The notes beneath the pieces are model-generated. The model was not told the origin of the DNA and did no database searches. It saw only the letters and a program-made list of their open reading frames with translations. This document shows positions 1-64,000 of a stretch of 64,000 bases of DNA, piece by piece. Position numbers and translations under genes: made by a program. Every line of letters starts with the position of its first letter. Position 1 is the first letter of the stretch. The DNA is from Methylophilus methylotrophus DSM 46235 = ATCC 53528 (GTDB taxonomy: Bacteria > Pseudomonadota > Gammaproteobacteria > Burkholderiales > Methylophilaceae). The stretch lies in the NCBI RefSeq assembly GCF_000378225.1, contig NZ_KB905141.1:759326-823325 (forward strand), in the 5' to 3' direction.

Positions 1-3
1 GAA

Positions 4-1050
4 TCATGCTGCTTTTGCCTTGGACGGCACGCTGACTGTCGCCAGGATCTGGTTGGTCAGTTCACGTGACAACTCTGTACGACGGCTCTCAAACATGGGA
101 TTCAACACCAGGCGGTGCGCGATGATCTCGTGAAACACGGCATGAATATCTTCAGGGTACAAGCTGTCTCGCTCCATCAGCCAGGCATGGACGCGCGCTG
201 CCTTGAGCAACATGCCCATGCCGCGCGGGCTGGCACCGGTGTGTATCAGGCGATTGACATCCACGCTGTCGAGCTGGATACCAAATGCCGCCGGGGATTG
301 TGTGGCCTGCCATAAATCAAGGGCATAATCTTCCAGCACATCACTGGCACTGATGTGGTTTTGCAACACATCGGAGAACGCATTGAGCTGGTCGTAAGCC
401 AGTACGCCACTCTGGACCTGCTGTGTCAGGCGTTCGGCATGCTGGAACTTCACATCAAACATGAGCGCCTTGCGCAGATTCCTGTCATCAGGAATCTCAA
501 TCGGGATTTCCATCATAAACCGGTCACGGGCGGCAGATGGGATTTCAAAGGTTTCATTTTTTTCGACCTGGTTACGGTCAGCAAATACCAGCATATGTGG
601 CAAACGGTATTCTTTTTTGAAGGCATGTACATGACGCTCTGCCATCACGCGTAACATCAGCGCATGCACTTGTGGCCGTGCGCGGTTAATCTCGTTAAAG
701 AAGAAGACCGAGAGCTGTTCACCCGCCCTAAGCAAAGGTCCCTCATCCACTTTCGGACGACCATCCTCACCGAGGAAAGTATGGTAAATCAAGTCGTTAG
801 GCATTAAGTCTACCGTGCCTTCGATACGCTCATACGCGCCACCCAGGCCCCGGGCAATAGATTGCAACAAGGTGGTTTTACCCACGCCCACGCCACCTTC
901 AAGCAGCACATGGCCGCGGGCGAAAATAGCAATATTGATGGCGCGTATGGCCTTGTCCTGGCCAACAACGACCTTTTTCACTTCATTTTCAAGCGTGAGC
1001 GCATGAGCGCGCCAGTCCGCCAGTTGTGTTGCAATGGAGACAGATGTCAT
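4..1050 (-). CDS. MoxR-family AAA+ ATPase
   Basis: The 348-residue protein is an AAA+ ATPase of the MoxR type, a chaperone-like family that helps metal or cofactor insertion and complex maturation. Seen: Walker A GGVGVGKTT at about residues 52-60, a Walker B-like FFFNEINRA around 115-123, the sensor segment ASPRGMGMLLKAARVHAW near 275-292, and full family length. The ATG is preceded by AAGGGATC at a good distance. The stop codon lies at positions 4-6, so the gene is complete but its downstream partners lie outside the window. In this family the next genes usually encode DUF58 and VWA proteins. A role in methanol dehydrogenase maturation (as for the original MoxR) is possible in a methylotroph but cannot be concluded here. 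Confidence 0.9.
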   Translation of the reverse strand: MTSVSIATQLADWRAHALTLENEVKKVVVGQDKAIRAINIAIFARGHVLLEGGVGVGKTTLLQSIARGLGGAYERIEGTVDLMPNDLIYHTFLGEDGRPKVDEGPLLRAGEQLSVFFFNEINRARPQVHALMLRVMAERHVHAFKKEYRLPHMLVFADRNQVEKNETFEIPSAARDRFMMEIPIEIPDDRNLRKALMFDVKFQHAERLTQQVQSGVLAYDQLNAFSDVLQNHISASDVLEDYALDLWQATQSPAAFGIQLDSVDVNRLIHTGASPRGMGMLLKAARVHAWLMERDSLYPEDIHAVFHEIIAHRLVLNPMFESRRTELSRELTNQILATVSVPSKAKAA

Positions 1051-1234
1051 GGTGATCCCTTGTTTACAAATTCAGCCGGAGCTATGATGCCAAAGTAGCT
1101 TTTGGAAAACAGTGTGACATCCACTGATTGCATTTTGCGTGAAGCCACGATAATATGCAGACAGGTCTGTTCACTTCTTTCTAGTCTACTGCAGCCATTG
1201 AAAAAAAAGCAAGAGGATTTTAGGGGTTATTGGC

Positions 1235-1996
1235 GTGAATCTATTAACGATCGTGAATCAGACCAGACAACGATACGGCCGCCTGTGCAAGGCATATGCC
1301 ACGCATGGCTTATGGAAGCTGGGGTTTAAACAATGGGGTAAGCATGCGCCTTTTTACATGCTGAGCGATGAATTGCTGGGCTGGAATATGCTCAGGATTC
1401 GGCAAAGTGGGAACGGAGTCCTTGATGTGCAGGATATTTCCACCATTCGCCAGATGCTGGAAACTGCGCAACAACGGTCCATGGCCAAGTTGCACCCTGC
1501 CCTGCTGGATCAATGGTTTTTCCTGGCGGTAGGTGCCATACAGGTACAGTCGCAAACAGGCAGCAGTCAGGCCTGGCAACTGTTTGACCAGTCCGTGCAT
1601 AGCCAGCTGGCGCCGACTGTTTTTTACCGCTCACTGTCATTTGGCCTGCTAGTGAGTTTGTGTGTGATGTGGATGACTTTTGCCCCAGTGAAGCAAAAAC
1701 CGTTGGAAGCTGAGCCTTTGGAGAGCCCGCTCAGCCAGAATGTGGGTACCGCTGATCCGGTCACACTGAGTCTGCTCAACCTGGCCTACCAGAAAATGCA
1801 AAATGGCAGCTGCCAGCTGCCGCAGGCAGCCATGTTGCCAGAAGTACAGCGCCGTGCCTTTATCATGTTTGTGACAGAAGGCAAGGTCGATACAGACCAG
1901 GTGGAACCGTTACGGCAAGCGCTAGGCTATGTTAGCTGCCTTTACCCGCAAGAACTGATGCGGCCACAAGGGCGGGATCGTATCCCTAGAGAATAA
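1235..1996 (+). CDS. hypothetical single-pass membrane protein
   Basis: I do not recognise this 253-residue protein. It starts with GTG, preceded by AGGGG about 8 bases upstream, and is divergent from the MoxR gene with 184 bp between them. The N-terminal ~125 residues are polar and mixed helical, one hydrophobic segment lies at about residues 130-150 (FGLLVSLCVMWMTF), and the C-terminal ~100 residues include two cysteines (NGSCQLP and YVSCLYP) and would lie on the other side of the membrane. It may work with the MoxR ATPase, but proximity is the only support for that. Confidence 0.6.
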   Translation: MNLLTIVNQTRQRYGRLCKAYATHGLWKLGFKQWGKHAPFYMLSDELLGWNMLRIRQSGNGVLDVQDISTIRQMLETAQQRSMAKLHPALLDQWFFLAVGAIQVQSQTGSSQAWQLFDQSVHSQLAPTVFYRSLSFGLLVSLCVMWMTFAPVKQKPLEAEPLESPLSQNVGTADPVTLSLLNLAYQKMQNGSCQLPQAAMLPEVQRRAFIMFVTEGKVDTDQVEPLRQALGYVSCLYPQELMRPQGRDRIPRE

Positions 1997-2069
1997 GCGC
2001 GAAGTACATACTAAAAGATCGGGAACCCTGAAATCGGGATCACTGAAAGTCGGGATAAAAGGATAAGCA

Positions 2070-2624
2070 ATGAACATGCGAGACAAAATACTGAACATAG
2101 CGAGTAGCCTGTTTGACAGCAGAGGGATACAGGCCTCGGGCGTAGATACCATCATTCTTGAAGCTGGCGTCGCGAAAGCAACGCTATACAAGCATTTCCC
2201 AAGCAAGAACCAACTCATCACAGCTTACCTGCGTGACAAGTCTGACAAATTTTATGCCTGGTTAAATGCCCAGCTAGCCTCCAAAAAGGCCGAGTCACAA
2301 GAGTTGCTGCTGCTGCTTTGCGAATTGATGGAGCAATGGATCAGCCAGCCAGAATTTCGTGGCCTGCCGTTTCATATCGCAGCCGTCGAGTTTCCTGAGG
2401 CTGAACATCCTATCAATCAATACTCAGCGGTACTCTCTGCTGAATTGCAACGCTATTTATGCGACATTGCCCGCCATGCCGGGGCCAAAGATCCTGAAGC
2501 ATTGGGCCAGCAACTGACCATCCTGTTTGAAGGTGCCGCTTTGGTTGAGCGCCTCACCCCCAACACCGGCGCCGCCGCACGTGCAAAACTCGCAGCCGTG
2601 ACACTGGTGCGTAACGCCCTCTAA
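2070..2624 (+). CDS. TetR/AcrR-family transcriptional regulator
   Basis: The 184-residue protein has a TetR N-terminal DNA-binding domain: residues ~6-50 contain ILNIASSLFDSRGIQASGVD followed by AGVAKATLYKHFPSKNQLI, the typical helix-turn-helix. The C-terminal ligand/dimerisation domain is alpha-helical and of usual length. An AAGGATA ribosome site precedes the ATG; a second ATG two codons in is also possible. It lies upstream of, and in the same orientation as, an SDR gene whose promoter is bracketed by TACCA-N2-TGGTA palindromes (3026-3092), which makes it the obvious candidate repressor of that gene. The ligand is unknown. Confidence 0.9.
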   Translation: MNMRDKILNIASSLFDSRGIQASGVDTIILEAGVAKATLYKHFPSKNQLITAYLRDKSDKFYAWLNAQLASKKAESQELLLLLCELMEQWISQPEFRGLPFHIAAVEFPEAEHPINQYSAVLSAELQRYLCDIARHAGAKDPEALGQQLTILFEGAALVERLTPNTGAAARAKLAAVTLVRNAL

Positions 2625-2630
2625 TACAAA

Positions 2631-2658
2631 CACTGCCACTCATCATGGGGTGGCAGTG
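2631..2658 (+). terminator. rho-independent terminator after the TetR gene
   Basis: A perfect 9-bp stem, CACTGCCAC (2631-2639) with GTGGCAGTG (2650-2658), lies just after the TetR stop codon and is followed by CCTTCTTT. The T-tract is short, so termination is likely but not certain. Confidence 0.65.
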
Positions 2659-3025
2659 CCTTCTTTACTATTTATTCTACGGCGCTTTAATTATCAGAGT
2701 TTGCCAGTAGTGTAAGCCTGCGCAATAAACTGAGTAGCCACGATTGCACATCACTCTTTTGGATTTGTGGCTGCCTGCACAAGTACGGCCTGAAGCGTTG
2801 CCATCATCATGACCCTGGTTGGTAACGAATCCTTTTACTGATCGCTCGTTTAACGGCGCTCGTGTCTCCATGTTACCAGCAACTGCAAGCAGTCAAACAG
2901 CGTAAAAGCAGCCTGTCTCAAGATATCCTGTTCAGGTAACTTCATGATCGAAGGCGATGGACCGTCCACGTTTTACAAAGATGATCTGTTGTCATCATTA
3001 CTCTTTCCGCTCACTGCAATTTAAA
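2659..3025. other. intergenic gap, nothing recognised
   Basis: These 367 bases between the TetR terminator and the SDR promoter show no convincing gene. A 64-codon minus-strand reading frame (2677-2871) lacks a ribosome site and resembles nothing I know. Confidence 0.5.
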
Positions 3026-3092
3026 TACCATTTGGTAAATATATATTGACAAGCTTGCTAATGCTGCTTTATTATTTATTTACCAATTGGTA
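3026..3092 (+). promoter_or_regulatory. SDR promoter flanked by two TetR-type operators
   Basis: TACCATTTGGTA (3026-3037, near-palindrome) and TACCAATTGGTA (3081-3092, perfect palindrome) flank a sigma-70-like promoter: TTGACA at 3046-3051 and TATTAT at 3070-3075 with an 18-bp spacer. The second operator lies just past the -10, where bound repressor would block initiation. AAGGAG at 3113-3118 serves the SDR start codon. The sites fit the TetR protein encoded at 2070-2624. Confidence 0.8.
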
Positions 3093-3124
3093 TTTAATTA
3101 AATTAATCATTAAAGGAGTTATAT

Positions 3125-3868
3125 ATGAGTGCCCTACAACAACACATTGCATTGATCACAGGAGGTAACCGCGGGATTGGTTTCGAAACTGCCAAAAAAC
3201 TGGCAGAACAGGGAATAAAGGTAGTGATTGGGGTACGTGACCAGCTCAAAGGTGAAAAGGCAGTGGCAGAATTGAAGGCTCTGGGGGCCGATGCAGATTA
3301 TGTGCTGTACGATGCAAGCCTAGCTGACGCGGCACAAAAAGTCGCCCAGACGCTGGAATCCCGGTACGGCAAGCTGGATATCTTGGTCAATAACGCAGGC
3401 ATTCTGAAAGAAGAACTCATCGGGCAAAATAACAGCCTGACGGTAGATCAAGACACACTCAAAACTACCTTTGACGCCAACTTCTTTGCCGTCATTGCCC
3501 TGACTCAGGCATTACTGCCATTGCTACAGCGTTCTCCCGCAGGCCGTATCGTCAACCTGTCCAGCATCTTGGGGTCACAAACCCTGCACAGCACACCTAA
3601 CTCGCCGATCGAAGTCGCCAAAGGCCTAGCCTACAATGCATCAAAAAGTGCTTTGAATATGTTCACCATCCATTTGGCGCATGCCTTGAAAGACAGCAAT
3701 ATTAAAGTCAATTCAGCACACCCTGGCTGGGTAAAAACCGAACTGGGTGGGCCGCATGCACCAATGGAAATCAGCGATAGCTGGAAAACTTCGGTCAGAC
3801 TGGCCACGTTGGATGAACAAGGCCCGACAGGCGGTTATTTCCACGAAGACCAAACCTTGCCATGGTAA
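3125..3868 (+). CDS. short-chain dehydrogenase/reductase (SDR)
   Basis: This is a 247-residue classical SDR, a soluble NAD(P)H-dependent oxidoreductase. Seen: the TGGNRGIG nucleotide-binding glycine motif at residues 12-19, NNAG near 88-91, the catalytic serine in NLSSILG, and YNASK carrying the catalytic Tyr and Lys. The C-terminal part LDEQGPTGGYFHEDQTLPW is like SDRs that act on small carbonyls or quinones. The substrate cannot be told. It is followed with a 7-bp overlap by a DUF2798 membrane protein, so the two are co-translated, and it is probably de-repressed by a small molecule through the TetR protein upstream. Confidence 0.92.
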   Translation: MSALQQHIALITGGNRGIGFETAKKLAEQGIKVVIGVRDQLKGEKAVAELKALGADADYVLYDASLADAAQKVAQTLESRYGKLDILVNNAGILKEELIGQNNSLTVDQDTLKTTFDANFFAVIALTQALLPLLQRSPAGRIVNLSSILGSQTLHSTPNSPIEVAKGLAYNASKSALNMFTIHLAHALKDSNIKVNSAHPGWVKTELGGPHAPMEISDSWKTSVRLATLDEQGPTGGYFHEDQTLPW

Positions 3869-4110
3869 ATAGCCCAAACAAACGGGTGGCACTTAAACGT
3901 AAGCTAGTGTTCGCCATGCTGATGTCGCTGGTTACAGTCAACATTGTCACCTTATCTATTTTGCTTCTAAATCATGTGCCAGCAGCTCATTTTTTAGAGA
4001 AATGGTTGACTAGTATCAGCATCGCCTGGCCTATCGTCCTGATCAGCATTCTGCTTTTAGCGCCTGCTTTACTGCGCTTGACGGAGTGGCTGATCAAAGA
4101 AAATGCCTAA
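3862..4110 (+). CDS. DUF2798 family small membrane protein
   Basis: An 82-residue protein with two hydrophobic segments (about residues 14-35 and 52-72) in the pattern of DUF2798: KLVFAMLMSLVTVNIVT, then SISIAWPIVLISILLLAP. The ATG overlaps the end of the SDR gene (ATGGTAAATAG), which indicates translational coupling. The function of the family is unknown. A second, divergent member occurs at 6288-6542 beside a LysR gene, so both copies sit under a dedicated regulator. Confidence 0.75.
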   Translation: MVNSPNKRVALKRKLVFAMLMSLVTVNIVTLSILLLNHVPAAHFLEKWLTSISIAWPIVLISILLLAPALLRLTEWLIKENA

Positions 4111-4111
4111 A

Positions 4112-4139
4112 GCACCGCCCTGCCGAACCATGGCGGTGC
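4112..4139 (+). terminator. possible terminator hairpin after DUF2798
   Basis: GCACCGCC (4112-4119) pairs with GGCGGTGC (4132-4139), just after the stop codon. There is no clear T-tract, so it could be an mRNA 3'-end stabiliser instead. The following bases up to 4489 (about 350) hold nothing I can recognise; a 73-codon minus-strand frame there (4227-4448) has no ribosome site. Confidence 0.45.
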
Positions 4140-4489
4140 ATTCCAAAATGTTGTTTCATCATAGAGTGTTCAGTGGCGCTTAATATATATCGGGGAATGA
4201 ATTACCGTTAACACCGGACAGCGTGATTACCTTATGCGGCAATGCTGCTGGAGAAACCTGTCCTGCTTATTGAGAGATAGCGATGCCTGGCACTTGCGGG
4301 TCAAAGCCACACTGGAGCTGAAGCGGGGAGCGGAAATACAAGCTAGCCTATCGCGTCTGCTCAGGGGGCCATATTGAAGCTTTCTTAACACTGGATGAAT
4401 CACAGTGTTGAATAACCCTGAAGCCTTGCAAACGCAGTGACAAACCATCGGCCAGATTGGATAAGTGTCAGCGAATCATCGCTGCACCA

Positions 4490-4726
4490 TCAGAACGGCT
4501 TGCGTGGCTCCAGGTGACGGAAAATAATGCGGCCTTTATCCATATCATAAGGCGACATTTCAATGGTGATTTTGTCCCCGGCCAGGATACGGATCTTGTG
4601 TTTACGCATCTTGCCGCCGGTATATGCAATCAATTCATGACCATTATCCAGTTTCACGCGATAACGCGCATCTGGCAGAATCTCAGTCACCGCACCTTGC
4701 ATTTCAATTAATTCTTCTTTTGCCAT
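4490..4726 (-). CDS. infA: translation initiation factor IF-1
   Basis: A 78-residue S1/OB-fold protein, clearly IF-1: [20 protein letters not shown], then [20 protein letters not shown] and [16 protein letters not shown]-1 binds the 30S A site and supports start selection together with IF-2 and IF-3. It is somewhat longer than the common 72 residues (tail LEPRKPF). Betaproteobacteria often carry a second infA away from the ribosomal protein cluster; this one, downstream of a cold-shock gene on the same strand and separated by a terminator, looks like such a copy. That it is the second copy is inference. Confidence 0.95.
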
Positions 4727-4746
4727 TCAGCATCCTTTTTAACAAT

Positions 4747-4774
4747 AAAAAAGCCCGGATTGGCCGGGCTTTTT
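4747..4774 (-). terminator. terminator between csp and infA
   Basis: AAGCCCGG (4751-4758) pairs with CCGGGCTT (4764-4771), with A-rich and T-rich flanks on both sides, so it works on both strands. For minus-strand transcripts it ends the csp message before infA. A second small hairpin, GGTTGCT/AGCAACC, lies at 4781-4798. Confidence 0.85.
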
Positions 4775-4816
4775 CCGTTAGGTTGCTCAAAAGCAACCCT
4801 GCGGACAATCATTGAA

Positions 4817-5023
4817 TTATTCAATAATTTGAATGTTTGCAGCTTGCTTGCCTTTAGGACCAGTAGCTACTTCAAAGCTTACGCGCTGATTTTCTTTCAA
4901 TGTTTTGAAGCCTGCAGATTGAATTGCAGAAAAATGTGCGAACAAATCTTCGCCGCCGTTATCCGGAGTAATAAAACCAAAACCTTTAGAATCGTTAAAC
5001 CATTTAACAGAACCTGTCACCAT
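4817..5023 (-). CDS. cold-shock domain protein (CspA family)
   Basis: A 68-residue single cold-shock domain: [18 protein letters not shown] contains RNP1 (KGFGFI) and DLFAHF is RNP2. Such proteins bind single-stranded RNA and melt mRNA structure. The roughly 215 bases upstream, to the LysR gene, contain no gene and could hold the long leader usual for csp mRNAs. It is followed by a strong terminator and then infA. Confidence 0.95.
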
Positions 5024-5238
5024 AATAAATCCTTGAATAAAAATAAAAAATCGGGCAAAAACCCATAAAAACGAGGATCAAGATGGCGAGAAGTAACGAT
5101 AGAACCAAAAGATAGAACCGGAGAACAACAACACTACTTGAACGTCGTGAGGTTGTACTATGCACGTAATATTGAATATTGGCAACAAGTATTTAATCAT
5201 CCGGCGAAAATCAAAGAACGATAACAGGCCGGGAGTCA

Positions 5239-6171
5239 TCATAATGATGACCATGAGGCAGGTATCTCGCGCACAAGATAATCCATAAATACCCTGACCT
5301 TATTGGTGATTGCGTGCTTGTCGCGAAAGCATGCGTAAAACTCCAGTGGCAGACTCTCGGCGGCCATCATATCGGGATATGCTGCAGAAGGCCGGAACAG
5401 CGGGACTAACGATCCTTTTAAGATATCTTCATTGGCAACAAATGCAGCCAATCGCGCAATCCCCGCCCCTTCAAGGGCCAGCCGGTGTAAAGAGTCAATA
5501 TCATTACAGATGATACTAGGCTCGATTTCAGGCTCATACAGCATGCCATTACGGTTAAATGTCCAGCTGAGCAAACGGCCATTCACTGGGATGCGGAACA
5601 GCAGGCAGTCATGCCCTGACAAGGCTTCTGGTGTTTGTGGAATGCCTTTTTGCTGAAGATAGGCTGGCGCCGCACAAAACAACACAGGGACGGTCGCAAT
5701 TTTTCTGGCTACCAGGCCGGGTTCCAATTGTTGCTTAAAGCGAATGCTGATATCGATATCTTCCGTCACATGATCCAGGCTATGATCAGACAGCACCAAC
5801 TCAATGGAAACTTTTGGGTAGGTGCGTGTAAATGCAGGAATCAGTGACATAAGCACATGGCGGCCAAAGGCCACCGATGACCCTATCCGCAAGCGGCCCT
5901 GCGGCTGACCTTGAAACTCGGTAATCACAGATTGTGCCTTGGCCAGCGCCTCTATGATAGGTTGCACTTCCGCATAATAAAGCTCACCACTTTCGGTCAT
6001 GGCCAGTTTACGGGTTGTTCTCATCAACAAACGTGTGCCTAGCGATCTCTCCAGTCGCTGGATGTTCTGGCTGGCTGCTGCGGCAGTAATCCCTTGCAGC
6101 CTAGCGCCGGCTGCAATACTGCCTGCCTGGACGGCTTTGACAAAACTTTCTATGCTTCTCAGAGTATCCAT
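5239..6171 (-). CDS. LysR-family transcriptional regulator
   Basis: A 310-residue LysR-type regulator: winged helix-turn-helix at residues 1-60 (SFVKAVQAGSIAAGARLQG, then QNIQRLERSLGTRLLMRTTR) and a periplasmic-binding-like effector domain (residues ~90-295). It is divergent from the DUF2798 gene at 6288, and a perfect inverted repeat lies directly upstream of its start, so it most likely controls that gene and itself. The effector is unknown. The stop codon sits inside a small hairpin (GTCATCAT/ATGATGAC, 5235-5251). Confidence 0.92.
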   Translation of the reverse strand: MDTLRSIESFVKAVQAGSIAAGARLQGITAAAASQNIQRLERSLGTRLLMRTTRKLAMTESGELYYAEVQPIIEALAKAQSVITEFQGQPQGRLRIGSSVAFGRHVLMSLIPAFTRTYPKVSIELVLSDHSLDHVTEDIDISIRFKQQLEPGLVARKIATVPVLFCAAPAYLQQKGIPQTPEALSGHDCLLFRIPVNGRLLSWTFNRNGMLYEPEIEPSIICNDIDSLHRLALEGAGIARLAAFVANEDILKGSLVPLFRPSAAYPDMMAAESLPLEFYACFRDKHAITNKVRVFMDYLVREIPASWSSL

Positions 6172-6172
6172 T

Positions 6173-6204
6173 AACTATCGAAAATAATGATTTATTCGAT
6201 AGTT
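6173..6204. promoter_or_regulatory. inverted repeat, likely LysR operator
   Basis: AACTATCGAA (6173-6182) and TTCGATAGTT (6195-6204) are perfect 10-bp arms 12 bases apart, in the gap between the divergent LysR and DUF2798 genes and one base from the LysR start codon. Its position fits an autoregulatory operator. Confidence 0.75.
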
Positions 6205-6287
6205 TATCTTTATAGTGATTCAATATTCAAGAGACTACTGTCAGGTTTTGTATCGCTTTATAGTTCAAGCATTGATTGGAGAGCATG

Positions 6288-6542
6288 ATGAATCAAACAA
6301 AAAACAGTTTTCGTAAAATCCCAAAAAAATTTACGCCTTACGTATTTGCCTTTTTTATGGCGGGCATCATGGCGTTTTTAATGTCCATGGTGATTGTTGC
6401 CGCCAACAGTGGTGTGCAGGCCGGTTATATTCTGCATGTGTTGCATGCATATTCACTGGCTATGCCCGTGGCGTTTTGCTGTGTATTGATCGTCAGGCCT
6501 ATTGTCATGCATCTTGTCGCAAAACTGGTCGAGGCTCACTAG
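6288..6542 (+). CDS. DUF2798 family small membrane protein
   Basis: An 84-residue protein with two transmembrane segments (YVFAFFMAGIMAFLMSMVIV and AYSLAMPVAFCCVLIVRPIV) in the DUF2798 pattern. I place the start at the ATG at 6288 because GGAGAG (6278-6283) is well spaced; an in-frame TTG at 6276 and an ATG at 6285 are alternatives. Its function is unknown. It is divergent from a LysR gene and ends at a strong bidirectional terminator. It is only weakly similar to the DUF2798 protein at 3862-4110. Confidence 0.75.
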   Translation: MNQTKNSFRKIPKKFTPYVFAFFMAGIMAFLMSMVIVAANSGVQAGYILHVLHAYSLAMPVAFCCVLIVRPIVMHLVAKLVEAH

Positions 6543-6557
6543 CGTTAACCAAAATGA

Positions 6558-6585
6558 AAAACGGATGCAAAAACGGCATCCGTTT
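6558..6585. terminator. bidirectional terminator
   Basis: AAACGGATGC (6558-6567) pairs perfectly with GCATCCGTTT (6576-6585) between the converging DUF2798 and PAP2 genes. Confidence 0.8.
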
Positions 6586-6603
6586 AAAATTTGGAATCTG
6601 ATT

Positions 6604-7137
6604 CTAAAATAGCGGCGAGTACAACATGACGATAAAATAACCGACAGCTGCACCGGCGAGCACATCACTGGGATAATGTAATCCCAACACCACACGCGAG
6701 ACACCTACCAGCACTACAAAGGGATACACGATAGGAAATAATTGCGGGTAATAATGTAAAGCCACCATGCCGAATGCCACGGCATGCAAAGTGTGACCTG
6801 AGGGGAAGCTAAAATAGTCCAGAGGCGTGCCGCTCAATAGCACATCCTGGCGGACCTGGAAAGGCCTTGGCCGACTGGTGCGATGTTTAAGCCATTTGTA
6901 GACCAAGGTACCCGTGAGACCTGCCGTCAGCATATGCAGGCAGACATAGAGTCCGTGCTGCCCTTGCGTGATTGCAATGACGAGCATTAGCAGGTACCAG
7001 AACATGCCATCACCCATGCGCGAAATGGCGCGGAAAAAATGGCGAATCAGGCGATATTGCCCAGTATGACTGACTTTGACACACAGCCGGTTATCTACCG
7101 ACTGCACCCATCCCAGTGTTTGTTGTAGTTTCAGCAT
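6604..7137 (-). CDS. PAP2-family membrane phosphatase
   Basis: A 177-residue integral membrane phosphatase of the PAP2 superfamily (phosphatidic acid phosphatase / undecaprenyl-diphosphatase type). All three motifs are present in order: KHRTSRPRP (KX6RP), FPSGH, and SRVVLGLHYPSD (SRX5HX3D). There are about five hydrophobic helices. Substrate candidates are lipid phosphates, including undecaprenyl pyrophosphate, but they cannot be resolved by eye. It lies downstream of the nuo/DUF2818 genes on the same strand after a 109-bp gap containing an 8-bp hairpin (ACTATGCT/AGCATAGT, 7165-7189), so it is probably its own unit. Confidence 0.9.
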   Translation of the reverse strand: MLKLQQTLGWVQSVDNRLCVKVSHTGQYRLIRHFFRAISRMGDGMFWYLLMLVIAITQGQHGLYVCLHMLTAGLTGTLVYKWLKHRTSRPRPFQVRQDVLLSGTPLDYFSFPSGHTLHAVAFGMVALHYYPQLFPIVYPFVVLVGVSRVVLGLHYPSDVLAGAAVGYFIVMLYSPLF

Positions 7138-7246
7138 CGCAGATCCTTTCCGGGACTTACCCCGACTATGCTCTTTGGGTAAGCATAGTGTGGCTGAGAT
7201 GCTTGAAACTATCGTGAAGGATTGATGAAGTTAATATGACGTGTGC

Positions 7247-7528
7247 TTACTTCCATAGCACACGGTAAACAAAGCCGGGGAACGAGAGTACCAGGAAGAC
7301 GCACAATGTAATGCTGTAGTACTCCCAGCCTTGCGGCCAAACCTGGCCCATGACGAATCGCTCTACCAGATAAGCGATGCCAAGCGTAATGAAATAGGCC
7401 GGCAACAATGCAACAAAGCGCTGCCATAACTGGCTGACTGAGCCAACGAGGCCCAGCCATTTGTCTGAGACCCAACCCAGATTTGCCATAAACAGCATAA
7501 TCAACAGAAACAATAATTTTGTCGCCAT
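7247..7528 (-). CDS. DUF2818 family membrane protein
   Basis: A 93-residue protein with about three hydrophobic segments, matching the DUF2818 family that typically follows nuoN in betaproteobacteria. It starts 6 bases after nuoN and is almost certainly the last gene of the complex I operon. Its function is unknown; a link to complex I assembly is an inference from position. Confidence 0.8.
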   Translation of the reverse strand: MATKLLFLLIMLFMANLGWVSDKWLGLVGSVSQLWQRFVALLPAYFITLGIAYLVERFVMGQVWPQGWEYYSITLCVFLVLSFPGFVYRVLWK

Positions 7529-7534
7529 GATAAC

Positions 7535-8980
7535 TTACTGCAAACTGATCAGCAGGCTATGGCCACAAACACTGAGCAGGATTTCAGGGAACAAGCCAAG
7601 GCCCAGCAAAGCCAGTGTCTGTACACTGAGCACCAAACGCATGTCGAGCGGGGCGGTCAGCGGCGCATGATCCACAGCTTCATCAAAATACATCTTGCGG
7701 ACAATATTGAGGTAGTAAAACGCGCCTATGGTCGCCATCAACACTGCCAATACCACTTGCCAGGTAAAGCCAGCCTGCCAGGCCGCTTGTAGCACGGTAA
7801 ACTTGGCATAGAAGCCTACCGTTGGCGGAATCCCAGCCATACTGAACATCACAATCAGCATCAGGAAGGCATACCATGGATGGCGCTGGTTCAAGCCTTT
7901 CAGGTCATTGATTTCATCCGCCTCAAATCCCTTACGGCTTAACAGCAGAATAATGCCAAAGCCTGAAATAGACATGAGCACATAGGCGGCAATATAGAAG
8001 AAGCTGGAAGCAAAGCCGTTCGCATTCGCGCTCATCATGCCAAACATGATGAAGCCCACATTCGAGATGGTTGAATAAGCCAGCATGCGCTTGAGGTTGG
8101 TTTGTACAATGGCACTAAAGTTACCGATAATAATCGACAGCACGGCCATCAGCACTAGCATGTCTTGCCAGTCCAGCGCCAATGGATGCAAGCCTTGCAC
8201 AAGCAAACGTACCGTCATGGCATATGCAGCCAGCTTGGGCACGGAACCAATCAGCAAGGTCATCGGTGTGGGTGACCCTTGGTAAACATCCGGCACCCAC
8301 ATCTGAAAAGGCACCGCACCGAATTTGAAAGCAATGCCTGCCACCACGAAGACGAGGCCCATAATCAGGACCGGGCTCTTGTTTTGCTGCATGATATTGT
8401 TGGCAATATCACTGACATCCAGGCTACCGGTCATGCCATAGAGCATGCTCATACCATATAAGAGCATGCCAGATGCCAGTGCGCCTAACACAAAATACTT
8501 CATGGCAGATTCAGATGCTTTAGGATTATCGCGGTCGAATGCCACCAGGGAGTACAAACAAAGCGACAACAGTTCCAGCCCGATGTAAATGGTCAGCAGA
8601 TTGTGTCCTGACACCATAATCATCATCCCGAGCAAACCAAACAACACCATGGCATAGAACTCGCCACGGTAGAGGTTGCGGTCTTGCAGGTATTTACGCG
8701 TATAGACCAGGATCAGCGATGTGCTCAAATACATCATCAGCTTGATCACATCTGACAAGGTATCGTCGATAAACATATGCGAGAAGGCAAAGCCAACTGC
8801 GGGGGTATGGGTTTTAAAGGTAAAGAAAGCTGACGCAAATAGCGTGAACTGGCTCAGGCCGTAAATCATGGAACGGTTCTGAGGCAGGATAAACAAATCC
8901 AGCAACAAAATAAACATAGCCATCCCAAGGACAACCAGTTCCGGCAACAGGGCGAGCAAATCGAATTGCATATTATCCAT
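7535..8980 (-). CDS. nuoN: NADH-quinone oxidoreductase subunit N
   Basis: A 481-residue, roughly 14-helix antiporter-like subunit of the complex I membrane arm, one of the three proton-pumping channels. Seen: the conserved Glu in YIGLELLSLCLYSLVAF, KFGAVPFQMWVPDVYQGSPT, and the lysine-containing segment NLKRMLAYSTISNVGFIM. Its length is usual for NuoN. It follows nuoM after 16 bases. Confidence 0.97.
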   Translation of the reverse strand: MDNMQFDLLALLPELVVLGMAMFILLLDLFILPQNRSMIYGLSQFTLFASAFFTFKTHTPAVGFAFSHMFIDDTLSDVIKLMMYLSTSLILVYTRKYLQDRNLYRGEFYAMVLFGLLGMMIMVSGHNLLTIYIGLELLSLCLYSLVAFDRDNPKASESAMKYFVLGALASGMLLYGMSMLYGMTGSLDVSDIANNIMQQNKSPVLIMGLVFVVAGIAFKFGAVPFQMWVPDVYQGSPTPMTLLIGSVPKLAAYAMTVRLLVQGLHPLALDWQDMLVLMAVLSIIIGNFSAIVQTNLKRMLAYSTISNVGFIMFGMMSANANGFASSFFYIAAYVLMSISGFGIILLLSRKGFEADEINDLKGLNQRHPWYAFLMLIVMFSMAGIPPTVGFYAKFTVLQAAWQAGFTWQVVLAVLMATIGAFYYLNIVRKMYFDEAVDHAPLTAPLDMRLVLSVQTLALLGLGLFPEILLSVCGHSLLISLQ

Positions 8981-8996
8981 TTTTTAAAATCCTGCC

Positions 8997-10505
8997 TTAA
9001 TAGCCTGTGACGGGCAATTTAGAAATCGCCATATGTTTCAGGAATTCTGCACTGGTGGCCTGCATGACCTCAGTCAATGCTTGCGGGTAAACGCCAAAAC
9101 CGATGACCAGCACCGCCAGAATGCTCAGGATCAGGAATTCACGTTTATTGAGGTCACTGAGTTCTGACACATGATGGTTGGTCACGTTGCCAAAAAACAC
9201 ACGCTTGGTCATCCATAAAGTATATGCCGCCCCAAAAATCAGGGTTGTCGCCGCGAAGAACGCTACCCAGAAGTTGAATTTGACTGCAGCCAGGATCACC
9301 ATAAACTCACCGACAAAGCCTGAGGTCCCTGGCAAGCCACTGTTGGCCATGGCAAACAGCACGGCAAATGCCGCGAAAACTGGCATTTTGTTAACCACCC
9401 CGCCATAGGCCGAGATTTCACGACTATGCACGCGGTCATACAACACACCTACACTGAGGAACATGGCAGAAGAAATAAAGCCATGCGAAATCATCTGCAC
9501 CATGGCGCCTTCCAGTGCCAGCTGGCCAAACATGAAGAAACCAAGTGTGACAAAGCCCATGTGCGAAATCGAGGAATAAGCAATCAGCTTCTTCATGTCT
9601 TTTTGCACCAGGGCAACCAGCGCAATATAGACCACCGCGATCAATGACAGCACAATCATGGCGGTACTAAAGTAATGCGCAGCATCGGGTGCAATCGGCA
9701 TGGCGAAACGCAGGAAGCTGTAACCACCTAGCTTCAACGCAATCGCTGCCAGCACCACGGACCCCCCAGTGGGCGCTTCCACGTGTGCATCCGGCAACCA
9801 GGTATGTACCGGCCACATCGGGATCTTCACGGCAAACGCCATAAAGAAGGCAATAAAAATATAAATCTGTGCTTGCAGACTCAATGGCAACAAGTAGTAG
9901 TCAGCCAGCTCAAAACTGCCGGTCTGGTGATACAGGTAAATGAATGCCACCAGCATTAACAGGGAACCGAGCAAGGTATACAAGAAAAACTTGATCGTGG
10001 CGTAAACTCGATTTGGCCCGCCCCAGATACCAATCACCAGGAACATCGGGATCAGCATGGCTTCCCAGAACACGTAGTAGAGAATCGCATCCAGTGCTGT
10101 AAATACACCTATCATGATGCCGCTCATGATCAGGAAGGCCGCCATATATTGCGCAATGTGGTTGGTGATCACTTCCCAGCCAGCCAGCACCACAATCACA
10201 GTTGTAAAACTGGTCAATAGCACCAGGGGCATCGAAAATCCATCAATGCCCAGGTGGTAATGCATATTGAATGCGGGCACCCAGGGCAATAGTTCTTCAA
10301 ACTGGAAGAATCCATCCTGCACATCAAACAAGGTGTACAGCGGCACCGTCACCAGAAAACTGACCAGGCTGCCAGTCAATGCCAGCCAGCGCGTCAATGT
10401 GGCCTTATGGTCACCCCCCAGCAACAATACCAGCACGCCGGAAAGCACCGGTAGCCAGACGGCCAGACTTAACCAGGAAATACTTGTGAGGTCGGCTTGC
10501 ATCAT
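8997..10505 (-). CDS. nuoM: NADH-quinone oxidoreductase subunit M
   Basis: A 502-residue antiporter-like proton-channel subunit. Seen: FWEAMLIPMFLVIGIWGG with the key Glu, KIPMWPVHTWLPDAHVEAPT, and KDMKKLIAYSSISHMGFVTL. Its start overlaps the nuoL stop by one base, indicating coupled translation. Confidence 0.97.
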   Translation of the reverse strand: MMQADLTSISWLSLAVWLPVLSGVLVLLLGGDHKATLTRWLALTGSLVSFLVTVPLYTLFDVQDGFFQFEELLPWVPAFNMHYHLGIDGFSMPLVLLTSFTTVIVVLAGWEVITNHIAQYMAAFLIMSGIMIGVFTALDAILYYVFWEAMLIPMFLVIGIWGGPNRVYATIKFFLYTLLGSLLMLVAFIYLYHQTGSFELADYYLLPLSLQAQIYIFIAFFMAFAVKIPMWPVHTWLPDAHVEAPTGGSVVLAAIALKLGGYSFLRFAMPIAPDAAHYFSTAMIVLSLIAVVYIALVALVQKDMKKLIAYSSISHMGFVTLGFFMFGQLALEGAMVQMISHGFISSAMFLSVGVLYDRVHSREISAYGGVVNKMPVFAAFAVLFAMANSGLPGTSGFVGEFMVILAAVKFNFWVAFFAATTLIFGAAYTLWMTKRVFFGNVTNHHVSELSDLNKREFLILSILAVLVIGFGVYPQALTEVMQATSAEFLKHMAISKLPVTGY

Positions 10506-12580
10506 TAGTTAATTTTGATAAAGAAAGTCATGAGTAGGAATACGCCAATAATCATGGCAAAGGCGTAGTGATAAATTAAACCGGATTGCAGGTTGCGTAT
10601 TTTGGCCGCAATCTTGCCCATGGTATTGGCGGTGCCATTCACCATCGCGCCATCAATCAGCGTGATATCGCCAAACTTCCATAACAGGCTACCCAGGCAG
10701 CGTGATCCACCGGCAAAAAACTTTTCGTTAAAGCTGTCAAAGCCGTATTTGTTTTCAAGGATATTGTAGATCACGATAAACCGTGCCTTGATCGCAGCAG
10801 GAATATCCGGACGCTTCATATAGAAGAACCAAGACAATAGCACGCCTGAGGCCGCCAGGAAAAATGGCAGGCTGGTGAAGCCATGTATCGCCATGCCTGC
10901 CGGGCTATGCATAAACTCGTGGTAGTGATGGGCGAGGTGCTCCATGGCAGGATGCGCTTCAGGATTCACAAAAATCACATTCTTGAAGAAATCGCCGTAC
11001 AGCATGGGTTCCAGTGCAATGTACCCAATCACCAGTGAGGGGATCGCCAGCAACGCCAATGGCAAGGTAACGACCCAGCCTGGCTCATGTGGATTGTCAT
11101 TTGGCCCCAGGCCATGATGATGCTCTTCGTCGTGTGCATGATCATCATGATGCGCGTCGTCATGGTGTTCGTCTGCATGTGCGACATGTGCATGGTCATC
11201 ATGTTTGGCATGGCGCCATTTTTCTTCTCCATGGAACACCAGGAAATACAAGCGGAATGAATAGAAGGCAGTGACAAACACACCGACAATCACGGCAAAA
11301 TAAGCAAAGCCGCTACCAGGAATATGCGACAACTCAACCGCTTCGATGATGCTGTCTTTGGAGTAGAACCCGGCAAAGAAAGGCGTACCGATCAACGCCA
11401 GAGAACCGATCAAAGAGGTGATCCAGGTGACGGGCTGGTATTTCTTGAGGTTACCCATGTTGCGGATATCCTGGTCATGGTGCATGCCCATAATCACAGA
11501 ACCGGCACCCAGGAATAACAACGCCTTAAAGAACGCATGGGTCATCAGATGGAAAATCGCCACCGAATAAGCAGAGGCGCCCAGTGCAACGGTCATATAA
11601 CCCAGTTGTGATAAGGTGGAATAAGCCACCACGCGTTTGATATCGTTCTGGATAATGCCCAGGAAGCCCATGAACAGCGCAGTGATCGCACCAATCACCA
11701 TCACGGTCGACAAGGCCGTGGTAGACAATTCATATAAAGGTGACATGCGTGCCACCATAAAGATACCGGCGGTCACCATGGTCGCCGCGTGGATCAGCGC
11801 AGAAATCGGTGTAGGGCCTTCCATTGAGTCTGGCAGCCAGACGTGCAGCGGGACTTGTGCCGATTTACCCATGGCACCCACAAACAGCAGCAGGCATGTC
11901 ACAGTCATCAGCGACCAGTTGCAGGCACCGAGTAGATTGACTTCGGTATTGGCAAATTCGGGGGCGCGCTGGAACACCGTGGCGTAATCCAGGCTGCCAA
12001 AGTAATACAGCACCATGCCAATGCCCAACAGGAAACCAAAATCCCCTACCCGGTTCACCAGGAATGCCTTGAGGTTGGCATAAATCGCCGTTGGGCGCGT
12101 GAACCAGAAACCAATCAACAGGTAAGACACCAGGCCCACGGCCTCCCAGCCAAAGAACAGCTGCATGAAGTTGTTACTCATGACCAGCATCAGCATGGAG
12201 AACGTGAACAGTGAAATATAACTGAAGAAACGGCTGTAACCGGGGTCTTCTGCCATATAGCCTATGGTGTAGATATGCACCATGAGTGAAACAAACGTCA
12301 CCACCACCATCATCATGGCACTGAGGTTGTCGATGAGGAAACCCACCTCAAAATGCACGTCACCGGAATTCAGCCAGGTATAGACAGCTTCATTAAGCGT
12401 AAAACCGCTCAGTGTCTGGTTGAAAATATAAGCAGACAAGACAAAAGCAGCGCCGACGCCAGCAATTGTGACCACATGGCCGGCCCAGCGCGGCAAATAA
12501 TTACGGAAAATACCCACGATGGCCGCTGCGATTAATGGCAGCGATGGAATCAATATCAGGATTTGTTTTATTGTCATCAC
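10505..12580 (-). CDS. nuoL: NADH-quinone oxidoreductase subunit L
   Basis: A 691-residue distal proton-pumping subunit of complex I with its C-terminal lateral helix. Seen: the Glu in FFGWEAVGLVSYLLIGFW, KSAQVPLHVWLPDSMEGPT, and NDIKRVVAYSTLSQLGYM. It is longer than the roughly 610 residues of E. coli NuoL, mainly because of a His/Asp-rich loop at about residues 454-492 (repeated HDDHAH-like units) between transmembrane helices. Similar His-rich loops occur in NuoL of other proteobacteria. Confidence 0.97.
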   Translation of the reverse strand: MMTIKQILILIPSLPLIAAAIVGIFRNYLPRWAGHVVTIAGVGAAFVLSAYIFNQTLSGFTLNEAVYTWLNSGDVHFEVGFLIDNLSAMMMVVVTFVSLMVHIYTIGYMAEDPGYSRFFSYISLFTFSMLMLVMSNNFMQLFFGWEAVGLVSYLLIGFWFTRPTAIYANLKAFLVNRVGDFGFLLGIGMVLYYFGSLDYATVFQRAPEFANTEVNLLGACNWSLMTVTCLLLFVGAMGKSAQVPLHVWLPDSMEGPTPISALIHAATMVTAGIFMVARMSPLYELSTTALSTVMVIGAITALFMGFLGIIQNDIKRVVAYSTLSQLGYMTVALGASAYSVAIFHLMTHAFFKALLFLGAGSVIMGMHHDQDIRNMGNLKKYQPVTWITSLIGSLALIGTPFFAGFYSKDSIIEAVELSHIPGSGFAYFAVIVGVFVTAFYSFRLYFLVFHGEEKWRHAKHDDHAHVAHADEHHDDAHHDDHAHDEEHHHGLGPNDNPHEPGWVVTLPLALLAIPSLVIGYIALEPMLYGDFFKNVIFVNPEAHPAMEHLAHHYHEFMHSPAGMAIHGFTSLPFFLAASGVLLSWFFYMKRPDIPAAIKARFIVIYNILENKYGFDSFNEKFFAGGSRCLGSLLWKFGDITLIDGAMVNGTANTMGKIAAKIRNLQSGLIYHYAFAMIIGVFLLMTFFIKIN

Positions 12581-12582
12581 GC

Positions 12583-12888
12583 TTAACCTTTTAACTGATC
12601 CAGATCGTCGACGTTGATGGTATGCAGGTTACGGAACAGCACCACCAGAATCGCCAGGCCAATCGCAGATTCTGCCGCTGCCACAGTTAGGATAAAAAAC
12701 ACAAACACCTGGCCGCCAATATCATTCAGGTAATGCGAAAAAGCCACAAAATTGAGGTTCACCGCTAATAACATCAGCTCGATGGCCATCAACAGAATGA
12801 TCACGTTTTTACGGTTGAGGAAGATACCGATCACGCTAATGGCAAACATCAGTGCGCCCAGTATCAGGTAGTGAGACAAACCAACCAT
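12583..12888 (-). CDS. nuoK: NADH-quinone oxidoreductase subunit K
   Basis: A 101-residue, three-helix subunit. It carries the two membrane Glu residues of the family ([15 protein letters not shown] and [13 protein letters not shown]), which belong to the E-channel. Two bases separate it from nuoL. Confidence 0.97.
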
Positions 12889-12890
12889 GA

Positions 12891-13514
12891 TTACTTTTTC
12901 TCCTCTGCAGTCTGTGCCGGAGCTTCTACTTCGGCAGGCATGGACACGATGCGCAGACGGTCGTTACGCTTGACTTTCACCTGCTCGGCCGGGTTCATGG
13001 ATTTATTATCCTTGCGCTCGCGCAGGGTCAGCACGATTGCCGCAATCATCGCGACCAGCAATACCACTGCCGCCAGCTCAAAGGGTAACAGGTAGTCTGT
13101 ATACAACACTTTACCCAACGCTGCGGTGTTGCTGTAATTGGCAGGCAGTTCAACAGCCTGGGTAGGATGCAGGTTTTTCTCGGCCAAGACCATGGTCATT
13201 TCAACTACCATCAACAGGCCGATCAGGCCAGCCATGGGCAGGTACTCCCAGAAGCCTTCGCGTAATTTGTCCAGGTTGATATCCAGCATCATCACCACAA
13301 ACAGGAACAGCACCATGACCGCGCCCACATACACCAGGATTAGCGCAATGGCCAGGAATTCGGCTTCGAGTAACAGCCAGATACCTGCGGCGGTAAAAAA
13401 AGCAAGCACCAGGAACAATGCTGCATGCACCGGGTTGCGTGTTGTAATCACGCGGATGCCGGAGAACAGCAATATCGCAGCCAGCACATAAAAAACAATA
13501 TCGGTAAATACCAT
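12891..13514 (-). CDS. nuoJ: NADH-quinone oxidoreductase subunit J
   Basis: A 207-residue, five-helix membrane subunit with the conserved [16 protein letters not shown] helix around residues 60-75. The C-terminal ~40 residues are charged and variable ([14 protein letters not shown]), as is common in betaproteobacteria. It lies 2 bases from nuoK. Confidence 0.96.
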
Positions 13515-13562
13515 GATTCTTCCTGTTTGCCCTTATCGATACACTTATTTTTATCTGTAGGT

Positions 13563-14054
13563 TTATCTGTAAACTTTGTCTTGGGCGCGGTCTGCTGCAA
13601 TTTGCGCCTCGTACTTGTCACCAATTTCCAGCAACATTTTCTTGGTATAAACCAGGTCGCCCCGCTGTTCGCCGTGATAATCAAAAATACGGGTTTCCAC
13701 AATGCTGTCTACCGGGCAGGACTCTTCACAGAAGCCACAAAAAATACACTTGGTCAGGTCAATATCGTAGCGCGTGGTACGGCGCGTACCATCATCACGT
13801 TGCTCGGATTCAATGGTAATCGCCAGTGCCGGGCAGACCGCTTCGCACAGTTTGCAGGCAATACAACGCTCTTCACCATTGGGATAGCGGCGCAGTGCAT
13901 GCAACCCACGGAAACGGTTGGATTGTGGCGTACGCTCTTCCGGGTACTGAATAGTGATTTTTTTAGCAAAGAAATAGCGTCCGGTCAGGGCCATGCCTTT
14001 CAGCATTTCCCATAACATCAAACTGCCCAATGTATTTTTAATCGAATTCAACAT
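13563..14054 (-). CDS. nuoI: NADH-quinone oxidoreductase subunit I
   Basis: A 163-residue, 8-iron ferredoxin-type subunit carrying two [4Fe-4S] clusters (N6a/N6b) between NuoG and NuoB. Both CxxCxxCxxxCP motifs are intact: [12 protein letters not shown] and [12 protein letters not shown]. The N-terminal helix [13 protein letters not shown] anchors it to the membrane arm. Confidence 0.97.
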
Positions 14055-14104
14055 GGTAAGGTTTCCAAAATCCTTGTCTGTGCATTACCCACTGGCGGAT
14101 CACG

Positions 14105-15133
14105 TTAGTGGAACAAATACGCCCACTGGGTTTGCATCATTCCCCCAACCACGATAATCCACACCAGTGTGATTGGAATAAATACTTTCCAGCCCAGACG
14201 CATGATCTGGTCATAACGGTAACGCGGAAAGGTCGCGCGGAACCACAGGAACAGGAACAGCAGGAATGCGACTTTTGCCAGCAGCCACAAGATGCTGTCC
14301 GGCAGGAAAGGTACAGGTGATAACCAGCCACCGAGGAACATCAACGCTGCCAGCATGGAAACCAGCATCATGTTAGCGTACTCGGCCAGGAAGAACACGG
14401 CAAAAGCCATGCCGGAATATTCCACATGGAAACCCGCCACAATCTCGGACTCACCTTCGGCCACGTCAAACGGAGCGCGGTTGGTTTCAGCCACGGCACT
14501 GATGAAATACACTACAAACAGCGGGAACAATGGCAGGAAATACCAGTGCCAGAAACCACCCTCCTGCCCCATGACAATCTTACCCAGGTTGAGCGAGTTG
14601 GCACACATCAGCACACCAACCAGGGTAAAACCCATGGCAATTTCATAAGAGACAATCTGCGCAGCAGAACGCAATGAACCGAGGAAGGCGTATTTGGAAT
14701 TAGAGGCCCAACCGGCAATAATCACACCATAGACAGCGACTGATGTCATGGCCAGAATGTATAACAGTCCGGCATCCACATTCGCCAACACCAGGGTGGC
14801 ATCAAAAGGAATCACAGCCCAGGCCGCAAATGCAGGTGCAATCGCCAGGATAGGCCCAATAAAAAACAAGGCTTTGTTGGAAGCGGTGGGCAGGATAATT
14901 TCTTTGAATAGCAGCTTTAAACCATCGGCTAAAGGTTGTAATAGACCAAAATACCCCACACGGTTAGGGCCAATACGTACCTGCATATAGCCGATCACCT
15001 TACGCTCGGCATAAGTCAGGTAAGCTACGCAAATCATCAACGGCAGCACGATCGCTACAATTTTAACGAGCGTCCATAACACCAGCTGCACGTCTGTCCA
15101 GTAAGAACCAAATAATTCAGCAAAGAATTGCAT
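14105..15133 (-). CDS. nuoH: NADH-quinone oxidoreductase subunit H
   Basis: A 342-residue, eight-helix subunit that forms the quinone chamber with NuoB and NuoD. Seen: the signature [19 protein letters not shown] near residue 45, [20 protein letters not shown] near 215, and [17 protein letters not shown]. Confidence 0.97.
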
Positions 15134-15134
15134 G

Positions 15135-17567
15135 TTATGCCATCTCGGTCAGTTGTTTTTCGTAAATTGCCACTTGCTCGGCGGTGGCTTTTTCAATAGT
15201 GATATCGCCCATCAGATCACCCAGGCCGGCAGTCAGTGGATGCGCCGCAGCCACGCGTACGCAACCTTTGGCCACATGGTTATCCAATCGTACTTTGAGT
15301 ACAGCACTGCCCTTGTCCTGGCGAGCCACGACGATATCGCCATCCTGCAAGCCCAATTCTGCCAATTGCTCGGCCCGCATGCGCGCCATCGGACGGATGT
15401 TGTACTTGGTTTTTTGCAATGGTGCGGAACGCCGCACAATTGGGTCAAATTCGTATTGCGGCACCTCGCCTATGCGCTGCAGGCCCTCTTTCTTGATATT
15501 GACCTGAATTTCTACCAGTTCTTTCAGGTTATTGTTCAAGCTACGCCACACCACGGCAGAAGGCTTCTCGCCATTGAAGATGGCATTTTTCACTTCTTCT
15601 GAGCTGTTGAAATCAAAGCCGCTCAAGCCCAGGGTATTGGCCAGTACGCGCAGTACCTTCCAGCCTGGCCGCGCTTCTCCCAGCGGACGTGTCACCGCCT
15701 GGAAGCTTTGTACACGACCTTCCATACTCATGAACGTGCCTGATGTTTCAGTAAAAGGCGTAATTGGCAACAGGATATCTGCATTTTCAAGTGCTGGGGA
15801 TTTATACGCAGTCAACGCAATCACACACTCGGCTTTCGCCATGGCTGCACTGGCCAGGGCTGCATGCTGGCAGTCCAGTTCAGGCTCTATATTCAGTAAC
15901 AGATAGGCCTTGCGTGGCACCTCCAGCATGGCGCGTGCATGCATGCCGGTGGCTGAAGGCATGACGCCCATGAGGTGCATGCCGGTACTGTTTGCCGCTG
16001 GCGGCAAAATTCCACCCTTGGCACCAGTAATGCCTCCTATGGCTTCAGCCATGCTGTACATTTCAGTAAAACGCGGGTCGCTCAAGGCCATATTGCCTAG
16101 GAAAATACCCACCTTGGGTGCAATCAGGATCAAATCTTCACTGATACCAGCCAGGCACTCGGCAATTTTCTGTGTGTTTGGACGTACTTTAATTTCTTCG
16201 AGCAATTTGTTCAATGTCGGTGGCAAGCACAAAGACAGTTTTTGCAAGCCGGACATGGCCTTGAGAATCTGGCCCAGAACATTGACCATATCATTAGGAC
16301 GCACAATCACTTTGTGCGCAATATCCATCAATGGATCGTTATCCAGCGGGCTGACGATGCACAACTCAGCACCATTAGAGACGGCCTTGCGGATACGTTG
16401 TGCCAGCAAAGGATGCTCATTGCGGATATTGGAACCAATCAGCAGGATACGGTCCAGCTCTTCGATTTCCTGGATATTGCATCCCATCCATGGGGTGCCT
16501 GTGCGTTTGCCGTCCAGGCGGAAATCCGTCTGGCGCAAACGGTAATCCACATTGCCACAGCCCAGGCCTTCTGCCAGCTGTTTGATGAGGTAGCCCTCTT
16601 CCATGGTGCTATTGGGCGAAACCAGCACACCCAGCGCATCACCACCAGACTCCTTGGTGATGTCTTTCAGCTGGCCAGCGGCAAATTCGAGTGCAGTTTT
16701 CCAGTCTGTCTCCTGCCATTGGCCGTTGTGCTTGATCATGGGCACTTTCAATCGGTCAGGACTATTCAGACCTTCATAGGAAAAACGGTCGCGGTCAGAG
16801 AGCCAGCATTCGTTAATTGACTCTTTTTCACGCGGCAGCACACGCATGACCTTGTTGTCTTTGACATGCACTTCAATATGCGAACCCAGGCCATCATGCG
16901 GGGCAATGGAAGGACGACGTACCAGCTCCCAGCTACGGGCGGAGTAGCGGAATGGTTTACTGGTCAAAGCACCGACCGGGCACAAATCAATAATGTTACC
17001 ACTCAGTTCGGAGTTTACAGATTGGTCTACATAGGCCGTAATCTCGGCATGCTCGCCACGGTTCACCAGGCCCAGCTCCTGCATGCCGCCCACTTCCTTG
17101 AGGAAGCGCACACAACGCGTACACTGGATGCAACGTGTCATATCGGTACTTACCAACGGGCCGATATTTTTGTTGAATACCACGCGTTTTTCTTCCGTGT
17201 AGCGTGAGCCGGAGGCGCCGTAAGCTACCGCGATATCCTGCAAGTCACATTCACCTCCCTGATCGCAAATCGGGCAATCCAGCGGATGGTTAATCAGCAG
17301 AAATTCCATCACACTCTGCTGGGCTTCGACCGCTGACTTACTACGTGTGTAAATCTTCATGCCATCCGCCACCGGCGTTGCACAAGCAGGCAGCGGTTTA
17401 TTAAATTTTTCTACCTGTACCAGGCACATGCGACAGTTGGCGGCCACCGATAGTTTTTTGTGGTAGCAAAAGCGCGGGATGGCGATCCCAGCGGCATCCG
17501 CAGCATCAATAATGGTGCTGCCATGTTCGACTTCTAGTGGTTTGCCGTCAATTTCGATGTTTAGCAT
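15135..17567 (-). CDS. nuoG: NADH-quinone oxidoreductase subunit G
   Basis: An 810-residue peripheral-arm subunit. The N-terminal ~220 residues hold the [2Fe-2S] ferredoxin domain ([15 protein letters not shown]), the His/Cys-ligated cluster ([18 protein letters not shown]) and a [4Fe-4S] site ([13 protein letters not shown]). The remainder is a molybdopterin-oxidoreductase-like domain, present in NuoG as a structural relic without cofactor, ending in a molydopterin dinucleotide-binding-like fold. One base separates it from nuoH. Confidence 0.96.
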
Positions 17568-17593
17568 GTGATTACCGTTAAGCTTAAAACCGT

Positions 17594-18928
17594 TTATTTA
17601 CCATCTACCATGGATTTGCCATGCTGGATGTAGTATTCAAATTCCGGACGGAAGTGCTTGATAAAACTCAATACCGGAGTGGCTGCAGCATCACCAAGGG
17701 CACAAATCGTGCGGCCAGAAATGTTGTTGCTTAAGTCAGTCAGTAGATCCAGGTCTTCCATCTTGCCTTTGCCGTCAACAATACGCTCAATGATGCGATA
17801 TACCCAACCGGTCCCCTCACGGCAAGGCGTACATTGACCACAGCTTTCTTCATAGAAGAAATAGCTCAAACGCTTGAGCGTTTTCACCATACAGGTGGTT
17901 TCGTCCATGACAATCATGGAGCCTGCACCCAGGCTGGAACCCGCTTTGCTCAGGCCATCATAGTCCATCGTGGCATTTTCAATGGCACTTGCGGGCATGA
18001 CTGCTGTGGAGGGACCTCCAGGAATGACAGCCTTTAGCTTGCGTCCTTTCCAGACGCCACCTGCCATTTCCAGCAGTTCTTTAAATGGCGTGCCCATTTT
18101 GATTTCGTAGTTGCCTGGTTTTTCGACATGACCAGATACCGAGAACAACTTACTGCCACCGGAGTTAGGCACACCGAGATCAGCAAACGCCTGGCCGCCA
18201 TGCTGCATGATCCATGGGATAGACGCATAGCTTTCAGTGTTGTTCACATTGGTTGGTTTGCCAAAGACGCCATAACTGGCGGGGAATGGTGGTTTGAAGC
18301 GGGGCTGTCCTTTTTTGCCTTCGATAGACTCAATGAGCGCAGTTTCTTCGCCGCAGATATAAGCACCGTAACCATGGACAGCATAGAGGTCAAAGCTGAA
18401 TTCGGTGCCAAACAGATTTTCACCGAGGTACCCGGCTTCACGTGCTTCAGCCAGCGCAGCCTCAAAAATTTCATAATCTTGCCAGATTTCGCCGTGAATA
18501 TAGTTATAACCCACGCGTGCACCCAAGGTGTAGGCGGCAATCGCCATGCCTTCGATCAACTGGTGCGGGTTGTAACGGATAATATCGCGGTCTTTAAATG
18601 TGCCTGGCTCGCCTTCATCAGTATTACATACCAGGTACTTAGTGCCATCGTAATAACGCGGCATAAAACTCCATTTGAGGCCTGTCGGAAAGCCAGCCCC
18701 ACCGCGGCCACGCAAATTGGAGAGTTTTACCTGGCTGATAATGTCAGGGGCTTTAATTTTTTCAGTCACCAAGCGCTTGAGCTGTGCATAACCACCCAGT
18801 TTTTCATAGGTCGCCAATGCAGCAGGATTTTCTTCCGTCAGCGTGCGCAGGGTCACCAAGGTCTGACCAGCCAAATCGGTTTTAACCACCGGTCTACCGT
18901 TCACAGTCGAATTTGAAGTCTTTACCAT
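17594..18928 (-). CDS. nuoF: NADH-quinone oxidoreductase subunit F
   Basis: A 444-residue NADH- and FMN-binding subunit, the electron entry point. Seen: [15 protein letters not shown] (NADH/FMN site), [16 protein letters not shown], and the cluster N3 motif [14 protein letters not shown] with a distant Cys in [11 protein letters not shown]. It lies 10 bases from nuoE. Confidence 0.97.
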
Positions 18929-18938
18929 GTCCAGTTCC

Positions 18939-19418
18939 TTAGCCCTTGTTAAGCTCGTTAATCAGGGCATCCACCTTTTCAGTGGTCAGAAATTCATGCA
19001 TTTCACTATTATTCACATGCAACAAAGGTGCCCCGCCGCAACAACCCATGCACTCACCTTCTTTGAGGCAAAATTTACCATCGGGAGTCACTTCGTTAAA
19101 ACCAACACCCAATTTGTGTTGCAGATGTTCCACTATTTCGTCAGAACCGCGCAGCATGCAGGAAATATTGGTACAGATCGTAATCTTGTACTGGCCAACG
19201 GGTTCCAGATCGTACATGTTATAAAAGGTCGCGACTTCCAGCGCCGCAATTTCTGGAATGCGCAAATATTTGGCTACTTCAGAAATGCTTTCTTTGGATA
19301 ACCAGCCGCGTTCCATTTGTACAATCCGCAACGCGGACATCACCGCCGCCTGACGTCTGTCTGCAGGGTATTTGGACAGTTCGTATTCAATCTTTTCAAT
19401 GGATTCTGCACTGAGCAT
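18939..19418 (-). CDS. nuoE: NADH-quinone oxidoreductase subunit E
   Basis: A 159-residue thioredoxin-fold [2Fe-2S] subunit (cluster N1a) that pairs with NuoF. The four Cys ligands lie in ICTNISC and [10 protein letters not shown]. The helical N-terminal domain ([20 protein letters not shown]) is also typical. Confidence 0.97.
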
Positions 19419-19475
19419 GCTTGTACCTTGTCTTTTCGATCCGTGCTACCGCTTCATTCCGTGTATGCGTTCTGC

Positions 19476-20729
19476 TTACCTGTCGATTTCGCCGAACACA
19501 ATATCTTGTGTACCAATAATCGCAACCAGGTCAGCAATCATGTGACCTCTGGTCATTTCATCCAATGCGGCCAAATGAGCAAAGCCCGGCGCACGGATTT
19601 TCAGACGGTATGGTTTATTGGCACCATCTGACACCATGTAAATACCAAACTCACCTTTGGGATGTTCTACTGCAGCGTAGGCTTCACCTGCAGGCACATG
19701 AAAACCTTCAGTAAATAACTTGAAGTGGTGGATCAAGTCTTCCATATTGGTTTTCATGCCTTCGCGGTTAGGCGGTGCAATCTTGTTGTCATCAGTGATG
19801 ACCGGGCCAGGATTCTTGCGCAACCAATCTATACATTGCTTGATGATGCGGTTGGACTGGCGCATCTCTTCCACGCGCACCAGGTAACGGTCATAACAGT
19901 CGCCATTGACGCCAATCGGAATATCAAAGTCCATTTTGTCGTAGACTTCGTATGGCTGTTTTTTGCGTAAATCCCAGGCAATACCGGAGCCGCGCAACAT
20001 AGCACCCGTCATGCCCAAAGCCAGGGCACGCTCTGGAGTAACCACGCCAATTCCCACAGTACGCTGTTTCCAGATACGGTTATCTGTCAGCAGGGTTTCA
20101 TATTCATCAACATAAGTCGGGAAACGGTTGGTGAAGTCTTCAATGAAGTCCAGCATGGAACCCTGGCGGTTTTCATTAAGCTTCTTGATTTCGTCAGCAC
20201 TGCGGAACTTAGTGGTTTCGTGCTGTGGCATTTTTTCCGGCAGGTCACGATAGACGCCACCTGGACGGTAATAGGCAGCATGCATACGCGCGCCCGAAAC
20301 CGCTTCGTACACATCAAACAAATCTTCACGCTCGCGGAAAGCGTACAGGAACACAGTCATCGCGCCCACGTCCAACGCATGCGCCCCCAGCCACAGCAAG
20401 TGGTTGAGAATACGGGTGATTTCGTCGAACATGACACGGATATATTGGGCACGCACGGGCACATCTATGCCCAGCATCTTTTCAATCGCCATCACATACG
20501 CATGTTCATTGGCCATCATGGACACATAGTCCAGGCGGTCCATATACGGCACGCTTTGCAGATAAGTGCGGTTTTCAGCTAGCTTTTCCGTGGCCCTGTG
20601 CAACAAGCCAATATGCGGGTCAGCGCGCTGGATCACTTCACCATCCAACTCCAGCACCAGGCGTAGCACACCGTGCGCCGCAGGGTGCTGAGGGCCGAAG
20701 TTCATTGTGTAGTTCTTAATCTCAGCCAT
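19476..20729 (-). CDS. nuoD: NADH-quinone oxidoreductase subunit D
   Basis: A 417-residue 49-kDa subunit that forms the quinone-binding site with NuoB. Seen: [38 protein letters not shown] with quinone-site residues, and the C-terminal [10 protein letters not shown] start it at the ATG at 20729, which overlaps the nuoC stop (ATGGCTGA); a GTG at 20738 would add three residues but is less likely. Confidence 0.97.
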
Positions 20730-21318
20730 GGTGAGCACCCTCGTCGCGAATCACGCGCGGTACGTTATTACGGAATTCAACCGAGACAGGCTGGTAAATC
20801 ACGCGCTGTTGCACCGGGTCATAGCGCATTTCTACGTTACCGATCATGGGGAAGTCTTTACGGAAAGGATGACCGACAAAACCATAATCCGTCAGCAGGC
20901 GGCGTAAGTCCGGATGGTTTTCAAACATGATGCCATACAGGTCAAACGCTTCACGTTCAAACCAATTGGCGACAGGCCAGATATCCACCAGAGTAGGGAA
21001 TACAGGGAAGTCATCATCAGCGGCAAAAGCACGGATACGTACGCGCTGATTCAAACTCACAGACAACATATGCAGCACTACCGCAAAACGCTGGCCTTCC
21101 CAGCGGCCATCCCCGTAATCGGAATAATCCACGCCACACAGATCAATGAGCTGCTCAAACTTGAGTTCGGCATGTGTTTTCAGTTTTTCAGCCACGGCCA
21201 GCAGGTGTTTCACATGCACTTCTACTGTGATCTCACCCAGCTTTTGCTCCAGCTTGGCCACACCATCACCCAAGGCCAACTTGAGCTGTGCGGACAGATG
21301 TTCGAGTTTTGCGGACAT
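20722..21318 (-). CDS. nuoC: NADH-quinone oxidoreductase subunit C
   Basis: A 198-residue 30-kDa subunit of the peripheral arm. The signature [12 protein letters not shown]-type segment is present as [20 protein letters not shown], followed by [16 protein letters not shown]. NuoC and NuoD are separate here, unlike the fused NuoCD of enterobacteria, and overlap by 8 bases. Confidence 0.97.
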
Positions 21319-21377
21319 AGTTTAATTTCTTGGGCTTAGTATATTCTGTGATCCGGGAATCTGGCTTCTTATGCGCC

Positions 21378-21857
21378 TCAGGTTCGGGCGATCGTGTTAG
21401 TACGCTTGATTTTCTTTTGCAACTGGATAATGCCGTACAGCAAGGCTTCCGCAGTTGGCGGACAACCAGGCACATAGACATCAACCGGCACAATACGGTC
21501 ACAACCACGCACTACCGCATAAGAATAATGGTAATAGCCACCGCCGTTAGCACAGCTTCCCATGGAAATTACCCAGCGCGGTTCTGCCATCTGGTCATAC
21601 ACCTTGCGCAGCGCGGGAGCCATTTTATTCACTAACGTACCCGCCACAATCATTACGTCAGACTGACGCGGACTCGGGCGAAACACAATACCAAACCGGT
21701 CCAGATCATAACGAGAAGCGCCAGCATGCATCATTTCAACTGCACAGCAAGCCAGACCAAATGTCATTGGCCACAAGGAGCCGGTACGGGTGTAATTAAT
21801 CACCGTATCCAGCGTGGTGGTGACGAAGCCTTTTTCTAATACGCCTTCAATGCTCAT
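21378..21857 (-). CDS. nuoB: NADH-quinone oxidoreductase subunit B
   Basis: A 159-residue PSST subunit binding cluster N2, the last cluster before quinone. The ligands are visible as tandem Cys37-Cys38 in [11 protein letters not shown], the Cys of [10 protein letters not shown] and that of [12 protein letters not shown]. It lies 6 bases after nuoA. Confidence 0.97.
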
Positions 21858-21863
21858 TTTGCA

Positions 21864-22220
21864 TCAATCCCATTCAAGGGCGCCCTTCATCCATTCAAAG
21901 ATGAAGCCGACCACCAATACGAATAAAAAGACCATCATTGCCCAGAAGCCAGCAGACCCAATTTCCTGGATGACTACGGCCCATGGGAAAAGAAACGCAA
22001 TTTCGAGATCAAACAGGATAAACAGAATGGCGACCAGGTAATAGCGCACGTCAAATTTCATACGCGCATCCTCAAACGCCTCAAAGCCGCACTCATAAGG
22101 AGAGTTTTTTTCCGCATCAGGTTTGTGCGGAGAAAGAATTTTACCAGCGACCAGCGGCCCCAAGCCAACACCCAGGCCCACCAGGATAAACATCAGAATC
22201 GGGAAATAGTTTTCTAACAC
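21864..22220 (-). CDS. nuoA: NADH-quinone oxidoreductase subunit A
   Basis: A 118-residue, three-helix membrane subunit: [24 protein letters not shown] is the conserved loop. It is the first gene of the complex I operon, and the 114 bases between it and the tRNA-Leu gene must carry any nuo promoter. Confidence 0.96.
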
Positions 22221-22334
22221 TGATTTGCCTTAATCGATCATGTTAACAAATTGTTCAATGCACTGACCCAACAGTCACCTTGAAAATTCCCAAACTATCA
22301 ATTCCCTGCCAGCCATGCCAATAAAAACATGAAC

Positions 22335-22419
22335 TGGTGCCGTCGGCGAGACTCGAACTCGCACGACTTTCGTCACTACCCCCTCAAGATAGCGTGTCTA
22401 CCAATTCCACCACGACGGC
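22335..22419 (-). tRNA. tRNA-Leu (anticodon GAG)
   Basis: On the minus strand the acceptor arm GCCGTCG (22413-22419) pairs with CGACGGC (22339-22345), followed by discriminator A and an encoded CCA (22335-22337). GGTGGAATTGGTAGACAC is the class II Leu D-arm, the anticodon loop is TTGAGGG (anticodon GAG), and GTTCGAGTC forms the T-arm. It closely parallels E. coli tRNA-Leu(GAG). It lies between secG and nuoA, a placement common in proteobacteria. Confidence 0.96.
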
Positions 22420-22425
22420 TTGTAC

Positions 22426-22770
22426 TTAATTAGGAATATCTTTGGGTGTATTTTCAACCGGCTTGGCAGTTTCTGCCGCCTCACCTTTGGCCGGAGCCTG
22501 TTGTGTCACCGCGGATTTAACCACGCTGCCAGAACCCGCCTTATGGCTGGACATAAAAGCCAACGTTAAGCTGGTTGCAAAAAACACTGTAATAAAAATC
22601 GATGTCAGCTTGCTGAGCAGGTTTGAAGACCCTGACACCCCAAACAAACTACCGGAGGCACCACTACCAAAGGCCGCGCCCATGTCGGCGCCTTTACCAT
22701 GCTGCAATAAGACCAAGCCAATCACGGCAGCGGCTGCCAACACATGAATGACGAGAATGACGTTTTCCAT
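22426..22770 (-). CDS. secG: preprotein translocase subunit SecG
   Basis: A 114-residue SecG of the SecYEG channel: two transmembrane helices (ILVIHVLAAAAVIGLVLLQ and ITVFFATSLTLAFM) separated by the Gly-rich loop GADMGAAFGSGASGSLFG. The C-terminal ~35 residues are Ala/Lys/Pro-rich and variable. It lies 6 bases upstream of the tRNA-Leu gene and 54 bases after tpiA. Confidence 0.95.
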   Translation of the reverse strand: MENVILVIHVLAAAAVIGLVLLQHGKGADMGAAFGSGASGSLFGVSGSSNLLSKLTSIFITVFFATSLTLAFMSSHKAGSGSVVKSAVTQQAPAKGEAAETAKPVENTPKDIPN

Positions 22771-22824
22771 ATTTCCTTTAATCCGATAAATAAATAACGA
22801 TCTGGCTTTTGGCTCTTTCGCTAT

Positions 22825-23619
22825 CTAGACGACGCTATTTTCAGGGACGGCCTGACAGATTTTTATAAATTGCTCCGCATTGAGGGAGCAACGGCCGACC
22901 AGCGCGCCATCAATTTCCTGCTGATTTAATAATTGTACCGCATTTTGCGGGTTTACGCTGCCCCCGTAGAGGATTTTTAGCGTGTCCGCGGCGCTCTTAT
23001 CTGCGGCTGATACGGTGTCACGGATAAACTGGTGCATAGCCACCGCCTGCTCTGCTGAAGCTGCAAGGCCGGTTCCAATTGCCCAAATCGGCTCATATGA
23101 AACGATGCTATTTGCGAAGGCCTCTCCGCCAAACAGACGAATAATGGTTTCCAGTTGTTTACCGACAACACGCTCCATGACACCAGCCTCGCGTTCAAGC
23201 AAGGTCTCTCCAACACACAGAATTGGCGTTAACCCATGCCGCTTGGCCATCATGAATTTTTCGGCAATATTTTCATCCGACTCGCAATAAGCAGTACTTC
23301 GCTCGGAGTGGCCGATAATCACATATTGCGCCCCAAAATCGCACAACATCCCCGCGCTCACCTCACCGGTATAAGCACCTTCCTCGTACTTGGCAAGATT
23401 CTGCGCACCCCAGGCGACGTGAGTCTCAGACAACAAAGACTGTATTTGCGCCAGATAAGGATAAGGCACACAGATAACGACATCGGCTTGGGACAATGAT
23501 TTCAAGCCTTGCAGATAGCCATCAACAAGCGTGTGGTTACGGGCAAGATTGCCATGCATTTTCCAGTTGGCAACCACAATTTTGTGTGGGGAAGGAAGGG
23601 TTGTATCAGAACGGGACAT
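22825..23619 (-). CDS. tpiA: triosephosphate isomerase
   Basis: A 264-residue TIM barrel interconverting dihydroxyacetone phosphate and glyceraldehyde 3-phosphate. The catalytic Lys is in VANWKMHGN, the His in IIGHSERS, the Glu in VSYEPIWAIGTG, and the phosphate-binding loop is LYGGSVNP. The first ~11 residues (MSRSDTTLPSP) are longer than usual. It is first in the tpiA-secG-tRNA unit. Confidence 0.97.
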   Translation of the reverse strand: MSRSDTTLPSPHKIVVANWKMHGNLARNHTLVDGYLQGLKSLSQADVVICVPYPYLAQIQSLLSETHVAWGAQNLAKYEEGAYTGEVSAGMLCDFGAQYVIIGHSERSTAYCESDENIAEKFMMAKRHGLTPILCVGETLLEREAGVMERVVGKQLETIIRLFGGEAFANSIVSYEPIWAIGTGLAASAEQAVAMHQFIRDTVSAADKSAADTLKILYGGSVNPQNAVQLLNQQEIDGALVGRCSLNAEQFIKICQAVPENSVV

Positions 23620-23630
23620 GCAGCAATTAA

Positions 23631-23699
23631 CTCACAGTGTGCGGCGCTTAGGCTCGCTTAAATTCGCGTTGCGCGAATTTTACGCCCGCATACTGTGAG
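23631..23699. other. nested hairpin upstream of tpiA
   Basis: An outer stem, CTCACAGTGTGCGG (23631-23644) with CCGCATACTGTGAG (23686-23699) (one G-T), encloses a perfect inner stem, AAATTCGCG/CGCGAATTT (23660-23680). It sits 12 bases before the tpiA start and may be a tpiA leader structure, or the 3' end of the oxidoreductase transcript, or both. Confidence 0.55.
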
Positions 23700-23748
23700 C
23701 GGCAAGTGCAACAGCGGAATATCGTTGAACAACCCTTCGGCCGTTTAG

Positions 23749-24828
23749 TTAAGCCGTGAGGAATGGGTAATCCGTATAACCATGCTCGGTACCGCCATAG
23801 AATGTGGACGAGTCGGCTGTATTGAGTGGCGCATTTTTGGCAAAGCGAGCCACCAGGTCAGGATTAGCAATAAATGGGACGCCATAAGCAATCGCATCGG
23901 CATGACCACTGGCGATGGCTGCATTCCCGCGATCCTTGTCGTAACTCAGATTTGCAATGTAGCCATGGTTAAACAGCTTGCGTAAAGCCCCAAAATCAAA
24001 AGGCTCGGACTCGCCACCACCATGGATACCCCCTTCGACCACATGCAGATAAGCCAGGTTAAATGCATTGAGTGACTGCGCAACGTAATTAAATGTCTGC
24101 TGTGCCTGGCTGTCACGCATGTCGTTGAATGGATTCACGGGCGATAAACGTACGCCCACCTTATCTGCCCCTATGGTATCCACCACTGCCTTGACTACTT
24201 CATGCAATAAACGGCTGCGGTTTTCTACCGAGCCGCCATACTGGTCCTGGCGCTGGTTAGTACCATCACGCAGGAATTGATCCAGCAGATAGCCATTAGC
24301 TGCGTGCACCTCCACACCGTCAAATCCGGCGGCGATGGCGCACCGGGTGGCATGCACATAGTCTTGCACTATGCCTGGCAACTCGGAAGCATCCAGCGCA
24401 CGTGGGGTGACGTAATCCTGCAGCCCCTGGTAAGTAAACGCCTGGCCAGCAGGTTTGATTGCAGAAGGCGCAACGGGCGTGGCCTGGTTAGGCAACAAGC
24501 TAGGATGCGAGATACGACCCACATGCCATAACTGGATCACAATTTTGCCGCCCTTGGCTTGCACGGCATCGGTGACCTTCTTCCAGCCAGCGACTTGCGC
24601 ATCGGTATAAATGCCTGGCAACGCCGGATAACCATGCGCCATGGGTGAAATCGGCGTTGCTTCGGTAATAATCAACCCGGCTGTTGCGCGCTGCTCGTAA
24701 TAGGTCACATTCATTGCCTGCGGCACACCACCCTCACCTGCTCGGTTACGCGTCAAAGGCGCCATCACCACACGATTTTGCAATGCAAGGCTTCCCAGAT
24801 TCACTGGGGAAAACAAATCCAATGCCAT
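23749..24828 (-). CDS. Old Yellow Enzyme family ene-reductase (NemA-like)
   Basis: A 359-residue FMN-dependent TIM-barrel oxidoreductase that reduces activated C=C bonds or nitro compounds with NAD(P)H. Seen: NRVVMAPLTRNRA near the N-terminus, IQLWHVGRISH, EVHAANGYLLDQFLRDGTNQ with the catalytic His/Asn pair, and YGGSVENRSRLLHEV. I place the start at the ATG at 24828 because GGAG lies 6 bases upstream; a longer frame begins at 24909. It ends the pirin-flavodoxin-YceI cluster but is separated from yceI by a terminator-like hairpin. Confidence 0.93.
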   Translation of the reverse strand: MALDLFSPVNLGSLALQNRVVMAPLTRNRAGEGGVPQAMNVTYYEQRATAGLIITEATPISPMAHGYPALPGIYTDAQVAGWKKVTDAVQAKGGKIVIQLWHVGRISHPSLLPNQATPVAPSAIKPAGQAFTYQGLQDYVTPRALDASELPGIVQDYVHATRCAIAAGFDGVEVHAANGYLLDQFLRDGTNQRQDQYGGSVENRSRLLHEVVKAVVDTIGADKVGVRLSPVNPFNDMRDSQAQQTFNYVAQSLNAFNLAYLHVVEGGIHGGGESEPFDFGALRKLFNHGYIANLSYDKDRGNAAIASGHADAIAYGVPFIANPDLVARFAKNAPLNTADSSTFYGGTEHGYTDYPFLTA

Positions 24829-24861
24829 ATTCATCTCCATTTGTTTGATTAAGTGCGTAAA

Positions 24862-24900
24862 AAAGAAGCGGGATGGAGCATTCAAATGCTCATCCCGTTT
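24862..24900 (-). terminator. terminator between yceI-like gene and ene-reductase gene
   Basis: GCGGGATGGAGCATT (24869-24883) pairs with AATGCTCATCCCGTTT (24885-24900) with one bulged G. On the minus strand it is followed by CTTCTTTTTTACG, a good T-tract. It lies only about 35 bases before the ene-reductase start codon, so either a promoter overlaps it or transcription reads through. Confidence 0.8.
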
Positions 24901-24948
24901 CTGGCGCACTTATTTAGAATCGAAAAACTATTTTGAACAGTCTCACAA

Positions 24949-25521
24949 CTATTTGGCTTTGACGCCTTCAATCAGCAAGGTGATTTCAATATCGTCACCC
25001 ACAGGCGCACCCGCACCAGTGGCCCAACCAAAGCCATAATCTGAAGCTTTCAAGGTTAAATGACCTTCAAAACCTGCGCGCTGGCCACCCCAAGGGTCTG
25101 CACCGTACCCCAGCACTTTCACCGGGATATCGACCAGCTTGGTCACACCATGCATGGTCAGCTTGCCTTGCATCACTGCCTGGGTCTGATTGCTGGCAGT
25201 AATCTTGGTGCTTTCAAACAGAATCTGCGTGTATTTGCCTACGTCCAGGTATTTATCCGCCTTAATGTGCTCATCACGTTTGCCAAAACCGGTATTCACG
25301 CTGCTGACGTTAATTGCAGCACGTACCGTGGCCGTATTGAGGTTGGCAGGATCTAGCGTAATCACACCAGTGACATCGTTAAAGGTACCGGAAGTTTTGG
25401 AGACCACATGGCGGATGCTGAAATTGGCAAAACTGTGTGTCGCATCAATGTTGTAGGTATCAGTCGCTGCCCAGGCCTGTGTTGCAGCCAGCAAACCAAG
25501 CGCTAAAATGATTTTTTTCAA
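24949..25521 (-). CDS. YceI-family periplasmic protein
   Basis: A 190-residue lipocalin-like YceI domain protein with an N-terminal signal peptide (MKKIILALGLLAATQAWA, cleavage after AWA). Seen: DATHSFANFSIRHVVSKTSG, ADKYLDVGKYTQILFESTKI and LTMHGVTKLVDIPVKV, all typical. Family members bind isoprenoid or amphiphilic ligands in the periplasm. It follows the flavodoxin-like gene by 29 bases. Confidence 0.93.
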   Translation of the reverse strand: MKKIILALGLLAATQAWAATDTYNIDATHSFANFSIRHVVSKTSGTFNDVTGVITLDPANLNTATVRAAINVSSVNTGFGKRDEHIKADKYLDVGKYTQILFESTKITASNQTQAVMQGKLTMHGVTKLVDIPVKVLGYGADPWGGQRAGFEGHLTLKASDYGFGWATGAGAPVGDDIEITLLIEGVKAK

Positions 25522-25550
25522 GTCAAACTCCTTCGATTGTTATTCGTTAA

Positions 25551-26123
25551 TTATGCGGATTTAGAAAACCGTTGTGTAATGGTGGCTACGCGCTCGCCCA
25601 AATGTTCCGCGGTCAGCAAGTCACTCTGAAGTGGTGCGACATCAGGACCTTGATCCGAGTTGGCCTGTGCCATGGCACCTAAAAAACCACCCAGACGGTT
25701 TAAGTCGTTGACTGAGCCTTTACTATGATTGTTCCCTGGCAATAAATCCTGACCTACCCAAATCATGCCATGCTGTGCCGCAAACACGGTTAACTGGATA
25801 AGAGTATTTAACTTATCACCACTCTGGCTGGCAGAAGTGGTAAACCCTGCAGCAATCTTGTTTTGCCAGTCACGCGTGTACCACGCCTTGGAGCTGGCGT
25901 CCATAAAGGCTTTAAATTGTGCAGACGCTGAGCCCATGTAGGTAGGACTGCCAAACACAATGGCATCACTGGCCTTCAGTAGATCCCATTGTTGCTGTGC
26001 TTCATCAACCGTCAGCAGATTCACCGTAACGCCTGCCACTTTCTGCGCACCCCGTGCGACTGCCTTGGCCTGCTCGGCGGTATGTCCGTAGCCACTATGG
26101 TAAACAATTGAAACCTGAGTCAT
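25551..26123 (-). CDS. flavodoxin-like NAD(P)H:quinone reductase (WrbA-like)
   Basis: A 190-residue flavodoxin-fold protein: the phosphate loop YHSGYGHTAEQA at residues 8-19, FGSPTYMGSASAQFKAFMD near 58-76, and AGFTTSASQSGDKLNTL. It resembles WrbA-type quinone reductases and NAD(P)H-dependent FMN reductases. It follows pirin by 31 bases in the same operon, consistent with detoxifying quinones or electrophiles. Confidence 0.88.
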   Translation of the reverse strand: MTQVSIVYHSGYGHTAEQAKAVARGAQKVAGVTVNLLTVDEAQQQWDLLKASDAIVFGSPTYMGSASAQFKAFMDASSKAWYTRDWQNKIAAGFTTSASQSGDKLNTLIQLTVFAAQHGMIWVGQDLLPGNNHSKGSVNDLNRLGGFLGAMAQANSDQGPDVAPLQSDLLTAEHLGERVATITQRFSKSA

Positions 26124-26154
26124 TTTTTTAGCTCCTTATTAATCATTTCAAAGA

Positions 26155-26865
26155 TCATTCGTTGTCTTGGGGCAAATCGAACCACAACACTTCACTATCA
26201 CCTAAAGCCAGCATGTCTAACTGATCTGCGTTGTCCAGCTTAAATGCATCCCCTGCCTGCAATTGCTGGTTGTTAATCTCAACTGTCCCACGGGCAATAT
26301 GCACATACGCACAACGCCCCTCCTCCACAGCAACAGGCAAAGAGACATTTGCATCCAGCACGGTGGCATACAATGACACATCCTGATGTACTTTTAATGA
26401 TCCCAAGCGCGCATCAGGCGAAGCAATCAGCGCCCAGCGATTGTGCTTGTCTGCCAAAGGGATGGTTTTATCCTCATAGCCAGGGGGCAAACCCAAACGG
26501 TCAGGCTCTATCCAGATTTGCAGCAAATGTGCCGTCGTTTCATCAGAGGCATTCATTTCACTATGACGCACACCAGTACCCGCCGTCATGCGTTGCACAT
26601 CCCCGGCACGAATCACCTCACTGTGCCCCATGCTGTCAGTATGGCGCAACTCGCCGGCCAGCATATAGGTAATAATTTCCATATCCTGGTGGCCATGCAT
26701 GCCAAAGCCAGTGGCAGGCGCAACCTTGTCGTCGTTGATTACGCGCAATACTGAATACCCCATATTTTCGGGATCGTAGTAGCTGGCAAATGAAAAGCTA
26801 TGAAAGCTCTCCAGCCATCCATGATTGGCGTAACCGCGTGTATTTGAAGGGCGAACATTCAACAT
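26155..26865 (-). CDS. pirin family protein (quercetinase-like bicupin)
   Basis: A 236-residue bicupin. The first cupin carries metal ligands in GFGMHGHQDMEIITYMLAGE and the TAGTGVRHSEMN segment. Pirins such as YhhW have quercetin 2,3-dioxygenase activity. It is the first gene of the minus-strand cluster and divergent from a LysR gene (104 bp gap), the usual arrangement for a LysR-controlled stress operon. Confidence 0.92.
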   Translation of the reverse strand: MLNVRPSNTRGYANHGWLESFHSFSFASYYDPENMGYSVLRVINDDKVAPATGFGMHGHQDMEIITYMLAGELRHTDSMGHSEVIRAGDVQRMTAGTGVRHSEMNASDETTAHLLQIWIEPDRLGLPPGYEDKTIPLADKHNRWALIASPDARLGSLKVHQDVSLYATVLDANVSLPVAVEEGRCAYVHIARGTVEINNQQLQAGDAFKLDNADQLDMLALGDSEVLWFDLPQDNE

Positions 26866-26969
26866 TTATTCACTCCATTTGAAAGTTTAAATGTATGATA
26901 AAAAAACACTTAATCTTTTGATAGCAAAACATTTTGCATCTCTTGTTCAGTTTTTTTGATTAAAGCCTC

Positions 26970-27887
26970 ATGCCCATTAAACTCAGCCTCGAAGCCCTGG
27001 AAGTGATTGACGCCATTGACCGCAAAGGCAGCTTTGCCGCTGCTGCAGAATCGCTTTACCGGGTCCCTTCTGCACTCACCTACACCATACGCCGATTAGA
27101 AGAAGATTTAGGACTGGAACTGTTTGACCGCAGCGGGCATCGCGCCACGTTAACCGAAGCCGGAGCAGAACTGCTCAAAGAAGGACGCTATCTGCTGGAT
27201 GCCGCGCATACGCTTGAAAAACGGGTGCAGCGCATTGCCACCGGGGTGGAAACCGATATCGCGATTGCTGTCAGCGACTTGTTCGATTTTCAACCTGTGC
27301 TGCAAATTTTGCAGGACTTTTACCAGCAAGGGTTTGGCACGCGGGTGAAATTATTGCGTGAAGTGTATGGCGGCAGCTGGGATGCCCTGCAATCTGGCCG
27401 GGCAGATATTTCCATAGGCGCACCTGGGGACGCTCCGCCGGGCAGCGGCTTTGCAACTCACTTGTTGGGGCAGCTGGAATTCGTGTTTGCCGTTGCGCCC
27501 CACCATCCGTTGGCAGCATTAGCAGAACCGTTAAGCGCCAGTGATATTGTGCAGCACCGTGCCGTGGCCGCAGCGGATAGCTCCCGCAACTTGCCACCGC
27601 GCACATCCGGTATTCTGTCTGGCCAAGATATTCTCACCGTGCCTGATATGCAAACCAAATTACAGGCGCAAATTTCTGGCGTGGCGATTGGTTATCTGCC
27701 TAGACCCTTGGCCCAGAGCGCAGCTGCGCGTGGACAATTGTTAGTGAAACAAGTGTCCGAACCTAAACCGGTGGCTCCCACCTTTATCGCATGGCGGCAG
27801 CAACGGCCCGCTGAAATGGGCAAAGCCATGCAATGGCTGTTAAAAGAATTCTCTGCACTGACACTGGAGCAATTGCTCAATAAATGA
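26970..27887 (+). CDS. LysR-family transcriptional regulator
   Basis: A 305-residue LysR regulator: DNA-binding domain at residues 1-62 (IDRKGSFAAAAESLYRVPSA, then RRLEEDLGLELFDRSGHRAT) and an effector-binding domain after ~residue 90. It is divergent from the pirin operon and is the likely activator of pirin, quinone reductase and YceI. The effector is unknown; an electrophile or quinone is a guess from the target genes. Confidence 0.92.
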   Translation: MPIKLSLEALEVIDAIDRKGSFAAAAESLYRVPSALTYTIRRLEEDLGLELFDRSGHRATLTEAGAELLKEGRYLLDAAHTLEKRVQRIATGVETDIAIAVSDLFDFQPVLQILQDFYQQGFGTRVKLLREVYGGSWDALQSGRADISIGAPGDAPPGSGFATHLLGQLEFVFAVAPHHPLAALAEPLSASDIVQHRAVAAADSSRNLPPRTSGILSGQDILTVPDMQTKLQAQISGVAIGYLPRPLAQSAAARGQLLVKQVSEPKPVAPTFIAWRQQRPAEMGKAMQWLLKEFSALTLEQLLNK

Positions 27888-28105
27888 TTTATCATCCGCC
27901 ATGCATCATGAAATGGATTGAGGGCGGCTCTAAAATTCAAATTGCTACGCCAGACAAGGCGCGATTAAAAAGTTTGCGAGCATGCATTCACGCATTGCCT
28001 GCTTAAACCATATGGATGTCGCATATATTTAATATGTCAGGAGAGATTTTTGATGAGCAACGCAGTATCGCAACGGAATTTGAATTTTTAGAGGTGTCCT
28101 TGATC

Positions 28106-29037
<932 letters not shown>

Positions 29038-29064
29038 ATAAAATCAGCAATATTTCCTAGTAAC

Positions 29065-29086
29065 GTCATACCGTTGCAAACGGTAT
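29065..29086. repeat. REP-like palindrome
   Basis: CGTCATACCGTTGCAAACGG followed by TAT: ATACCGTT (29068-29075) and AACGGTAT (29079-29086) form a perfect hairpin. The leading GTCATACCG is shared with the repeat at 49544, so it may belong to the same dispersed family. It may also help end the tadA message. Confidence 0.5.
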
Positions 29087-29202
29087 ACAGCGGCGTTTCT
29101 GTGCGTAATATCAAAGACACTAGACTCACTCCGAGTCGCAGCATGTGGCAGGCTCAGACTCTTGGCACGGAATGAAAAACATCAACCATCCCCAATCAAA
29201 AA

Positions 29203-29218
29203 TGGCTGAATTCAGCCA
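29203..29218. promoter_or_regulatory. palindrome upstream of a sigma-54-type promoter
   Basis: TGGCTGAATTCAGCCA is a perfect 16-bp palindrome centred about 90 bp upstream of the -24 element at 29300, where sigma-54 activators usually bind. That it is an activator site is inference. Confidence 0.5.
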
Positions 29219-29299
29219 ATAGGCTCAAATAAACCACTTAAAATATATTCAAAAGACGGCTTAATCCCAGAATATGCGGACTAGACGTGATGCAAATAC

Positions 29300-29315
29300 G
29301 GGCACAAATATTGCA
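29300..29315 (+). promoter_or_regulatory. sigma-54-type -24/-12 promoter of the glycosyltransferase/TadE/CpaB unit
   Basis: GGGCAC-AAATA-TTGC-A matches TGGCAC-N5-TTGCW at 9 of 10 fixed positions, with GG and GC exactly 12 apart. The predicted start is near 29326, giving a leader of about 31 bases with GGAG at 29351-29354 before the ATG at 29357. Confidence 0.72.
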
Positions 29316-29356
29316 TTGGTTACTCACTAAAATAAATAATGGTTTCGGAGTGAGCA

Positions 29357-30052
29357 ATGATTAATGTATTTATAGGTTACGACCCTAAAGAAGTCGGTGC
29401 ATTCAGCGTGTTATCACATAGTATTCATGAGCATGCCTCCCAACCTGTCAGCATCACCCCCATCATGCTCTCCCAGCTTAAATCTATTTATAAGCGCGAG
29501 CGTAATCCATTGCAATCCACCGAATTTTCTTTTTCGAGATTTTTAACGCCTTATCTTTCAGCTTATGACGGCTGGAGTATCTTCATGGATTGCGACATGT
29601 TGATGACTGAAGATATCGTCAACTTGTGGAACATGCGTGATGACCGCTACGCCGTGATGTGCGTCAAACATGATCATCAACCCAAAGAAGATATCAAGTT
29701 TTTAAATACCGTTCAAACCAAGTACCAGAAAAAAAACTGGTCAAGCGTGATGATGTTTAACAACGCCAAATGCCATGCACTCACACCAGATTATGTGAAT
29801 ACCGCCACTGGCTTGGAGCTACATCAGTTCAAATGGCTGGCAACCGATGACCTGATCGGTGAAATTCCTGCCCGCTGGAACCACCTTGTAGGCTATAGCG
29901 AACCAAACTCCGGTGCCGCTCTGATCCATTTCACCCTTGGCGGACCTTACTTTAATGAATATAAAGACTGTGAACACGCGCAAGCCTGGTTTGATGCAAA
30001 ACAACGTGCATTACATGTCTCCCAACGCGAAGAAATCAACAACGCTGCCTGA
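29357..30052 (+). CDS. glycosyltransferase (GT8-like), Tad locus
   Basis: A 231-residue cytoplasmic protein that looks like a GT-A fold glycosyltransferase of the GT8 or related type: MINVFIGYDPKEVGAFSVLS at the N-terminus, DGWSIFMDCDMLMTEDI with a DxD-type metal/nucleotide-sugar motif (Asp-Cys-Asp near residues 77-79), NWSSVMMFNN, and a C-terminal ALIHFTLGGPYFNEYKDC. It starts the transcript that goes on to the TadE-like protein and CpaB, so it may glycosylate a pilus component. The donor and acceptor are unknown. Confidence 0.78.
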   Translation: MINVFIGYDPKEVGAFSVLSHSIHEHASQPVSITPIMLSQLKSIYKRERNPLQSTEFSFSRFLTPYLSAYDGWSIFMDCDMLMTEDIVNLWNMRDDRYAVMCVKHDHQPKEDIKFLNTVQTKYQKKNWSSVMMFNNAKCHALTPDYVNTATGLELHQFKWLATDDLIGEIPARWNHLVGYSEPNSGAALIHFTLGGPYFNEYKDCEHAQAWFDAKQRALHVSQREEINNAA

Positions 30053-30085
30053 AACCAAGCTGTTTGCATGTAAGACACCTGCCCC

Positions 30086-31663
30086 TTGATTAACCCTGTG
30101 AATGCCTTGAACCAGCACCTATCTTTCAGCAAACAAATGCAATTCCAGTGTGGCCAGGCCATGGTGGAATACGCCATTTTGTTTATTGTGCTCTCAATAC
30201 TATTTATTGGCGGTGCGGAACTCGGTATGGCCGCCCTAGCAAGTTATAAAAATACTGATGCAGCAAAAACGGGAATCAGTGAATATGCCGAGGTGAATCA
30301 GCGGAGATTGAATATATTAAATGCGGAGAAGCAATATTTGATTAGTTTGTCAGGATTCAATTGTAGGAAAATTCCTGAGAACGATCCCCTTGAAAGTTGT
30401 GCTCCAGACACAGAAGAAACTGGTATCTATGAAAATTTCATAAGATACATGGATGATCAAATTAGTGATCTTAATGATTTGAAAGACCAAATTTTAACCA
30501 AATATATTGTCCAATCCTGTCCAAACTACACAGGTACCGGCACGGAAAGTAATTGGAACGATAATGCACCCGATGACGACGTTTGTACAATATCTGAAGA
30601 CGAACTTAATTTAGTTACCCCAGCTAACCAAAGTGAGGGTCAAGACAAATTCAAGGTACTATTATTGATCTCTCATATCAAACTCTCGAAACTTCCATTA
30701 GATTCGAGCCAACCTCTTAGCCAAGCTAAAATTGTGATTGGCGATCATGCATCGCCAAGTTTCAGTCAGCCACTCTGCAACTCCGATGGCTCTTATGATG
30801 ATGGTTTGCCAATTATTGATCTTGATGGTGACGGTGACCTGGACGAACGTTACGTTTACCGTGAATATACAGATGTAGATAATAATCGCCAGATTTATGA
30901 AACAGGTAATGTTCTTTACTTATTTAACCCCTTACCAATTGACGTCAGCTCCTGCCAAGGTACAGATAGTGCCCGCAACAATCAAAGCAAGTTGAGCATA
31001 CTTGTTGGTGGATATGGCAAGCCCGATGATCCTCTCTTTGTTCCGGGATTACCAAAACTAAACCAAGCCATGTACGGAATGTACAAAAATGATTTGAATG
31101 GAAACTTGATCCCACCCGGTAAAATGTGCACGTCTGATGACGACTGTCCGAATCAGCCGAATGAAGATTTGTATATTGGCAGTGTTGGACCATCAGGTTA
31201 TTACAGGTGGAATAAGGGTAGTGATGGAAGCGGCACACAAGACCTATTTAAATATACCGTTAACAATGTTAATGATGATTTACTAAACGGTTTCAGGCCA
31301 GCTATGCAGATTGATTGCAACGTATCTTCCAACCATGAGGAGTCAGTAATCAATGATATTAACTGTCAAACACTTCACTCAAAAGTAAGAATACACACCC
31401 GCTACCGTAAAATATTCGAAGGCTTTTTAACTTTTGGCTTGCAAGAGTTGAATGTAGCCGATGGCGATTTGGAAAATGCATTAAAACTTTTTTACAATCC
31501 CAACAATGTTGGCGTCGCCGGTAGTAATCAGCTGAATGGCACTATTGATTCAGAGATAGGGTCTTTGGGTGCGAATGGCATTCCGACGGTCAAGCGTCAT
31601 AAAGACTTTAGAGGGTGCTATGAAGTAGATGTTGCAACTAACCAGATCAGCGCCTGTAACTAA
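30086..31663 (+). CDS. large TadE-like minor pseudopilin
   Basis: A protein of up to 525 residues. Near the N-terminus CGQAMVEYAILFIVLSILFI has the G/XXXXEY processing motif of Flp and TadE-type prepilins followed by a hydrophobic helix. The rest is predicted extracellular, rich in Asn, Asp and Cys, and includes IDLDGDGDLDERY at about residues 244-256, a DxDxDGxxD calcium-loop-like motif. Ordinary TadE proteins are about 150-200 residues, so the C-terminal region is an unusual extension, perhaps a tip adhesin. The start is uncertain: TTG at 30086, GTG at 30098 or ATG at 30137, none with a clear ribosome site. The coding sequence is visibly more AT-rich than the housekeeping genes. Confidence 0.75.
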   Translation: MINPVNALNQHLSFSKQMQFQCGQAMVEYAILFIVLSILFIGGAELGMAALASYKNTDAAKTGISEYAEVNQRRLNILNAEKQYLISLSGFNCRKIPENDPLESCAPDTEETGIYENFIRYMDDQISDLNDLKDQILTKYIVQSCPNYTGTGTESNWNDNAPDDDVCTISEDELNLVTPANQSEGQDKFKVLLLISHIKLSKLPLDSSQPLSQAKIVIGDHASPSFSQPLCNSDGSYDDGLPIIDLDGDGDLDERYVYREYTDVDNNRQIYETGNVLYLFNPLPIDVSSCQGTDSARNNQSKLSILVGGYGKPDDPLFVPGLPKLNQAMYGMYKNDLNGNLIPPGKMCTSDDDCPNQPNEDLYIGSVGPSGYYRWNKGSDGSGTQDLFKYTVNNVNDDLLNGFRPAMQIDCNVSSNHEESVINDINCQTLHSKVRIHTRYRKIFEGFLTFGLQELNVADGDLENALKLFYNPNNVGVAGSNQLNGTIDSEIGSLGANGIPTVKRHKDFRGCYEVDVATNQISACN

Positions 31664-31686
31664 ATTAATTGAATGAACGAAAAAAA

Positions 31687-32757
31687 ATGGCTCAGCAAAG
31701 CAAACGAGTAGGTAATCCCAGAATGATCTTGATCGTGTTAATTGTTTTGATATTGATTGGCATGATTGGTTATATATTGTTAGGTGGAAAAAAATCCTCA
31801 GAAACTCCCGAAAACCAAATCCCTGTTGGTCGCGTAGCCATACCACTTGCCAACAGGGATATTAAACTGGGGGAGCGAATTTCACCAGGTCATATCAGGC
31901 TCTCTTACAGACTACCAGAGGCCATTCCTGAAGATGCCATCTTGCGTCAAGATTTCCTTATTGGCCGCTATGCAACAGAGCCTATCGCAGCAGCTACGTA
32001 TTTTTCTGATAACAATATCTCAGAGCCTAACGTAAGGGGTGGTTATTCTGCAGTGACCAAACCTGGCAAGCGTGTCGTTGTGCTGGATGCGTCAGTGCTG
32101 CCTGGAACGATAGGCACGTTAAAAGTCGGGGATCATATTGATTTGCTTGCGATAGGTACTTCTGGAAATCAATCCAGTTCAGCGGATGCAAAAAGTGCTT
32201 ATCAAACAAAAGTTGAAAGTAGCCCCGTGTCTATAGAGGGTGGTGGCATAAGTCCTGGAGATATGAATGCCAAAGCTAGGCAACCAAGAAACAAAAGCGG
32301 TACCCCACCAGTACTAGGGGCCACAACGGCAAGTCTTGTAGCAGAAAATGCCGTGGTATTAAAAGTCCCCGACAGAGGCAGGGATCGCGAAACGGTTGTC
32401 TTGGAAATGGCACCCCAAGATGCACATGTCACCATCCTGATGGTGAGTGCAGGGGCAACGATGCGTGCAGTATTCAGGCCATCTCTCGATGAGAGCCGTT
32501 TAACCAAAGAAAGCGAAGTCAAAATCACCACTCGCCTGCCAAAACCTGAACCTGATCCAGACAAAATCACAATTATTACAGGTACTGTACGCCGTAATTC
32601 CAGACCAGATTCACGCCTCTATGCGGAAGGAAATGAAAACTATAATCCATCCAATGGCAACGGCGTCATTAAAAACGAACGCTATTCAGACTCTACTCAG
32701 CGTGATGTGCCGAATGTTATTTTAATGCCATCAAATCAAGCAACGGTTTATCAATAA
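31687..32757 (+). CDS. cpaB: Flp pilus assembly protein CpaB/RcpC
   Basis: A 356-residue protein anchored by one N-terminal helix (MILIVLIVLILIGMIGYILL) with a periplasmic SAF domain: VPLANRDI-type segment VAIPLANRDIKLGERISPGH and later KPGKRVVVLDASVLPGTIGT, LKVGDHIDLLAIG, then the C-terminal RcpC-like part VVLEMAPQDAHVTILMVSAG. CpaB helps the secretin channel of the Tad system. The ATG at 31687 is chosen; an in-frame TTG at 31669 is also possible. It lies 23 bases after the TadE-like gene. It has extra low-complexity Ser/Pro/Asn segments around residues 160-210 and at the C-terminus. Confidence 0.88.
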   Translation: MAQQSKRVGNPRMILIVLIVLILIGMIGYILLGGKKSSETPENQIPVGRVAIPLANRDIKLGERISPGHIRLSYRLPEAIPEDAILRQDFLIGRYATEPIAAATYFSDNNISEPNVRGGYSAVTKPGKRVVVLDASVLPGTIGTLKVGDHIDLLAIGTSGNQSSSADAKSAYQTKVESSPVSIEGGGISPGDMNAKARQPRNKSGTPPVLGATTASLVAENAVVLKVPDRGRDRETVVLEMAPQDAHVTILMVSAGATMRAVFRPSLDESRLTKESEVKITTRLPKPEPDPDKITIITGTVRRNSRPDSRLYAEGNENYNPSNGNGVIKNERYSDSTQRDVPNVILMPSNQATVYQ

Positions 32758-32765
32758 CCCAATCA

Positions 32766-33104
32766 TCATTTTACAATTTCAAGAGCGTCGCCCAGATTAA
32801 TGTCAACAGCACATCCTTGATTAACCTCTAGAACAGATAATGCCTGCTTATAAAACGCTGTTATTTTCCAGGGGCGTAAACCATGTTCAATATGGATCAC
32901 AACATTTTTGTGATCCATAAAGATTGCATCAATTGGGAATCTCATAAAATGTGTATGAATCTGCTTACAAGGCTTGATCAGCAATCCTTCACCTGAATTA
33001 AGCGCTTTTCTGAACATCAGCCCGCGTAAACGAGAGAAATAACCATCTGCAACATTCAAAGTGCTAACAATAGTGCGTTGGGAATGTAGGATCATCACTT
33101 TCAT
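32766..33104 (-). CDS. DUF192 family protein
   Basis: A 112-residue DUF192 protein: DGYFSRLRGLMFRKALNSGE, then IHTHFMRFPIDAIFMDHKN and the VLEVNQGCAVD segment with the conserved acid. There is no signal peptide, unlike many family members. The function is unknown. It is the last gene of the minus-strand Tad operon, one base after tadC, and converges on cpaB. Confidence 0.85.
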   Translation of the reverse strand: MKVMILHSQRTIVSTLNVADGYFSRLRGLMFRKALNSGEGLLIKPCKQIHTHFMRFPIDAIFMDHKNVVIHIEHGLRPWKITAFYKQALSVLEVNQGCAVDINLGDALEIVK

Positions 33105-33105
33105 A

Positions 33106-33960
33106 TCAAGCTCTGGACATAATTACTTGGAACATCCTGATGATTCTGATTGCACTGGGGCCCACTGCCACCATGAGTATAGGAGGAAGAATGCAAAGCA
33201 TCATGGGAAACATCATATAGATGGGAATGCGCTCAGCTTTTTTTAGAAGCTCGGACTCAATTTCTTTCAGTTGAGTGGTTGCATGGTGTCTTAAAACGCC
33301 ACCCAATGCAGCGCCCGTCTGATCGGCTTGTATCATGGCGGCAACCACATCTGTCACTGAGCGCTCATTCGCTCTGGCGCTCCATAGTTTAAGTGCTTCA
33401 TTTCGCCTTCTACCTTGTTGCATGGCGTCCATCATGACCGCTAAATCAAAATATAAAGGATGCTTTGGATTGGACTCTCTGACAACATGTTGCAATGCAG
33501 ACTCAAAGGCCAATCCACTTTCCATCACAGCTACAATACTTTGAAGTGCGTTGGGTAATTCAAAGCGAATTCTTTGACTTCTAAGCCTTTTACTGCGTTT
33601 GATAAACCAAGTGATCAGCATCGTCACTAAAACACCTAGCAACAACCCTATCATCGGCGTACTAAACTTCGCCAGTCCAAATAGATATTTAATGAGCAAC
33701 CCTAGGCCTGCGCCAAAGCCAAATAAGGCAAAGTAACCTAAAGGTGTACTTAAAAAGTGAGTTAAAAAATAGAGCAGTTTATCGGAACCCACCAGACCAT
33801 AATCGCCAGCCGATAAATTGATTTCTGGAGTTGCATTTTTCTGCTCATCAAATCCAAAGCTGAGACGATCTCTGACATTAGATCGCCAGATAGATACTCT
33901 CATCCAGTTTGCAAAGACAAAAAGCAGTGCCACTAAAAAAATGATGAAGATAATCGACAT
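33106..33960 (-). CDS. tadC: Tad pilus inner-membrane platform protein TadC
   Basis: A 284-residue type II secretion F-domain protein: an N-terminal helix (FIIFLVALLFVFANWM), paired helices near residues 75-120, the cytoplasmic F domain (ELPNALQSIVAVMESGLAFE, then ALGGVLRHHATTQLKEIESE), and C-terminal helices. With TadB it forms the platform on which the CpaF ATPase drives Flp assembly. Three bases separate it from tadB. Confidence 0.92.
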   Translation of the reverse strand: MSIIFIIFLVALLFVFANWMRVSIWRSNVRDRLSFGFDEQKNATPEINLSAGDYGLVGSDKLLYFLTHFLSTPLGYFALFGFGAGLGLLIKYLFGLAKFSTPMIGLLLGVLVTMLITWFIKRSKRLRSQRIRFELPNALQSIVAVMESGLAFESALQHVVRESNPKHPLYFDLAVMMDAMQQGRRRNEALKLWSARANERSVTDVVAAMIQADQTGAALGGVLRHHATTQLKEIESELLKKAERIPIYMMFPMMLCILPPILMVAVGPSAIRIIRMFQVIMSRA

Positions 33961-33963
33961 TTT

Positions 33964-34917
33964 TTATTCCATTTTGATTTTGGCTAATTTTCTAAGCCAC
34001 AAAAAACCAATTAAGGTGAGGCCACCCGCATAGATGTAAATCTTTTCGCCTATCGGATCATTAACCATCTCAACGACCAAGTCCGGTCTGACTTTATATT
34101 GCAAAAACACTAAGAGTGGTGGAATCAGACTTAGCACGATGGAGCCTAACTTTGCCTGGGTTGTGAGCGTATTGATCCGCTGCTCAATCTTTCTTCTAAA
34201 CTCTATCGACTCCAGGATGTGTTCCAAAACGGATGCCATTTGGCCACCAGACTCCCATTTGACTCTGATGCCAGTTGATAGCAATCGACAACTTTTAGTG
34301 TCCCAGAAATCAGACCAGTCTTTCCATACCGCAATTGGCGACTGTCCTAGTTGCAACTGATTCAGCACTTGTGCAATCGAGTCCCGGATAGGGTTTTCTG
34401 CGTTTTTTGACGTGGCATGTAAAGCCTGAATTGGAGTGCCCCCTGCACGCATTGTCGTTAACATACTGTTAATCAATCCCGGCAATTGCAAATCCATTTT
34501 TTTTTGCTGTCGCTCTGCCAACAATCTCCAGACCATGAATATCGTCAAAGGCGCCAAAAAAATAACTGCAACACTAGCCCCTAAATTTTGAGTGGTCATA
34601 AATGTAGCTAATGCTGTGATGAAAGAAACAATCGCAAGGATAGATACTCCTTCCAGGAGACCGAAACGAAAACCTGCTCTTTTGATAATAATATCCAGCG
34701 TCCGTGTAAATAGGCTACGCAGTAACAGTTGTCGAATAGCAGTCACTTGCAACAGATTGGCAGCGCCTTCCCAGAGCGACACCTGATCAGGCTCATCGCT
34801 ATCAAATCCAAAAGTCAGCCTTTCAAAAACTTTCTGGCGACGACCTTCCTGCTGGATATCGTAGACCAGATATACAAGTAGGATCAAAAGAATGATGATG
34901 AAAAATATCATTGGCAC
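33964..34917 (-). CDS. tadB: Tad pilus inner-membrane platform protein TadB
   Basis: A 317-residue type II secretion F-domain protein with four predicted transmembrane helices. Seen: LPGLINSMLTTMRAGGTPIQ and ESGGQMASVLEHILESIEFR in the cytoplasmic F domain, and the C-terminal KIYIYAGGLTLIGFLWLRK helix. It pairs with TadC encoded next to it. Confidence 0.92.
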   Translation of the reverse strand: MPMIFFIIILLILLVYLVYDIQQEGRRQKVFERLTFGFDSDEPDQVSLWEGAANLLQVTAIRQLLLRSLFTRTLDIIIKRAGFRFGLLEGVSILAIVSFITALATFMTTQNLGASVAVIFLAPLTIFMVWRLLAERQQKKMDLQLPGLINSMLTTMRAGGTPIQALHATSKNAENPIRDSIAQVLNQLQLGQSPIAVWKDWSDFWDTKSCRLLSTGIRVKWESGGQMASVLEHILESIEFRRKIEQRINTLTTQAKLGSIVLSLIPPLLVFLQYKVRPDLVVEMVNDPIGEKIYIYAGGLTLIGFLWLRKLAKIKME

Positions 34918-34952
34918 GGCGTCTAAAGTTGCGATACTGTCAACTTGAATGA

Positions 34953-36338
34953 TCAGAAAAGATCATGGCTCACATCTATACCTCGCTCATGCATCAGCTT
35001 CAAAAGATTTGGAATAATCCCACTTGAGCGCATCACCATTTCATCACCCTCTCTCTTGGTGACAAAAATATCTTGCATAAGCACTGTTCCCTCCTCCATT
35101 CCCGTAATTTCAGTAATATTCGATACTCGGCGGGTACCATCCGAATAGCGGTTCACGTGTACGATCAAATGCACGGCAGACGCAATCTGCTCACGCAGAA
35201 CACGCTGGGGCAAATCAAGCTCAGCCATCAACATCATGGTCTCCAGTCTGGCAAGGGTGTCGCGTGGACTATTCGAATGTAGAGTAGCCAATGAACCATC
35301 ATGGCCAGTATTCATTGCCTGCAACATATCAAGTGCCTCTGCACCTCTGACCTCGCCCACAATTATTCTGTCAGGACGCATGCGAAGCGAGTTCTTGACT
35401 AAATCCCGAATTGTAACGGAGCCCATGCCCTCTGTGTTTGCAGGTCTTGCTTCTAGTTGAACCACATGCTTTTGATTCAGTTGCAATTCAGCCGTATCTT
35501 CAATACTCACAATGCGCTCGCCTTCACCAATATGCTGCGACAAACAGTTGAGCATTGTTGTCTTACCTGAGCCCGTTCCACCTGACACGACAATATTAAG
35601 CTGAGCTTGAACAGCGAATTTTAAGAATTCCGCAGCCTCAAAAGTGAGTGCCCCACCCGCCACAAGCTCATTCACATCGAGGATATTTCGCATAAAACGT
35701 CGAATCGACATCGTGGGACCTCGTAGCGCTAGCGGTGGAATGATCACATTGACGCGGCTACCATCTGCTAACCTGGCGTCAGCCATAGGCGAAGATTCGT
35801 CTACACGTCTGCCCACTCTCGAAAGTATCCTTTCGATGGTTAACATCAGATGATCATCGTCATGAAAGTGGATATCCGTCAACTCTAATAATCCATGTTT
35901 TTCAACATAGATCTGGTGTGCTCCATTTACAAGGATGTCTGAAATCGTCCGGTCAGTCATCAGGGGTGAAAGAGGGCCCAATCCCATTACCTCGTAAATC
36001 AAGTCCTCGACCAGACGGCTACGTTCAATTCTGGTGAGCGGCATGGCTTCTTGGGCTAAAGCATTATTGACATACTCTTTCACAGCCACTTCAATCTGTT
36101 CCAGCGTCGCCACACTGACTGCCTGCGGATTGAGCATTTCAATCAAAGACTTATGTAATCTGTGACGAATTTCTGCATATGAAGAAGCCTGACTATTTTG
36201 CGGTTGTTTGGTCGTCAGTAAATTTGACTCCAGAGTTGTTTGCCCAAGCGCGACCAAACGTTCAGATAACAAGTTATATTGATTGGTCTCTTGTTTCCTG
36301 AGCTCAGTTCTTAAATTATTGACTTGCTCTTCAGACAT
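34953..36338 (-). CDS. cpaF: Tad pilus assembly ATPase CpaF (TadA)
   Basis: A 461-residue secretion ATPase of the PilT/VirB11 type. Seen: RLVEDLIYEVMGLGPLSPLM, Walker A VSGGTGSGKTTMLN near residues 257-270, the Asp box IVSIEDTAELQL, and Walker B/His box RMRPDRIIVGEVRGAEALDM then GHDGSLATLHSNSPRD. It powers Flp pilus polymerisation and possibly retraction. It directly abuts cpaE. Confidence 0.96.
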   Translation of the reverse strand: MSEEQVNNLRTELRKQETNQYNLLSERLVALGQTTLESNLLTTKQPQNSQASSYAEIRHRLHKSLIEMLNPQAVSVATLEQIEVAVKEYVNNALAQEAMPLTRIERSRLVEDLIYEVMGLGPLSPLMTDRTISDILVNGAHQIYVEKHGLLELTDIHFHDDDHLMLTIERILSRVGRRVDESSPMADARLADGSRVNVIIPPLALRGPTMSIRRFMRNILDVNELVAGGALTFEAAEFLKFAVQAQLNIVVSGGTGSGKTTMLNCLSQHIGEGERIVSIEDTAELQLNQKHVVQLEARPANTEGMGSVTIRDLVKNSLRMRPDRIIVGEVRGAEALDMLQAMNTGHDGSLATLHSNSPRDTLARLETMMLMAELDLPQRVLREQIASAVHLIVHVNRYSDGTRRVSNITEITGMEEGTVLMQDIFVTKREGDEMVMRSSGIIPNLLKLMHERGIDVSHDLF

Positions 36339-37538
36339 TTAAATATCCATCCAGTTTTTAAATTGACGAGCATATCTTTCAAACACCGTTTCACTCACCT
36401 CAGGCTCCATTTCGGAGCCAGCAATTTTTGCCACCAGTTGGTTCACTGCTGCAGTGATACGCCGATCTGGATACATTTGGGAATAAGCACGCCCTGTATT
36501 TGTGGCAATCGTGGCATGTACATCATAAGGAATAATGCTATCAATAGGCCAAGCAAGTGCCTCTGCACAAAGGTCTGGTGTAATATTGCCTTGAAAATCA
36601 GTGTAGCGATTCAAAACAACTCTGATACGTTTTTCCCCGTAGCCAGCTTGCTGCAAAATATCCAGATTATGTTTGGCACTCCTCAGTGAAGGCACAACAG
36701 CCTCTGTCACAAGAACAATCTCATCACACAAATCCATCAAGGATAAATTAAGGCTGGAGAGTAATGGAAAGGTATCAACAACTGTCCATTTGAATGCGCC
36801 CTTGGAGACAAGTAATATCTTTGTAAGCTGATCTTCTGTGTAATCCACACCAAGTGGATCATTGGTATTGTGTGCTAACACATGCACGCCACTCTGCTCG
36901 TGAAGTGTCATAAAATCGGATAACAACTGATTATCAAGACGTTTATACTCGGCAACTGCATCCTTCAACCATCTTTGTGGCCTCAAATCAAGCATGGGCG
37001 CAACATTCGGTGCCTGGATGTTTGCATCAATCAAAGCGACACTGGCTTCACCGTAGAGTTTGGCAAGACCAATTGCGATATTGCATGATAGAGAGGTTTT
37101 GCCGACACCGCCTTTGCTTGAAAAACACATAACAGATTTACCTGTGCGAGCGGGCTGAATGATCGCCTGCTCGCTTTGCATATGCATCGCTTTTTCAATG
37201 ATGGCAAAAACCTCTTCGTCCATGACGGGTTGGAGAAGCACCTCACCTGCACCAGTGCGAATAGCTCTTGCCATTAAATCAGCACCCATTTTATCGGCAC
37301 TGACAGCAACCAACCGATTTCTGACATTGGCTAACTGCTCAAGCGTCAGCATGCCAGCCTCATGATTTCGTGTCAGATCCAAGAAGACCAATTGCGCTTC
37401 AAACTGCAATGCCAGTTCAATGCCCTGGCCCATTGTTTCTGCCGTTCTCAAGCTCACCGCAGCATTGCCAAATCTTAGGCATGCTGCTTGCACTTGCTGC
37501 CTAAAAGCTTGATGAGCACTGATGATCAGTATACGCAT
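36339..37538 (-). CDS. cpaE: Tad pilus localisation protein CpaE/TadZ
   Basis: A 399-residue protein: an N-terminal receiver-like domain (MRILIISAHQAFRQQVQAAC, LVFLDLTRNHEAGM) followed by a ParA/MinD ATPase with deviant Walker A SSKGGVGKTSLSCNIA near residues 138-153 and ALIDANIQAPN. CpaE/TadZ proteins mark the pole and recruit the assembly machine. The receiver domain keeps an Asp (LDL) but is probably a pseudo-receiver, as in other TadZ proteins. Confidence 0.93.
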   Translation of the reverse strand: MRILIISAHQAFRQQVQAACLRFGNAAVSLRTAETMGQGIELALQFEAQLVFLDLTRNHEAGMLTLEQLANVRNRLVAVSADKMGADLMARAIRTGAGEVLLQPVMDEEVFAIIEKAMHMQSEQAIIQPARTGKSVMCFSSKGGVGKTSLSCNIAIGLAKLYGEASVALIDANIQAPNVAPMLDLRPQRWLKDAVAEYKRLDNQLLSDFMTLHEQSGVHVLAHNTNDPLGVDYTEDQLTKILLVSKGAFKWTVVDTFPLLSSLNLSLMDLCDEIVLVTEAVVPSLRSAKHNLDILQQAGYGEKRIRVVLNRYTDFQGNITPDLCAEALAWPIDSIIPYDVHATIATNTGRAYSQMYPDRRITAAVNQLVAKIAGSEMEPEVSETVFERYARQFKNWMDI

Positions 37539-37542
37539 AGCA

Positions 37543-38196
37543 TTATTCCCCAGTTCTGGCGTGACTGATGCTGACTGACACCTCTTTTTGATCCATTACG
37601 GATTGAAGCTCCTTTTTTGTGGGATCTATCAGGTGGTATGGTGCAATTCGGATCGCTTCAGCATAGGCTGCAATTGCACGATTCTTTAAGCCAAGAGCCG
37701 CCAGAACACGTGCATTGAGTCTGCGGACCTTGAAATCTTGTGGCGCTAACTGGGTAGCTAAAATACTTGGAGACAAAGCATCACCAAATGCCTGCCTATC
37801 TCCAGACTTACCGAGCTTGTAATAAGACTGTGCGATCTGCGCATGCCAAATAGCAGAGTTAGGTTCAAACTCTGAGAGTTTTTTATAATGCTCAATCGCC
37901 TCTTCGAAGGTTTCAGCTGCAAAAGCGCAATCTGCAATCAATTTATGCGCCAGTGGAACCTGTGTTTTATCCTGGCTTAGAATGAGGTCTGGAATATGCT
38001 TTTTTAACCTGGCCTGAATGGCCGGGCACTTTGCTTTAGCAAGCTTAGGATTTTTTACGAGCGCTTCCACCTCGGGCTTATGCTTCTCAAGCATGGTTTC
38101 AGAAACTGCAGTCCCCCAGTTCTTTAAAAAGGTGGCGACGAAAAAAATCACCAACACAAACAAACTACCCACTAATAACTTTGTTTTTTTAGTCAT
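37543..38196 (-). CDS. TPR protein of the Tad operon (TadD-like)
   Basis: A 217-residue protein with one N-terminal membrane helix (LLVGSLFVLVIFFVATFLK) and two or three tetratricopeptide repeats (AAETFEEAIEHYKKLSEFEP, IWHAQIAQSYYKLGK, then AALGLKNRAIAAYAEAIRIA). TadD in other systems is a TPR outer-membrane lipoprotein; this one has no lipobox and is probably inner-membrane anchored. It lies in the operon between the lipoprotein and cpaE. The order of genes suggests a TadD-like scaffold role. Confidence 0.75.
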   Translation of the reverse strand: MTKKTKLLVGSLFVLVIFFVATFLKNWGTAVSETMLEKHKPEVEALVKNPKLAKAKCPAIQARLKKHIPDLILSQDKTQVPLAHKLIADCAFAAETFEEAIEHYKKLSEFEPNSAIWHAQIAQSYYKLGKSGDRQAFGDALSPSILATQLAPQDFKVRRLNARVLAALGLKNRAIAAYAEAIRIAPYHLIDPTKKELQSVMDQKEVSVSISHARTGE

Positions 38197-38216
38197 GTCA
38201 CTACCGACTTACACGA

Positions 38217-38978
38217 TTAATTCATCTGATAAAAAGGATCATTAAAAGCATCCGATGATTTATTTCTCGATGCTGGTAGATACAAGTGCTTGTCTATTCG
38301 ATTGGCATAGTAAATATCGGTTGTTCTACTGATAAAAACTCCTTTATCCACAATGGAAGATGTCATGATGATTTCCATGTTGGGCGCTAAGTTAAAATCT
38401 CCCACATCTAATGCAGCACCAGTTGCCAATAATGAACCGTCCACCCCAAGAATATCGCCGATATTCCTAATGACTACCAAACCCGCGGCCAGACTGGTAA
38501 ATTTGTATTTATCACTGGTCAGAGTAGTTCTTAAAGAGTTGTACTCAATCATTTGTATTTTGTAGTTGTAAATATAACTACCTGGCTTTTGCGTACTGAC
38601 TTTAATACCTTTTTGTACAAGGGCAGTAATCAGAAAATCATTGAAGGCCGTTGTGAAGGGAGTCTGTCTGGTTTGTAAATGAATATAAATAGGTTTTTTA
38701 TCCAGCTTTTTTTCTTGAATGGTGGCAATCAGTTGCGTCACCATATCTTCGGCCACTAGTTGCCACTGTTTTGAAGATTGAATTTGGCCCTGATGCTCAC
38801 CTTCTACATCAACATTTTCAGGAGTCGGTGCCGAGGGTGTGGATGGCATCGCGAAGCGTGATACACAGCCAGTTAAGTCAAGCATTAAGTTGCACATGGC
38901 AATCAACATGATGAGTTTAGTACGTTTATAGAAAGCTTTTAAATGATTCATAAGGTGCATTTCGAAATCCATCATCAT
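38217..38978 (-). CDS. Tad-locus lipoprotein, paralogue of 48577-49302
   Basis: A protein of up to 253 residues with a lipoprotein signal ending in LMLDLTGC, so membrane-attached through that Cys. The start at 38978 overlaps the cpaC stop (ATGA); a start at 38951 (MNHLKAFYKRTK) is also possible. The body (TQLIATIQEKKLDKKPIYIH, FNDFLITALVQKGIKVSTQK, EIIMTSSIVDKGVFISRTTD) is similar in arrangement to the lipoprotein at 48577. In the operon it occupies the place where other Tad loci have RcpB, which partners the secretin. The exact family is not known to me. Confidence 0.7.
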   Translation of the reverse strand: MMMDFEMHLMNHLKAFYKRTKLIMLIAMCNLMLDLTGCVSRFAMPSTPSAPTPENVDVEGEHQGQIQSSKQWQLVAEDMVTQLIATIQEKKLDKKPIYIHLQTRQTPFTTAFNDFLITALVQKGIKVSTQKPGSYIYNYKIQMIEYNSLRTTLTSDKYKFTSLAAGLVVIRNIGDILGVDGSLLATGAALDVGDFNLAPNMEIIMTSSIVDKGVFISRTTDIYYANRIDKHLYLPASRNKSSDAFNDPFYQMN

Positions 38979-41218
38979 TCACGTCCGTCTGGCTGCTTGG
39001 ACAAAATTTCTACAGCACCGGGTGAAAATGGCAGCAGTGATGCTGAGGCGGCCAAACGGGAGTTTGCAGGGTCTTTACCTAAGAAAACGGCTTTATTTAA
39101 ATCATTCATAGTATTCAGTTGCAAACGCTCTTGGGCGGAATGGGAAGCCACTAGAGGTTTACTTTCTGGCGCCTCGTGACTCACCACGTTAGCTGACTGT
39201 ATGGGAAGGGTTTCTTGGCTACTTGCAACAAGATTGAGATGTTGATTTTTTGCAGCCACATTTTCAAACTCCTGGTAAAAAATTACCCTTCCTTCAATAC
39301 GCTTGGATGGAGTCACCGGTTGATAAAGGGTGATCACTGACTGTCCTGAATGATTTGGTGTAATCACAGCAGGCAAAGTCGTATCAGTTGCTTTAGCAGG
39401 AGCGACCATGGGCACCTGATCTGAGCCACTTATATTGTCGTCACGGATGACAGGCGGCGGTTGTACCTTCGGCAAATCAAGCGTTTGCCGTTTTTTCGTA
39501 GGCTTGGTCAATGGGTTTGCTTGCGGCCTGGCTACTGGTTTACTTCTTGATGGCGCCATTACTTCAGATGACTCCGCACTTTCTTCAGGCAATGAAGAAT
39601 CGCTAGACTCATCTGATGGCTGCCCTGAAGGGGCAAGATCCCCTTCTTCCTCAAAGCTGGTTTTGGTTTGATTCTCCCCCTCGATAACCCTGGCATTGAC
39701 CAATATCATCAGCTCGTTTCTGGATTTGGCATCATTTGTATTTTTAAATAACCAACCGAGGACCGGAACATTGGATAGCCACGGAACCTGAGAGGCACTT
39801 TTGGTGCTTTCTTCAGACAACAAACCTGCTACTGCCCAAGTTTCACCACTTGCAGATTCCGTTAAGGTACTCACCGAGCGCTGATTAAATCCCGGGATTC
39901 TGGCACCTAGCAAGGTAATAGCTTGGGAGTAGTCTGGCTCGGAAATGGACTGATCTAGTACAATCGATATCTTGCCGTTTTCAAGCACGGTCGGCCTCAC
40001 AATAAGTTTGAGTCCAAACTGAATAAAACGGACGTTTGTCGCAGTAGTGGCGGTGACTTGATTAACAGTCTGGGTCTGGACTGGAATCGGAATATTACCA
40101 CCCACCAGAAAACTAGCCGACTCACCACTCACTGCTGTGACCAGGGGATTGGAAAGTGTCTTGGCCGCGCCTTTTTGTTGTAGAAAGCGCATGAATGCTG
40201 ACAAAGCATATTTGCCGGGATTATTCACAAACGCAAAAATGGATGAGTTACCTGGATCGAACCCATCGTTGGCCAATTGATCAGGGCTGGAACCGCCTGA
40301 GGGAGAGACATCTCCCAACACGCTACCCACAGTCACTGTTTTACCTCCGCTTTGGGTATCCAACCGCCAATCAATACCATAAGAATCCGTTTTATTACGG
40401 TCTATGCCAATGATTTGCATCTGAATCTCAACCTTGGGTTGTTTGGCTACCTTTATCATGCTCATGACCTTGCCATTCCCCACAACGATCACCTCTCCGC
40501 GCGAGAGATTTTGCGCAAGGTTGCCCTTAATAGGCATTAAAGGTTGAGTAAGCGCTCTCGCGATATTGCCGTTAGCACTACTGGCGCCATTTTGGCCGTT
40601 GCCACCACCTCCGCCTGCATTACCAGCACCCTGACCAGTGCCGCCCACATTGATCTGAGGCACCGCAATTCTAGGATCTGGAGAAACTCCCACAATTTCC
40701 TCGTTGTTGCCAGTTTGGCTTTCATTCAAGTTGCCTGACAATACGCCGCCATGGTCGCTGATGACTGAAAAACTTGGGGGAAGAGCATTACCGGTCACAA
40801 ACCGGTCAGCAATTGTTAACACTCTGGAAAGCGCCGTCGGTGTAGATACAGTGCCTTTTAGGACAATAATGCCGTTCAGATCCTCGACAGTCACCTTTTT
40901 TTCCAAGTTAGCAATCATGCTCCTGAGCTGGAAAATATCATTGACCACCTGAATACGATACTCATCGATGCTGCCAGACTTATTGAACACCGTTAATGAA
41001 GTCGCGCCGGTATCCTGACCATTGATCATCAGCAGTTCAGGCTTTAATGTATTCACGCCAATAACGCCTGGATCACCAATTGCAATCGTCTCGGCTGGCT
41101 CCGATAGCTTCAAAGGCTTGGAAAAACCCTTGGAAATAGAAATGACGCTAAGAGGGGCTGCCTGCAAAAGATGCGGCCACACCCCCAGGCACATAAAAAC
41201 TATGATCCTAGTGAACAT
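38975..41218 (-). CDS. cpaC: Tad pilus secretin CpaC/RcpA with a long C-terminal tail
   Basis: A 747-residue outer-membrane secretin. Order: signal peptide (~1-21), pilus-assembly N domain with AIGDPGVIGVNTLKPELLMI, a BON domain at ~100-170 (VEDLNGIIVLKGTVSTPTAL), a Gly/Asn-rich linker at ~190-215, and the secretin domain at ~255-510 (VEIQMQIIGIDRNKTDSYGI, VSGESASFLVGGNIPIPV, then SQVPWLSNVPVLGWLFKN). About 220 Ser/Pro/Glu-rich residues follow, absent from typical secretins of ~450-550 residues. It forms the pilus channel. There is no clear ribosome site before the ATG. A sigma-54-type promoter lies 32 bases upstream. Confidence 0.93.
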   Translation of the reverse strand: MFTRIIVFMCLGVWPHLLQAAPLSVISISKGFSKPLKLSEPAETIAIGDPGVIGVNTLKPELLMINGQDTGATSLTVFNKSGSIDEYRIQVVNDIFQLRSMIANLEKKVTVEDLNGIIVLKGTVSTPTALSRVLTIADRFVTGNALPPSFSVISDHGGVLSGNLNESQTGNNEEIVGVSPDPRIAVPQINVGGTGQGAGNAGGGGGNGQNGASSANGNIARALTQPLMPIKGNLAQNLSRGEVIVVGNGKVMSMIKVAKQPKVEIQMQIIGIDRNKTDSYGIDWRLDTQSGGKTVTVGSVLGDVSPSGGSSPDQLANDGFDPGNSSIFAFVNNPGKYALSAFMRFLQQKGAAKTLSNPLVTAVSGESASFLVGGNIPIPVQTQTVNQVTATTATNVRFIQFGLKLIVRPTVLENGKISIVLDQSISEPDYSQAITLLGARIPGFNQRSVSTLTESASGETWAVAGLLSEESTKSASQVPWLSNVPVLGWLFKNTNDAKSRNELMILVNARVIEGENQTKTSFEEEGDLAPSGQPSDESSDSSLPEESAESSEVMAPSRSKPVARPQANPLTKPTKKRQTLDLPKVQPPPVIRDDNISGSDQVPMVAPAKATDTTLPAVITPNHSGQSVITLYQPVTPSKRIEGRVIFYQEFENVAAKNQHLNLVASSQETLPIQSANVVSHEAPESKPLVASHSAQERLQLNTMNDLNKAVFLGKDPANSRLAASASLLPFSPGAVEILSKQPDGRE

Positions 41219-41261
41219 TATTTATATTATTTTCGTATTAAAAAACCCTCGCGAGGAAGTG

Positions 41262-41277
41262 AGCAATTTCCATGCCC
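41262..41277 (-). promoter_or_regulatory. sigma-54-type promoter of the cpaC operon
   Basis: On the minus strand GGGCAT-GGAAA-TTGC-T fits KGGCAY-N5-TTGCW, with GG and GC 12 apart. The predicted start near 41251 leaves a 32-base leader before the cpaC ATG. Confidence 0.65.
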
Positions 41278-41368
41278 ATGAATTTTTCACGAACAAAATA
41301 AATAAGCCATTGATTATTATTATCTTTTTTCAAAAAGACACCCATTCAAATAGAGCTTATAAAAAACA

Positions 41369-41413
41369 AAATGGCTGCTATCAATCACCACTGGTGGTTG
41401 ATAGCAGCCATTT
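41369..41413 (-). terminator. strong terminator of the 38-codon gene
   Basis: AAATGGCTGCTATCAA (41369-41384) pairs perfectly with TTGATAGCAGCCATTT (41398-41413), and the loop CACC-ACT-GGTG closes further. On the minus strand the stem is followed by TGTTTTTTATAAG. It lies about 30 bases after the small gene's stop codon and ends its message before the cpaC promoter. Confidence 0.88.
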
Positions 41414-41442
41414 GAAAATAAAGGAGCGGCTAAATACGAATA

Positions 41443-41559
41443 CTAATGAAAGAATGGCAAGTGCATCATTTCCTGAAAAACCTCTCCCAAGACAGAGGCA
41501 AACCATAAACCCAACCCCACCAGCCCTGAAGACAAAATAGCATGTTCAATGACAGTCAT
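41443..41559 (-). CDS. 38-residue hydrophobic small protein in the Tad locus
   Basis: An ATG at 41557-41559, preceded by AAGGA (41569-41573, 9 bases away), opens a 38-codon frame ending with TAG at 41443-41445. The protein begins MTVIEHAILSSGLVGLGLWF and continues ASVLGEVFQEMMHLPFFH: one amphipathic or membrane helix with a His/Phe-rich end. It has its own strong terminator and a possible promoter, so it looks like an independent small gene. I know no family. It could be a membrane peptide that modulates the pilus machine, or a tiny pilin-like subunit, though it lacks the G/XXXXEY motif. Confidence 0.6.
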   Translation of the reverse strand: MTVIEHAILSSGLVGLGLWFASVLGEVFQEMMHLPFFH

Positions 41560-41663
41560 TTTATTATTTCCTTTCAACATTCAATAAAAATCAACGAGCG
41601 TGATTTAAATGAAATATCGTCAACATTTACTCAAACTTGAGTCGTTGAAAGTCAGAAGTAGCG

Positions 41664-41679
41664 TGCTAATTTTCAGCCA
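41664..41679 (-). promoter_or_regulatory. weak sigma-54-like element before the 38-codon gene
   Basis: On the minus strand TGGCTG-AAAAT-TAGC-A keeps GG and GC 12 apart but deviates at three other positions. It could equally be an activator site, since GCTGAAAATTAGC is a partial palindrome. Confidence 0.3.
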
Positions 41680-41696
41680 AGCACAACCACCATCTT

Positions 41697-41710
41697 GGTT
41701 ATTAATAACC
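41697..41710. promoter_or_regulatory. palindrome upstream of the flp promoter
   Basis: GGTTATTAATAACC is a perfect 14-bp palindrome centred about 120 bp upstream of the flp -24 element, a normal distance for a sigma-54 activator site. It shares the pattern GGYTRWWWWYARCC with the palindrome at 29203-29218. Confidence 0.5.
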
Positions 41711-41822
41711 AGTCAATATTGATTTATTCAAGTGAATAAAAAAACACGACCTGGAAGCAGGTTTCCAATAAGCCATTGAAATATAAAATAATTTCAAAAA
41801 AATATTTTACTTTTTCATCAGC

Positions 41823-41838
41823 TGGCACATCAATTGCT
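41823..41838 (+). promoter_or_regulatory. sigma-54-type promoter of flp
   Basis: TGGCAC-ATCAA-TTGC-T is a full match to the -24/-12 consensus TGGCAC-N5-TTGCW. The predicted start near 41849 gives a 155-base leader before the flp ATG at 42004. Confidence 0.85.
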
Positions 41839-41895
41839 GTATAGCTGGCACACACGTCGGGGTGAGCGTTATTCAAAAATTGATAACCGTGTGTC

Positions 41896-41947
41896 GGGAT
41901 GTTGCCATCCTCCCCTATTACAAAAACAGGTAATTGTGGCAACACCC
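41896..41947 (+). promoter_or_regulatory. structured leader of the flp mRNA
   Basis: GGG-A-TGTTGCCA (41896-41907) pairs with TGGCAACA-CCC (41937-41947), enclosing an inner ATTAC/GTAAT hairpin (41917-41934). It lies between the predicted flp transcription start and start codon and may control stability or translation. It matches no riboswitch I recognise. Confidence 0.45.
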
Positions 41948-42003
41948 GCACAGGGACCTGGAGACTTTAATTGTTAATGGGTGGTTATCTTTTGGAGAGA
42001 AAA

Positions 42004-42336
42004 ATGATTGAAAATGTAAAAAACTTCCTGCAGGACGAAGAAGGCCAGTCCATGGTTGAATATGGTGTAACACTGGGTGCTGTTGCAGCCGTGTCTTACA
42101 TTGCAGTGGTTCAACTGGGTGACAAAACTGCCGACCTGTACAGCTGGATGGCTAACCACTTGCCAGGTGGCGAAACGGGTGAAAATGGTACTAACCAGAT
42201 TGTTCGCCTGGAGAGCGACGGCCTCGTTCAATTGAGTGGTTCTGACGACGGTGCCGTATTTAGTACAGATGACATCTTGGCCTCAGGCAACATGAAGACC
42301 ACTTTGGGTAGCGAAGCCAATATCCTCGGTGACTAA
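42004..42336 (+). CDS. flp: Flp type IVc major pilin
   Basis: A 110-residue prepilin: short charged leader MIENVKNFLQDEEG, cleavage predicted at G/QSMVEY, then the hydrophobic helix GVTLGAVAAVSYIAVVQLG. The Flp motif G/XXXXEY is intact. The C-terminal ~65 residues (Gly/Asn/Ser/Asp-rich, ending EANILGD) make it longer than the common 50-75 residue Flp pilins and offer many Ser/Asn sites. GGAGAG sits just before the ATG at 42004; the frame extends to 41971 but that start is less likely. A strong terminator follows, so the pilin message is probably far more abundant than the downstream genes. Confidence 0.93.
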   Translation: MIENVKNFLQDEEGQSMVEYGVTLGAVAAVSYIAVVQLGDKTADLYSWMANHLPGGETGENGTNQIVRLESDGLVQLSGSDDGAVFSTDDILASGNMKTTLGSEANILGD

Positions 42337-42369
42337 GTATTTTATATCTTAGGATACTTAATACAACCC

Positions 42370-42405
42370 ATGCCGCCAGCGGTTTACCGTTGGCGGCATT
42401 TTTAT
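42370..42405 (+). terminator. terminator between flp and the peptidase gene
   Basis: ATGCCGCCAGCGG (42370-42382) pairs with CCGTTGGCGGCAT (42387-42399), followed by TTTTATATA. It probably sets a high pilin-to-peptidase ratio through partial read-through. Confidence 0.9.
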
Positions 42406-42417
42406 ATAGAGTCCATC

Positions 42418-42993
42418 ATGTCATTCGAATTCTTTATTGTTGCACTACTTACAGGATTGATCATCTTGTCGGCATTGGTAGCAGTGCATGATTACCGATT
42501 CCGCCGGATTCCAAACCGATACCTATTCTGGGCCACGACATACGCCATGTGTGTGTATGTCAGCATGCTTTTCTTCTTGCCCTTTAATATCGTACTTAAA
42601 GGTTTTTTATACAGCTTGCTTGGCACCTTAACAGCAGGCTTGTTTTTTTACATGCCCTATAAACTCAAACAGGTGGGCGCTGGTGACGTCAAGCTGGTCA
42701 TGGTGTTTGGATTATTTCTGGGATTCAAAGGCGTGATTCTGGCAATTCTGCTGGGCGCAATGGTGGGTGGTGTCTGGGCGCTCACATTGGCATGGCATCA
42801 CGGCGGCCTCTCTCATCTTTGGTACAACATGAAATTCATGGCCAGGTCTATGTATCTCTCAGGTTTTAAAGAGATGAATTGGGACTTAAGGTCGGAGGGC
42901 GCAATTGCGATGCCTTATGGCGTTGCGTTATCCGCCGGGGCCATCATGATCGCGACTGAACAATTACTCATGCATATTCAGCGTATTTCATAA
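42418..42993 (+). CDS. cpaA: prepilin peptidase TadV/CpaA
   Basis: A 191-residue, roughly six-helix aspartic peptidase of family A24 that cleaves Flp and TadE-type prepilins. Active-site aspartates are visible in AVHDYRFRRIPN (near residue 24) and in the GxGD motif VGAGDVKLVMVFG. I use the ATG at 42418 after the terminator hairpin; the frame runs back to 42370. It lacks the N-terminal methylase domain of PilD, as usual for TadV, and is somewhat longer than the ~150-170 residues of many TadV proteins. Confidence 0.92.
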   Translation: MSFEFFIVALLTGLIILSALVAVHDYRFRRIPNRYLFWATTYAMCVYVSMLFFLPFNIVLKGFLYSLLGTLTAGLFFYMPYKLKQVGAGDVKLVMVFGLFLGFKGVILAILLGAMVGGVWALTLAWHHGGLSHLWYNMKFMARSMYLSGFKEMNWDLRSEGAIAMPYGVALSAGAIMIATEQLLMHIQRIS

Positions 42994-43005
42994 AGGAATC
43001 AAACC

Positions 43006-46000
43006 ATGACATCCACTCAGCAGGTATTTGAAAATGAAGTGGCAAACTCGTGGAAAGCCATTTTCAAACAAGATGTAGCGCAAGCGATGACACATGCCAA
43101 AAAAGCTTCAATCATCGCCCCTGACTCACCAGAGGTTGCTCACCTGTTGGGAGTAATTGCCTGTAGAGATCAACGACCGGATCTGGCGCTGCCATTACTA
43201 CAGAAGGCTTTGAATGGCGGTGCGACAGAACGTCGGTTGCGTGATATGGCAGAAGCACTTTTAAGCGCGGGACATCCGCAGGAAGCACTTAAACCGATTT
43301 CAGACGCGTTGTTACAATTTGGTGAGTCTCCAGCTTTGCTGGGGTTAAAAGCTGCAATTGAGGTCGCACTGGAACAATTTGCACAAGCAGAAAAAACAGC
43401 CATGCAGGCGGTAACCCTCGCTCCCCATCAAATGGCATGGGAGACAACAGCAGCATTCTGCCAGTTGATCAATCAACAGATATATTCTGGCTTACAGTTA
43501 TTCACGGCAAGACCAGAGAATCTGCCCGCAGGCAGTCGCTGTCCATCATTACAATTTATGCAACCGGGTGATATCTGGTTAAAAAATGAGCAAGGCCCCG
43601 GCGACACCATGTTTTATCTGCGATATGCGGTGCATTTAAAACACCAAGGATTTCGTCTACATATTCAGGCAGATAAAAAAACAAAACCGTTGCTGAAGAA
43701 CAGCGGATTGTTTGAGAGTGTGAAAGAAAATATCGCTATTCCTTATGACGGCTTCTGGTTGAACATGGGTGACTTGCCCTTGGCAGCCATGCAGCGTGGT
43801 GCCCCAGCCTACCTTGATGCTTTGCCATTGACCGCAGACCCACAACGGGTAGAAAAGATCATGTCCAGACTTGCCCAGTTTGGTCCCGGGCCTTATGTCG
43901 CCGTGACTTGGAGGGCAGGCGCAAGAGGCAAAAAACACAGACAGGGTTTTCATAAGTATGACAAGCATATTGATCCTGCCGCACTAGGTCAGGTGCTTGC
44001 AGATAAAAAATGTACCGTGGTATGCATCCAGCGTGTGCCTGAAGCAGATGAGATTCAGGCCTTTGAACATGCGCTTAGCAGACCATTTTTGAATTACGCG
44101 CACTTGAACGACCAGCTTCAGGACATGCTGGCATTGCTAACTGTCGTTGATTTATATGTCACTGTACCAAATACGAATGTGCACCTGAGGCAATCGCTAA
44201 AAAAAGACATGTTGGTATTGTTAAACAGACCTTGGCAAGACTGGCGATGGCTTGCCGAAGGGAATAGTCCCTGGTATCCGAATGCGAACGTGTTAAGGCA
44301 ATCAGCCAATCATGAATGGGGCGATGCTTTAAAAACCTTGAATAAGGCTTTGTGCGAGCATCTGCCGCATAAGATAACGCCTGAGTGCAATTTGATAGTG
44401 AATAGCGAGCCGATTCATCACGCTCATGAAACAAATCAATCAGTATTGTCTGAAAACATAAATCATGCACAGATTAGTGAGTTGCTCGCACCTGGTTGGA
44501 GTGCGATCAATCAAGGTCTGGTGAGTGAGGCAATACGTGTTGCTCAGGAAGTCTTGCAACAATATCCAGACCAGCCGGATGCTCTTCATCTGCTTGGATG
44601 GGCGGCTCATCGTGATCTGAAAAGTGAGCTGGCTGCCGGTTTATTGGAACGAGCGGTCAGTCTGGCGCCTGAGAATGGCCGTCTGCTGGCAAACCTGGTG
44701 AGGGTATTCGTCGCACAAAAGCAATTCGCTAAAGCTGAACAAGTACTTGATCAAGCTCTGCGAGAAAGTTTTGTCACCCCAAAGGCTGCTTTAATCGCAG
44801 CTAGAGCAGTGTTAAGACTGCAGCAAAACCGTATTCCGGAAGCAGTGCGAGACTATGAGGATTGCCTGACCGCGTCTCCTTATAGTCTTGATGTGATGGC
44901 TTATATGGGAATGGCAAAACTAAAAGTTGGTGATACGAAATCTGGCTTTAGAGCCTATTCTGCCAGACAAGAGGCAAGGACCAAGGATAGAGTCTCTGGG
45001 TTTGTATGCCCCTGGTTGAAAGGTAATCTATCTGGCTTAAAAGTATTGATCAAACGTGATATGGGATTGGGAGACGAACTCACGTTTTTACGTTATTTGC
45101 CGTGGCTGACATCTGCTGGCGTAGAAGTCACTTATTGGGCCGGAAAAAAGCTGGCACCCGTCTTGAGACGCATGAATTACGTACATACGGTGATTCCTGA
45201 CGACGAACCTCTACCTGACCCGAATATCTTTGATCTTACTTTCTGGGTGAATGAACTCCCACTCGCCGTTCAGTATTTGGATGCGCCAGATATTGCACCG
45301 CCACTTAAATTAACTCCACGTCTGGACCTTGTAGAAAAATGGCGTGACTGGCTCAAATCACAAGGAGATGGCCCTTTTATTGGTATTAACTGGCAGGCAG
45401 GAGCAAGTGCCGGTGGAATGGCCGAAGCATTTAGTAAGCTGGCAAAACAAATCAATCCAGAAATGTTTGCACGCGCACTTCGTGGTATCAATGCTCAGTT
45501 TCTATCATTACAGAGAAATGTCACAAAACAAGCAATTCAATCGTTTGAAAACCACCTAGATACCAAGGTAATTGATGTTGCCTCTATCACAGATGATATT
45601 GAGGATTTACTCGCCCTGCTCTCCTTAATCAATGAGAATGTAGGCGTTTCAAATACTAATATGCATTTAAGAGCAAGTCTTGGATTAAACTCAAGAGTTC
45701 TTGTGCAGTGTCCAAGTGGTGACTGGCGTTGGGGTTACCAAGGTGCCCGATCAGCATGGTTCACAGATGCAACTATCTACAGAGAAGACCTGGCAAACCA
45801 CTGGGAACCCGCACTGACATCACTTCGTGCCGACCTGCTTGCAAAATATGGTGCATGTGAGACGACTCCTGAGTTACAGGCCAAACACAGTACCTACTTA
45901 CATTCTGAACCTAAGATTGTGTGGGTGACGGCAGGTCATATCCAGAATACAGTGGCCGGGCTCAGTTCAGACTTGGCTAGCACTAGGTATCGGGTCATTT

Positions 46001-47469
46001 CACCCATGCAGGCATTAAGTGACCATGGTTGGAAAAGTGAAATTTTAAACGAGCATGTGTCACGTAATGTAGGTGGATGGCATGGTAAAACCCCGGTCGA
46101 GGGGGACACCGTGATCATATCCAAGGTATTTACTGAGCATGCCATCAAACTGGCCGAAGATGCCAAAAATCGCGGCGCACAAGTAATTGTCGATTTTTGT
46201 GACAATCACTTGTCTCATCCGACACGTGGTCAGTTACAGCGCACCTTACTACACATAGCTGACAAAGTAGTTTGTGCTACTGACATGTTGCACCAAGCGC
46301 TCGCTGGAGTTGGCCGCGGTGCAGATGAAGTCATTGCAGATCCAATTAATACAGATAAACGTAAAGCACAATTTACCCCTAATTCAGTGATTAAGCTTCT
46401 CTGGTTTGGGCACCAGGTGAATCTGGATACGTTAATTAAATTTTTGCCTGATTTGGCAGAGTTTGCGAAACATCAGCCCCTCACCCTCAACGTCTTGACG
46501 ACGCTTGAGTCTGGATTAGAAAGCCTGTCGAAATGGATTCCGTCACACCTTGAAGTGAGCTACACACCCTGGAGTGTTGAAGCCACAAGTACAGCTCTGG
46601 AAGTTTGTGACTTGGTAGTTATCCCGACATTAGAGCATCATGCAAAATCTGCAAAAAGTGCAAACAGACTACTAGAGTCTATGCAGGCTGGAAGAATGGT
46701 GGTCGCTGGAAAGTTACCTGCCTACCTTCCCTTTGCAGATAGTGCCTGGGTGGGTGAAGACTTGATAAAAGGGATTGAATGGTGCTTAAGCCATCCTGGT
46801 GAAGTGATTCAACGCATTCAGCAAGGACAGAAAGATATTGCATCATACTTCAGCCCCGCGGCAATAGGTCAATTATGGCAACGTGTGATTTCTAATGAAA
46901 AATCGCTCACTGCAACTGCTCCAAACACCCAACCATTAAAGAAACTCAATTTGGGATGCGGTGATAAAATTTTACCGGGGTATATCAATGTAGATGTGGT
47001 GGAGAGCAGAGCAGGCAAAAATCCAGATGTACTATGTGATCTGCATAAATTAACTCCGTTTGAAGATCAATCGGTGGACGAAATTTTATCGGTACATGTC
47101 ATTGAACATTTCTGGCGATGGGAAGTGCTTGATATCCTTAAGGAGTGGACAAGAGTACTAAAACCAGGCGGACGCATGGTACTCGAATGTCCTAACCTCA
47201 AGTCGGCCTGTGAAGAGTTTCTCAAAAATCCTGACGCGGCAGCTTTTGGCGGCCCAGAAGGTCAACGCAGCATGTGGGTATTTTACGGTGACCCAAGATG
47301 GCAAGACCCTTATATGGTCCATCGATGGGGCTATACACCTGACAGTCTAGCAGCATTGATGCAACAAGCAGGGCTGGTGAATGCAAGACAAGAACCAGCG
47401 CAATATAAACTCCGTGAACCCCGTGATATGCGTATTGTTGCAGAGAAACCCAACTCGCCTAAGAAATGA
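43006..47469 (+). CDS. giant TPR-glycosyltransferase-methyltransferase fusion
   Basis: A 1487-residue soluble protein. Order: TPR-like repeats (~1-150); a GT9-like glycosyltransferase region (~180-430: NEQGPGDTMFYLRYAVHL, LTVVDLYVTVPNTNVHLRQS); a second TPR block (~490-640); a second, related glycosyltransferase region (~680-930: KRDMGLGDELTFLRYLPWL, ENVGVSNTNMHLRASLGLN); a third region (~970-1300) resembling a GT4-type glycosyltransferase (STRYRVISPMQALSDHGW, then SANRLLESMQAGRMVVAG); and a class I methyltransferase (~1310-1487: KLNLGCGDKILPGYINVD, LSVHVIEHFWRWE, RVLKPGGRMVLECPN). The TPR-GT module is clearly duplicated. It follows cpaA by 12 bases, so it is likely devoted to building or transferring a methylated glycan on the Flp pilin, like the O-GlcNAc-type and flagellin-glycosylation TPR enzymes. 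The substrate is inferred from position only. Confidence 0.82.
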   Translation: MTSTQQVFENEVANSWKAIFKQDVAQAMTHAKKASIIAPDSPEVAHLLGVIACRDQRPDLALPLLQKALNGGATERRLRDMAEALLSAGHPQEALKPISDALLQFGESPALLGLKAAIEVALEQFAQAEKTAMQAVTLAPHQMAWETTAAFCQLINQQIYSGLQLFTARPENLPAGSRCPSLQFMQPGDIWLKNEQGPGDTMFYLRYAVHLKHQGFRLHIQADKKTKPLLKNSGLFESVKENIAIPYDGFWLNMGDLPLAAMQRGAPAYLDALPLTADPQRVEKIMSRLAQFGPGPYVAVTWRAGARGKKHRQGFHKYDKHIDPAALGQVLADKKCTVVCIQRVPEADEIQAFEHALSRPFLNYAHLNDQLQDMLALLTVVDLYVTVPNTNVHLRQSLKKDMLVLLNRPWQDWRWLAEGNSPWYPNANVLRQSANHEWGDALKTLNKALCEHLPHKITPECNLIVNSEPIHHAHETNQSVLSENINHAQISELLAPGWSAINQGLVSEAIRVAQEVLQQYPDQPDALHLLGWAAHRDLKSELAAGLLERAVSLAPENGRLLANLVRVFVAQKQFAKAEQVLDQALRESFVTPKAALIAARAVLRLQQNRIPEAVRDYEDCLTASPYSLDVMAYMGMAKLKVGDTKSGFRAYSARQEARTKDRVSGFVCPWLKGNLSGLKVLIKRDMGLGDELTFLRYLPWLTSAGVEVTYWAGKKLAPVLRRMNYVHTVIPDDEPLPDPNIFDLTFWVNELPLAVQYLDAPDIAPPLKLTPRLDLVEKWRDWLKSQGDGPFIGINWQAGASAGGMAEAFSKLAKQINPEMFARALRGINAQFLSLQRNVTKQAIQSFENHLDTKVIDVASITDDIEDLLALLSLINENVGVSNTNMHLRASLGLNSRVLVQCPSGDWRWGYQGARSAWFTDATIYREDLANHWEPALTSLRADLLAKYGACETTPELQAKHSTYLHSEPKIVWVTAGHIQNTVAGLSSDLASTRYRVISPMQALSDHGWKSEILNEHVSRNVGGWHGKTPVEGDTVIISKVFTEHAIKLAEDAKNRGAQVIVDFCDNHLSHPTRGQLQRTLLHIADKVVCATDMLHQALAGVGRGADEVIADPINTDKRKAQFTPNSVIKLLWFGHQVNLDTLIKFLPDLAEFAKHQPLTLNVLTTLESGLESLSKWIPSHLEVSYTPWSVEATSTALEVCDLVVIPTLEHHAKSAKSANRLLESMQAGRMVVAGKLPAYLPFADSAWVGEDLIKGIEWCLSHPGEVIQRIQQGQKDIASYFSPAAIGQLWQRVISNEKSLTATAPNTQPLKKLNLGCGDKILPGYINVDVVESRAGKNPDVLCDLHKLTPFEDQSVDEILSVHVIEHFWRWEVLDILKEWTRVLKPGGRMVLECPNLKSACEEFLKNPDAAAFGGPEGQRSMWVFYGDPRWQDPYMVHRWGYTPDSLAALMQQAGLVNARQEPAQYKLREPRDMRIVAEKPNSPKK

Positions 47470-47478
47470 ACTGAAATC

Positions 47479-48021
47479 ATGCGCTATTCATTGCAAAACT
47501 GTCCAATTGCAACTGTAGGTCGCCACACTTATGGAAATCCTACCATTTTGCATTTCGGAGAAGCAACAAAACTTTCTATTGGAAACTTCTGTTCAATCGC
47601 GGGAGATGTCACAATTTTTCTTGGAGGAAATCACCGCACTGACTGGGTGACTACTTATCCATTTAATATCCTGTTTAAGGAGGAGTGGCCTGAAGCAGCA
47701 ACTATTACGGGTCACCCTGTATCGGATGGTGATGTGATTATTGGTCATGATGTCTGGATTGGATTTGGCAGCACCATTATGTCGGGAGTCACAATAGGTA
47801 ATGGTGCGGTGATCGCGGCCAACTCAATGGTGACAAAAGATGTCCCACCTTATGCGATCATCGGTGGCAATCCAGCAAAGTTGATCAAATACAGATTCGA
47901 TGAAGCTACTATTATCCAACTTCAATCGCTTGGCTGGTGGAACTGGCCGGATAACAAAATAAGAATATTTTTAAAGTCTCTTTGTGCTGCGCCCTCTCCA
48001 TCTTTGTTTGCCAAAGAATAA
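47479..48021 (+). CDS. hexapeptide-repeat acetyltransferase (CatB-like)
   Basis: A 180-residue left-handed beta-helix acyltransferase of the CatB/xenobiotic or NeuD-type class: KLSIGNFCSIAGDVTIFLGG, the catalytic-His region GNHRTDWVTTYPF, DVIIGHDVWIGFGSTIMSGV and PPYAIIGGNPAKLIKYRF. It starts 9 bases after the giant enzyme, so an O-acetylation step on the same glycan is more likely than antibiotic resistance. It ends the flp unit. Confidence 0.88.
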   Translation: MRYSLQNCPIATVGRHTYGNPTILHFGEATKLSIGNFCSIAGDVTIFLGGNHRTDWVTTYPFNILFKEEWPEAATITGHPVSDGDVIIGHDVWIGFGSTIMSGVTIGNGAVIAANSMVTKDVPPYAIIGGNPAKLIKYRFDEATIIQLQSLGWWNWPDNKIRIFLKSLCAAPSPSLFAKE

Positions 48022-48058
48022 GATTATTTACAGGATTGAATATTAGAGATATTTATCA

Positions 48059-48580
48059 TTAGTTTTTCAACATGCCGGTAACATCTTTAGCCATCGGGAT
48101 CGCATAACTGGCGGCTGCCAATACATGATTGGTCTCAGGTTGCACTACCTTCAAATTGACGAAAATATCCTGAGATGTCTCCACATAGGTACCAACGACC
48201 ACAGCCTGAGCGCTGACTGACTTGGCAATTTCCTTAAGCTCGCGCGTCATTAAAAACTCACCATCCTCGCGTATCATCAAGTCACCCCTGAGTTTGGGTT
48301 CAACTACCTGATACTGGAGCTGCGAGAATCTGGCCGAGACCTGCTCTGATAACAACCTGCCAAAAGTGGAAGTACGGTTTAACTGGTTCATACTGACGAC
48401 ACTGGCCACCAGCACAGGATAATCTTTTTGTACCTTACCCTGCCCAAGCTGGCCGGCCAGTTGGTCAACAGCCACCTGATTTTTCTTGATGAATTCGGTA
48501 CTGCCTAGATAACCTTTAGAATAATCCTTGTGTGTAACACATCCACTCAAGAACAACATTAAAACCAAAGCATATCTCAT
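48059..48580 (-). CDS. FlgO-like lipoprotein
   Basis: A 173-residue lipoprotein: signal MRYALVLMLFLSGC with lipobox LSGC, then NQVAVDQLAGQLG, VVSMNQLNRTSTFGRLLSEQ and EIAKSVSAQAVVVGTYVETS, which match FlgO-domain outer-membrane proteins. FlgO proteins are found with flagella, but no flagellar genes are here. Its start overlaps the stop of the next lipoprotein gene (ATGA), so the two are coupled. Confidence 0.8.
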   Translation of the reverse strand: MRYALVLMLFLSGCVTHKDYSKGYLGSTEFIKKNQVAVDQLAGQLGQGKVQKDYPVLVASVVSMNQLNRTSTFGRLLSEQVSARFSQLQYQVVEPKLRGDLMIREDGEFLMTRELKEIAKSVSAQAVVVGTYVETSQDIFVNLKVVQPETNHVLAAASYAIPMAKDVTGMLKN

Positions 48581-49302
48581 TTACCGGCTCCTACAACTTG
48601 ATACTGATGAATCAGTGGCTCTTCATTTTCTATAGCTTGATAAAGGCTGGTATCGCTATCAACAATGTAATACATGTCTTTAATGATTGCTACATAGCGA
48701 TTCTGCCTGGAAACCGTGACATCAATTACAATTTCTGTTTGCGGGGTGCCTCCTGAAAATTGATGGCTTGAGAACCAATCATACACATCATAAGCATAAA
48801 TACCTGCTGTTGCTCCGCCATAAGCAGTGGCCCCCAACCCCTTTAATGTCCATAAGCCAGTTGCGATCGCTGATGGGTAACCGATATCATGCGGTTGTTT
48901 TCGACCCTGAGAAAATTTAATAACGGTTGGATTTAATTCTATTAATACTTGATGTGCGGGTGGCACTTGCGGACTTTTTGATTTACTTTTACCAGATTCA
49001 TGTTTTAAAACTGTATATCCAGCAGCGACCAAACTGCTTACCACATCTTGGTGAAGACTCTTTGAGTAAATGGAATGAGGATCGCTGATAAAAATGACCT
49101 CCTCCTTGCCGACTTTACCCGCCAAACGATCCAGCAATTGTTTACTGACTTCATTGTTAATCAAGTCCCAATGTTTTGCGGCTTGCAATACATGTTGGTC
49201 CGTATTTTCAAAATTCTTAGCTGTAGGCACTTCAGAGTACTTCGGAGTACAAGCGCTCACCATCAAACCCATGCCGATTAGAAAAATTGTATTTGTTTTC
49301 AC
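48577..49302 (-). CDS. lipoprotein related to the Tad lipoprotein at 38217
   Basis: A 241-residue lipoprotein from a GTG at 49302 (AAGGGTGG just upstream), with signal ending GMGLMVSAC. The frame is open further up and an ATG at 49371 is an alternative that fits the predicted promoter. The body (KQLLDRLAGKVGKEEVIFIS, VVSSLVAAGYTVLKHESGK, TEIVIDVTVSRQNRYVAIIK) parallels the lipoprotein inside the cpaC operon. A Gly/Ala/Tyr-rich segment (LGATAYGGATAGIYAYDVYD) sits mid-protein. The function is unknown; an accessory to the secretin or to the FlgO-like protein is plausible. Confidence 0.7.
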   Translation of the reverse strand: MKTNTIFLIGMGLMVSACTPKYSEVPTAKNFENTDQHVLQAAKHWDLINNEVSKQLLDRLAGKVGKEEVIFISDPHSIYSKSLHQDVVSSLVAAGYTVLKHESGKSKSKSPQVPPAHQVLIELNPTVIKFSQGRKQPHDIGYPSAIATGLWTLKGLGATAYGGATAGIYAYDVYDWFSSHQFSGGTPQTEIVIDVTVSRQNRYVAIIKDMYYIVDSDTSLYQAIENEEPLIHQYQVVGAGK

Positions 49303-49402
49303 TGCGCCACCCTTAATTGATCGGTTCAATACAGCCACCAAAAAAATAATTTTATGGTTGTTTACACCCATAAAATAGTTTCTTTTATGCTCACTCTTTC
49401 CA

Positions 49403-49419
49403 TTGCAAAAAATATGCCC
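49403..49419 (-). promoter_or_regulatory. sigma-54-type promoter of the lipoprotein pair
   Basis: On the minus strand GGGCAT-ATTTT-TTGC-A fits KGGCAY-N5-TTGCW, with GG and GC 12 apart. The predicted start is near 49393, 90 bases before the GTG at 49302 or 22 before the ATG at 49371. Confidence 0.6.
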
Positions 49420-49543
49420 TTCTGACCATTGCCATACACTAATCAAAATGGATATCACTTATAAGGGCACTTCAAAGAGCCAATTCAGACAAGCGGCACC
49501 TCTAAACTCTTTTAAAGACTCTGGCGGCACTGCCTTACCTCCC

Positions 49544-49637
49544 GTCATACCGGCGAAGGCCGGTATTCAGTGACGTTAATATCTTGTAAATAGCTCTTAA
49601 ATGTTTAAAAATAGATACCGACTTATGTCGGTATGAC
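49544..49637. repeat. paired REP-like hairpins with terminal inverted repeat
   Basis: Two hairpins, ATACCGGC/GCCGGTAT (49547-49566) and ATACCGAC/GTCGGTAT (49615-49634), are bounded by GTCATACCG and CGGTATGAC in inverted orientation, giving a 94-bp BIME-like unit. The gap 49459-49790 otherwise holds only the terminator at 49740. Confidence 0.65.
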
Positions 49638-49739
49638 AGCGTAAGGCGCAACCTTGACAGTATGGGATGGTTTGTCACTTGCCCATGATATGGGTCACGA
49701 AAATGGTAATAAAAGTTGAATAAATAGAAGTAACGATAA

Positions 49740-49768
49740 AAAAACCCGCCATATGAATTGGCGGGTTT
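49740..49768 (-). terminator. terminator of the Bax-inhibitor-1 family gene
   Basis: AAAACCCGCCA (49740-49750) pairs perfectly with TGGCGGGTTTT (49758-49768), with further T residues on the minus-strand side. Confidence 0.88.
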
Positions 49769-49790
49769 TACAATGCTGGTGACCAATAAA

Positions 49791-50477
49791 TTAGTCGCGA
49801 TTACCTAGCAAAGCAAGCAGGATATTCAACAGATTAACAAACAGGTTGTAAACATCCAGATACAGGCTGAGGGTTGCCATCACGTAGTTGGTTTGACCAC
49901 CACGGACAATCTGGTTGACGTCATAAAGAATGTAGGCTGAGAAGATAAGGACTGATATTCCAGAGATTGCCAGTGATAAAGCTGGGATCTGGAAGTATAA
50001 ATTGGCAAGACCAGCAACAATTGCCAGAATTAAGCCTACCATCAAGAATTTACCCAAGCCGCTGAAGTCGCGTGCAGGGGATGAACCGATACCAGCCAAT
50101 GTTAAAAAGGTGATACCAGTGCCAGCTGCAGCCAAACCAACAATCTCTGCACCATTACGTAAGTGCAGCGCAAATTGCAGAATCGGGCCTAACATGACAC
50201 CAAAAACAAAGGTCATGGCTAACAACAACCATACACCCACACCACTGTTCTGGTTAATGGAAATCAACTTGAACATACCAAACATCACGGCCATGAAGCC
50301 AATAAAAAACATGAAAGGATGCGCTGCCATCCAGCCAAAGTTCATTTGCATGCCAACATAGGCACCAATCACTGTCGGCACCATGCTCAAGCCGAGCAAG
50401 GCATAAGTGTTACGCAGCACACGATTCTGTGCCGCGGATACATTACCCTCACGACCTAAAACTTGCATATCTGACAT
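49791..50477 (-). CDS. Bax inhibitor-1 / YccA family membrane protein
   Basis: A 228-residue, seven-helix membrane protein of the BI-1 (TMBIM) family, related to YccA/YbhL. Seen: VLRNTYALLGLSMVPTVIGA, GIGSSPARDFSGLGKFLMVG and the C-terminal LYDVNQIVRGGQTNYVMATL and LDVYNLFVNLLNILLALLGN signature with the conserved Asp residues. YccA modulates FtsH proteolysis in E. coli; other members leak calcium. It is monocistronic, with a strong terminator. Confidence 0.94.
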   Translation of the reverse strand: MSDMQVLGREGNVSAAQNRVLRNTYALLGLSMVPTVIGAYVGMQMNFGWMAAHPFMFFIGFMAVMFGMFKLISINQNSGVGVWLLLAMTFVFGVMLGPILQFALHLRNGAEIVGLAAAGTGITFLTLAGIGSSPARDFSGLGKFLMVGLILAIVAGLANLYFQIPALSLAISGISVLIFSAYILYDVNQIVRGGQTNYVMATLSLYLDVYNLFVNLLNILLALLGNRD

Positions 50478-50589
50478 AGTGTTTCTTCCTCTCTACGATA
50501 AAACGTTATAACTGCTTAGGGTTAAGATAATGGCAAATGCACAAAGTTTCAAGGTTTAAACATGAAATTTGCGTGAACATTATCCACAA

Positions 50590-51489
50590 TTACAACTTCC
50601 AGATGGCATAACAGGCCAATACAATTAGGGCAATACGCGTGATTTGATACACGGTTTTGTTCCACTTTTTAAAACGGCGGCGGTATTGCCCAATCACCCA
50701 TGCATAGTGGAACAAGCGGTTAATCAACCCGGTCTGGTCCCCTGCTTCATTTGGTGAGCTTGCTGCAGTCACAATGGTATTGGCTAAAAAGCGGTTCACC
50801 GCCTGCGCCCACTTGTAGCGCATGGGGCGCTCGATATCGCAGAACAGGATGACACGCGTTTCGTCGGTCTTGTTATAGGCTTCGTGAATATAGGTTTCGT
50901 CAAACATCACTGCTTGCCCATCACGCCAGCTGTAGTCTTCGCCATCCACACGGATAAAGCACTGGTCATTGTTAGGCGTCGCCAACCCCAGATGAAAACG
51001 CAATGAACCAGCGTACGGGTCACGGTGGGGGCGCAAATGCGCACCAGGCGGTAACTCTGCAAACATGGCAGCTTTCACGCTGGGGATACTTTGCAGCAAT
51101 GCGACTGTTTTGGGGCAATAAATAGTGGCAGAAGGATGGTGCGCGTCATACCATTTGAGGTAAAAACGCTTCCATCCGGTTTTAAAAAACGAGTTAAAAC
51201 CGGCATCGTTATTGGTTTGTGCAGCGGCAATGCGCTCCTGCTCACGCACATATAAGGCTTCTTCACGAATCTCTTGCCAGCGGTCCGTGATTAATTTCAA
51301 CTCCGGAAATTCACTGACTTGCAAATAGGGCGTGGTGGGCGCTTTTGAAAACAGATACAGAAATACATTAAACGGCGACACAATGCCGGAATGATCGAAT
51401 ACCTGTCGGTAAAAACGGTGCCGAACCTTGCCGCGAAAATGCACATAACTGACTGAAGACAAGAACAGCCCTAAAATAATCCATTTCAT
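50590..51489 (-). CDS. LpxO-like lipid A hydroxylase (Asp/Asn beta-hydroxylase family)
   Basis: A 299-residue Fe(II)/2-oxoglutarate dioxygenase anchored by an N-terminal helix (MKWIILGLFLSSVSYVHFRG) and probably a C-terminal one. Metal ligands are visible in LRPHRDPYAGSLRFHLGLA and FDETYIHEAYN (HxD...H); RVILFCDIERPM is also typical. Length and N-terminus match LpxO, which adds a 2-hydroxyl to a lipid A acyl chain. The start is the ATG at 51489; a TTG at 51501 is the alternative. It ends a run of envelope genes. Confidence 0.85.
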   Translation of the reverse strand: MKWIILGLFLSSVSYVHFRGKVRHRFYRQVFDHSGIVSPFNVFLYLFSKAPTTPYLQVSEFPELKLITDRWQEIREEALYVREQERIAAAQTNNDAGFNSFFKTGWKRFYLKWYDAHHPSATIYCPKTVALLQSIPSVKAAMFAELPPGAHLRPHRDPYAGSLRFHLGLATPNNDQCFIRVDGEDYSWRDGQAVMFDETYIHEAYNKTDETRVILFCDIERPMRYKWAQAVNRFLANTIVTAASSPNEAGDQTGLINRLFHYAWVIGQYRRRFKKWNKTVYQITRIALIVLACYAIWKL

Positions 51490-51550
51490 AGTCAATACCA
51501 ATGAATACGCACTAACGTTTGATAGCCAAGCTTACTGTATTGCCACCCAC

Positions 51551-52597
51551 TCAGGCAAATAAATCCGACTCTTTTTGCCCGACCATGGCGACGCGTTTCA
51601 CCGCATCCACATAATAGGCCGATTCGCGCAAACCAACCATATCCAGTGGGTGGTGGCCTCCATGCATGCGCGCCAGGCGCGCAATAGTTTGTGCGGAAAT
51701 TTTCCAGTCTAGGTTTGCTAAGAGCTCATCGGCCAGATCTGGGCGATTGCACAGCAAGACCATATCACACCCAGCATTCAGTGCTGCCAGCGAACGCGCA
51801 GTCACATCCCCTGCCACGGTTGCACCTTCCATACTCAGGTCATCACTGAAAATCACACCGTTAAAGCCGAGGCGCTCGCGCAATACCTTTTGCAGCCAGC
51901 ACGGTGAAAATCCAGCTGGCTTGTCATCTACTTTAGGATAAATCACGTGTGCAGGCATCACGGCATGCAAACCTTCATCTATCATGCGCACAAACGGCTG
52001 CATATCGTTTTGTGCAATCTGGTCAAACTCGCGCTCATCGACCGGGATACTGACATGCGAATCGGCCACCACAAAACCATGGCCAGGAAAATGCTTACCG
52101 ACCGCTGCCATGCCAGCTTTTTTCAAGCCTTGCATCAGGCTGAAGGCCAGCTCGTTAATCGCCTGCGGGTCCCGGTGAAACGCACGGTCACCAATCACCA
52201 GGCTGTCACCATAATCCATGTCCAGCACCGGCGTAAAACTGAAATCCACACCGTGTGCGCGCAATTCGGCGGCCAGCACATAACCCGCTTCTACCGCCAG
52301 CTCTTTTGCCTTGCGTGGATTCTGGTCCCAAAGATACCCAAACTCGCGCATGGGCGGGATTTTGGTAAAGCCTTCGCGAAAGCGCTGCACACGGCCACCT
52401 TCGTGATCCACCGCAATCAGCAAAGGTGGCTGGCGCACGGCATGGATGCTTGCCGTGAGTGCCTTAAGCTGTTCGCAACTCTCAAAGTTACGCGCAAACA
52501 GAATCACCCCGCCCACCAGCGGATGTTGCAAACGGCGGATGTCGTCGGCAGTAAGCTCTTTGCCAACCACATCCAGCATGACGGGACCTAAAGACAT
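51551..52597 (-). CDS. nagZ: beta-N-acetylhexosaminidase NagZ
   Basis: A 348-residue GH3 enzyme releasing N-acetylglucosamine from anhydromuropeptides in peptidoglycan recycling. Seen: VALF-type VGGVILFARNFESCEQ, AVDHEGGRVQRFREGFTKI, the catalytic loop VGKHFPGHGFVVADSHVSIP (near residue 164), and VIFSDDLSMEGA with the catalytic Asp. It lies 21 bases after the methyltransferase gene. Confidence 0.96.
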   Translation of the reverse strand: MSLGPVMLDVVGKELTADDIRRLQHPLVGGVILFARNFESCEQLKALTASIHAVRQPPLLIAVDHEGGRVQRFREGFTKIPPMREFGYLWDQNPRKAKELAVEAGYVLAAELRAHGVDFSFTPVLDMDYGDSLVIGDRAFHRDPQAINELAFSLMQGLKKAGMAAVGKHFPGHGFVVADSHVSIPVDEREFDQIAQNDMQPFVRMIDEGLHAVMPAHVIYPKVDDKPAGFSPCWLQKVLRERLGFNGVIFSDDLSMEGATVAGDVTARSLAALNAGCDMVLLCNRPDLADELLANLDWKISAQTIARLARMHGGHHPLDMVGLRESAYYVDAVKRVAMVGQKESDLFA

Positions 52598-52618
52598 AGG
52601 GGCTTCCTTAAAACTGAA

Positions 52619-53737
52619 TTAACGTGATTTTAAACGATAAAGGCTGGTTGCTTCCTTTGATCTCGCTGCAAATAGCGGATCCTGCTCATCGCGCGCCTTG
52701 CCATGCCTGGGCTGTGTATCCAGCCGCTGCACAATTTCAAGCCCGGCGTCAGCAATCCAGCCTGCCAGTTCGCCCGGTTTACGCAAGCCAATCTGCTCAG
52801 CCAAGTCAGACATGATCAGCCAGGCTTCGCCGTTCGGATTCAGGTGCGCTTTGACGCCCGTTAAAAAGGCTTTCAGCATGCGGCTGTCAGGATCGTACAC
52901 CGCGTGCTCAATTGGCGCATTGGCTTTGGCGGGTAGCCAGGGGGGATTGCAAACAATCAAATCTGCCGTTGCTGCGGATGGAAATAAGTCTGCCTCGACC
53001 ACTTTGACCTTATTCGCGAAGCCCAGGCGTTGCAGGTTATCTTGTGCAGAAGCTAGTGCGCGGGGCTGGTTATCCGTGGCGATGATATTGGGCACACCCC
53101 GCTTCGCCAGCAAGGCCGCAATCACGCCCGTCCCCGTGCCAATATCCATCGCGGTTTTTGCCTGTAAGGGTGCCTGTAAAATCAAGTCCAGATATTCACC
53201 TCGCACGGGAGAATACACGCCATAGTAAGGATGGATGGTTTGCCCAAGTACAGGGACTACCACCCCTTTTTTGCGCCATTCATTTGCGCCCACCATCCCT
53301 TGCAGCATTTGCAGCGGGATCAGCAATGACGCAGGCACATCTCCATCCAGAGCATTGCCCAGCGCCTCACTCACTTTAGGCGCTCGCTTCATGGCACTGC
53401 GGCCGTTTTCAATATGCAGGATGATTTTATTGAGGATATTGGCGCGCTGGACTTGGCGCGCGCGGTGCAGGTGAAAGGTTTCGAGCAAGGTTGGTGCGGC
53501 CTTGAGCGGCTTTTTATCTATACGCCTCGCCAGCGCTTGTAGCAACTGGCGCGCATTCTGGAAGTCACCCTGATAAATCATGCCGCAGCCTTCTGAGGCC
53601 AGGCGGTAAGCCGTATCAGCATTGGTTTGGTCACCTATCACTTCAAACCATTTGGGCGGATTAGGTTGTATGCTGCTGAGCCAATCTGCCTGGTAAGTTT
53701 CGCCGGCATGGCTCCAGCGAATAATGTTGTCAGTCAT
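52619..53737 (-). CDS. class I SAM-dependent methyltransferase (NPPW type)
   Basis: A 372-residue protein. The C-terminal half is a methyltransferase with MDIGTGTGVIAALLAKRG (SAM motif I, near residue 200), IATDNQPRALASAQDNL, and VCNPPWLP, the NPPY/W motif of enzymes that methylate amide or exocyclic amino nitrogens (HemK, RsmC type). The N-terminal ~150 residues are of unknown fold. The target may be a protein glutamine or RNA base and cannot be resolved here. Its start overlaps the yhhQ stop by 4 bases. Confidence 0.85.
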   Translation of the reverse strand: MTDNIIRWSHAGETYQADWLSSIQPNPPKWFEVIGDQTNADTAYRLASEGCGMIYQGDFQNARQLLQALARRIDKKPLKAAPTLLETFHLHRARQVQRANILNKIILHIENGRSAMKRAPKVSEALGNALDGDVPASLLIPLQMLQGMVGANEWRKKGVVVPVLGQTIHPYYGVYSPVRGEYLDLILQAPLQAKTAMDIGTGTGVIAALLAKRGVPNIIATDNQPRALASAQDNLQRLGFANKVKVVEADLFPSAATADLIVCNPPWLPAKANAPIEHAVYDPDSRMLKAFLTGVKAHLNPNGEAWLIMSDLAEQIGLRKPGELAGWIADAGLEIVQRLDTQPRHGKARDEQDPLFAARSKEATSLYRLKSR

Positions 53738-54438
53738 CGATTGGTTTCCAGTGTAAACGGGTTAAAGTCTGTTTTTGTATCGTAGTAGTCTTCATTTTCG
53801 GCGCGCTTAAGAAACGCGACGATTTTGTAGGTAACGGGCGTGAAAGCGACCTCTACCAAGACCTTGGCTGTAAATTGCGCCAGTACGATTTGCGGCATCA
53901 TGGCATCGGGGAACTCGCCTGAACCGTAAAACGCCAGCGGAAAAAATAAAATGGTATCCACCGCCTCACCAAAAATGGTCGAGCCTATGGTGCGGCTCCA
54001 CAACCAGCGCCCTTGTGTCAGAACCTTCATTTTGGCCAGCACGAACGAATTGACAAACTCCCCTGCCGCAAAAGATATCAGTGACGCGATGGCGATACGC
54101 GCGGTAGAACCAAATACGGATTGGTAAGCCGCCTGGTCATGCCAGTCTGGCGCGGGTGGCAAAGCGACGATGACCCAAGCCATCAGGCTGGCGAACGCGA
54201 GGCAGATAAAACCTACCCAGATCACGCGCCGGGAAGCGGCATAACCATAGACTTCGGTCAGGATGTCGCCAAAAATAAAACTGATCGGGAAAAACATGAT
54301 GCCTGCACCAAACGTGAGTGCACCCAGCAAAGGTGCATGGACTTCGGTAATTTTGCCAGGCCCGATCAGATTGGAGCACACCAGTACCACGGCAAATGCC
54401 GCCATAATCAGGTCATAGTAACGATACTGTTTTCTCAT
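53734..54438 (-). CDS. yhhQ: queuosine precursor transporter YhhQ
   Basis: A 234-residue, roughly six-helix protein of the YhhQ (DUF165, VUT) family that imports the queuosine precursors preQ0/preQ1. Seen: ALTFGAGIMFFPISFIFGDI, LTEVYGYAASRRVIWVGF, ARIAIASLISFAAGEFVNSF and STIFGEAVDTILFFPLAFYG. It overlaps the upstream permease gene and the downstream methyltransferase gene by 4 bases each. Confidence 0.93.
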   Translation of the reverse strand: MRKQYRYYDLIMAAFAVVLVCSNLIGPGKITEVHAPLLGALTFGAGIMFFPISFIFGDILTEVYGYAASRRVIWVGFICLAFASLMAWVIVALPPAPDWHDQAAYQSVFGSTARIAIASLISFAAGEFVNSFVLAKMKVLTQGRWLWSRTIGSTIFGEAVDTILFFPLAFYGSGEFPDAMMPQIVLAQFTAKVLVEVAFTPVTYKIVAFLKRAENEDYYDTKTDFNPFTLETNR

Positions 54439-55232
54439 GCCTGTCTTTCGCTACGCACATCCAGTTTGTCACGCAATACATCCCCACCCAGGTTAATGGC
54501 GAGAATCAGACTCATCATGCATACGCCCACAGTGAGTACATAATGAGGCGCCACCAGCATAAAACGCACGGCATCACGCAACATAGCCCCCCAAGACGCA
54601 TTGGGGGCTTGTATACCCAGGCCAAGAAACGACAGCGAGGCCTCGGCAATCATGACGCTGGCCATGCTGTAAGCCGCCTCCACCAGCAAAATCGAAACCA
54701 GCAATGGCAGTATATGCAGCAGCATGACCCTTAAGCTGCTGGCGCCCAGGGATTCTGCCGCCAGGACATGCAAGCGCTGGCGCAAGGCCAATGATTGCCC
54801 ACGCGTCAATCTGGCGTATGTGACCCAGCCGGTCAGGCACAGCGCCAGAATCAGGTTGTTGATCCCTGCCCCCAGCACGGCTGCAAATGCAATTGCCAGC
54901 AACATCCCAGGAAAGGCCAGGAAAATATTGGTCAGTTGCATCAGGGCCGCATCCAGTTTGCCGCCTTTATAACCCGCGACAAGGCCAATACTCAAGCCTA
55001 TGCTCATGGTCACGGCAGTCACCACCACGGTGACCAGGAAAGATACCTCCACGCCACGAATCACACGTGCCAATATATCGCGACCCAAATCATCCGTGCC
55101 CAGCCAGTGCTGAGAACTGGGCCATTGCAAAATGGCATTGAGGTCAATCTGGTTGGGATTCAAACCCACAGCATGGCCCATAATCACGACCAGCAGCCAA
55201 AACCCTAGGGTGAGCAATGAAAACGTTTTCAT
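54435..55232 (-). CDS. peptide ABC transporter permease (DppC/OppC type)
   Basis: A 265-residue permease with about six helices: HWLGTDDLGRDILARVIRG at the N-terminus, typical of the DppC group, and the EAA loop AESLGASSLRVMLLHILPLL contacting the ATPase. It forms the channel with the adjacent DppB-type protein; start and stop share one base. No ATP-binding subunit gene is in the window. Confidence 0.92.
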   Translation of the reverse strand: MKTFSLLTLGFWLLVVIMGHAVGLNPNQIDLNAILQWPSSQHWLGTDDLGRDILARVIRGVEVSFLVTVVVTAVTMSIGLSIGLVAGYKGGKLDAALMQLTNIFLAFPGMLLAIAFAAVLGAGINNLILALCLTGWVTYARLTRGQSLALRQRLHVLAAESLGASSLRVMLLHILPLLVSILLVEAAYSMASVMIAEASLSFLGLGIQAPNASWGAMLRDAVRFMLVAPHYVLTVGVCMMSLILAINLGGDVLRDKLDVRSERQA

Positions 55233-56140
55233 TACGCCGCCCTCGTGCGTGGGTCCAGCCAGCGATAAACCATGTCTGTCGCCTGATTAATCAATACATA
55301 ACTGAACGCCACCACCAGCACGCAGGCTTGCGTCACCGGGTAATCACGTTTTTCTATACTGTCTACCAGCAGGCGGCCGATGCCGTTCCAGCTGAAAATG
55401 GTTTCGGTAATCACGGCGCCTGCCAGCAAGCTGCCCATCTGCAAACCAACGATGGTCACTAAAGGCAACAAAGCGGCCCGTAAGGCGTGCTTAAGCAAGA
55501 CTTGACGCTCACTCAAACCTTTGGCCCGTGCAGTACGGATGTAATCTTCATTCAGCACCTCAAGCAAGCTGGTACGCGTCATGCGTGTCAAAATAGCGCT
55601 TAAGCCCAGGCCCAGGGTTAAGGCTGGCAGCACAATTGCTACATGGCTGGTCATGCCGCTCACAGGGAACCAGCCCAACCACACCGCGAACACCAACATT
55701 AGTACCGGCCCCAACCAGAACGCAGGCATGGCGGCGAGGCGGATACTCAACATGGTAATCAACACATCCTGCCAGTGTCCGGCCTTGAGTGCAGACCAGA
55801 TGCCCAATGGCACGCCTATCGACAGGCCGATTGCCAATGCCACGATCGCCAGTAACAGGGTTGCCGGATAGGCTTGCCACAATAATTGCGAGATAGGAGT
55901 TTGTGTGTGAATGGAGGCACCAAAATCCCCTTGCAGCAAATGCATGACATATTGGCCGAACTGCACCAGCAAAGGTTGATCGAGGCCAAGTTGCGCCTTG
56001 AGGGCGGTGCGGTCAGCGGCACTGGCAGATTCGCCGAGCATGACATCGACCGGATCGCCCGGCACCAAATGCAGCAAGGCAAAGGTCAGGCACAGGACCC
56101 CAAAGACTACGGGCAACAATGTCGCAAAGCGCTTAATCAT
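55232..56140 (-). CDS. peptide ABC transporter permease (DppB/OppB type)
   Basis: A 302-residue permease: LLHLVPGDPVDVMLGESASA is the DppB N-terminal signature, and NEDYIRTARAKGLSERQVLL with HALRAALLPLVTIVGLQMG is the EAA loop. It overlaps the L,D-transpeptidase gene upstream by 8 bases. The substrate may be a peptide; a murein peptide is a guess from the neighbouring transpeptidase and NagZ genes. Confidence 0.92.
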   Translation of the reverse strand: MIKRFATLLPVVFGVLCLTFALLHLVPGDPVDVMLGESASAADRTALKAQLGLDQPLLVQFGQYVMHLLQGDFGASIHTQTPISQLLWQAYPATLLLAIVALAIGLSIGVPLGIWSALKAGHWQDVLITMLSIRLAAMPAFWLGPVLMLVFAVWLGWFPVSGMTSHVAIVLPALTLGLGLSAILTRMTRTSLLEVLNEDYIRTARAKGLSERQVLLKHALRAALLPLVTIVGLQMGSLLAGAVITETIFSWNGIGRLLVDSIEKRDYPVTQACVLVVAFSYVLINQATDMVYRWLDPRTRAA

Positions 56141-56627
56141 CCGTCTCGCTGATATTGACGGTGGTGCCTACGGGAACGCGGTCAAATAACTCAACCAGGT
56201 CAGCGTTACGCATGCGCACGCAGCCATGCGAGCCGGGGACACCCAGTTCGGTTTCATCCGGCGTACCATGAATATAAATATACCGCTGCATGGTATCCAC
56301 ATTGCCCAGGCGGTTTTTACCTGGCTCGGTGCCGCTCAGCCACAGAATACGAGTTAAAATCCAGTCGCGCTCAGGGAATTGCAACTTTATTGCTGGTGTG
56401 AAAATTTCCCCTGTTGGCCGCCTGCCGACAAAGACCGTGTTCTCAGCGGCACCATCACCGATTTTGGCACGGATGATATGCGTGCCCAGCGGCGTGCAGC
56501 CACTGTTTTTGACACAGCCCACCCCATTCGCAGCCGTCGATACGGCATAGCGCGCCACTTGTCCGCCATTGTCGTCAAACAGGGTCAGGGTTTGTTGGGG
56601 GATAGAAATTTCAATATGCATAGCCAT
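56133..56627 (-). CDS. L,D-transpeptidase (YkuD family)
   Basis: A 164-residue single YkuD domain: the catalytic motif HGTPDETELGVPGSHGCVRM with active-site Cys, His and Arg. No signal peptide is visible, unusual for an enzyme that cross-links or modifies murein in the periplasm, so it could act in an atypical way or be exported otherwise. I chose the ATG at 56627 (MAMHIEIS); the frame runs to 56675. It is the first gene of the permease-yhhQ-nagZ-lpxO run. Confidence 0.88.
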   Translation of the reverse strand: MAMHIEISIPQQTLTLFDDNGGQVARYAVSTAANGVGCVKNSGCTPLGTHIIRAKIGDGAAENTVFVGRRPTGEIFTPAIKLQFPERDWILTRILWLSGTEPGKNRLGNVDTMQRYIYIHGTPDETELGVPGSHGCVRMRNADLVELFDRVPVGTTVNISETDD

Positions 56628-56739
56628 TATTCTAAGCGATTTGCACCTTGTCGCATGTGATTTGATGCAACCCAAGCGCTGCGCACATAAATTCCATTAA
56701 AATCATCACCGACTCTCATCACTTGAATCAGGGCGCAGC

Positions 56740-57429
56740 ATGGCACATCAAGAATTACACTTTTTACAACGCAGCGGCTGGTTGCGTGCCACCGTGTTAG
56801 GCGCCAACGATGGCATTATTTCTACCGCCAGCCTGCTGATGGGTGTGGCTGCCGCAGGGACAAATCATGAAACCTTATTGATGACTGGCATCGCAGGGTT
56901 GGTGGCAGGGGCCCTCTCGATGGCGGCAGGCGAATATGTCTCGGTCAGTTCACAAACAGACATAGAACAAGCAGACCTCGCACGTGAGGCCGCAGAACTG
57001 AAGGAAAACCCTGAAAGTGAACTGCGTGAACTGACTGGCATTTATATCCAGCGCGGTTTATCCCCCGATCTGGCCAGGCAAGTGGCGCAGGCATTGTCGC
57101 AACATGATTCACTGGCTGCACATGCGCGTGACGAACTGGGCTTGCATGACAACAATCAAGCCCAGCCATTCCAGGCAGCGCTGGCCTCTGCACTCGCCTT
57201 TAGCAGTGGCGCGCTGTTGCCGCTCATGACCGCCTGGCTGGCACCGCATAGCCAGGCACAAACCTGGCTTACGCTGAGCACATTGCCTTTTTTGGGATTA
57301 TTAGGCATGGTCTCTGCCCGCACCGGCGGTGCCAGGGTATGGAAAAGTGTTAGCCGCGTGGTGTTCTGGGGCGCCCTTGCCTTGGCAGCCACGGCACTGA
57401 TCGGCCGCTGGTTTGGCGTGACCCCCTAG
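56740..57429 (+). CDS. VIT1/CCC1-family transporter
   Basis: A 229-residue membrane protein of the vacuolar iron/manganese transporter family: LRATVLGANDGIISTASLLM (signature with the metal-site Asp), LVAGALSMAAGEYVSVSSQ, a cytoplasmic helical segment with several Glu (EQADLAREAAELKENPESEL), and helices in the last ~80 residues. It probably exports or sequesters Fe(II) or Mn(II). It is divergent from the transpeptidase operon and converges with the binding-protein gene. Confidence 0.93.
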   Translation: MAHQELHFLQRSGWLRATVLGANDGIISTASLLMGVAAAGTNHETLLMTGIAGLVAGALSMAAGEYVSVSSQTDIEQADLAREAAELKENPESELRELTGIYIQRGLSPDLARQVAQALSQHDSLAAHARDELGLHDNNQAQPFQAALASALAFSSGALLPLMTAWLAPHSQAQTWLTLSTLPFLGLLGMVSARTGGARVWKSVSRVVFWGALALAATALIGRWFGVTP

Positions 57430-57430
57430 T

Positions 57431-57459
57431 CTATCTGCTACCAGCCTCTCACCAGATAG
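57431..57459. terminator. hairpin between convergent VIT and binding-protein genes
   Basis: CTATCTG (57431-57437) pairs with CAGATAG (57453-57459), flanked by CCCCC and GGGGG that can lengthen the stem. T-tracts are weak. Confidence 0.45.
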
Positions 57460-57464
57460 GGGGC

Positions 57465-58943
57465 TTAGTTTGCAGCTGGGTTAAACACCACCTTCGTCAG
57501 CCCATCCCAATTACCATCCGGCATGGGCCGGTAACTGACAATCGTATTGCGGTAAGCCGCAAACTGGCCTTCATACCACAACGGGATCACTGGCAATTCA
57601 CTGTGCAGGCGGCTGGTCACCGCTGGCCAGTCTTCTTTTCTCAGCAATTGGTCCAGCACTGGATCCTGGTAGCGGCCACGGTTGAATCCCTGTGGTGGCA
57701 AGCTGCTGGAAGCAAAGACCTTGCTGTAAATTTCAGGCGTTTTAATGCCTACCCAGGTCAGGCCATATATTTGGAAATTGCCTTTTTGCACATCTGCAAA
57801 AAAAGTCCCCCAGTCCAGGCTTTTGATTTGCAGGTCTATGCCCGCCTCTTGCATTTGCGCCTGCAAAATAGTCGCCAGGCGCACTCGCTGCGGATCGGTA
57901 CTGGTTTTATAAATCAGCGTCAAAGGCAGCTTGACCCCAGCGGACTGCAGCAACTGCCTGGCTAAGGCTGGCTGGTAAGCATAAGGCTCCAAGGCCGCAT
58001 TGCCGGCATAATGCTCAGGCGGCAAAATGGCATTCGCCTGTCGGCTATGGCTGACCATGACCTTGTCGATAATCGCCCGCGTATCAATGGCGTGTGCAAT
58101 GGCGCGCCTGACACGGACATCGCGTAAAAAGTCGGCTTGCACATTCAGGCCCAGATAGGAATAGTTTGCGCCTATCCCGGTGTTGACAGTCACATTGGAC
58201 TGTTTTTGCAAATACTTCACCAGCTCGGGTGGCAAGTCGCCCTGAATTAAATCGGCCTCCCCACGTTTTAGCTTGAGTACGCGAACGTTGGGGTCTTTGA
58301 CCTCTTCAAAACGGACTGTCAGCCCATCACTGAGGCGTTTGAGCTGTAACTCAGCCTGCCAATGATCCAGCTTGAACGGACCACTGCCAACAGGCTGATG
58401 CCCGAAGTCATGTCCGTTCGCAATCAAATGGGCAGGCAAGATACCCACCATCAGGCGCGCCGCAAAATGCGGGTCAGGATGGCTGAGGGCAAAGTCTATG
58501 GTTTTTGCATCAGGGGTGGAGATGTGTTCGATATGCCTGAATTCAGCGGTATGTGGGGAGTTTTTTAATTGCAGCAGGCTCTCATAAGTCGCCTTTACAT
58601 CGGCTGCGGTTAGGGATTTGCCGTCATGAAACACGGCTGACTGGGTAAGCTGAAAACGGTAATGCAGGGCATCCAGCATTTGCCATGTCGCCAACCCTGG
58701 CACCTCATGCGAACTCGCGTCGAACTCCACCAACCGCTGGTAAATGAGCCGGTTAATCCGCTCTGAAGCCGCATCGGTGGCAAAGCGCGGATCCAGATTC
58801 ACCGGGGCTTGCGCGACAGCAAAAATCAGCGAACGTGACGATCCGTCTGGCTGGCATCCCGCCATTGCGCATATCAACAACAGCCACGGCAACCAGCGGC
58901 GCAATAGATTGGTTACCACGTTATGCCTTCTCGAAAATCGCAA
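57465..58943 (-). CDS. peptide ABC transporter substrate-binding lipoprotein
   Basis: A 492-residue family 5 (DppA/OppA-like) solute-binding protein with a lipoprotein signal ending [10 protein letters not shown]. Seen: [59 protein letters not shown] and [12 protein letters not shown]. It overlaps the rlmD 3' end by 23 bases and so is downstream of it in one transcript. It likely feeds the permeases at 54435-56140, though the VIT gene on the other strand separates them. Confidence 0.93.
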
Positions 58944-60294
58944 TCGATTCTACATGGGCCGTGTGCGGGAACATATTCATGACACCAGCCGCTAGCAAAC
59001 GATACCCTTTCACCTGCGTCAGGATAGCAGCATCGCGTGACAGCGTAGACGGGTTACATGAGACATACACAATCCGCCAGGGCGCATGGCTGGCCACAGT
59101 ATCGCCTGCATCAGGCAAGGCTTTGATCAGTTCAATGGCGCCATCGCGGGGTGGGTCCACCAGCCATTTGTCAAAAGCACCCAATGACTGCAATGACTCA
59201 GCTGTCATATCAAACAGGTCAGATTCAGCAAACTCGACATTTTCAATGCCATTTAAACCGGCATTCTCTATCGCGCGTTTCACCAGTGCCTGCGACCCTT
59301 CAACCCCGTAGACGCTGGCACCACTGCGCGCAATCGGCAGCGTAAAGTTGCCCAGGCCACAGAAAAAATCGGCGATGCGTTCACCTGCTTGCGGCTGCAA
59401 CAACTGCATGGCACGGCGGATCATGACCCGGTTAATGGCTGGGTTCACTTGGGTAAACTCTGTCGGACTAAACGGATACTCAAGATTGTATTCCGGCAGG
59501 CTGTAATGTAACTTGTCGCCATGCTCGAACAACGGTTTAACTGTATCCGGGCCCTTGGTTTGCGTCCACACCTGGGCGCCATACGTGTCTTCAAACGTTT
59601 TCATCAAGGCAACATCAGCCTCGCTGAGCGCCTCCAGAATGCGGAAAACCAACACCGTGGCATCTTCTCCCACGGCCAGCTCAATCTGAGGCAGGGATTG
59701 CTTGATGGATAATTGCCCGATGAGTTGCTTCAATGGCAGGATGAGGTCAGAGACCGGCTGCGTCAACACTTCACAGCTATCCATAAAGGTCACAAAACTG
59801 CTGCCTTTTTCATTAAACCCGACCAGTACGCCACCTTTTTTCTCGACATACCTCACGCGAAGTCGCGCTTTATGGCGGTAATGCCAGGGTGTACCTTGTA
59901 TCGGTGGCAGGATTTTTTCCGGACGTACTCGGCCGATATGCCAGAAATCATTTTCTAGCATGCGCTGCTTGGCGGCAACCTGGGCCGAAAACTCCAAATG
60001 CTGCATGGCACAGCCACCACAGGTGCCAAAATAGGCACAGCCTGGTGTCACACGCTGGCTGGAGGCTTTGACCACTTCTACCGTGGTGGCAAGCTCATAG
60101 GTTGCCTTGACGTGATGTGAGACAAACCTGACTTCTTCAAAAGGCAATGCGCCCTCAATGAAAATGACTTTGCCATCAACATGGGCGACTCCACGACCTT
60201 CCTGGTCCAGGGATTCAATGTTGGCGGTTCTTGGAATCTGCGCCGCCTTGGCGGCTGGCGACAGGTTGGAGGATCTTTGACGGTTGTTTCTCAT
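58921..60294 (-). CDS. rlmD: 23S rRNA (uracil-1939-C5)-methyltransferase
   Basis: A 457-residue enzyme forming m5U1939 in 23S rRNA. Order: TRAM domain at ~20-80 ([20 protein letters not shown]), [4Fe-4S] cysteines [15 protein letters not shown] near residues 87-101 with a further Cys in DSCEVL, SAM motif [29 protein letters not shown] and the catalytic Cys in [15 protein letters not shown]. All are hallmarks of RlmD. Confidence 0.95.
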
Positions 60295-60363
60295 AACCTG
60301 TTATTTTACCTGATTTGGGCATACAATCCCTCAAGAACCCTAATCAAAAATAAGGAGAATGTG

Positions 60364-60852
60364 ATGCTTAAACAATGGACCTTGACCACCACACTGATGC
60401 TGGCAATTTTTTCATCTACCACCAGCGTTGCCGATGAAATTACCATCCAGCGAGATGCACATGGGGTGGACTACGTGACCGGGGGCATAGGCTCGGAAGA
60501 GGTTGAGGCCATGGAATCCTTTAAAAAACAATTTAACCTTTATTTTTTGTTTTCAGAAGGCAAAGTAGGCCGCGTGATTGATGACATCAATATCAGCATC
60601 AGTGACAGCAAAAACCAACCCGTTTTTGCACTGGAGCATGCTGCACCAAGACTCTTATTGAATTTACCCAGTGGCAAATATCAGGTGACAGCCAGCTACC
60701 TGGGCAGTGAGCAGCGTTATCGTTTTGCGCATGACGCGAAAAAGCATCACCGCGTGATCCTCAACTGGAGAAACAAGATTGATGAAGACACCGTAGAGCC
60801 TGGGGTAGAAGATGCAGCAGCACCTGAAGCCTCTGCCACTGAAACACCTTAA
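60364..60852 (+). CDS. hypothetical secreted protein
   Basis: A 162-residue protein with a signal peptide (MLKQWTLTTTLMLAIFSSTT, then SVADE with cleavage likely after SVA). AAGGAG lies just before the ATG at 60364. The mature part is predicted to be beta-rich (NLYFLFSEGKVGRVIDDINI, LLLNLPSGKYQVTASYLG), like small carboxypeptidase-regulatory-type domains, with an Ala/Glu/Pro-rich tail. I do not recognise the family. It is divergent from rlmD by 69 bases. Confidence 0.75.
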   Translation: MLKQWTLTTTLMLAIFSSTTSVADEITIQRDAHGVDYVTGGIGSEEVEAMESFKKQFNLYFLFSEGKVGRVIDDINISISDSKNQPVFALEHAAPRLLLNLPSGKYQVTASYLGSEQRYRFAHDAKKHHRVILNWRNKIDEDTVEPGVEDAAAPEASATETP

Positions 60853-60861
60853 AAAAATTTT

Positions 60862-60938
60862 ACCGCCGATAAACGCGGATTAAAGCCGATCAATAAAAAC
60901 TCAGTTTTTATCGGCGTATATTTGCATTTATCGGCGGT
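60862..60938. repeat. nested palindromic repeat, likely bidirectional terminator
   Basis: ACCGCCGATAAA (60862-60873) pairs perfectly with TTTATCGGCGGT (60927-60938). Inside, GCCGAT and AAAAAC (60885-60900) pair with GTTTTTATCGGC (60904-60915) around a 4-base bulge. The GCCGATAAA unit recurs within it, like dispersed intergenic repeats of environmental proteobacteria. It separates two convergent genes. Confidence 0.7.
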
Positions 60939-60959
60939 CAATCCTACGAATTGTTGATT

Positions 60960-61730
60960 TCAAGACCAGGCGGCCATAAATTGCTGCCAGTGCTCGCCAC
61001 TGTAGCCAGTCAAAGTCTCTCGTACCAACTGAATTTCTGACGCATAACTGGCTTCATTCAAGTGACCTCGCATTTTCAAAAAACGTAGATACACCAGATG
61101 CGTGTTGGCGACATCGGTTTCACAATAATCGCGTATTGCCTTGATTTCACCATCCAAATAGGCTTGCCATACCTTGCTGCCATCCATACCAAGTTTTCCA
61201 GGAAACCCGCATAGCTGGGCTATTTCATCGAGCTGCGCATTGGCACGGCCACTGTACATGGCCAGCACATCCATCAAATCCAGATGACGCATATGGTAGC
61301 GGCTGATGTAGTTGTTCCATTTGAAGTCTTTGTCGTCCTCACCTAAATCCCAGTAGCGTGGTGCAGCAATCCCATGCACCATGGCGCGGTAGTGCAACAC
61401 AGGCAGATCAAAGCCGCCGCCGTTCCAGCTCACCAAGTTAGGTGTGTATTTTTCAATGCCATCAAAAAAGCGCTGGATAATCTCGGCCTCACTCGATTGC
61501 TCATCACCGAGCGTCCACACGCGGAACTGGTTACCCTCGCGCAAGGCGCAAGAAATTGCGCATATCCGCTGCAAATGGTGTGGCAGGAAATCAGTGCTAT
61601 TGTGCTGACGGCGCTGGTGAAAAGCGATATTCGCGACATCCGTATCGCTTAGGCTGGCAGGAAGATCATGCAACTGGCGAATGCCGTCCACATCCGGAAT
61701 CGTTTCAATATCAAACACCAAACTTAGCAT
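60960..61730 (-). CDS. PolB-type 3'-5' exonuclease domain protein
   Basis: A 256-residue protein of the predicted 3'-5' exonuclease family related to the proofreading domain of DNA polymerase B. The DEDDy motifs are visible: FDIETIPD (Exo I) at the N-terminus, LVSWNGGGFDLPVLHYRAM (Exo II) and YCETDVANTHLVYL (Exo III). It stands alone, with no polymerase domain. The ATG at 61730 is used; a TTG two codons upstream is possible. A role in DNA repair is inferred from the family. Confidence 0.88.
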   Translation of the reverse strand: MLSLVFDIETIPDVDGIRQLHDLPASLSDTDVANIAFHQRRQHNSTDFLPHHLQRICAISCALREGNQFRVWTLGDEQSSEAEIIQRFFDGIEKYTPNLVSWNGGGFDLPVLHYRAMVHGIAAPRYWDLGEDDKDFKWNNYISRYHMRHLDLMDVLAMYSGRANAQLDEIAQLCGFPGKLGMDGSKVWQAYLDGEIKAIRDYCETDVANTHLVYLRFLKMRGHLNEASYASEIQLVRETLTGYSGEHWQQFMAAWS

Positions 61731-61811
61731 GGTCAAACCTGTATAAAAAATGGTTTTTTAAAATAACACAGCCCCACAACTTATACCAGATACGCAGTTT
61801 GTGTGATGATT

Positions 61812-61878
61812 TTGTATAAAAAGAACACGCTTTGTATCAACGGATACAATTCACAGACATTTGTATCAAAATATACAT
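61812..61878. promoter_or_regulatory. TTGTATC operator-like cluster
   Basis: TTGTATA (61812), the palindrome TTGTATC-AACG-GATACAA (61832-61849) and the near-palindrome TTGTATC-AAAA-TATACAT (61861-61878) lie in the 300-bp gap before the Ser/Thr-rich gene; the two palindromes begin 29 bases apart. It looks like a multi-site operator. The regulator is unknown. Confidence 0.5.
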
Positions 61879-62033
61879 TTAAGATACTGATTTATAAAGG
61901 TTTTTTGTGTTTTTTCATGCCTTAAAAAAAGGTCATCCCGTCTTAAGCTAAGGGATGTTCAGTCAACACGTTGTATTGCCAGGGTGCAATCGCAGCAGCC
62001 CTGAACATTTAAAAACTTTACGGAGCACTCATC

Positions 62034-62708
62034 ATGACATCAATCAGTTCAATCAGTAGTAATAACAATATTCAATCATTGTCACAGGTAGGCCAGCGCA
62101 ATGGCATGCAACCTCCACCGCCACCACCTGACGGCGAAGGTCATGGCAAGGATGGCGGTGGTTTGCTAGGAGCCATTGATTCCGCACTTAAAAGCGCTGG
62201 CATCGAAGGCGGTTTGGAATCCATTTTCGGGCAATGGGGCACAAATAGCACCAGTAGTCCCACCAGCACAGACGGTAACGAAACGACAGATAATAACGAT
62301 GGCAACACAGATGCCGCCAGTGCCTTAAATAGTTTCTTGCAAAACCTCATTAGTGCCTTGCAGTCGCAAGGGACAACAGAGACCACCAACAGTGAAGACA
62401 GTACTGACGAATCTAGTACGTTAGAATCAAGCACCACACAAGGCATGCCACCGCCCCAACCTTATGGCGGACATGGTATGGAAGCCAAACTACAAAGCCT
62501 TATTTCATCTTTAACTAGCAGTGACAGTACGACGTCAGATACTTCTTTGGAGAGCAACACCAGTAACTTGGAAAGCAGCTTCCAATCACTCGTTAGTGCG
62601 CTGGGTGGTAACGGCGGCAGCACAAGCCTGAGTGGTTTTCTGCAAGCTTTGTCCACAGGTATGCAGCATCGTGGCACGGCGGGCAATGTTGTGAGCACAA
62701 CCGCTTAA
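62034..62708 (+). CDS. Ser/Thr-rich low-complexity protein
   Basis: A 224-residue protein of unknown family, with no signal peptide or membrane helix. Polar Ser/Thr/Asn stretches alternate with short amphipathic helices: LLGAIDSALKSAGIEGGLES, SALNSFLQNLISALQSQG, LQSLISSLTSSDST and SFQSLVSALGGNGG form an imperfect repeat of the type FxxLxSxL. There are PPPPPP and MPPPQPYGGHG proline patches. GGAG precedes the ATG. A long gap with operator-like repeats lies upstream. It resembles secreted or surface-associated repeat proteins, but the function is open. Confidence 0.72.
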   Translation: MTSISSISSNNNIQSLSQVGQRNGMQPPPPPPDGEGHGKDGGGLLGAIDSALKSAGIEGGLESIFGQWGTNSTSSPTSTDGNETTDNNDGNTDAASALNSFLQNLISALQSQGTTETTNSEDSTDESSTLESSTTQGMPPPQPYGGHGMEAKLQSLISSLTSSDSTTSDTSLESNTSNLESSFQSLVSALGGNGGSTSLSGFLQALSTGMQHRGTAGNVVSTTA

Positions 62709-62758
62709 CGAAGTTAAGTCAAGAGAGCAGCTATCACGTTACGTGGCAGCTGCTACTT

Positions 62759-63040
62759 TAGGGCCTGTTAACGCTATTTCAATTGTCGATGTTGCCTCTG
62801 TCATCAGTGCTATCAAGGCGTGAGAAGCGCAGTTTGGTGATTCCCAACAAGCGCCGAACAACGCGGAGAGCGCTGATGACAGAGCCAACCCAGCGGGCTG
62901 GAGTCATTGATTCGCTTCGCTATGTTGTCTATCACTTATGTCGCCAGCTACGCCAAATCTATTCCTGCGACTCTTTCCGCCTTGCGTAACGAGTAAATGC
63001 TCTCCAGCAGCGGCAACTAAAATAGCGTTAACAGGCCCTA
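62759..63040. mobile_element. MITE-like element with 21-bp terminal inverted repeats
   Basis: The ends are perfect inverted repeats of 21 bp beginning TAGGGCCTGTTAACGCTATT (62759-62779, matched at 63020-63040), with weaker pairing for a further ~12 bp. The outer TA may be a target duplication. Inside, GTTGCCTCTGTCATCAGTGC (62791 on) and its partner at 62869-62889 pair at 19 of 21 positions. No transposase is encoded; a 68-codon frame (62783-62989) is probably not a gene. It is best read as a non-autonomous IS derivative. Confidence 0.8.
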
Positions 63041-63047
63041 ATAAAAA

Positions 63048-63527
63048 CTAAGCAAATTCCAATTGCAGAATATCTGTTTCAGAGTCTTCATCCAGCCATT
63101 CTGCAGGTGCTTTATGCAACCGGATCGGTGTCTGCATTTCTTCCCCATCAAATGTCAGAATCGCATAACTGACCTCATTCGGGGACTCCATAGGTGTGAA
63201 CTTGGCAAAGCCGAAATTGGCATTCCGCATCACTTGCCAGGCACCGTACGGTTCAGCATATTCCGGCTTTGAAAAATAATGAGCGATTTGTTTGTCAGTG
63301 GCTGATTTGAGCGCGCAGTCCTCTTCACGCGACAATACCGACCAGCGGTAATCCAGACCATCAGCAATCGGTTGCAATTGCATGAGATACCAATGTACGT
63401 TTTCACGAACCAGTTGTATCAAAGAACGTACACGACCAGTATGGTGGTTGAGGATATAGTAAATCCCTAAATCCTGTTGATGAATGCTTTCACCCAGTCT
63501 AGGGAGAACGAAAAGATTAGTTGGCAC
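63048..63527 (-). CDS. hypothetical protein
   Basis: A 159-residue soluble protein, MPTNLFVLPRLGESIHQQDL at the start, with no motif that I recognise. Composition is normal (globular, mixed alpha/beta: YIILN-type YYILNHHTGRVRSLIQLV, then YAILTFDGEEMQTPIRLHKA) and it ends just 7 bases from the MITE-like element. The acidic C-terminus EDSETDILQLEFA could be affected by the nearby insertion, but no frame break is seen. Confidence 0.6.
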   Translation of the reverse strand: MPTNLFVLPRLGESIHQQDLGIYYILNHHTGRVRSLIQLVRENVHWYLMQLQPIADGLDYRWSVLSREEDCALKSATDKQIAHYFSKPEYAEPYGAWQVMRNANFGFAKFTPMESPNEVSYAILTFDGEEMQTPIRLHKAPAEWLDEDSETDILQLEFA

Positions 63528-63707
63528 AACAGACTCCTTTCATCGGGACATGCACTTAAACTGTATGCAATGAACATGCCTGAAACTTAAATGACAGGCT
63601 TTTATTGCACTGTTTATTGAATTGCCGCGAGCACTCGTCGCTGCGCCCTTGTCGGAATATTTATGTGTTCATTTAAGCAGTTGCTGCCAAGCCCTTGTTT
63701 TGCCTGC

Positions 63708-64000
63708 CTATTTGCGTGTCCATTGCCCATCGCGCTGCACAAACCAGCCTGATTGCGCCTTATCTATCCAGCGCAGGGCAAACGTGCGCTGTATTTCACC
63801 TTCCCATTCCGGGTGACCATTTGCGGCAGCAATGCCGTGGTAAAGCTCAACACGGTCCATGTTTTCTTCTTTGACCAGTGCCGCTAACGCACTACGTTGG
63901 GACAATGGCACCAAACCGGCATCTTTGACTGCCACAAACCCTTCTGCAGTCAAACCCACTGCCCCGGACTGATAATGTGGCAACAACTGCAGATGACGGT
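63708..64000 (-). CDS. YdbL/DUF1318 family protein, 5' end cut by window edge
   Basis: About 97 C-terminal residues are visible; the frame stays open to the window edge (a TTG at 63986 is not the real start). SGAVGLTAEGFVAV, LAALVKEENMDRVELYHGIA and a C-terminal GWFVQRDGQWTRK match DUF1318 (YdbL), periplasmic proteins often encoded beside YnbE and YdbH, which act in envelope lipid transport. The N-terminal signal peptide would lie beyond the edge. Confidence 0.7.
   Translation of the reverse strand, partial: RHLQLLPHYQSGAVGLTAEGFVAVKDAGLVPLSQRSALAALVKEENMDRVELYHGIAAANGHPEWEGEIQRTFALRWIDKAQSGWFVQRDGQWTRK

Follow-up and report, generated by a model that had tools for sequence, protein, structure and literature searches.

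Tad pili are widespread and are used for adhesion, and both TPR-glycosyltransferase (TPR-GT) enzymes and pilin glycosylation are already known separately. In pilin O-glycosylation of the PglL/TfpO type, a membrane ligase encoded next to the pilin acts with a lipid-linked glycan. A soluble counterpart is FlmG, the flagellin O-glycosyltransferase of Caulobacter crescentus, in which, according to the excerpted text of its description, the TPR part binds flagellin and both the TPR and GT parts are needed (PMC7591256). Likewise, the excerpt describing HMW1C/NGT presents a soluble transferase that modifies a secreted protein, an exported adhesin, in the cytoplasm (PMC3012730). For Tad pili, RcpC has been implicated in Flp glycosylation in the excerpted part of PMC12307814, and no transferase for this modification is named in the open-access literature searched, which was available partly as excerpts.

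The locus described here lies in the window, by which we mean the whole stretch of 64,000 nucleotides analysed, from genome G000. Flp, TadV, secretin, TadA, TadB, TadC, TadZ and RcpC are all present, as in a Tad/Flp locus; the Flp_Fap, TadE and RcpC matches lie below Pfam cut-offs and are backed by gene order and homologues. The preliminary description of this DNA had read one large enzyme of the locus as a fusion of two duplicated TPR-GT modules, a third GT region and a SAM methyltransferase, followed by a hexapeptide acetyltransferase and accompanied by a GT8-like gene at 29357. The open reading frame, Pfam and alignment agree on the fusion, and both separate genes were confirmed by Pfam (Table 1). 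Within the open-access literature, as far as searched, the tandem fusion, its association with a long Flp and its exchangeable C-terminal domain are new.

Table 1. Features of the tad-glycosylation locus, in coordinates of the window.
Feature	Position	Strand	Basis
Accessory island: tad, sugar and two small genes	29040..49790 (approximate)	.	Flank distances
GT8-type glycosyltransferase, at one end of the island	29357..30052	+	Pfam Glyco_transf_8 E 9.9e-6
TadE-like protein, 525 aa, alternative acceptor	30086..31663	+	TadE E 0.0013, below Pfam cut-off
CpaB/RcpC	31669..32757	+	SAF E 9.3e-8; RcpC E 6e-4, below cut-off
tad genes: DUF192, TadC, TadB, TadA, TadZ, TPR protein (TadD-like), CpaD-like, CpaC secretin	32766..41218	-	Pfam; CpaD-like named by position, without a Pfam hit
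Long Flp prepilin	42004..42336	+	Homologues; Flp_Fap E 0.0015, below cut-off
Terminator-like hairpin between flp and tadV, 13 bp stem (9 GC) plus T run	42370..42399	+	Terminator scan
TadV prepilin peptidase (A24), corrected start	42418..42993	+	Peptidase_A24 E 2e-13
Fusion ORF, 1487 aa	43006-47469	+	ATG start, open throughout
Module 1, TPR + GT (residues 1-460)	43006..44385	+	Pfam TPR, module alignment
Module 2, TPR + GT (residues 486-950)	44461..45855	+	Pfam TPR, alignment, model (mean pLDDT 82.6)
GT4-like GT-B domain (residues ~965-1300)	45898..46905	+	Weak Pfam match, poor model
SAM-dependent methyltransferase (residues ~1308-1480), exchangeable C-terminal domain	46927..47445	+	Methyltransf_11 E 7.6e-11
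Hexapeptide-repeat acetyltransferase	47479..48021	+	Hexapep E 6e-11
FlgO-like small gene, at the far end of the island	48059-48580
Weakly CpaD-like small gene, at the far end of the island	48577-49458

Homologues of the fusion enzyme are carried by 7 other genomes at 47-55% identity, and in view of the retention of about 50% identity in these genomes we dropped a chance reading frame or a frameshift artefact as explanations. Pfam places TPRs in both modules, and the enzyme joins an N-terminal TPR superhelix to a GT-B catalytic part, as do the FlmG/OGT-like TPR-GT enzymes; the GT-B fold was checked by a model for module 2 alone, module 1 being placed by alignment. The best PDB matches of the module 2 model were SPINDLY and O-GlcNAc transferase, and among the matches listed its catalytic half was best fitted by the GT9 structure 3tov. 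Since TM-scores against whole OGT/SPINDLY chains were low (~0.3), the likeness is one of architecture and not a close superposition. The modules thus have an OGT/SPINDLY-like predicted fold, TPR plus GT-B as in GT41, but by sequence the enzyme is unlike GT41, as neither Glyco_transf_41 nor Glyco_transf_9 gave a Pfam match in it at E 0.1. In a PDB search by sequence, the TPR part alone was matched among the matches listed (60 of 201). No TM segment was found in the enzyme by hydropathy scan. The enzyme is therefore comparable in architecture to FlmG, a soluble TPR plus GT-B protein, FlmG carrying out cytoplasmic O-glycosylation with TPRs that bind a filament subunit; as the excerpt describes it, FlmG differs in having one module in 596 aa, in acting on flagellin with pseudaminic acid and in lacking a fused GT4 or methyltransferase (PMC7591256). 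HMW1C/NGT, again from excerpted text, differs in being N-linked, in its substrate and in being a single enzyme (PMC3012730).

When 14 modules from 7 genomes were aligned, modules 1 and 2 were ~30% identical, and the window's module 1 was 48-60% identical to module 1 of the six other genomes; the duplication is therefore older than the lineage split. Fifty columns are invariant in all 14 modules, including GxGD (197-200), W302, QR (342-343), TNxHxR (390-395) and DWRW (412-415), and given this conservation across both modules we dropped the idea of a degenerate second module. Thirteen positions are fixed within each module type and differ between modules 1 and 2, suggesting two working sites with different tasks. 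The third GT region gave a Glyco_trans_1_4 match (E 0.0043) below the Pfam cut-off. The model of residues 955-1487 is poor (pLDDT 49), and from it we used the resemblance of this third region to GT-B enzymes such as LanGT2, SenB and BshA and disregarded the methyltransferase part. The likeness of the acetyltransferase to Vat/CatB-type acetyltransferases lies far below the cut-offs of those families.

The enzyme starts 12 bp past tadV, and the acetyltransferase starts 9 bp past the enzyme. For tadV, codon 17 (42418) is the most likely start because homologues align from residue 13-22 on, mostly 16-17; for flp we took the ATG at 42004 and not the TTG at 41971. The resulting Flp has a TM segment followed by a tail of ~50 residues, with cleavage presumably at G/QSMVEY. 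The preliminary description had placed the enzyme in the flp transcription unit. The hairpin at 42370-42399 separates flp from tadV, so that a shared unit would hold by read-through. Across the region the scan returned 5 terminator-like sites against a mean of 7.0 in shuffled sequence, which is no excess, and this hairpin is notable by its stem length alone. Hairpins of -14 kcal/mol or lower with a T-rich tail, defined as at least 4 T within the next 8 bases, stand at the same place in 11 of 14 flp copies (a count made without a shuffle control), and these 11 hairpins differ in sequence between copies. Weak hairpins were found at the second G012 flp copy (-6.7) and at G188 C97 (-9.2), and none in G309. 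Such a pattern would be expected if pilin is produced in excess while read-through supplies the enzymes.

Linkage between the enzyme and Flp was assessed by searching for each in 187 genomes of the family, which is taken to be Methylophilaceae. The enzyme search (E<=1e-30) matched 10 of these, 8 with the tandem TPR-GT part; the other two matches were a methyltransferase only (G052) and a single diverged module (G188). Flp was matched in 17 of the 187: as the long form (E<1e-40) in the same 8 genomes that carry the tandem enzyme, at 5e-24 in G188, and at 4e-5 to 8e-4 in 8 genomes with ordinary Flp. In every one of the 8, the tandem enzyme lies directly behind flp-tadV, its end being cut by the contig in G200. 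Thus, in the neighbourhood survey that the preliminary description had proposed, the fusion travels with flp, and its homologues were not found mostly in lipopolysaccharide or capsule clusters without flp. Because the 8 genomes represent only 3 genera, this co-occurrence does not amount to 8 independent events.

Within the family, a TPR-GT lies close to 10 of 14 long-Flp places, and the remaining four are extra G188 flp copies or pieces, three of them at contig ends. G188 is a ninth genome, with a long Flp and separate TPR-GT and GT41 genes; one of its tad operons reads flp, GT41 OGT (E 3e-51), single TPR-GT, acyltransferase, tadV, tadE, cpaB. GT41 OGT genes occur in three related tad loci (G188, G183 and G012). 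The second flp of G012 adjoins a TPR-GT on the opposite strand, in two overlapping frames, and neither tadA, cpaC nor tadV was found in the 18.5 kb fetched there; a GT41 call at this second locus was rejected, as Pfam shows TPR only. As a control, Tad loci with ordinary Flp were inspected, and neither TPR-GT nor GT41 was found in any of the 17 fetched stretches (all 9 family places and the 8 strongest of 13 outside the family; Flp open frames of 55-102 aa; some stretches end at contig ends). Our GT41 query is over-sensitive and also catches plain TPR proteins, which does not weaken the control result since the same query was used. Two genomes of another family, G109 and G309, have a long Flp (64-71% identical) with no TPR-GT in the fetched stretch, and their tad loci, like that of G188, hold a Wzy_C/Wzy_C_2 protein of PglL type. 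The Flp tails of G109 and G309 contain 5 and 7 Ser/Thr residues, compared with 7-14 in the nine family copies whose tail was delimited, a difference too small to rest on. The tandem fusion was not found outside the family: in an order sample it occurred in 3 of 399 genomes, all three within the family, and in a phylum sample in 1 of 354, G000 itself.

The N-terminal part of the enzyme is constant, and the C-terminal domain is swapped between lineages. Each module is 48-60% identical to the window's in seven relatives. Behind the modules, G000 has the methyltransferase; G004 has a GT4 and a second group-1 GT (Glycos_transf_1); G027 has a GT4, a region that is GT2-like by reading and a Methyltransf_23; G023 has half a GT4 and a region without a Pfam match, again GT2-like by reading, whose counterpart in G045 is 91% identical; G012 has half a GT4, a GT4 and a methyltransferase; and G183 has a GT4 and a TOD1_MUCI70-type GT. 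The genes that follow also differ. An AT3-type acyltransferase comes after the enzyme in G027 and G023, a UDP-sugar dehydrogenase and a GT41 OGT in G183, and ~15 kb with sugar genes and ABC transporters in G004, where a 150-aa open reading frame resembles the acetylase of the window along 43 residues. Proteins with 7-8 TM segments and no Pfam match lie near the enzyme in G023 and G045. The methylated and acetylated glycan that had been proposed therefore fits this strain but does not carry over to the relatives, which, except for G012, have other C-terminal domains.

The proposed connection of the GT8 gene to the glycosylation genes was supported outside the locus. GT8 homologues were found in 51 of 399 order genomes, at 52 places; when the window's own place was left out and stretches of 4-20 kb were fetched, a TPR-GT lay within ~10 kb of 27 of 51 places, a GT4 homologue near 11, either of the two at 32 and neither at 19, and two of these 19 (G012 and G023) have the enzyme just beyond the stretch. 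No TPR-GT or GT4 was found in 20 control stretches, drawn from 20 of these genomes. A GT8-GT41 linkage, by which 38 of 51 places had any of the three partners, was dropped because of the over-sensitive GT41 query, which also gave a GT41-type match in 1 of the 20 controls. In G501, TPR-GT, GT8, GT4 and methyltransferase matches lie in separate frames of one 20-kb stretch, and in Dongia deserti, the single relative found by a scan of genome contigs, TPR-GT, GT8 and GT4 lie within ~10 kb. The fusion thus unites parts that are also found as separate neighbours. Porin-like genes, called by their similarity to one identified by eye, are present in several TPR-GT/GT8 clusters of other families, and other single-module relatives have no recognisable context. 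Two distant TPR-GTs on viral contigs, from a viral collection, served solely as extra alignment rows.

The tad and sugar genes together form an accessory island that is mostly more diverged than its flanks. The flanking genes, PsiE (28016) and the gene at 50590, are 22.0 kb apart in G000, 39.7 kb in G004 and 1.5-8.4 kb in 12 other genomes of genus g1 with both on one contig (the 1.5 kb case is G018, where the contig ends within the PsiE match); in G012 the island sits on another contig than PsiE. Ten of the 12 short-gap genomes were fetched, and none of the ten contained tad, GT8, GT4 or TPR-GT genes among those scanned for; nine have in place of the island an unrelated set, an open reading frame of 846-901 aa with smaller ones, and the one scanned at this site, G013, has a TonB receptor and three PEP-CTERM proteins. 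Flank proteins of G000 and G004 share 84-100% identity, except for 52619 at 62%. Identities in the island are 95% for GT8, 90% for TadA, 81% for TadZ, 77% for Flp, 71% for TadC, 64% for the CpaD-like protein (in part), 62% for CpaC, 58% for tadV, 57% for TadB, 54% for the enzyme (aligned part), 52% for TadE, 48% for CpaB, 47% for the TPR protein, 44% for DUF192 and 90-92% for the two small far-end genes. These values indicate that the site and the GT8 gene are shared and that most tad and glycan genes were replaced or evolve fast. Among the island genes scanned, none was recognised as serving sugar-nucleotide synthesis, and the earlier wording of a self-contained system is therefore too strong.

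On balance, we lean toward the view that the locus encodes a TPR-guided glycosylation machine dedicated to the Tad pilus, and Flp is a plausible acceptor. As we infer its activity, acceptor, order of steps and cytoplasmic timing, the TPR superhelices of the soluble enzyme would bind a new pilus protein in the manner of FlmG, the long-tailed Flp prepilin being the most likely one. The two OGT/SPINDLY-like modules would add the first sugars to Ser/Thr, extend them, or do both; chain growth would continue through the GT8 enzyme and the GT4-like domain, and the C-terminal methyltransferase and separate acetyltransferase would cap it. The N-terminal part would be the constant recognition and priming part, and exchange of the C-terminal domain and downstream genes between lineages would change the outermost sugar. 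Direct transfer from sugar nucleotide to protein is favoured because of the companion GT41 OGTs in three loci and the example of FlmG. On insertion, the tail of a type IV-class prepilin comes to lie outside the cytoplasm, and a 50-residue tail leaves the ribosome last; a soluble enzyme would therefore need to act before or during insertion, for which we know of no precedent among type IV-class pilins. This topology objection to cytoplasmic Flp glycosylation is serious, and periplasmic transfer is an available alternative, given PglL-like ligases in three related loci. For these two reasons our preference for pilus glycosylation is a slight one, and its boldest form, in which the Tad/Flp prepilin is O-glycosylated in the cytoplasm before or during insertion by constant priming modules with a swappable cap, the glycotype following domain swaps in the island, is put forward tentatively as a possibility that we regard as doubtful.

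The enzyme might instead act on another exported Tad component, such as the TadE-like protein (which has one N-terminal TM segment, TM 21-53), RcpC/CpaB, the secretin or island lipoproteins. When G000 is compared with G004, the TadE-like protein and RcpC belong to the most diverged part of the island and vary as much as the enzyme, and some TPR-GTs of other families adjoin porin-like genes, which encode larger exported proteins. We consider such a target unlikely, since the tandem enzyme stands next to flp-tadV in all eight genomes and the second G012 flp adjoins a TPR-GT although no tad genes are recognisable there. It is rather improbable that the transferases assemble a lipid-linked glycan for a PglL/TfpO-like membrane ligase to move to the pilin in the periplasm. 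This route would remove the topology problem, and the PglL-like proteins in the tad loci of G188, G109 and G309, as well as the multi-TM proteins near the enzyme in G023 and G045, agree with it. However, although pilin-adjacent genes are common to PglL/TfpO systems and the G000 island, no ligase (Wzy_C with Wzy_C_2/PglL_A) was recognised in that island, the sole Wzy_C protein detected genome-wide is encoded ~590 kb away from the enzyme and shows neither a Wzy_C_2 nor a PglL_A domain, and TPR-OGT-like modules are typical of direct protein glycosylation. Improbable too is an enzyme that decorates a surface polysaccharide or LPS unrelated to the pilus and is linked to it because both travel in the same island. 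Between enzyme and flank, the G004 island does contain GT2, GT61, HAD, nucleotidyltransferase, aminotransferase and AT3/SGNH acyltransferase genes, a set typical of polysaccharide clusters. Against this reading, all eight genomes retain the flp-tadV adjacency although other genes change, the TPR modules and the accompanying GT41 OGTs suggest that proteins are the acceptors, and no Wzx/Wzy-like gene was recognised among the G000 island genes.

With its candidate enzyme set, a defined variant of the pilin and naturally occurring swaps, the locus makes pilus glycosylation testable. Should Flp prove to be the target, pilins would join flagellin and adhesins as substrates of cytoplasmic glycosylation, which would raise a clear topology question. 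The swapping of modules suggests a pilus coat with a changing sugar pattern, and the design of constant head and swappable tail would be a natural model for multi-enzyme glycan engineering.

With regard to the host, its genome carries a hexulose-phosphate synthase of the RuMP pathway above cut-off, as do 2 of 14 control genomes; the bacterium probably lives on one-carbon compounds.

A terminator-like hairpin lies between the pilin gene flp and the prepilin peptidase gene tadV, and 11 of 14 flp copies examined carry a hairpin at a similar position, with a different sequence. This arrangement suggests that the pilin is made in excess and that the enzymes are produced by read-through.

Coordinates of the features discussed
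Feature	Position	Remark
Terminator-like hairpin	42370-42399	between flp and tadV
Tad-sugar island	29040-49790	flanks 28567 and 49791
Two small genes	48059-49458	far end of Tad island
G188 flp places	L072-L076
7-8-TM proteins	L036:5232-6821 and L037:13516-15081	near the enzyme in G023/G045
Second TPR-GT, own genome	L042:9417-11240	C1 about 659.4-661.2 kb
TPR-GT on viral contigs	L082:4419-5762 and L083:4419-5756

In one genome, G188, flp occurs as five copies or pieces, one on each of five contigs. The N-terminal part is conserved while the tails differ among the three that have them, and four of the five have no TPR-glycosyltransferase module (TPR-GT) nearby.

In nine of the relatives fetched, the site of the island is occupied by different genes, including a large ORF. 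The sole one of these nine to be scanned, G013, encodes a TonB receptor and PEP-CTERM proteins there. One of the small genes at the far end of the island encodes an FlgO-like protein (E 1e-39); the other has a G004 counterpart that shares 20% identity with the CpaD-like protein encoded here.

For the 7-8-TM proteins of G023 and G045, Pfam gave no match. An acidic DE pair just behind the first of their TM segments calls GT-C transferases to mind, a likeness judged by eye only.

The second TPR-GT of the genome is a single module of 607 aa with a Glyco_transf_9 match, surrounded by housekeeping-type genes, with flp not close. Elsewhere in the order, in other families, genes for TPR-GTs, at times several in succession, adjoin genes that were called porin-like on visual inspection or because they resemble one gene so recognised (L103, L104, L108, L110, L115, L120); these clusters are possibly porin glycosylation systems. 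On two viral contigs, a TPR-GT is followed by a hexapeptide-repeat protein and, farther along, by a large terminase-like gene, the latter two recognised by eye. This arrangement is perhaps a phage-borne glycosylation cassette.
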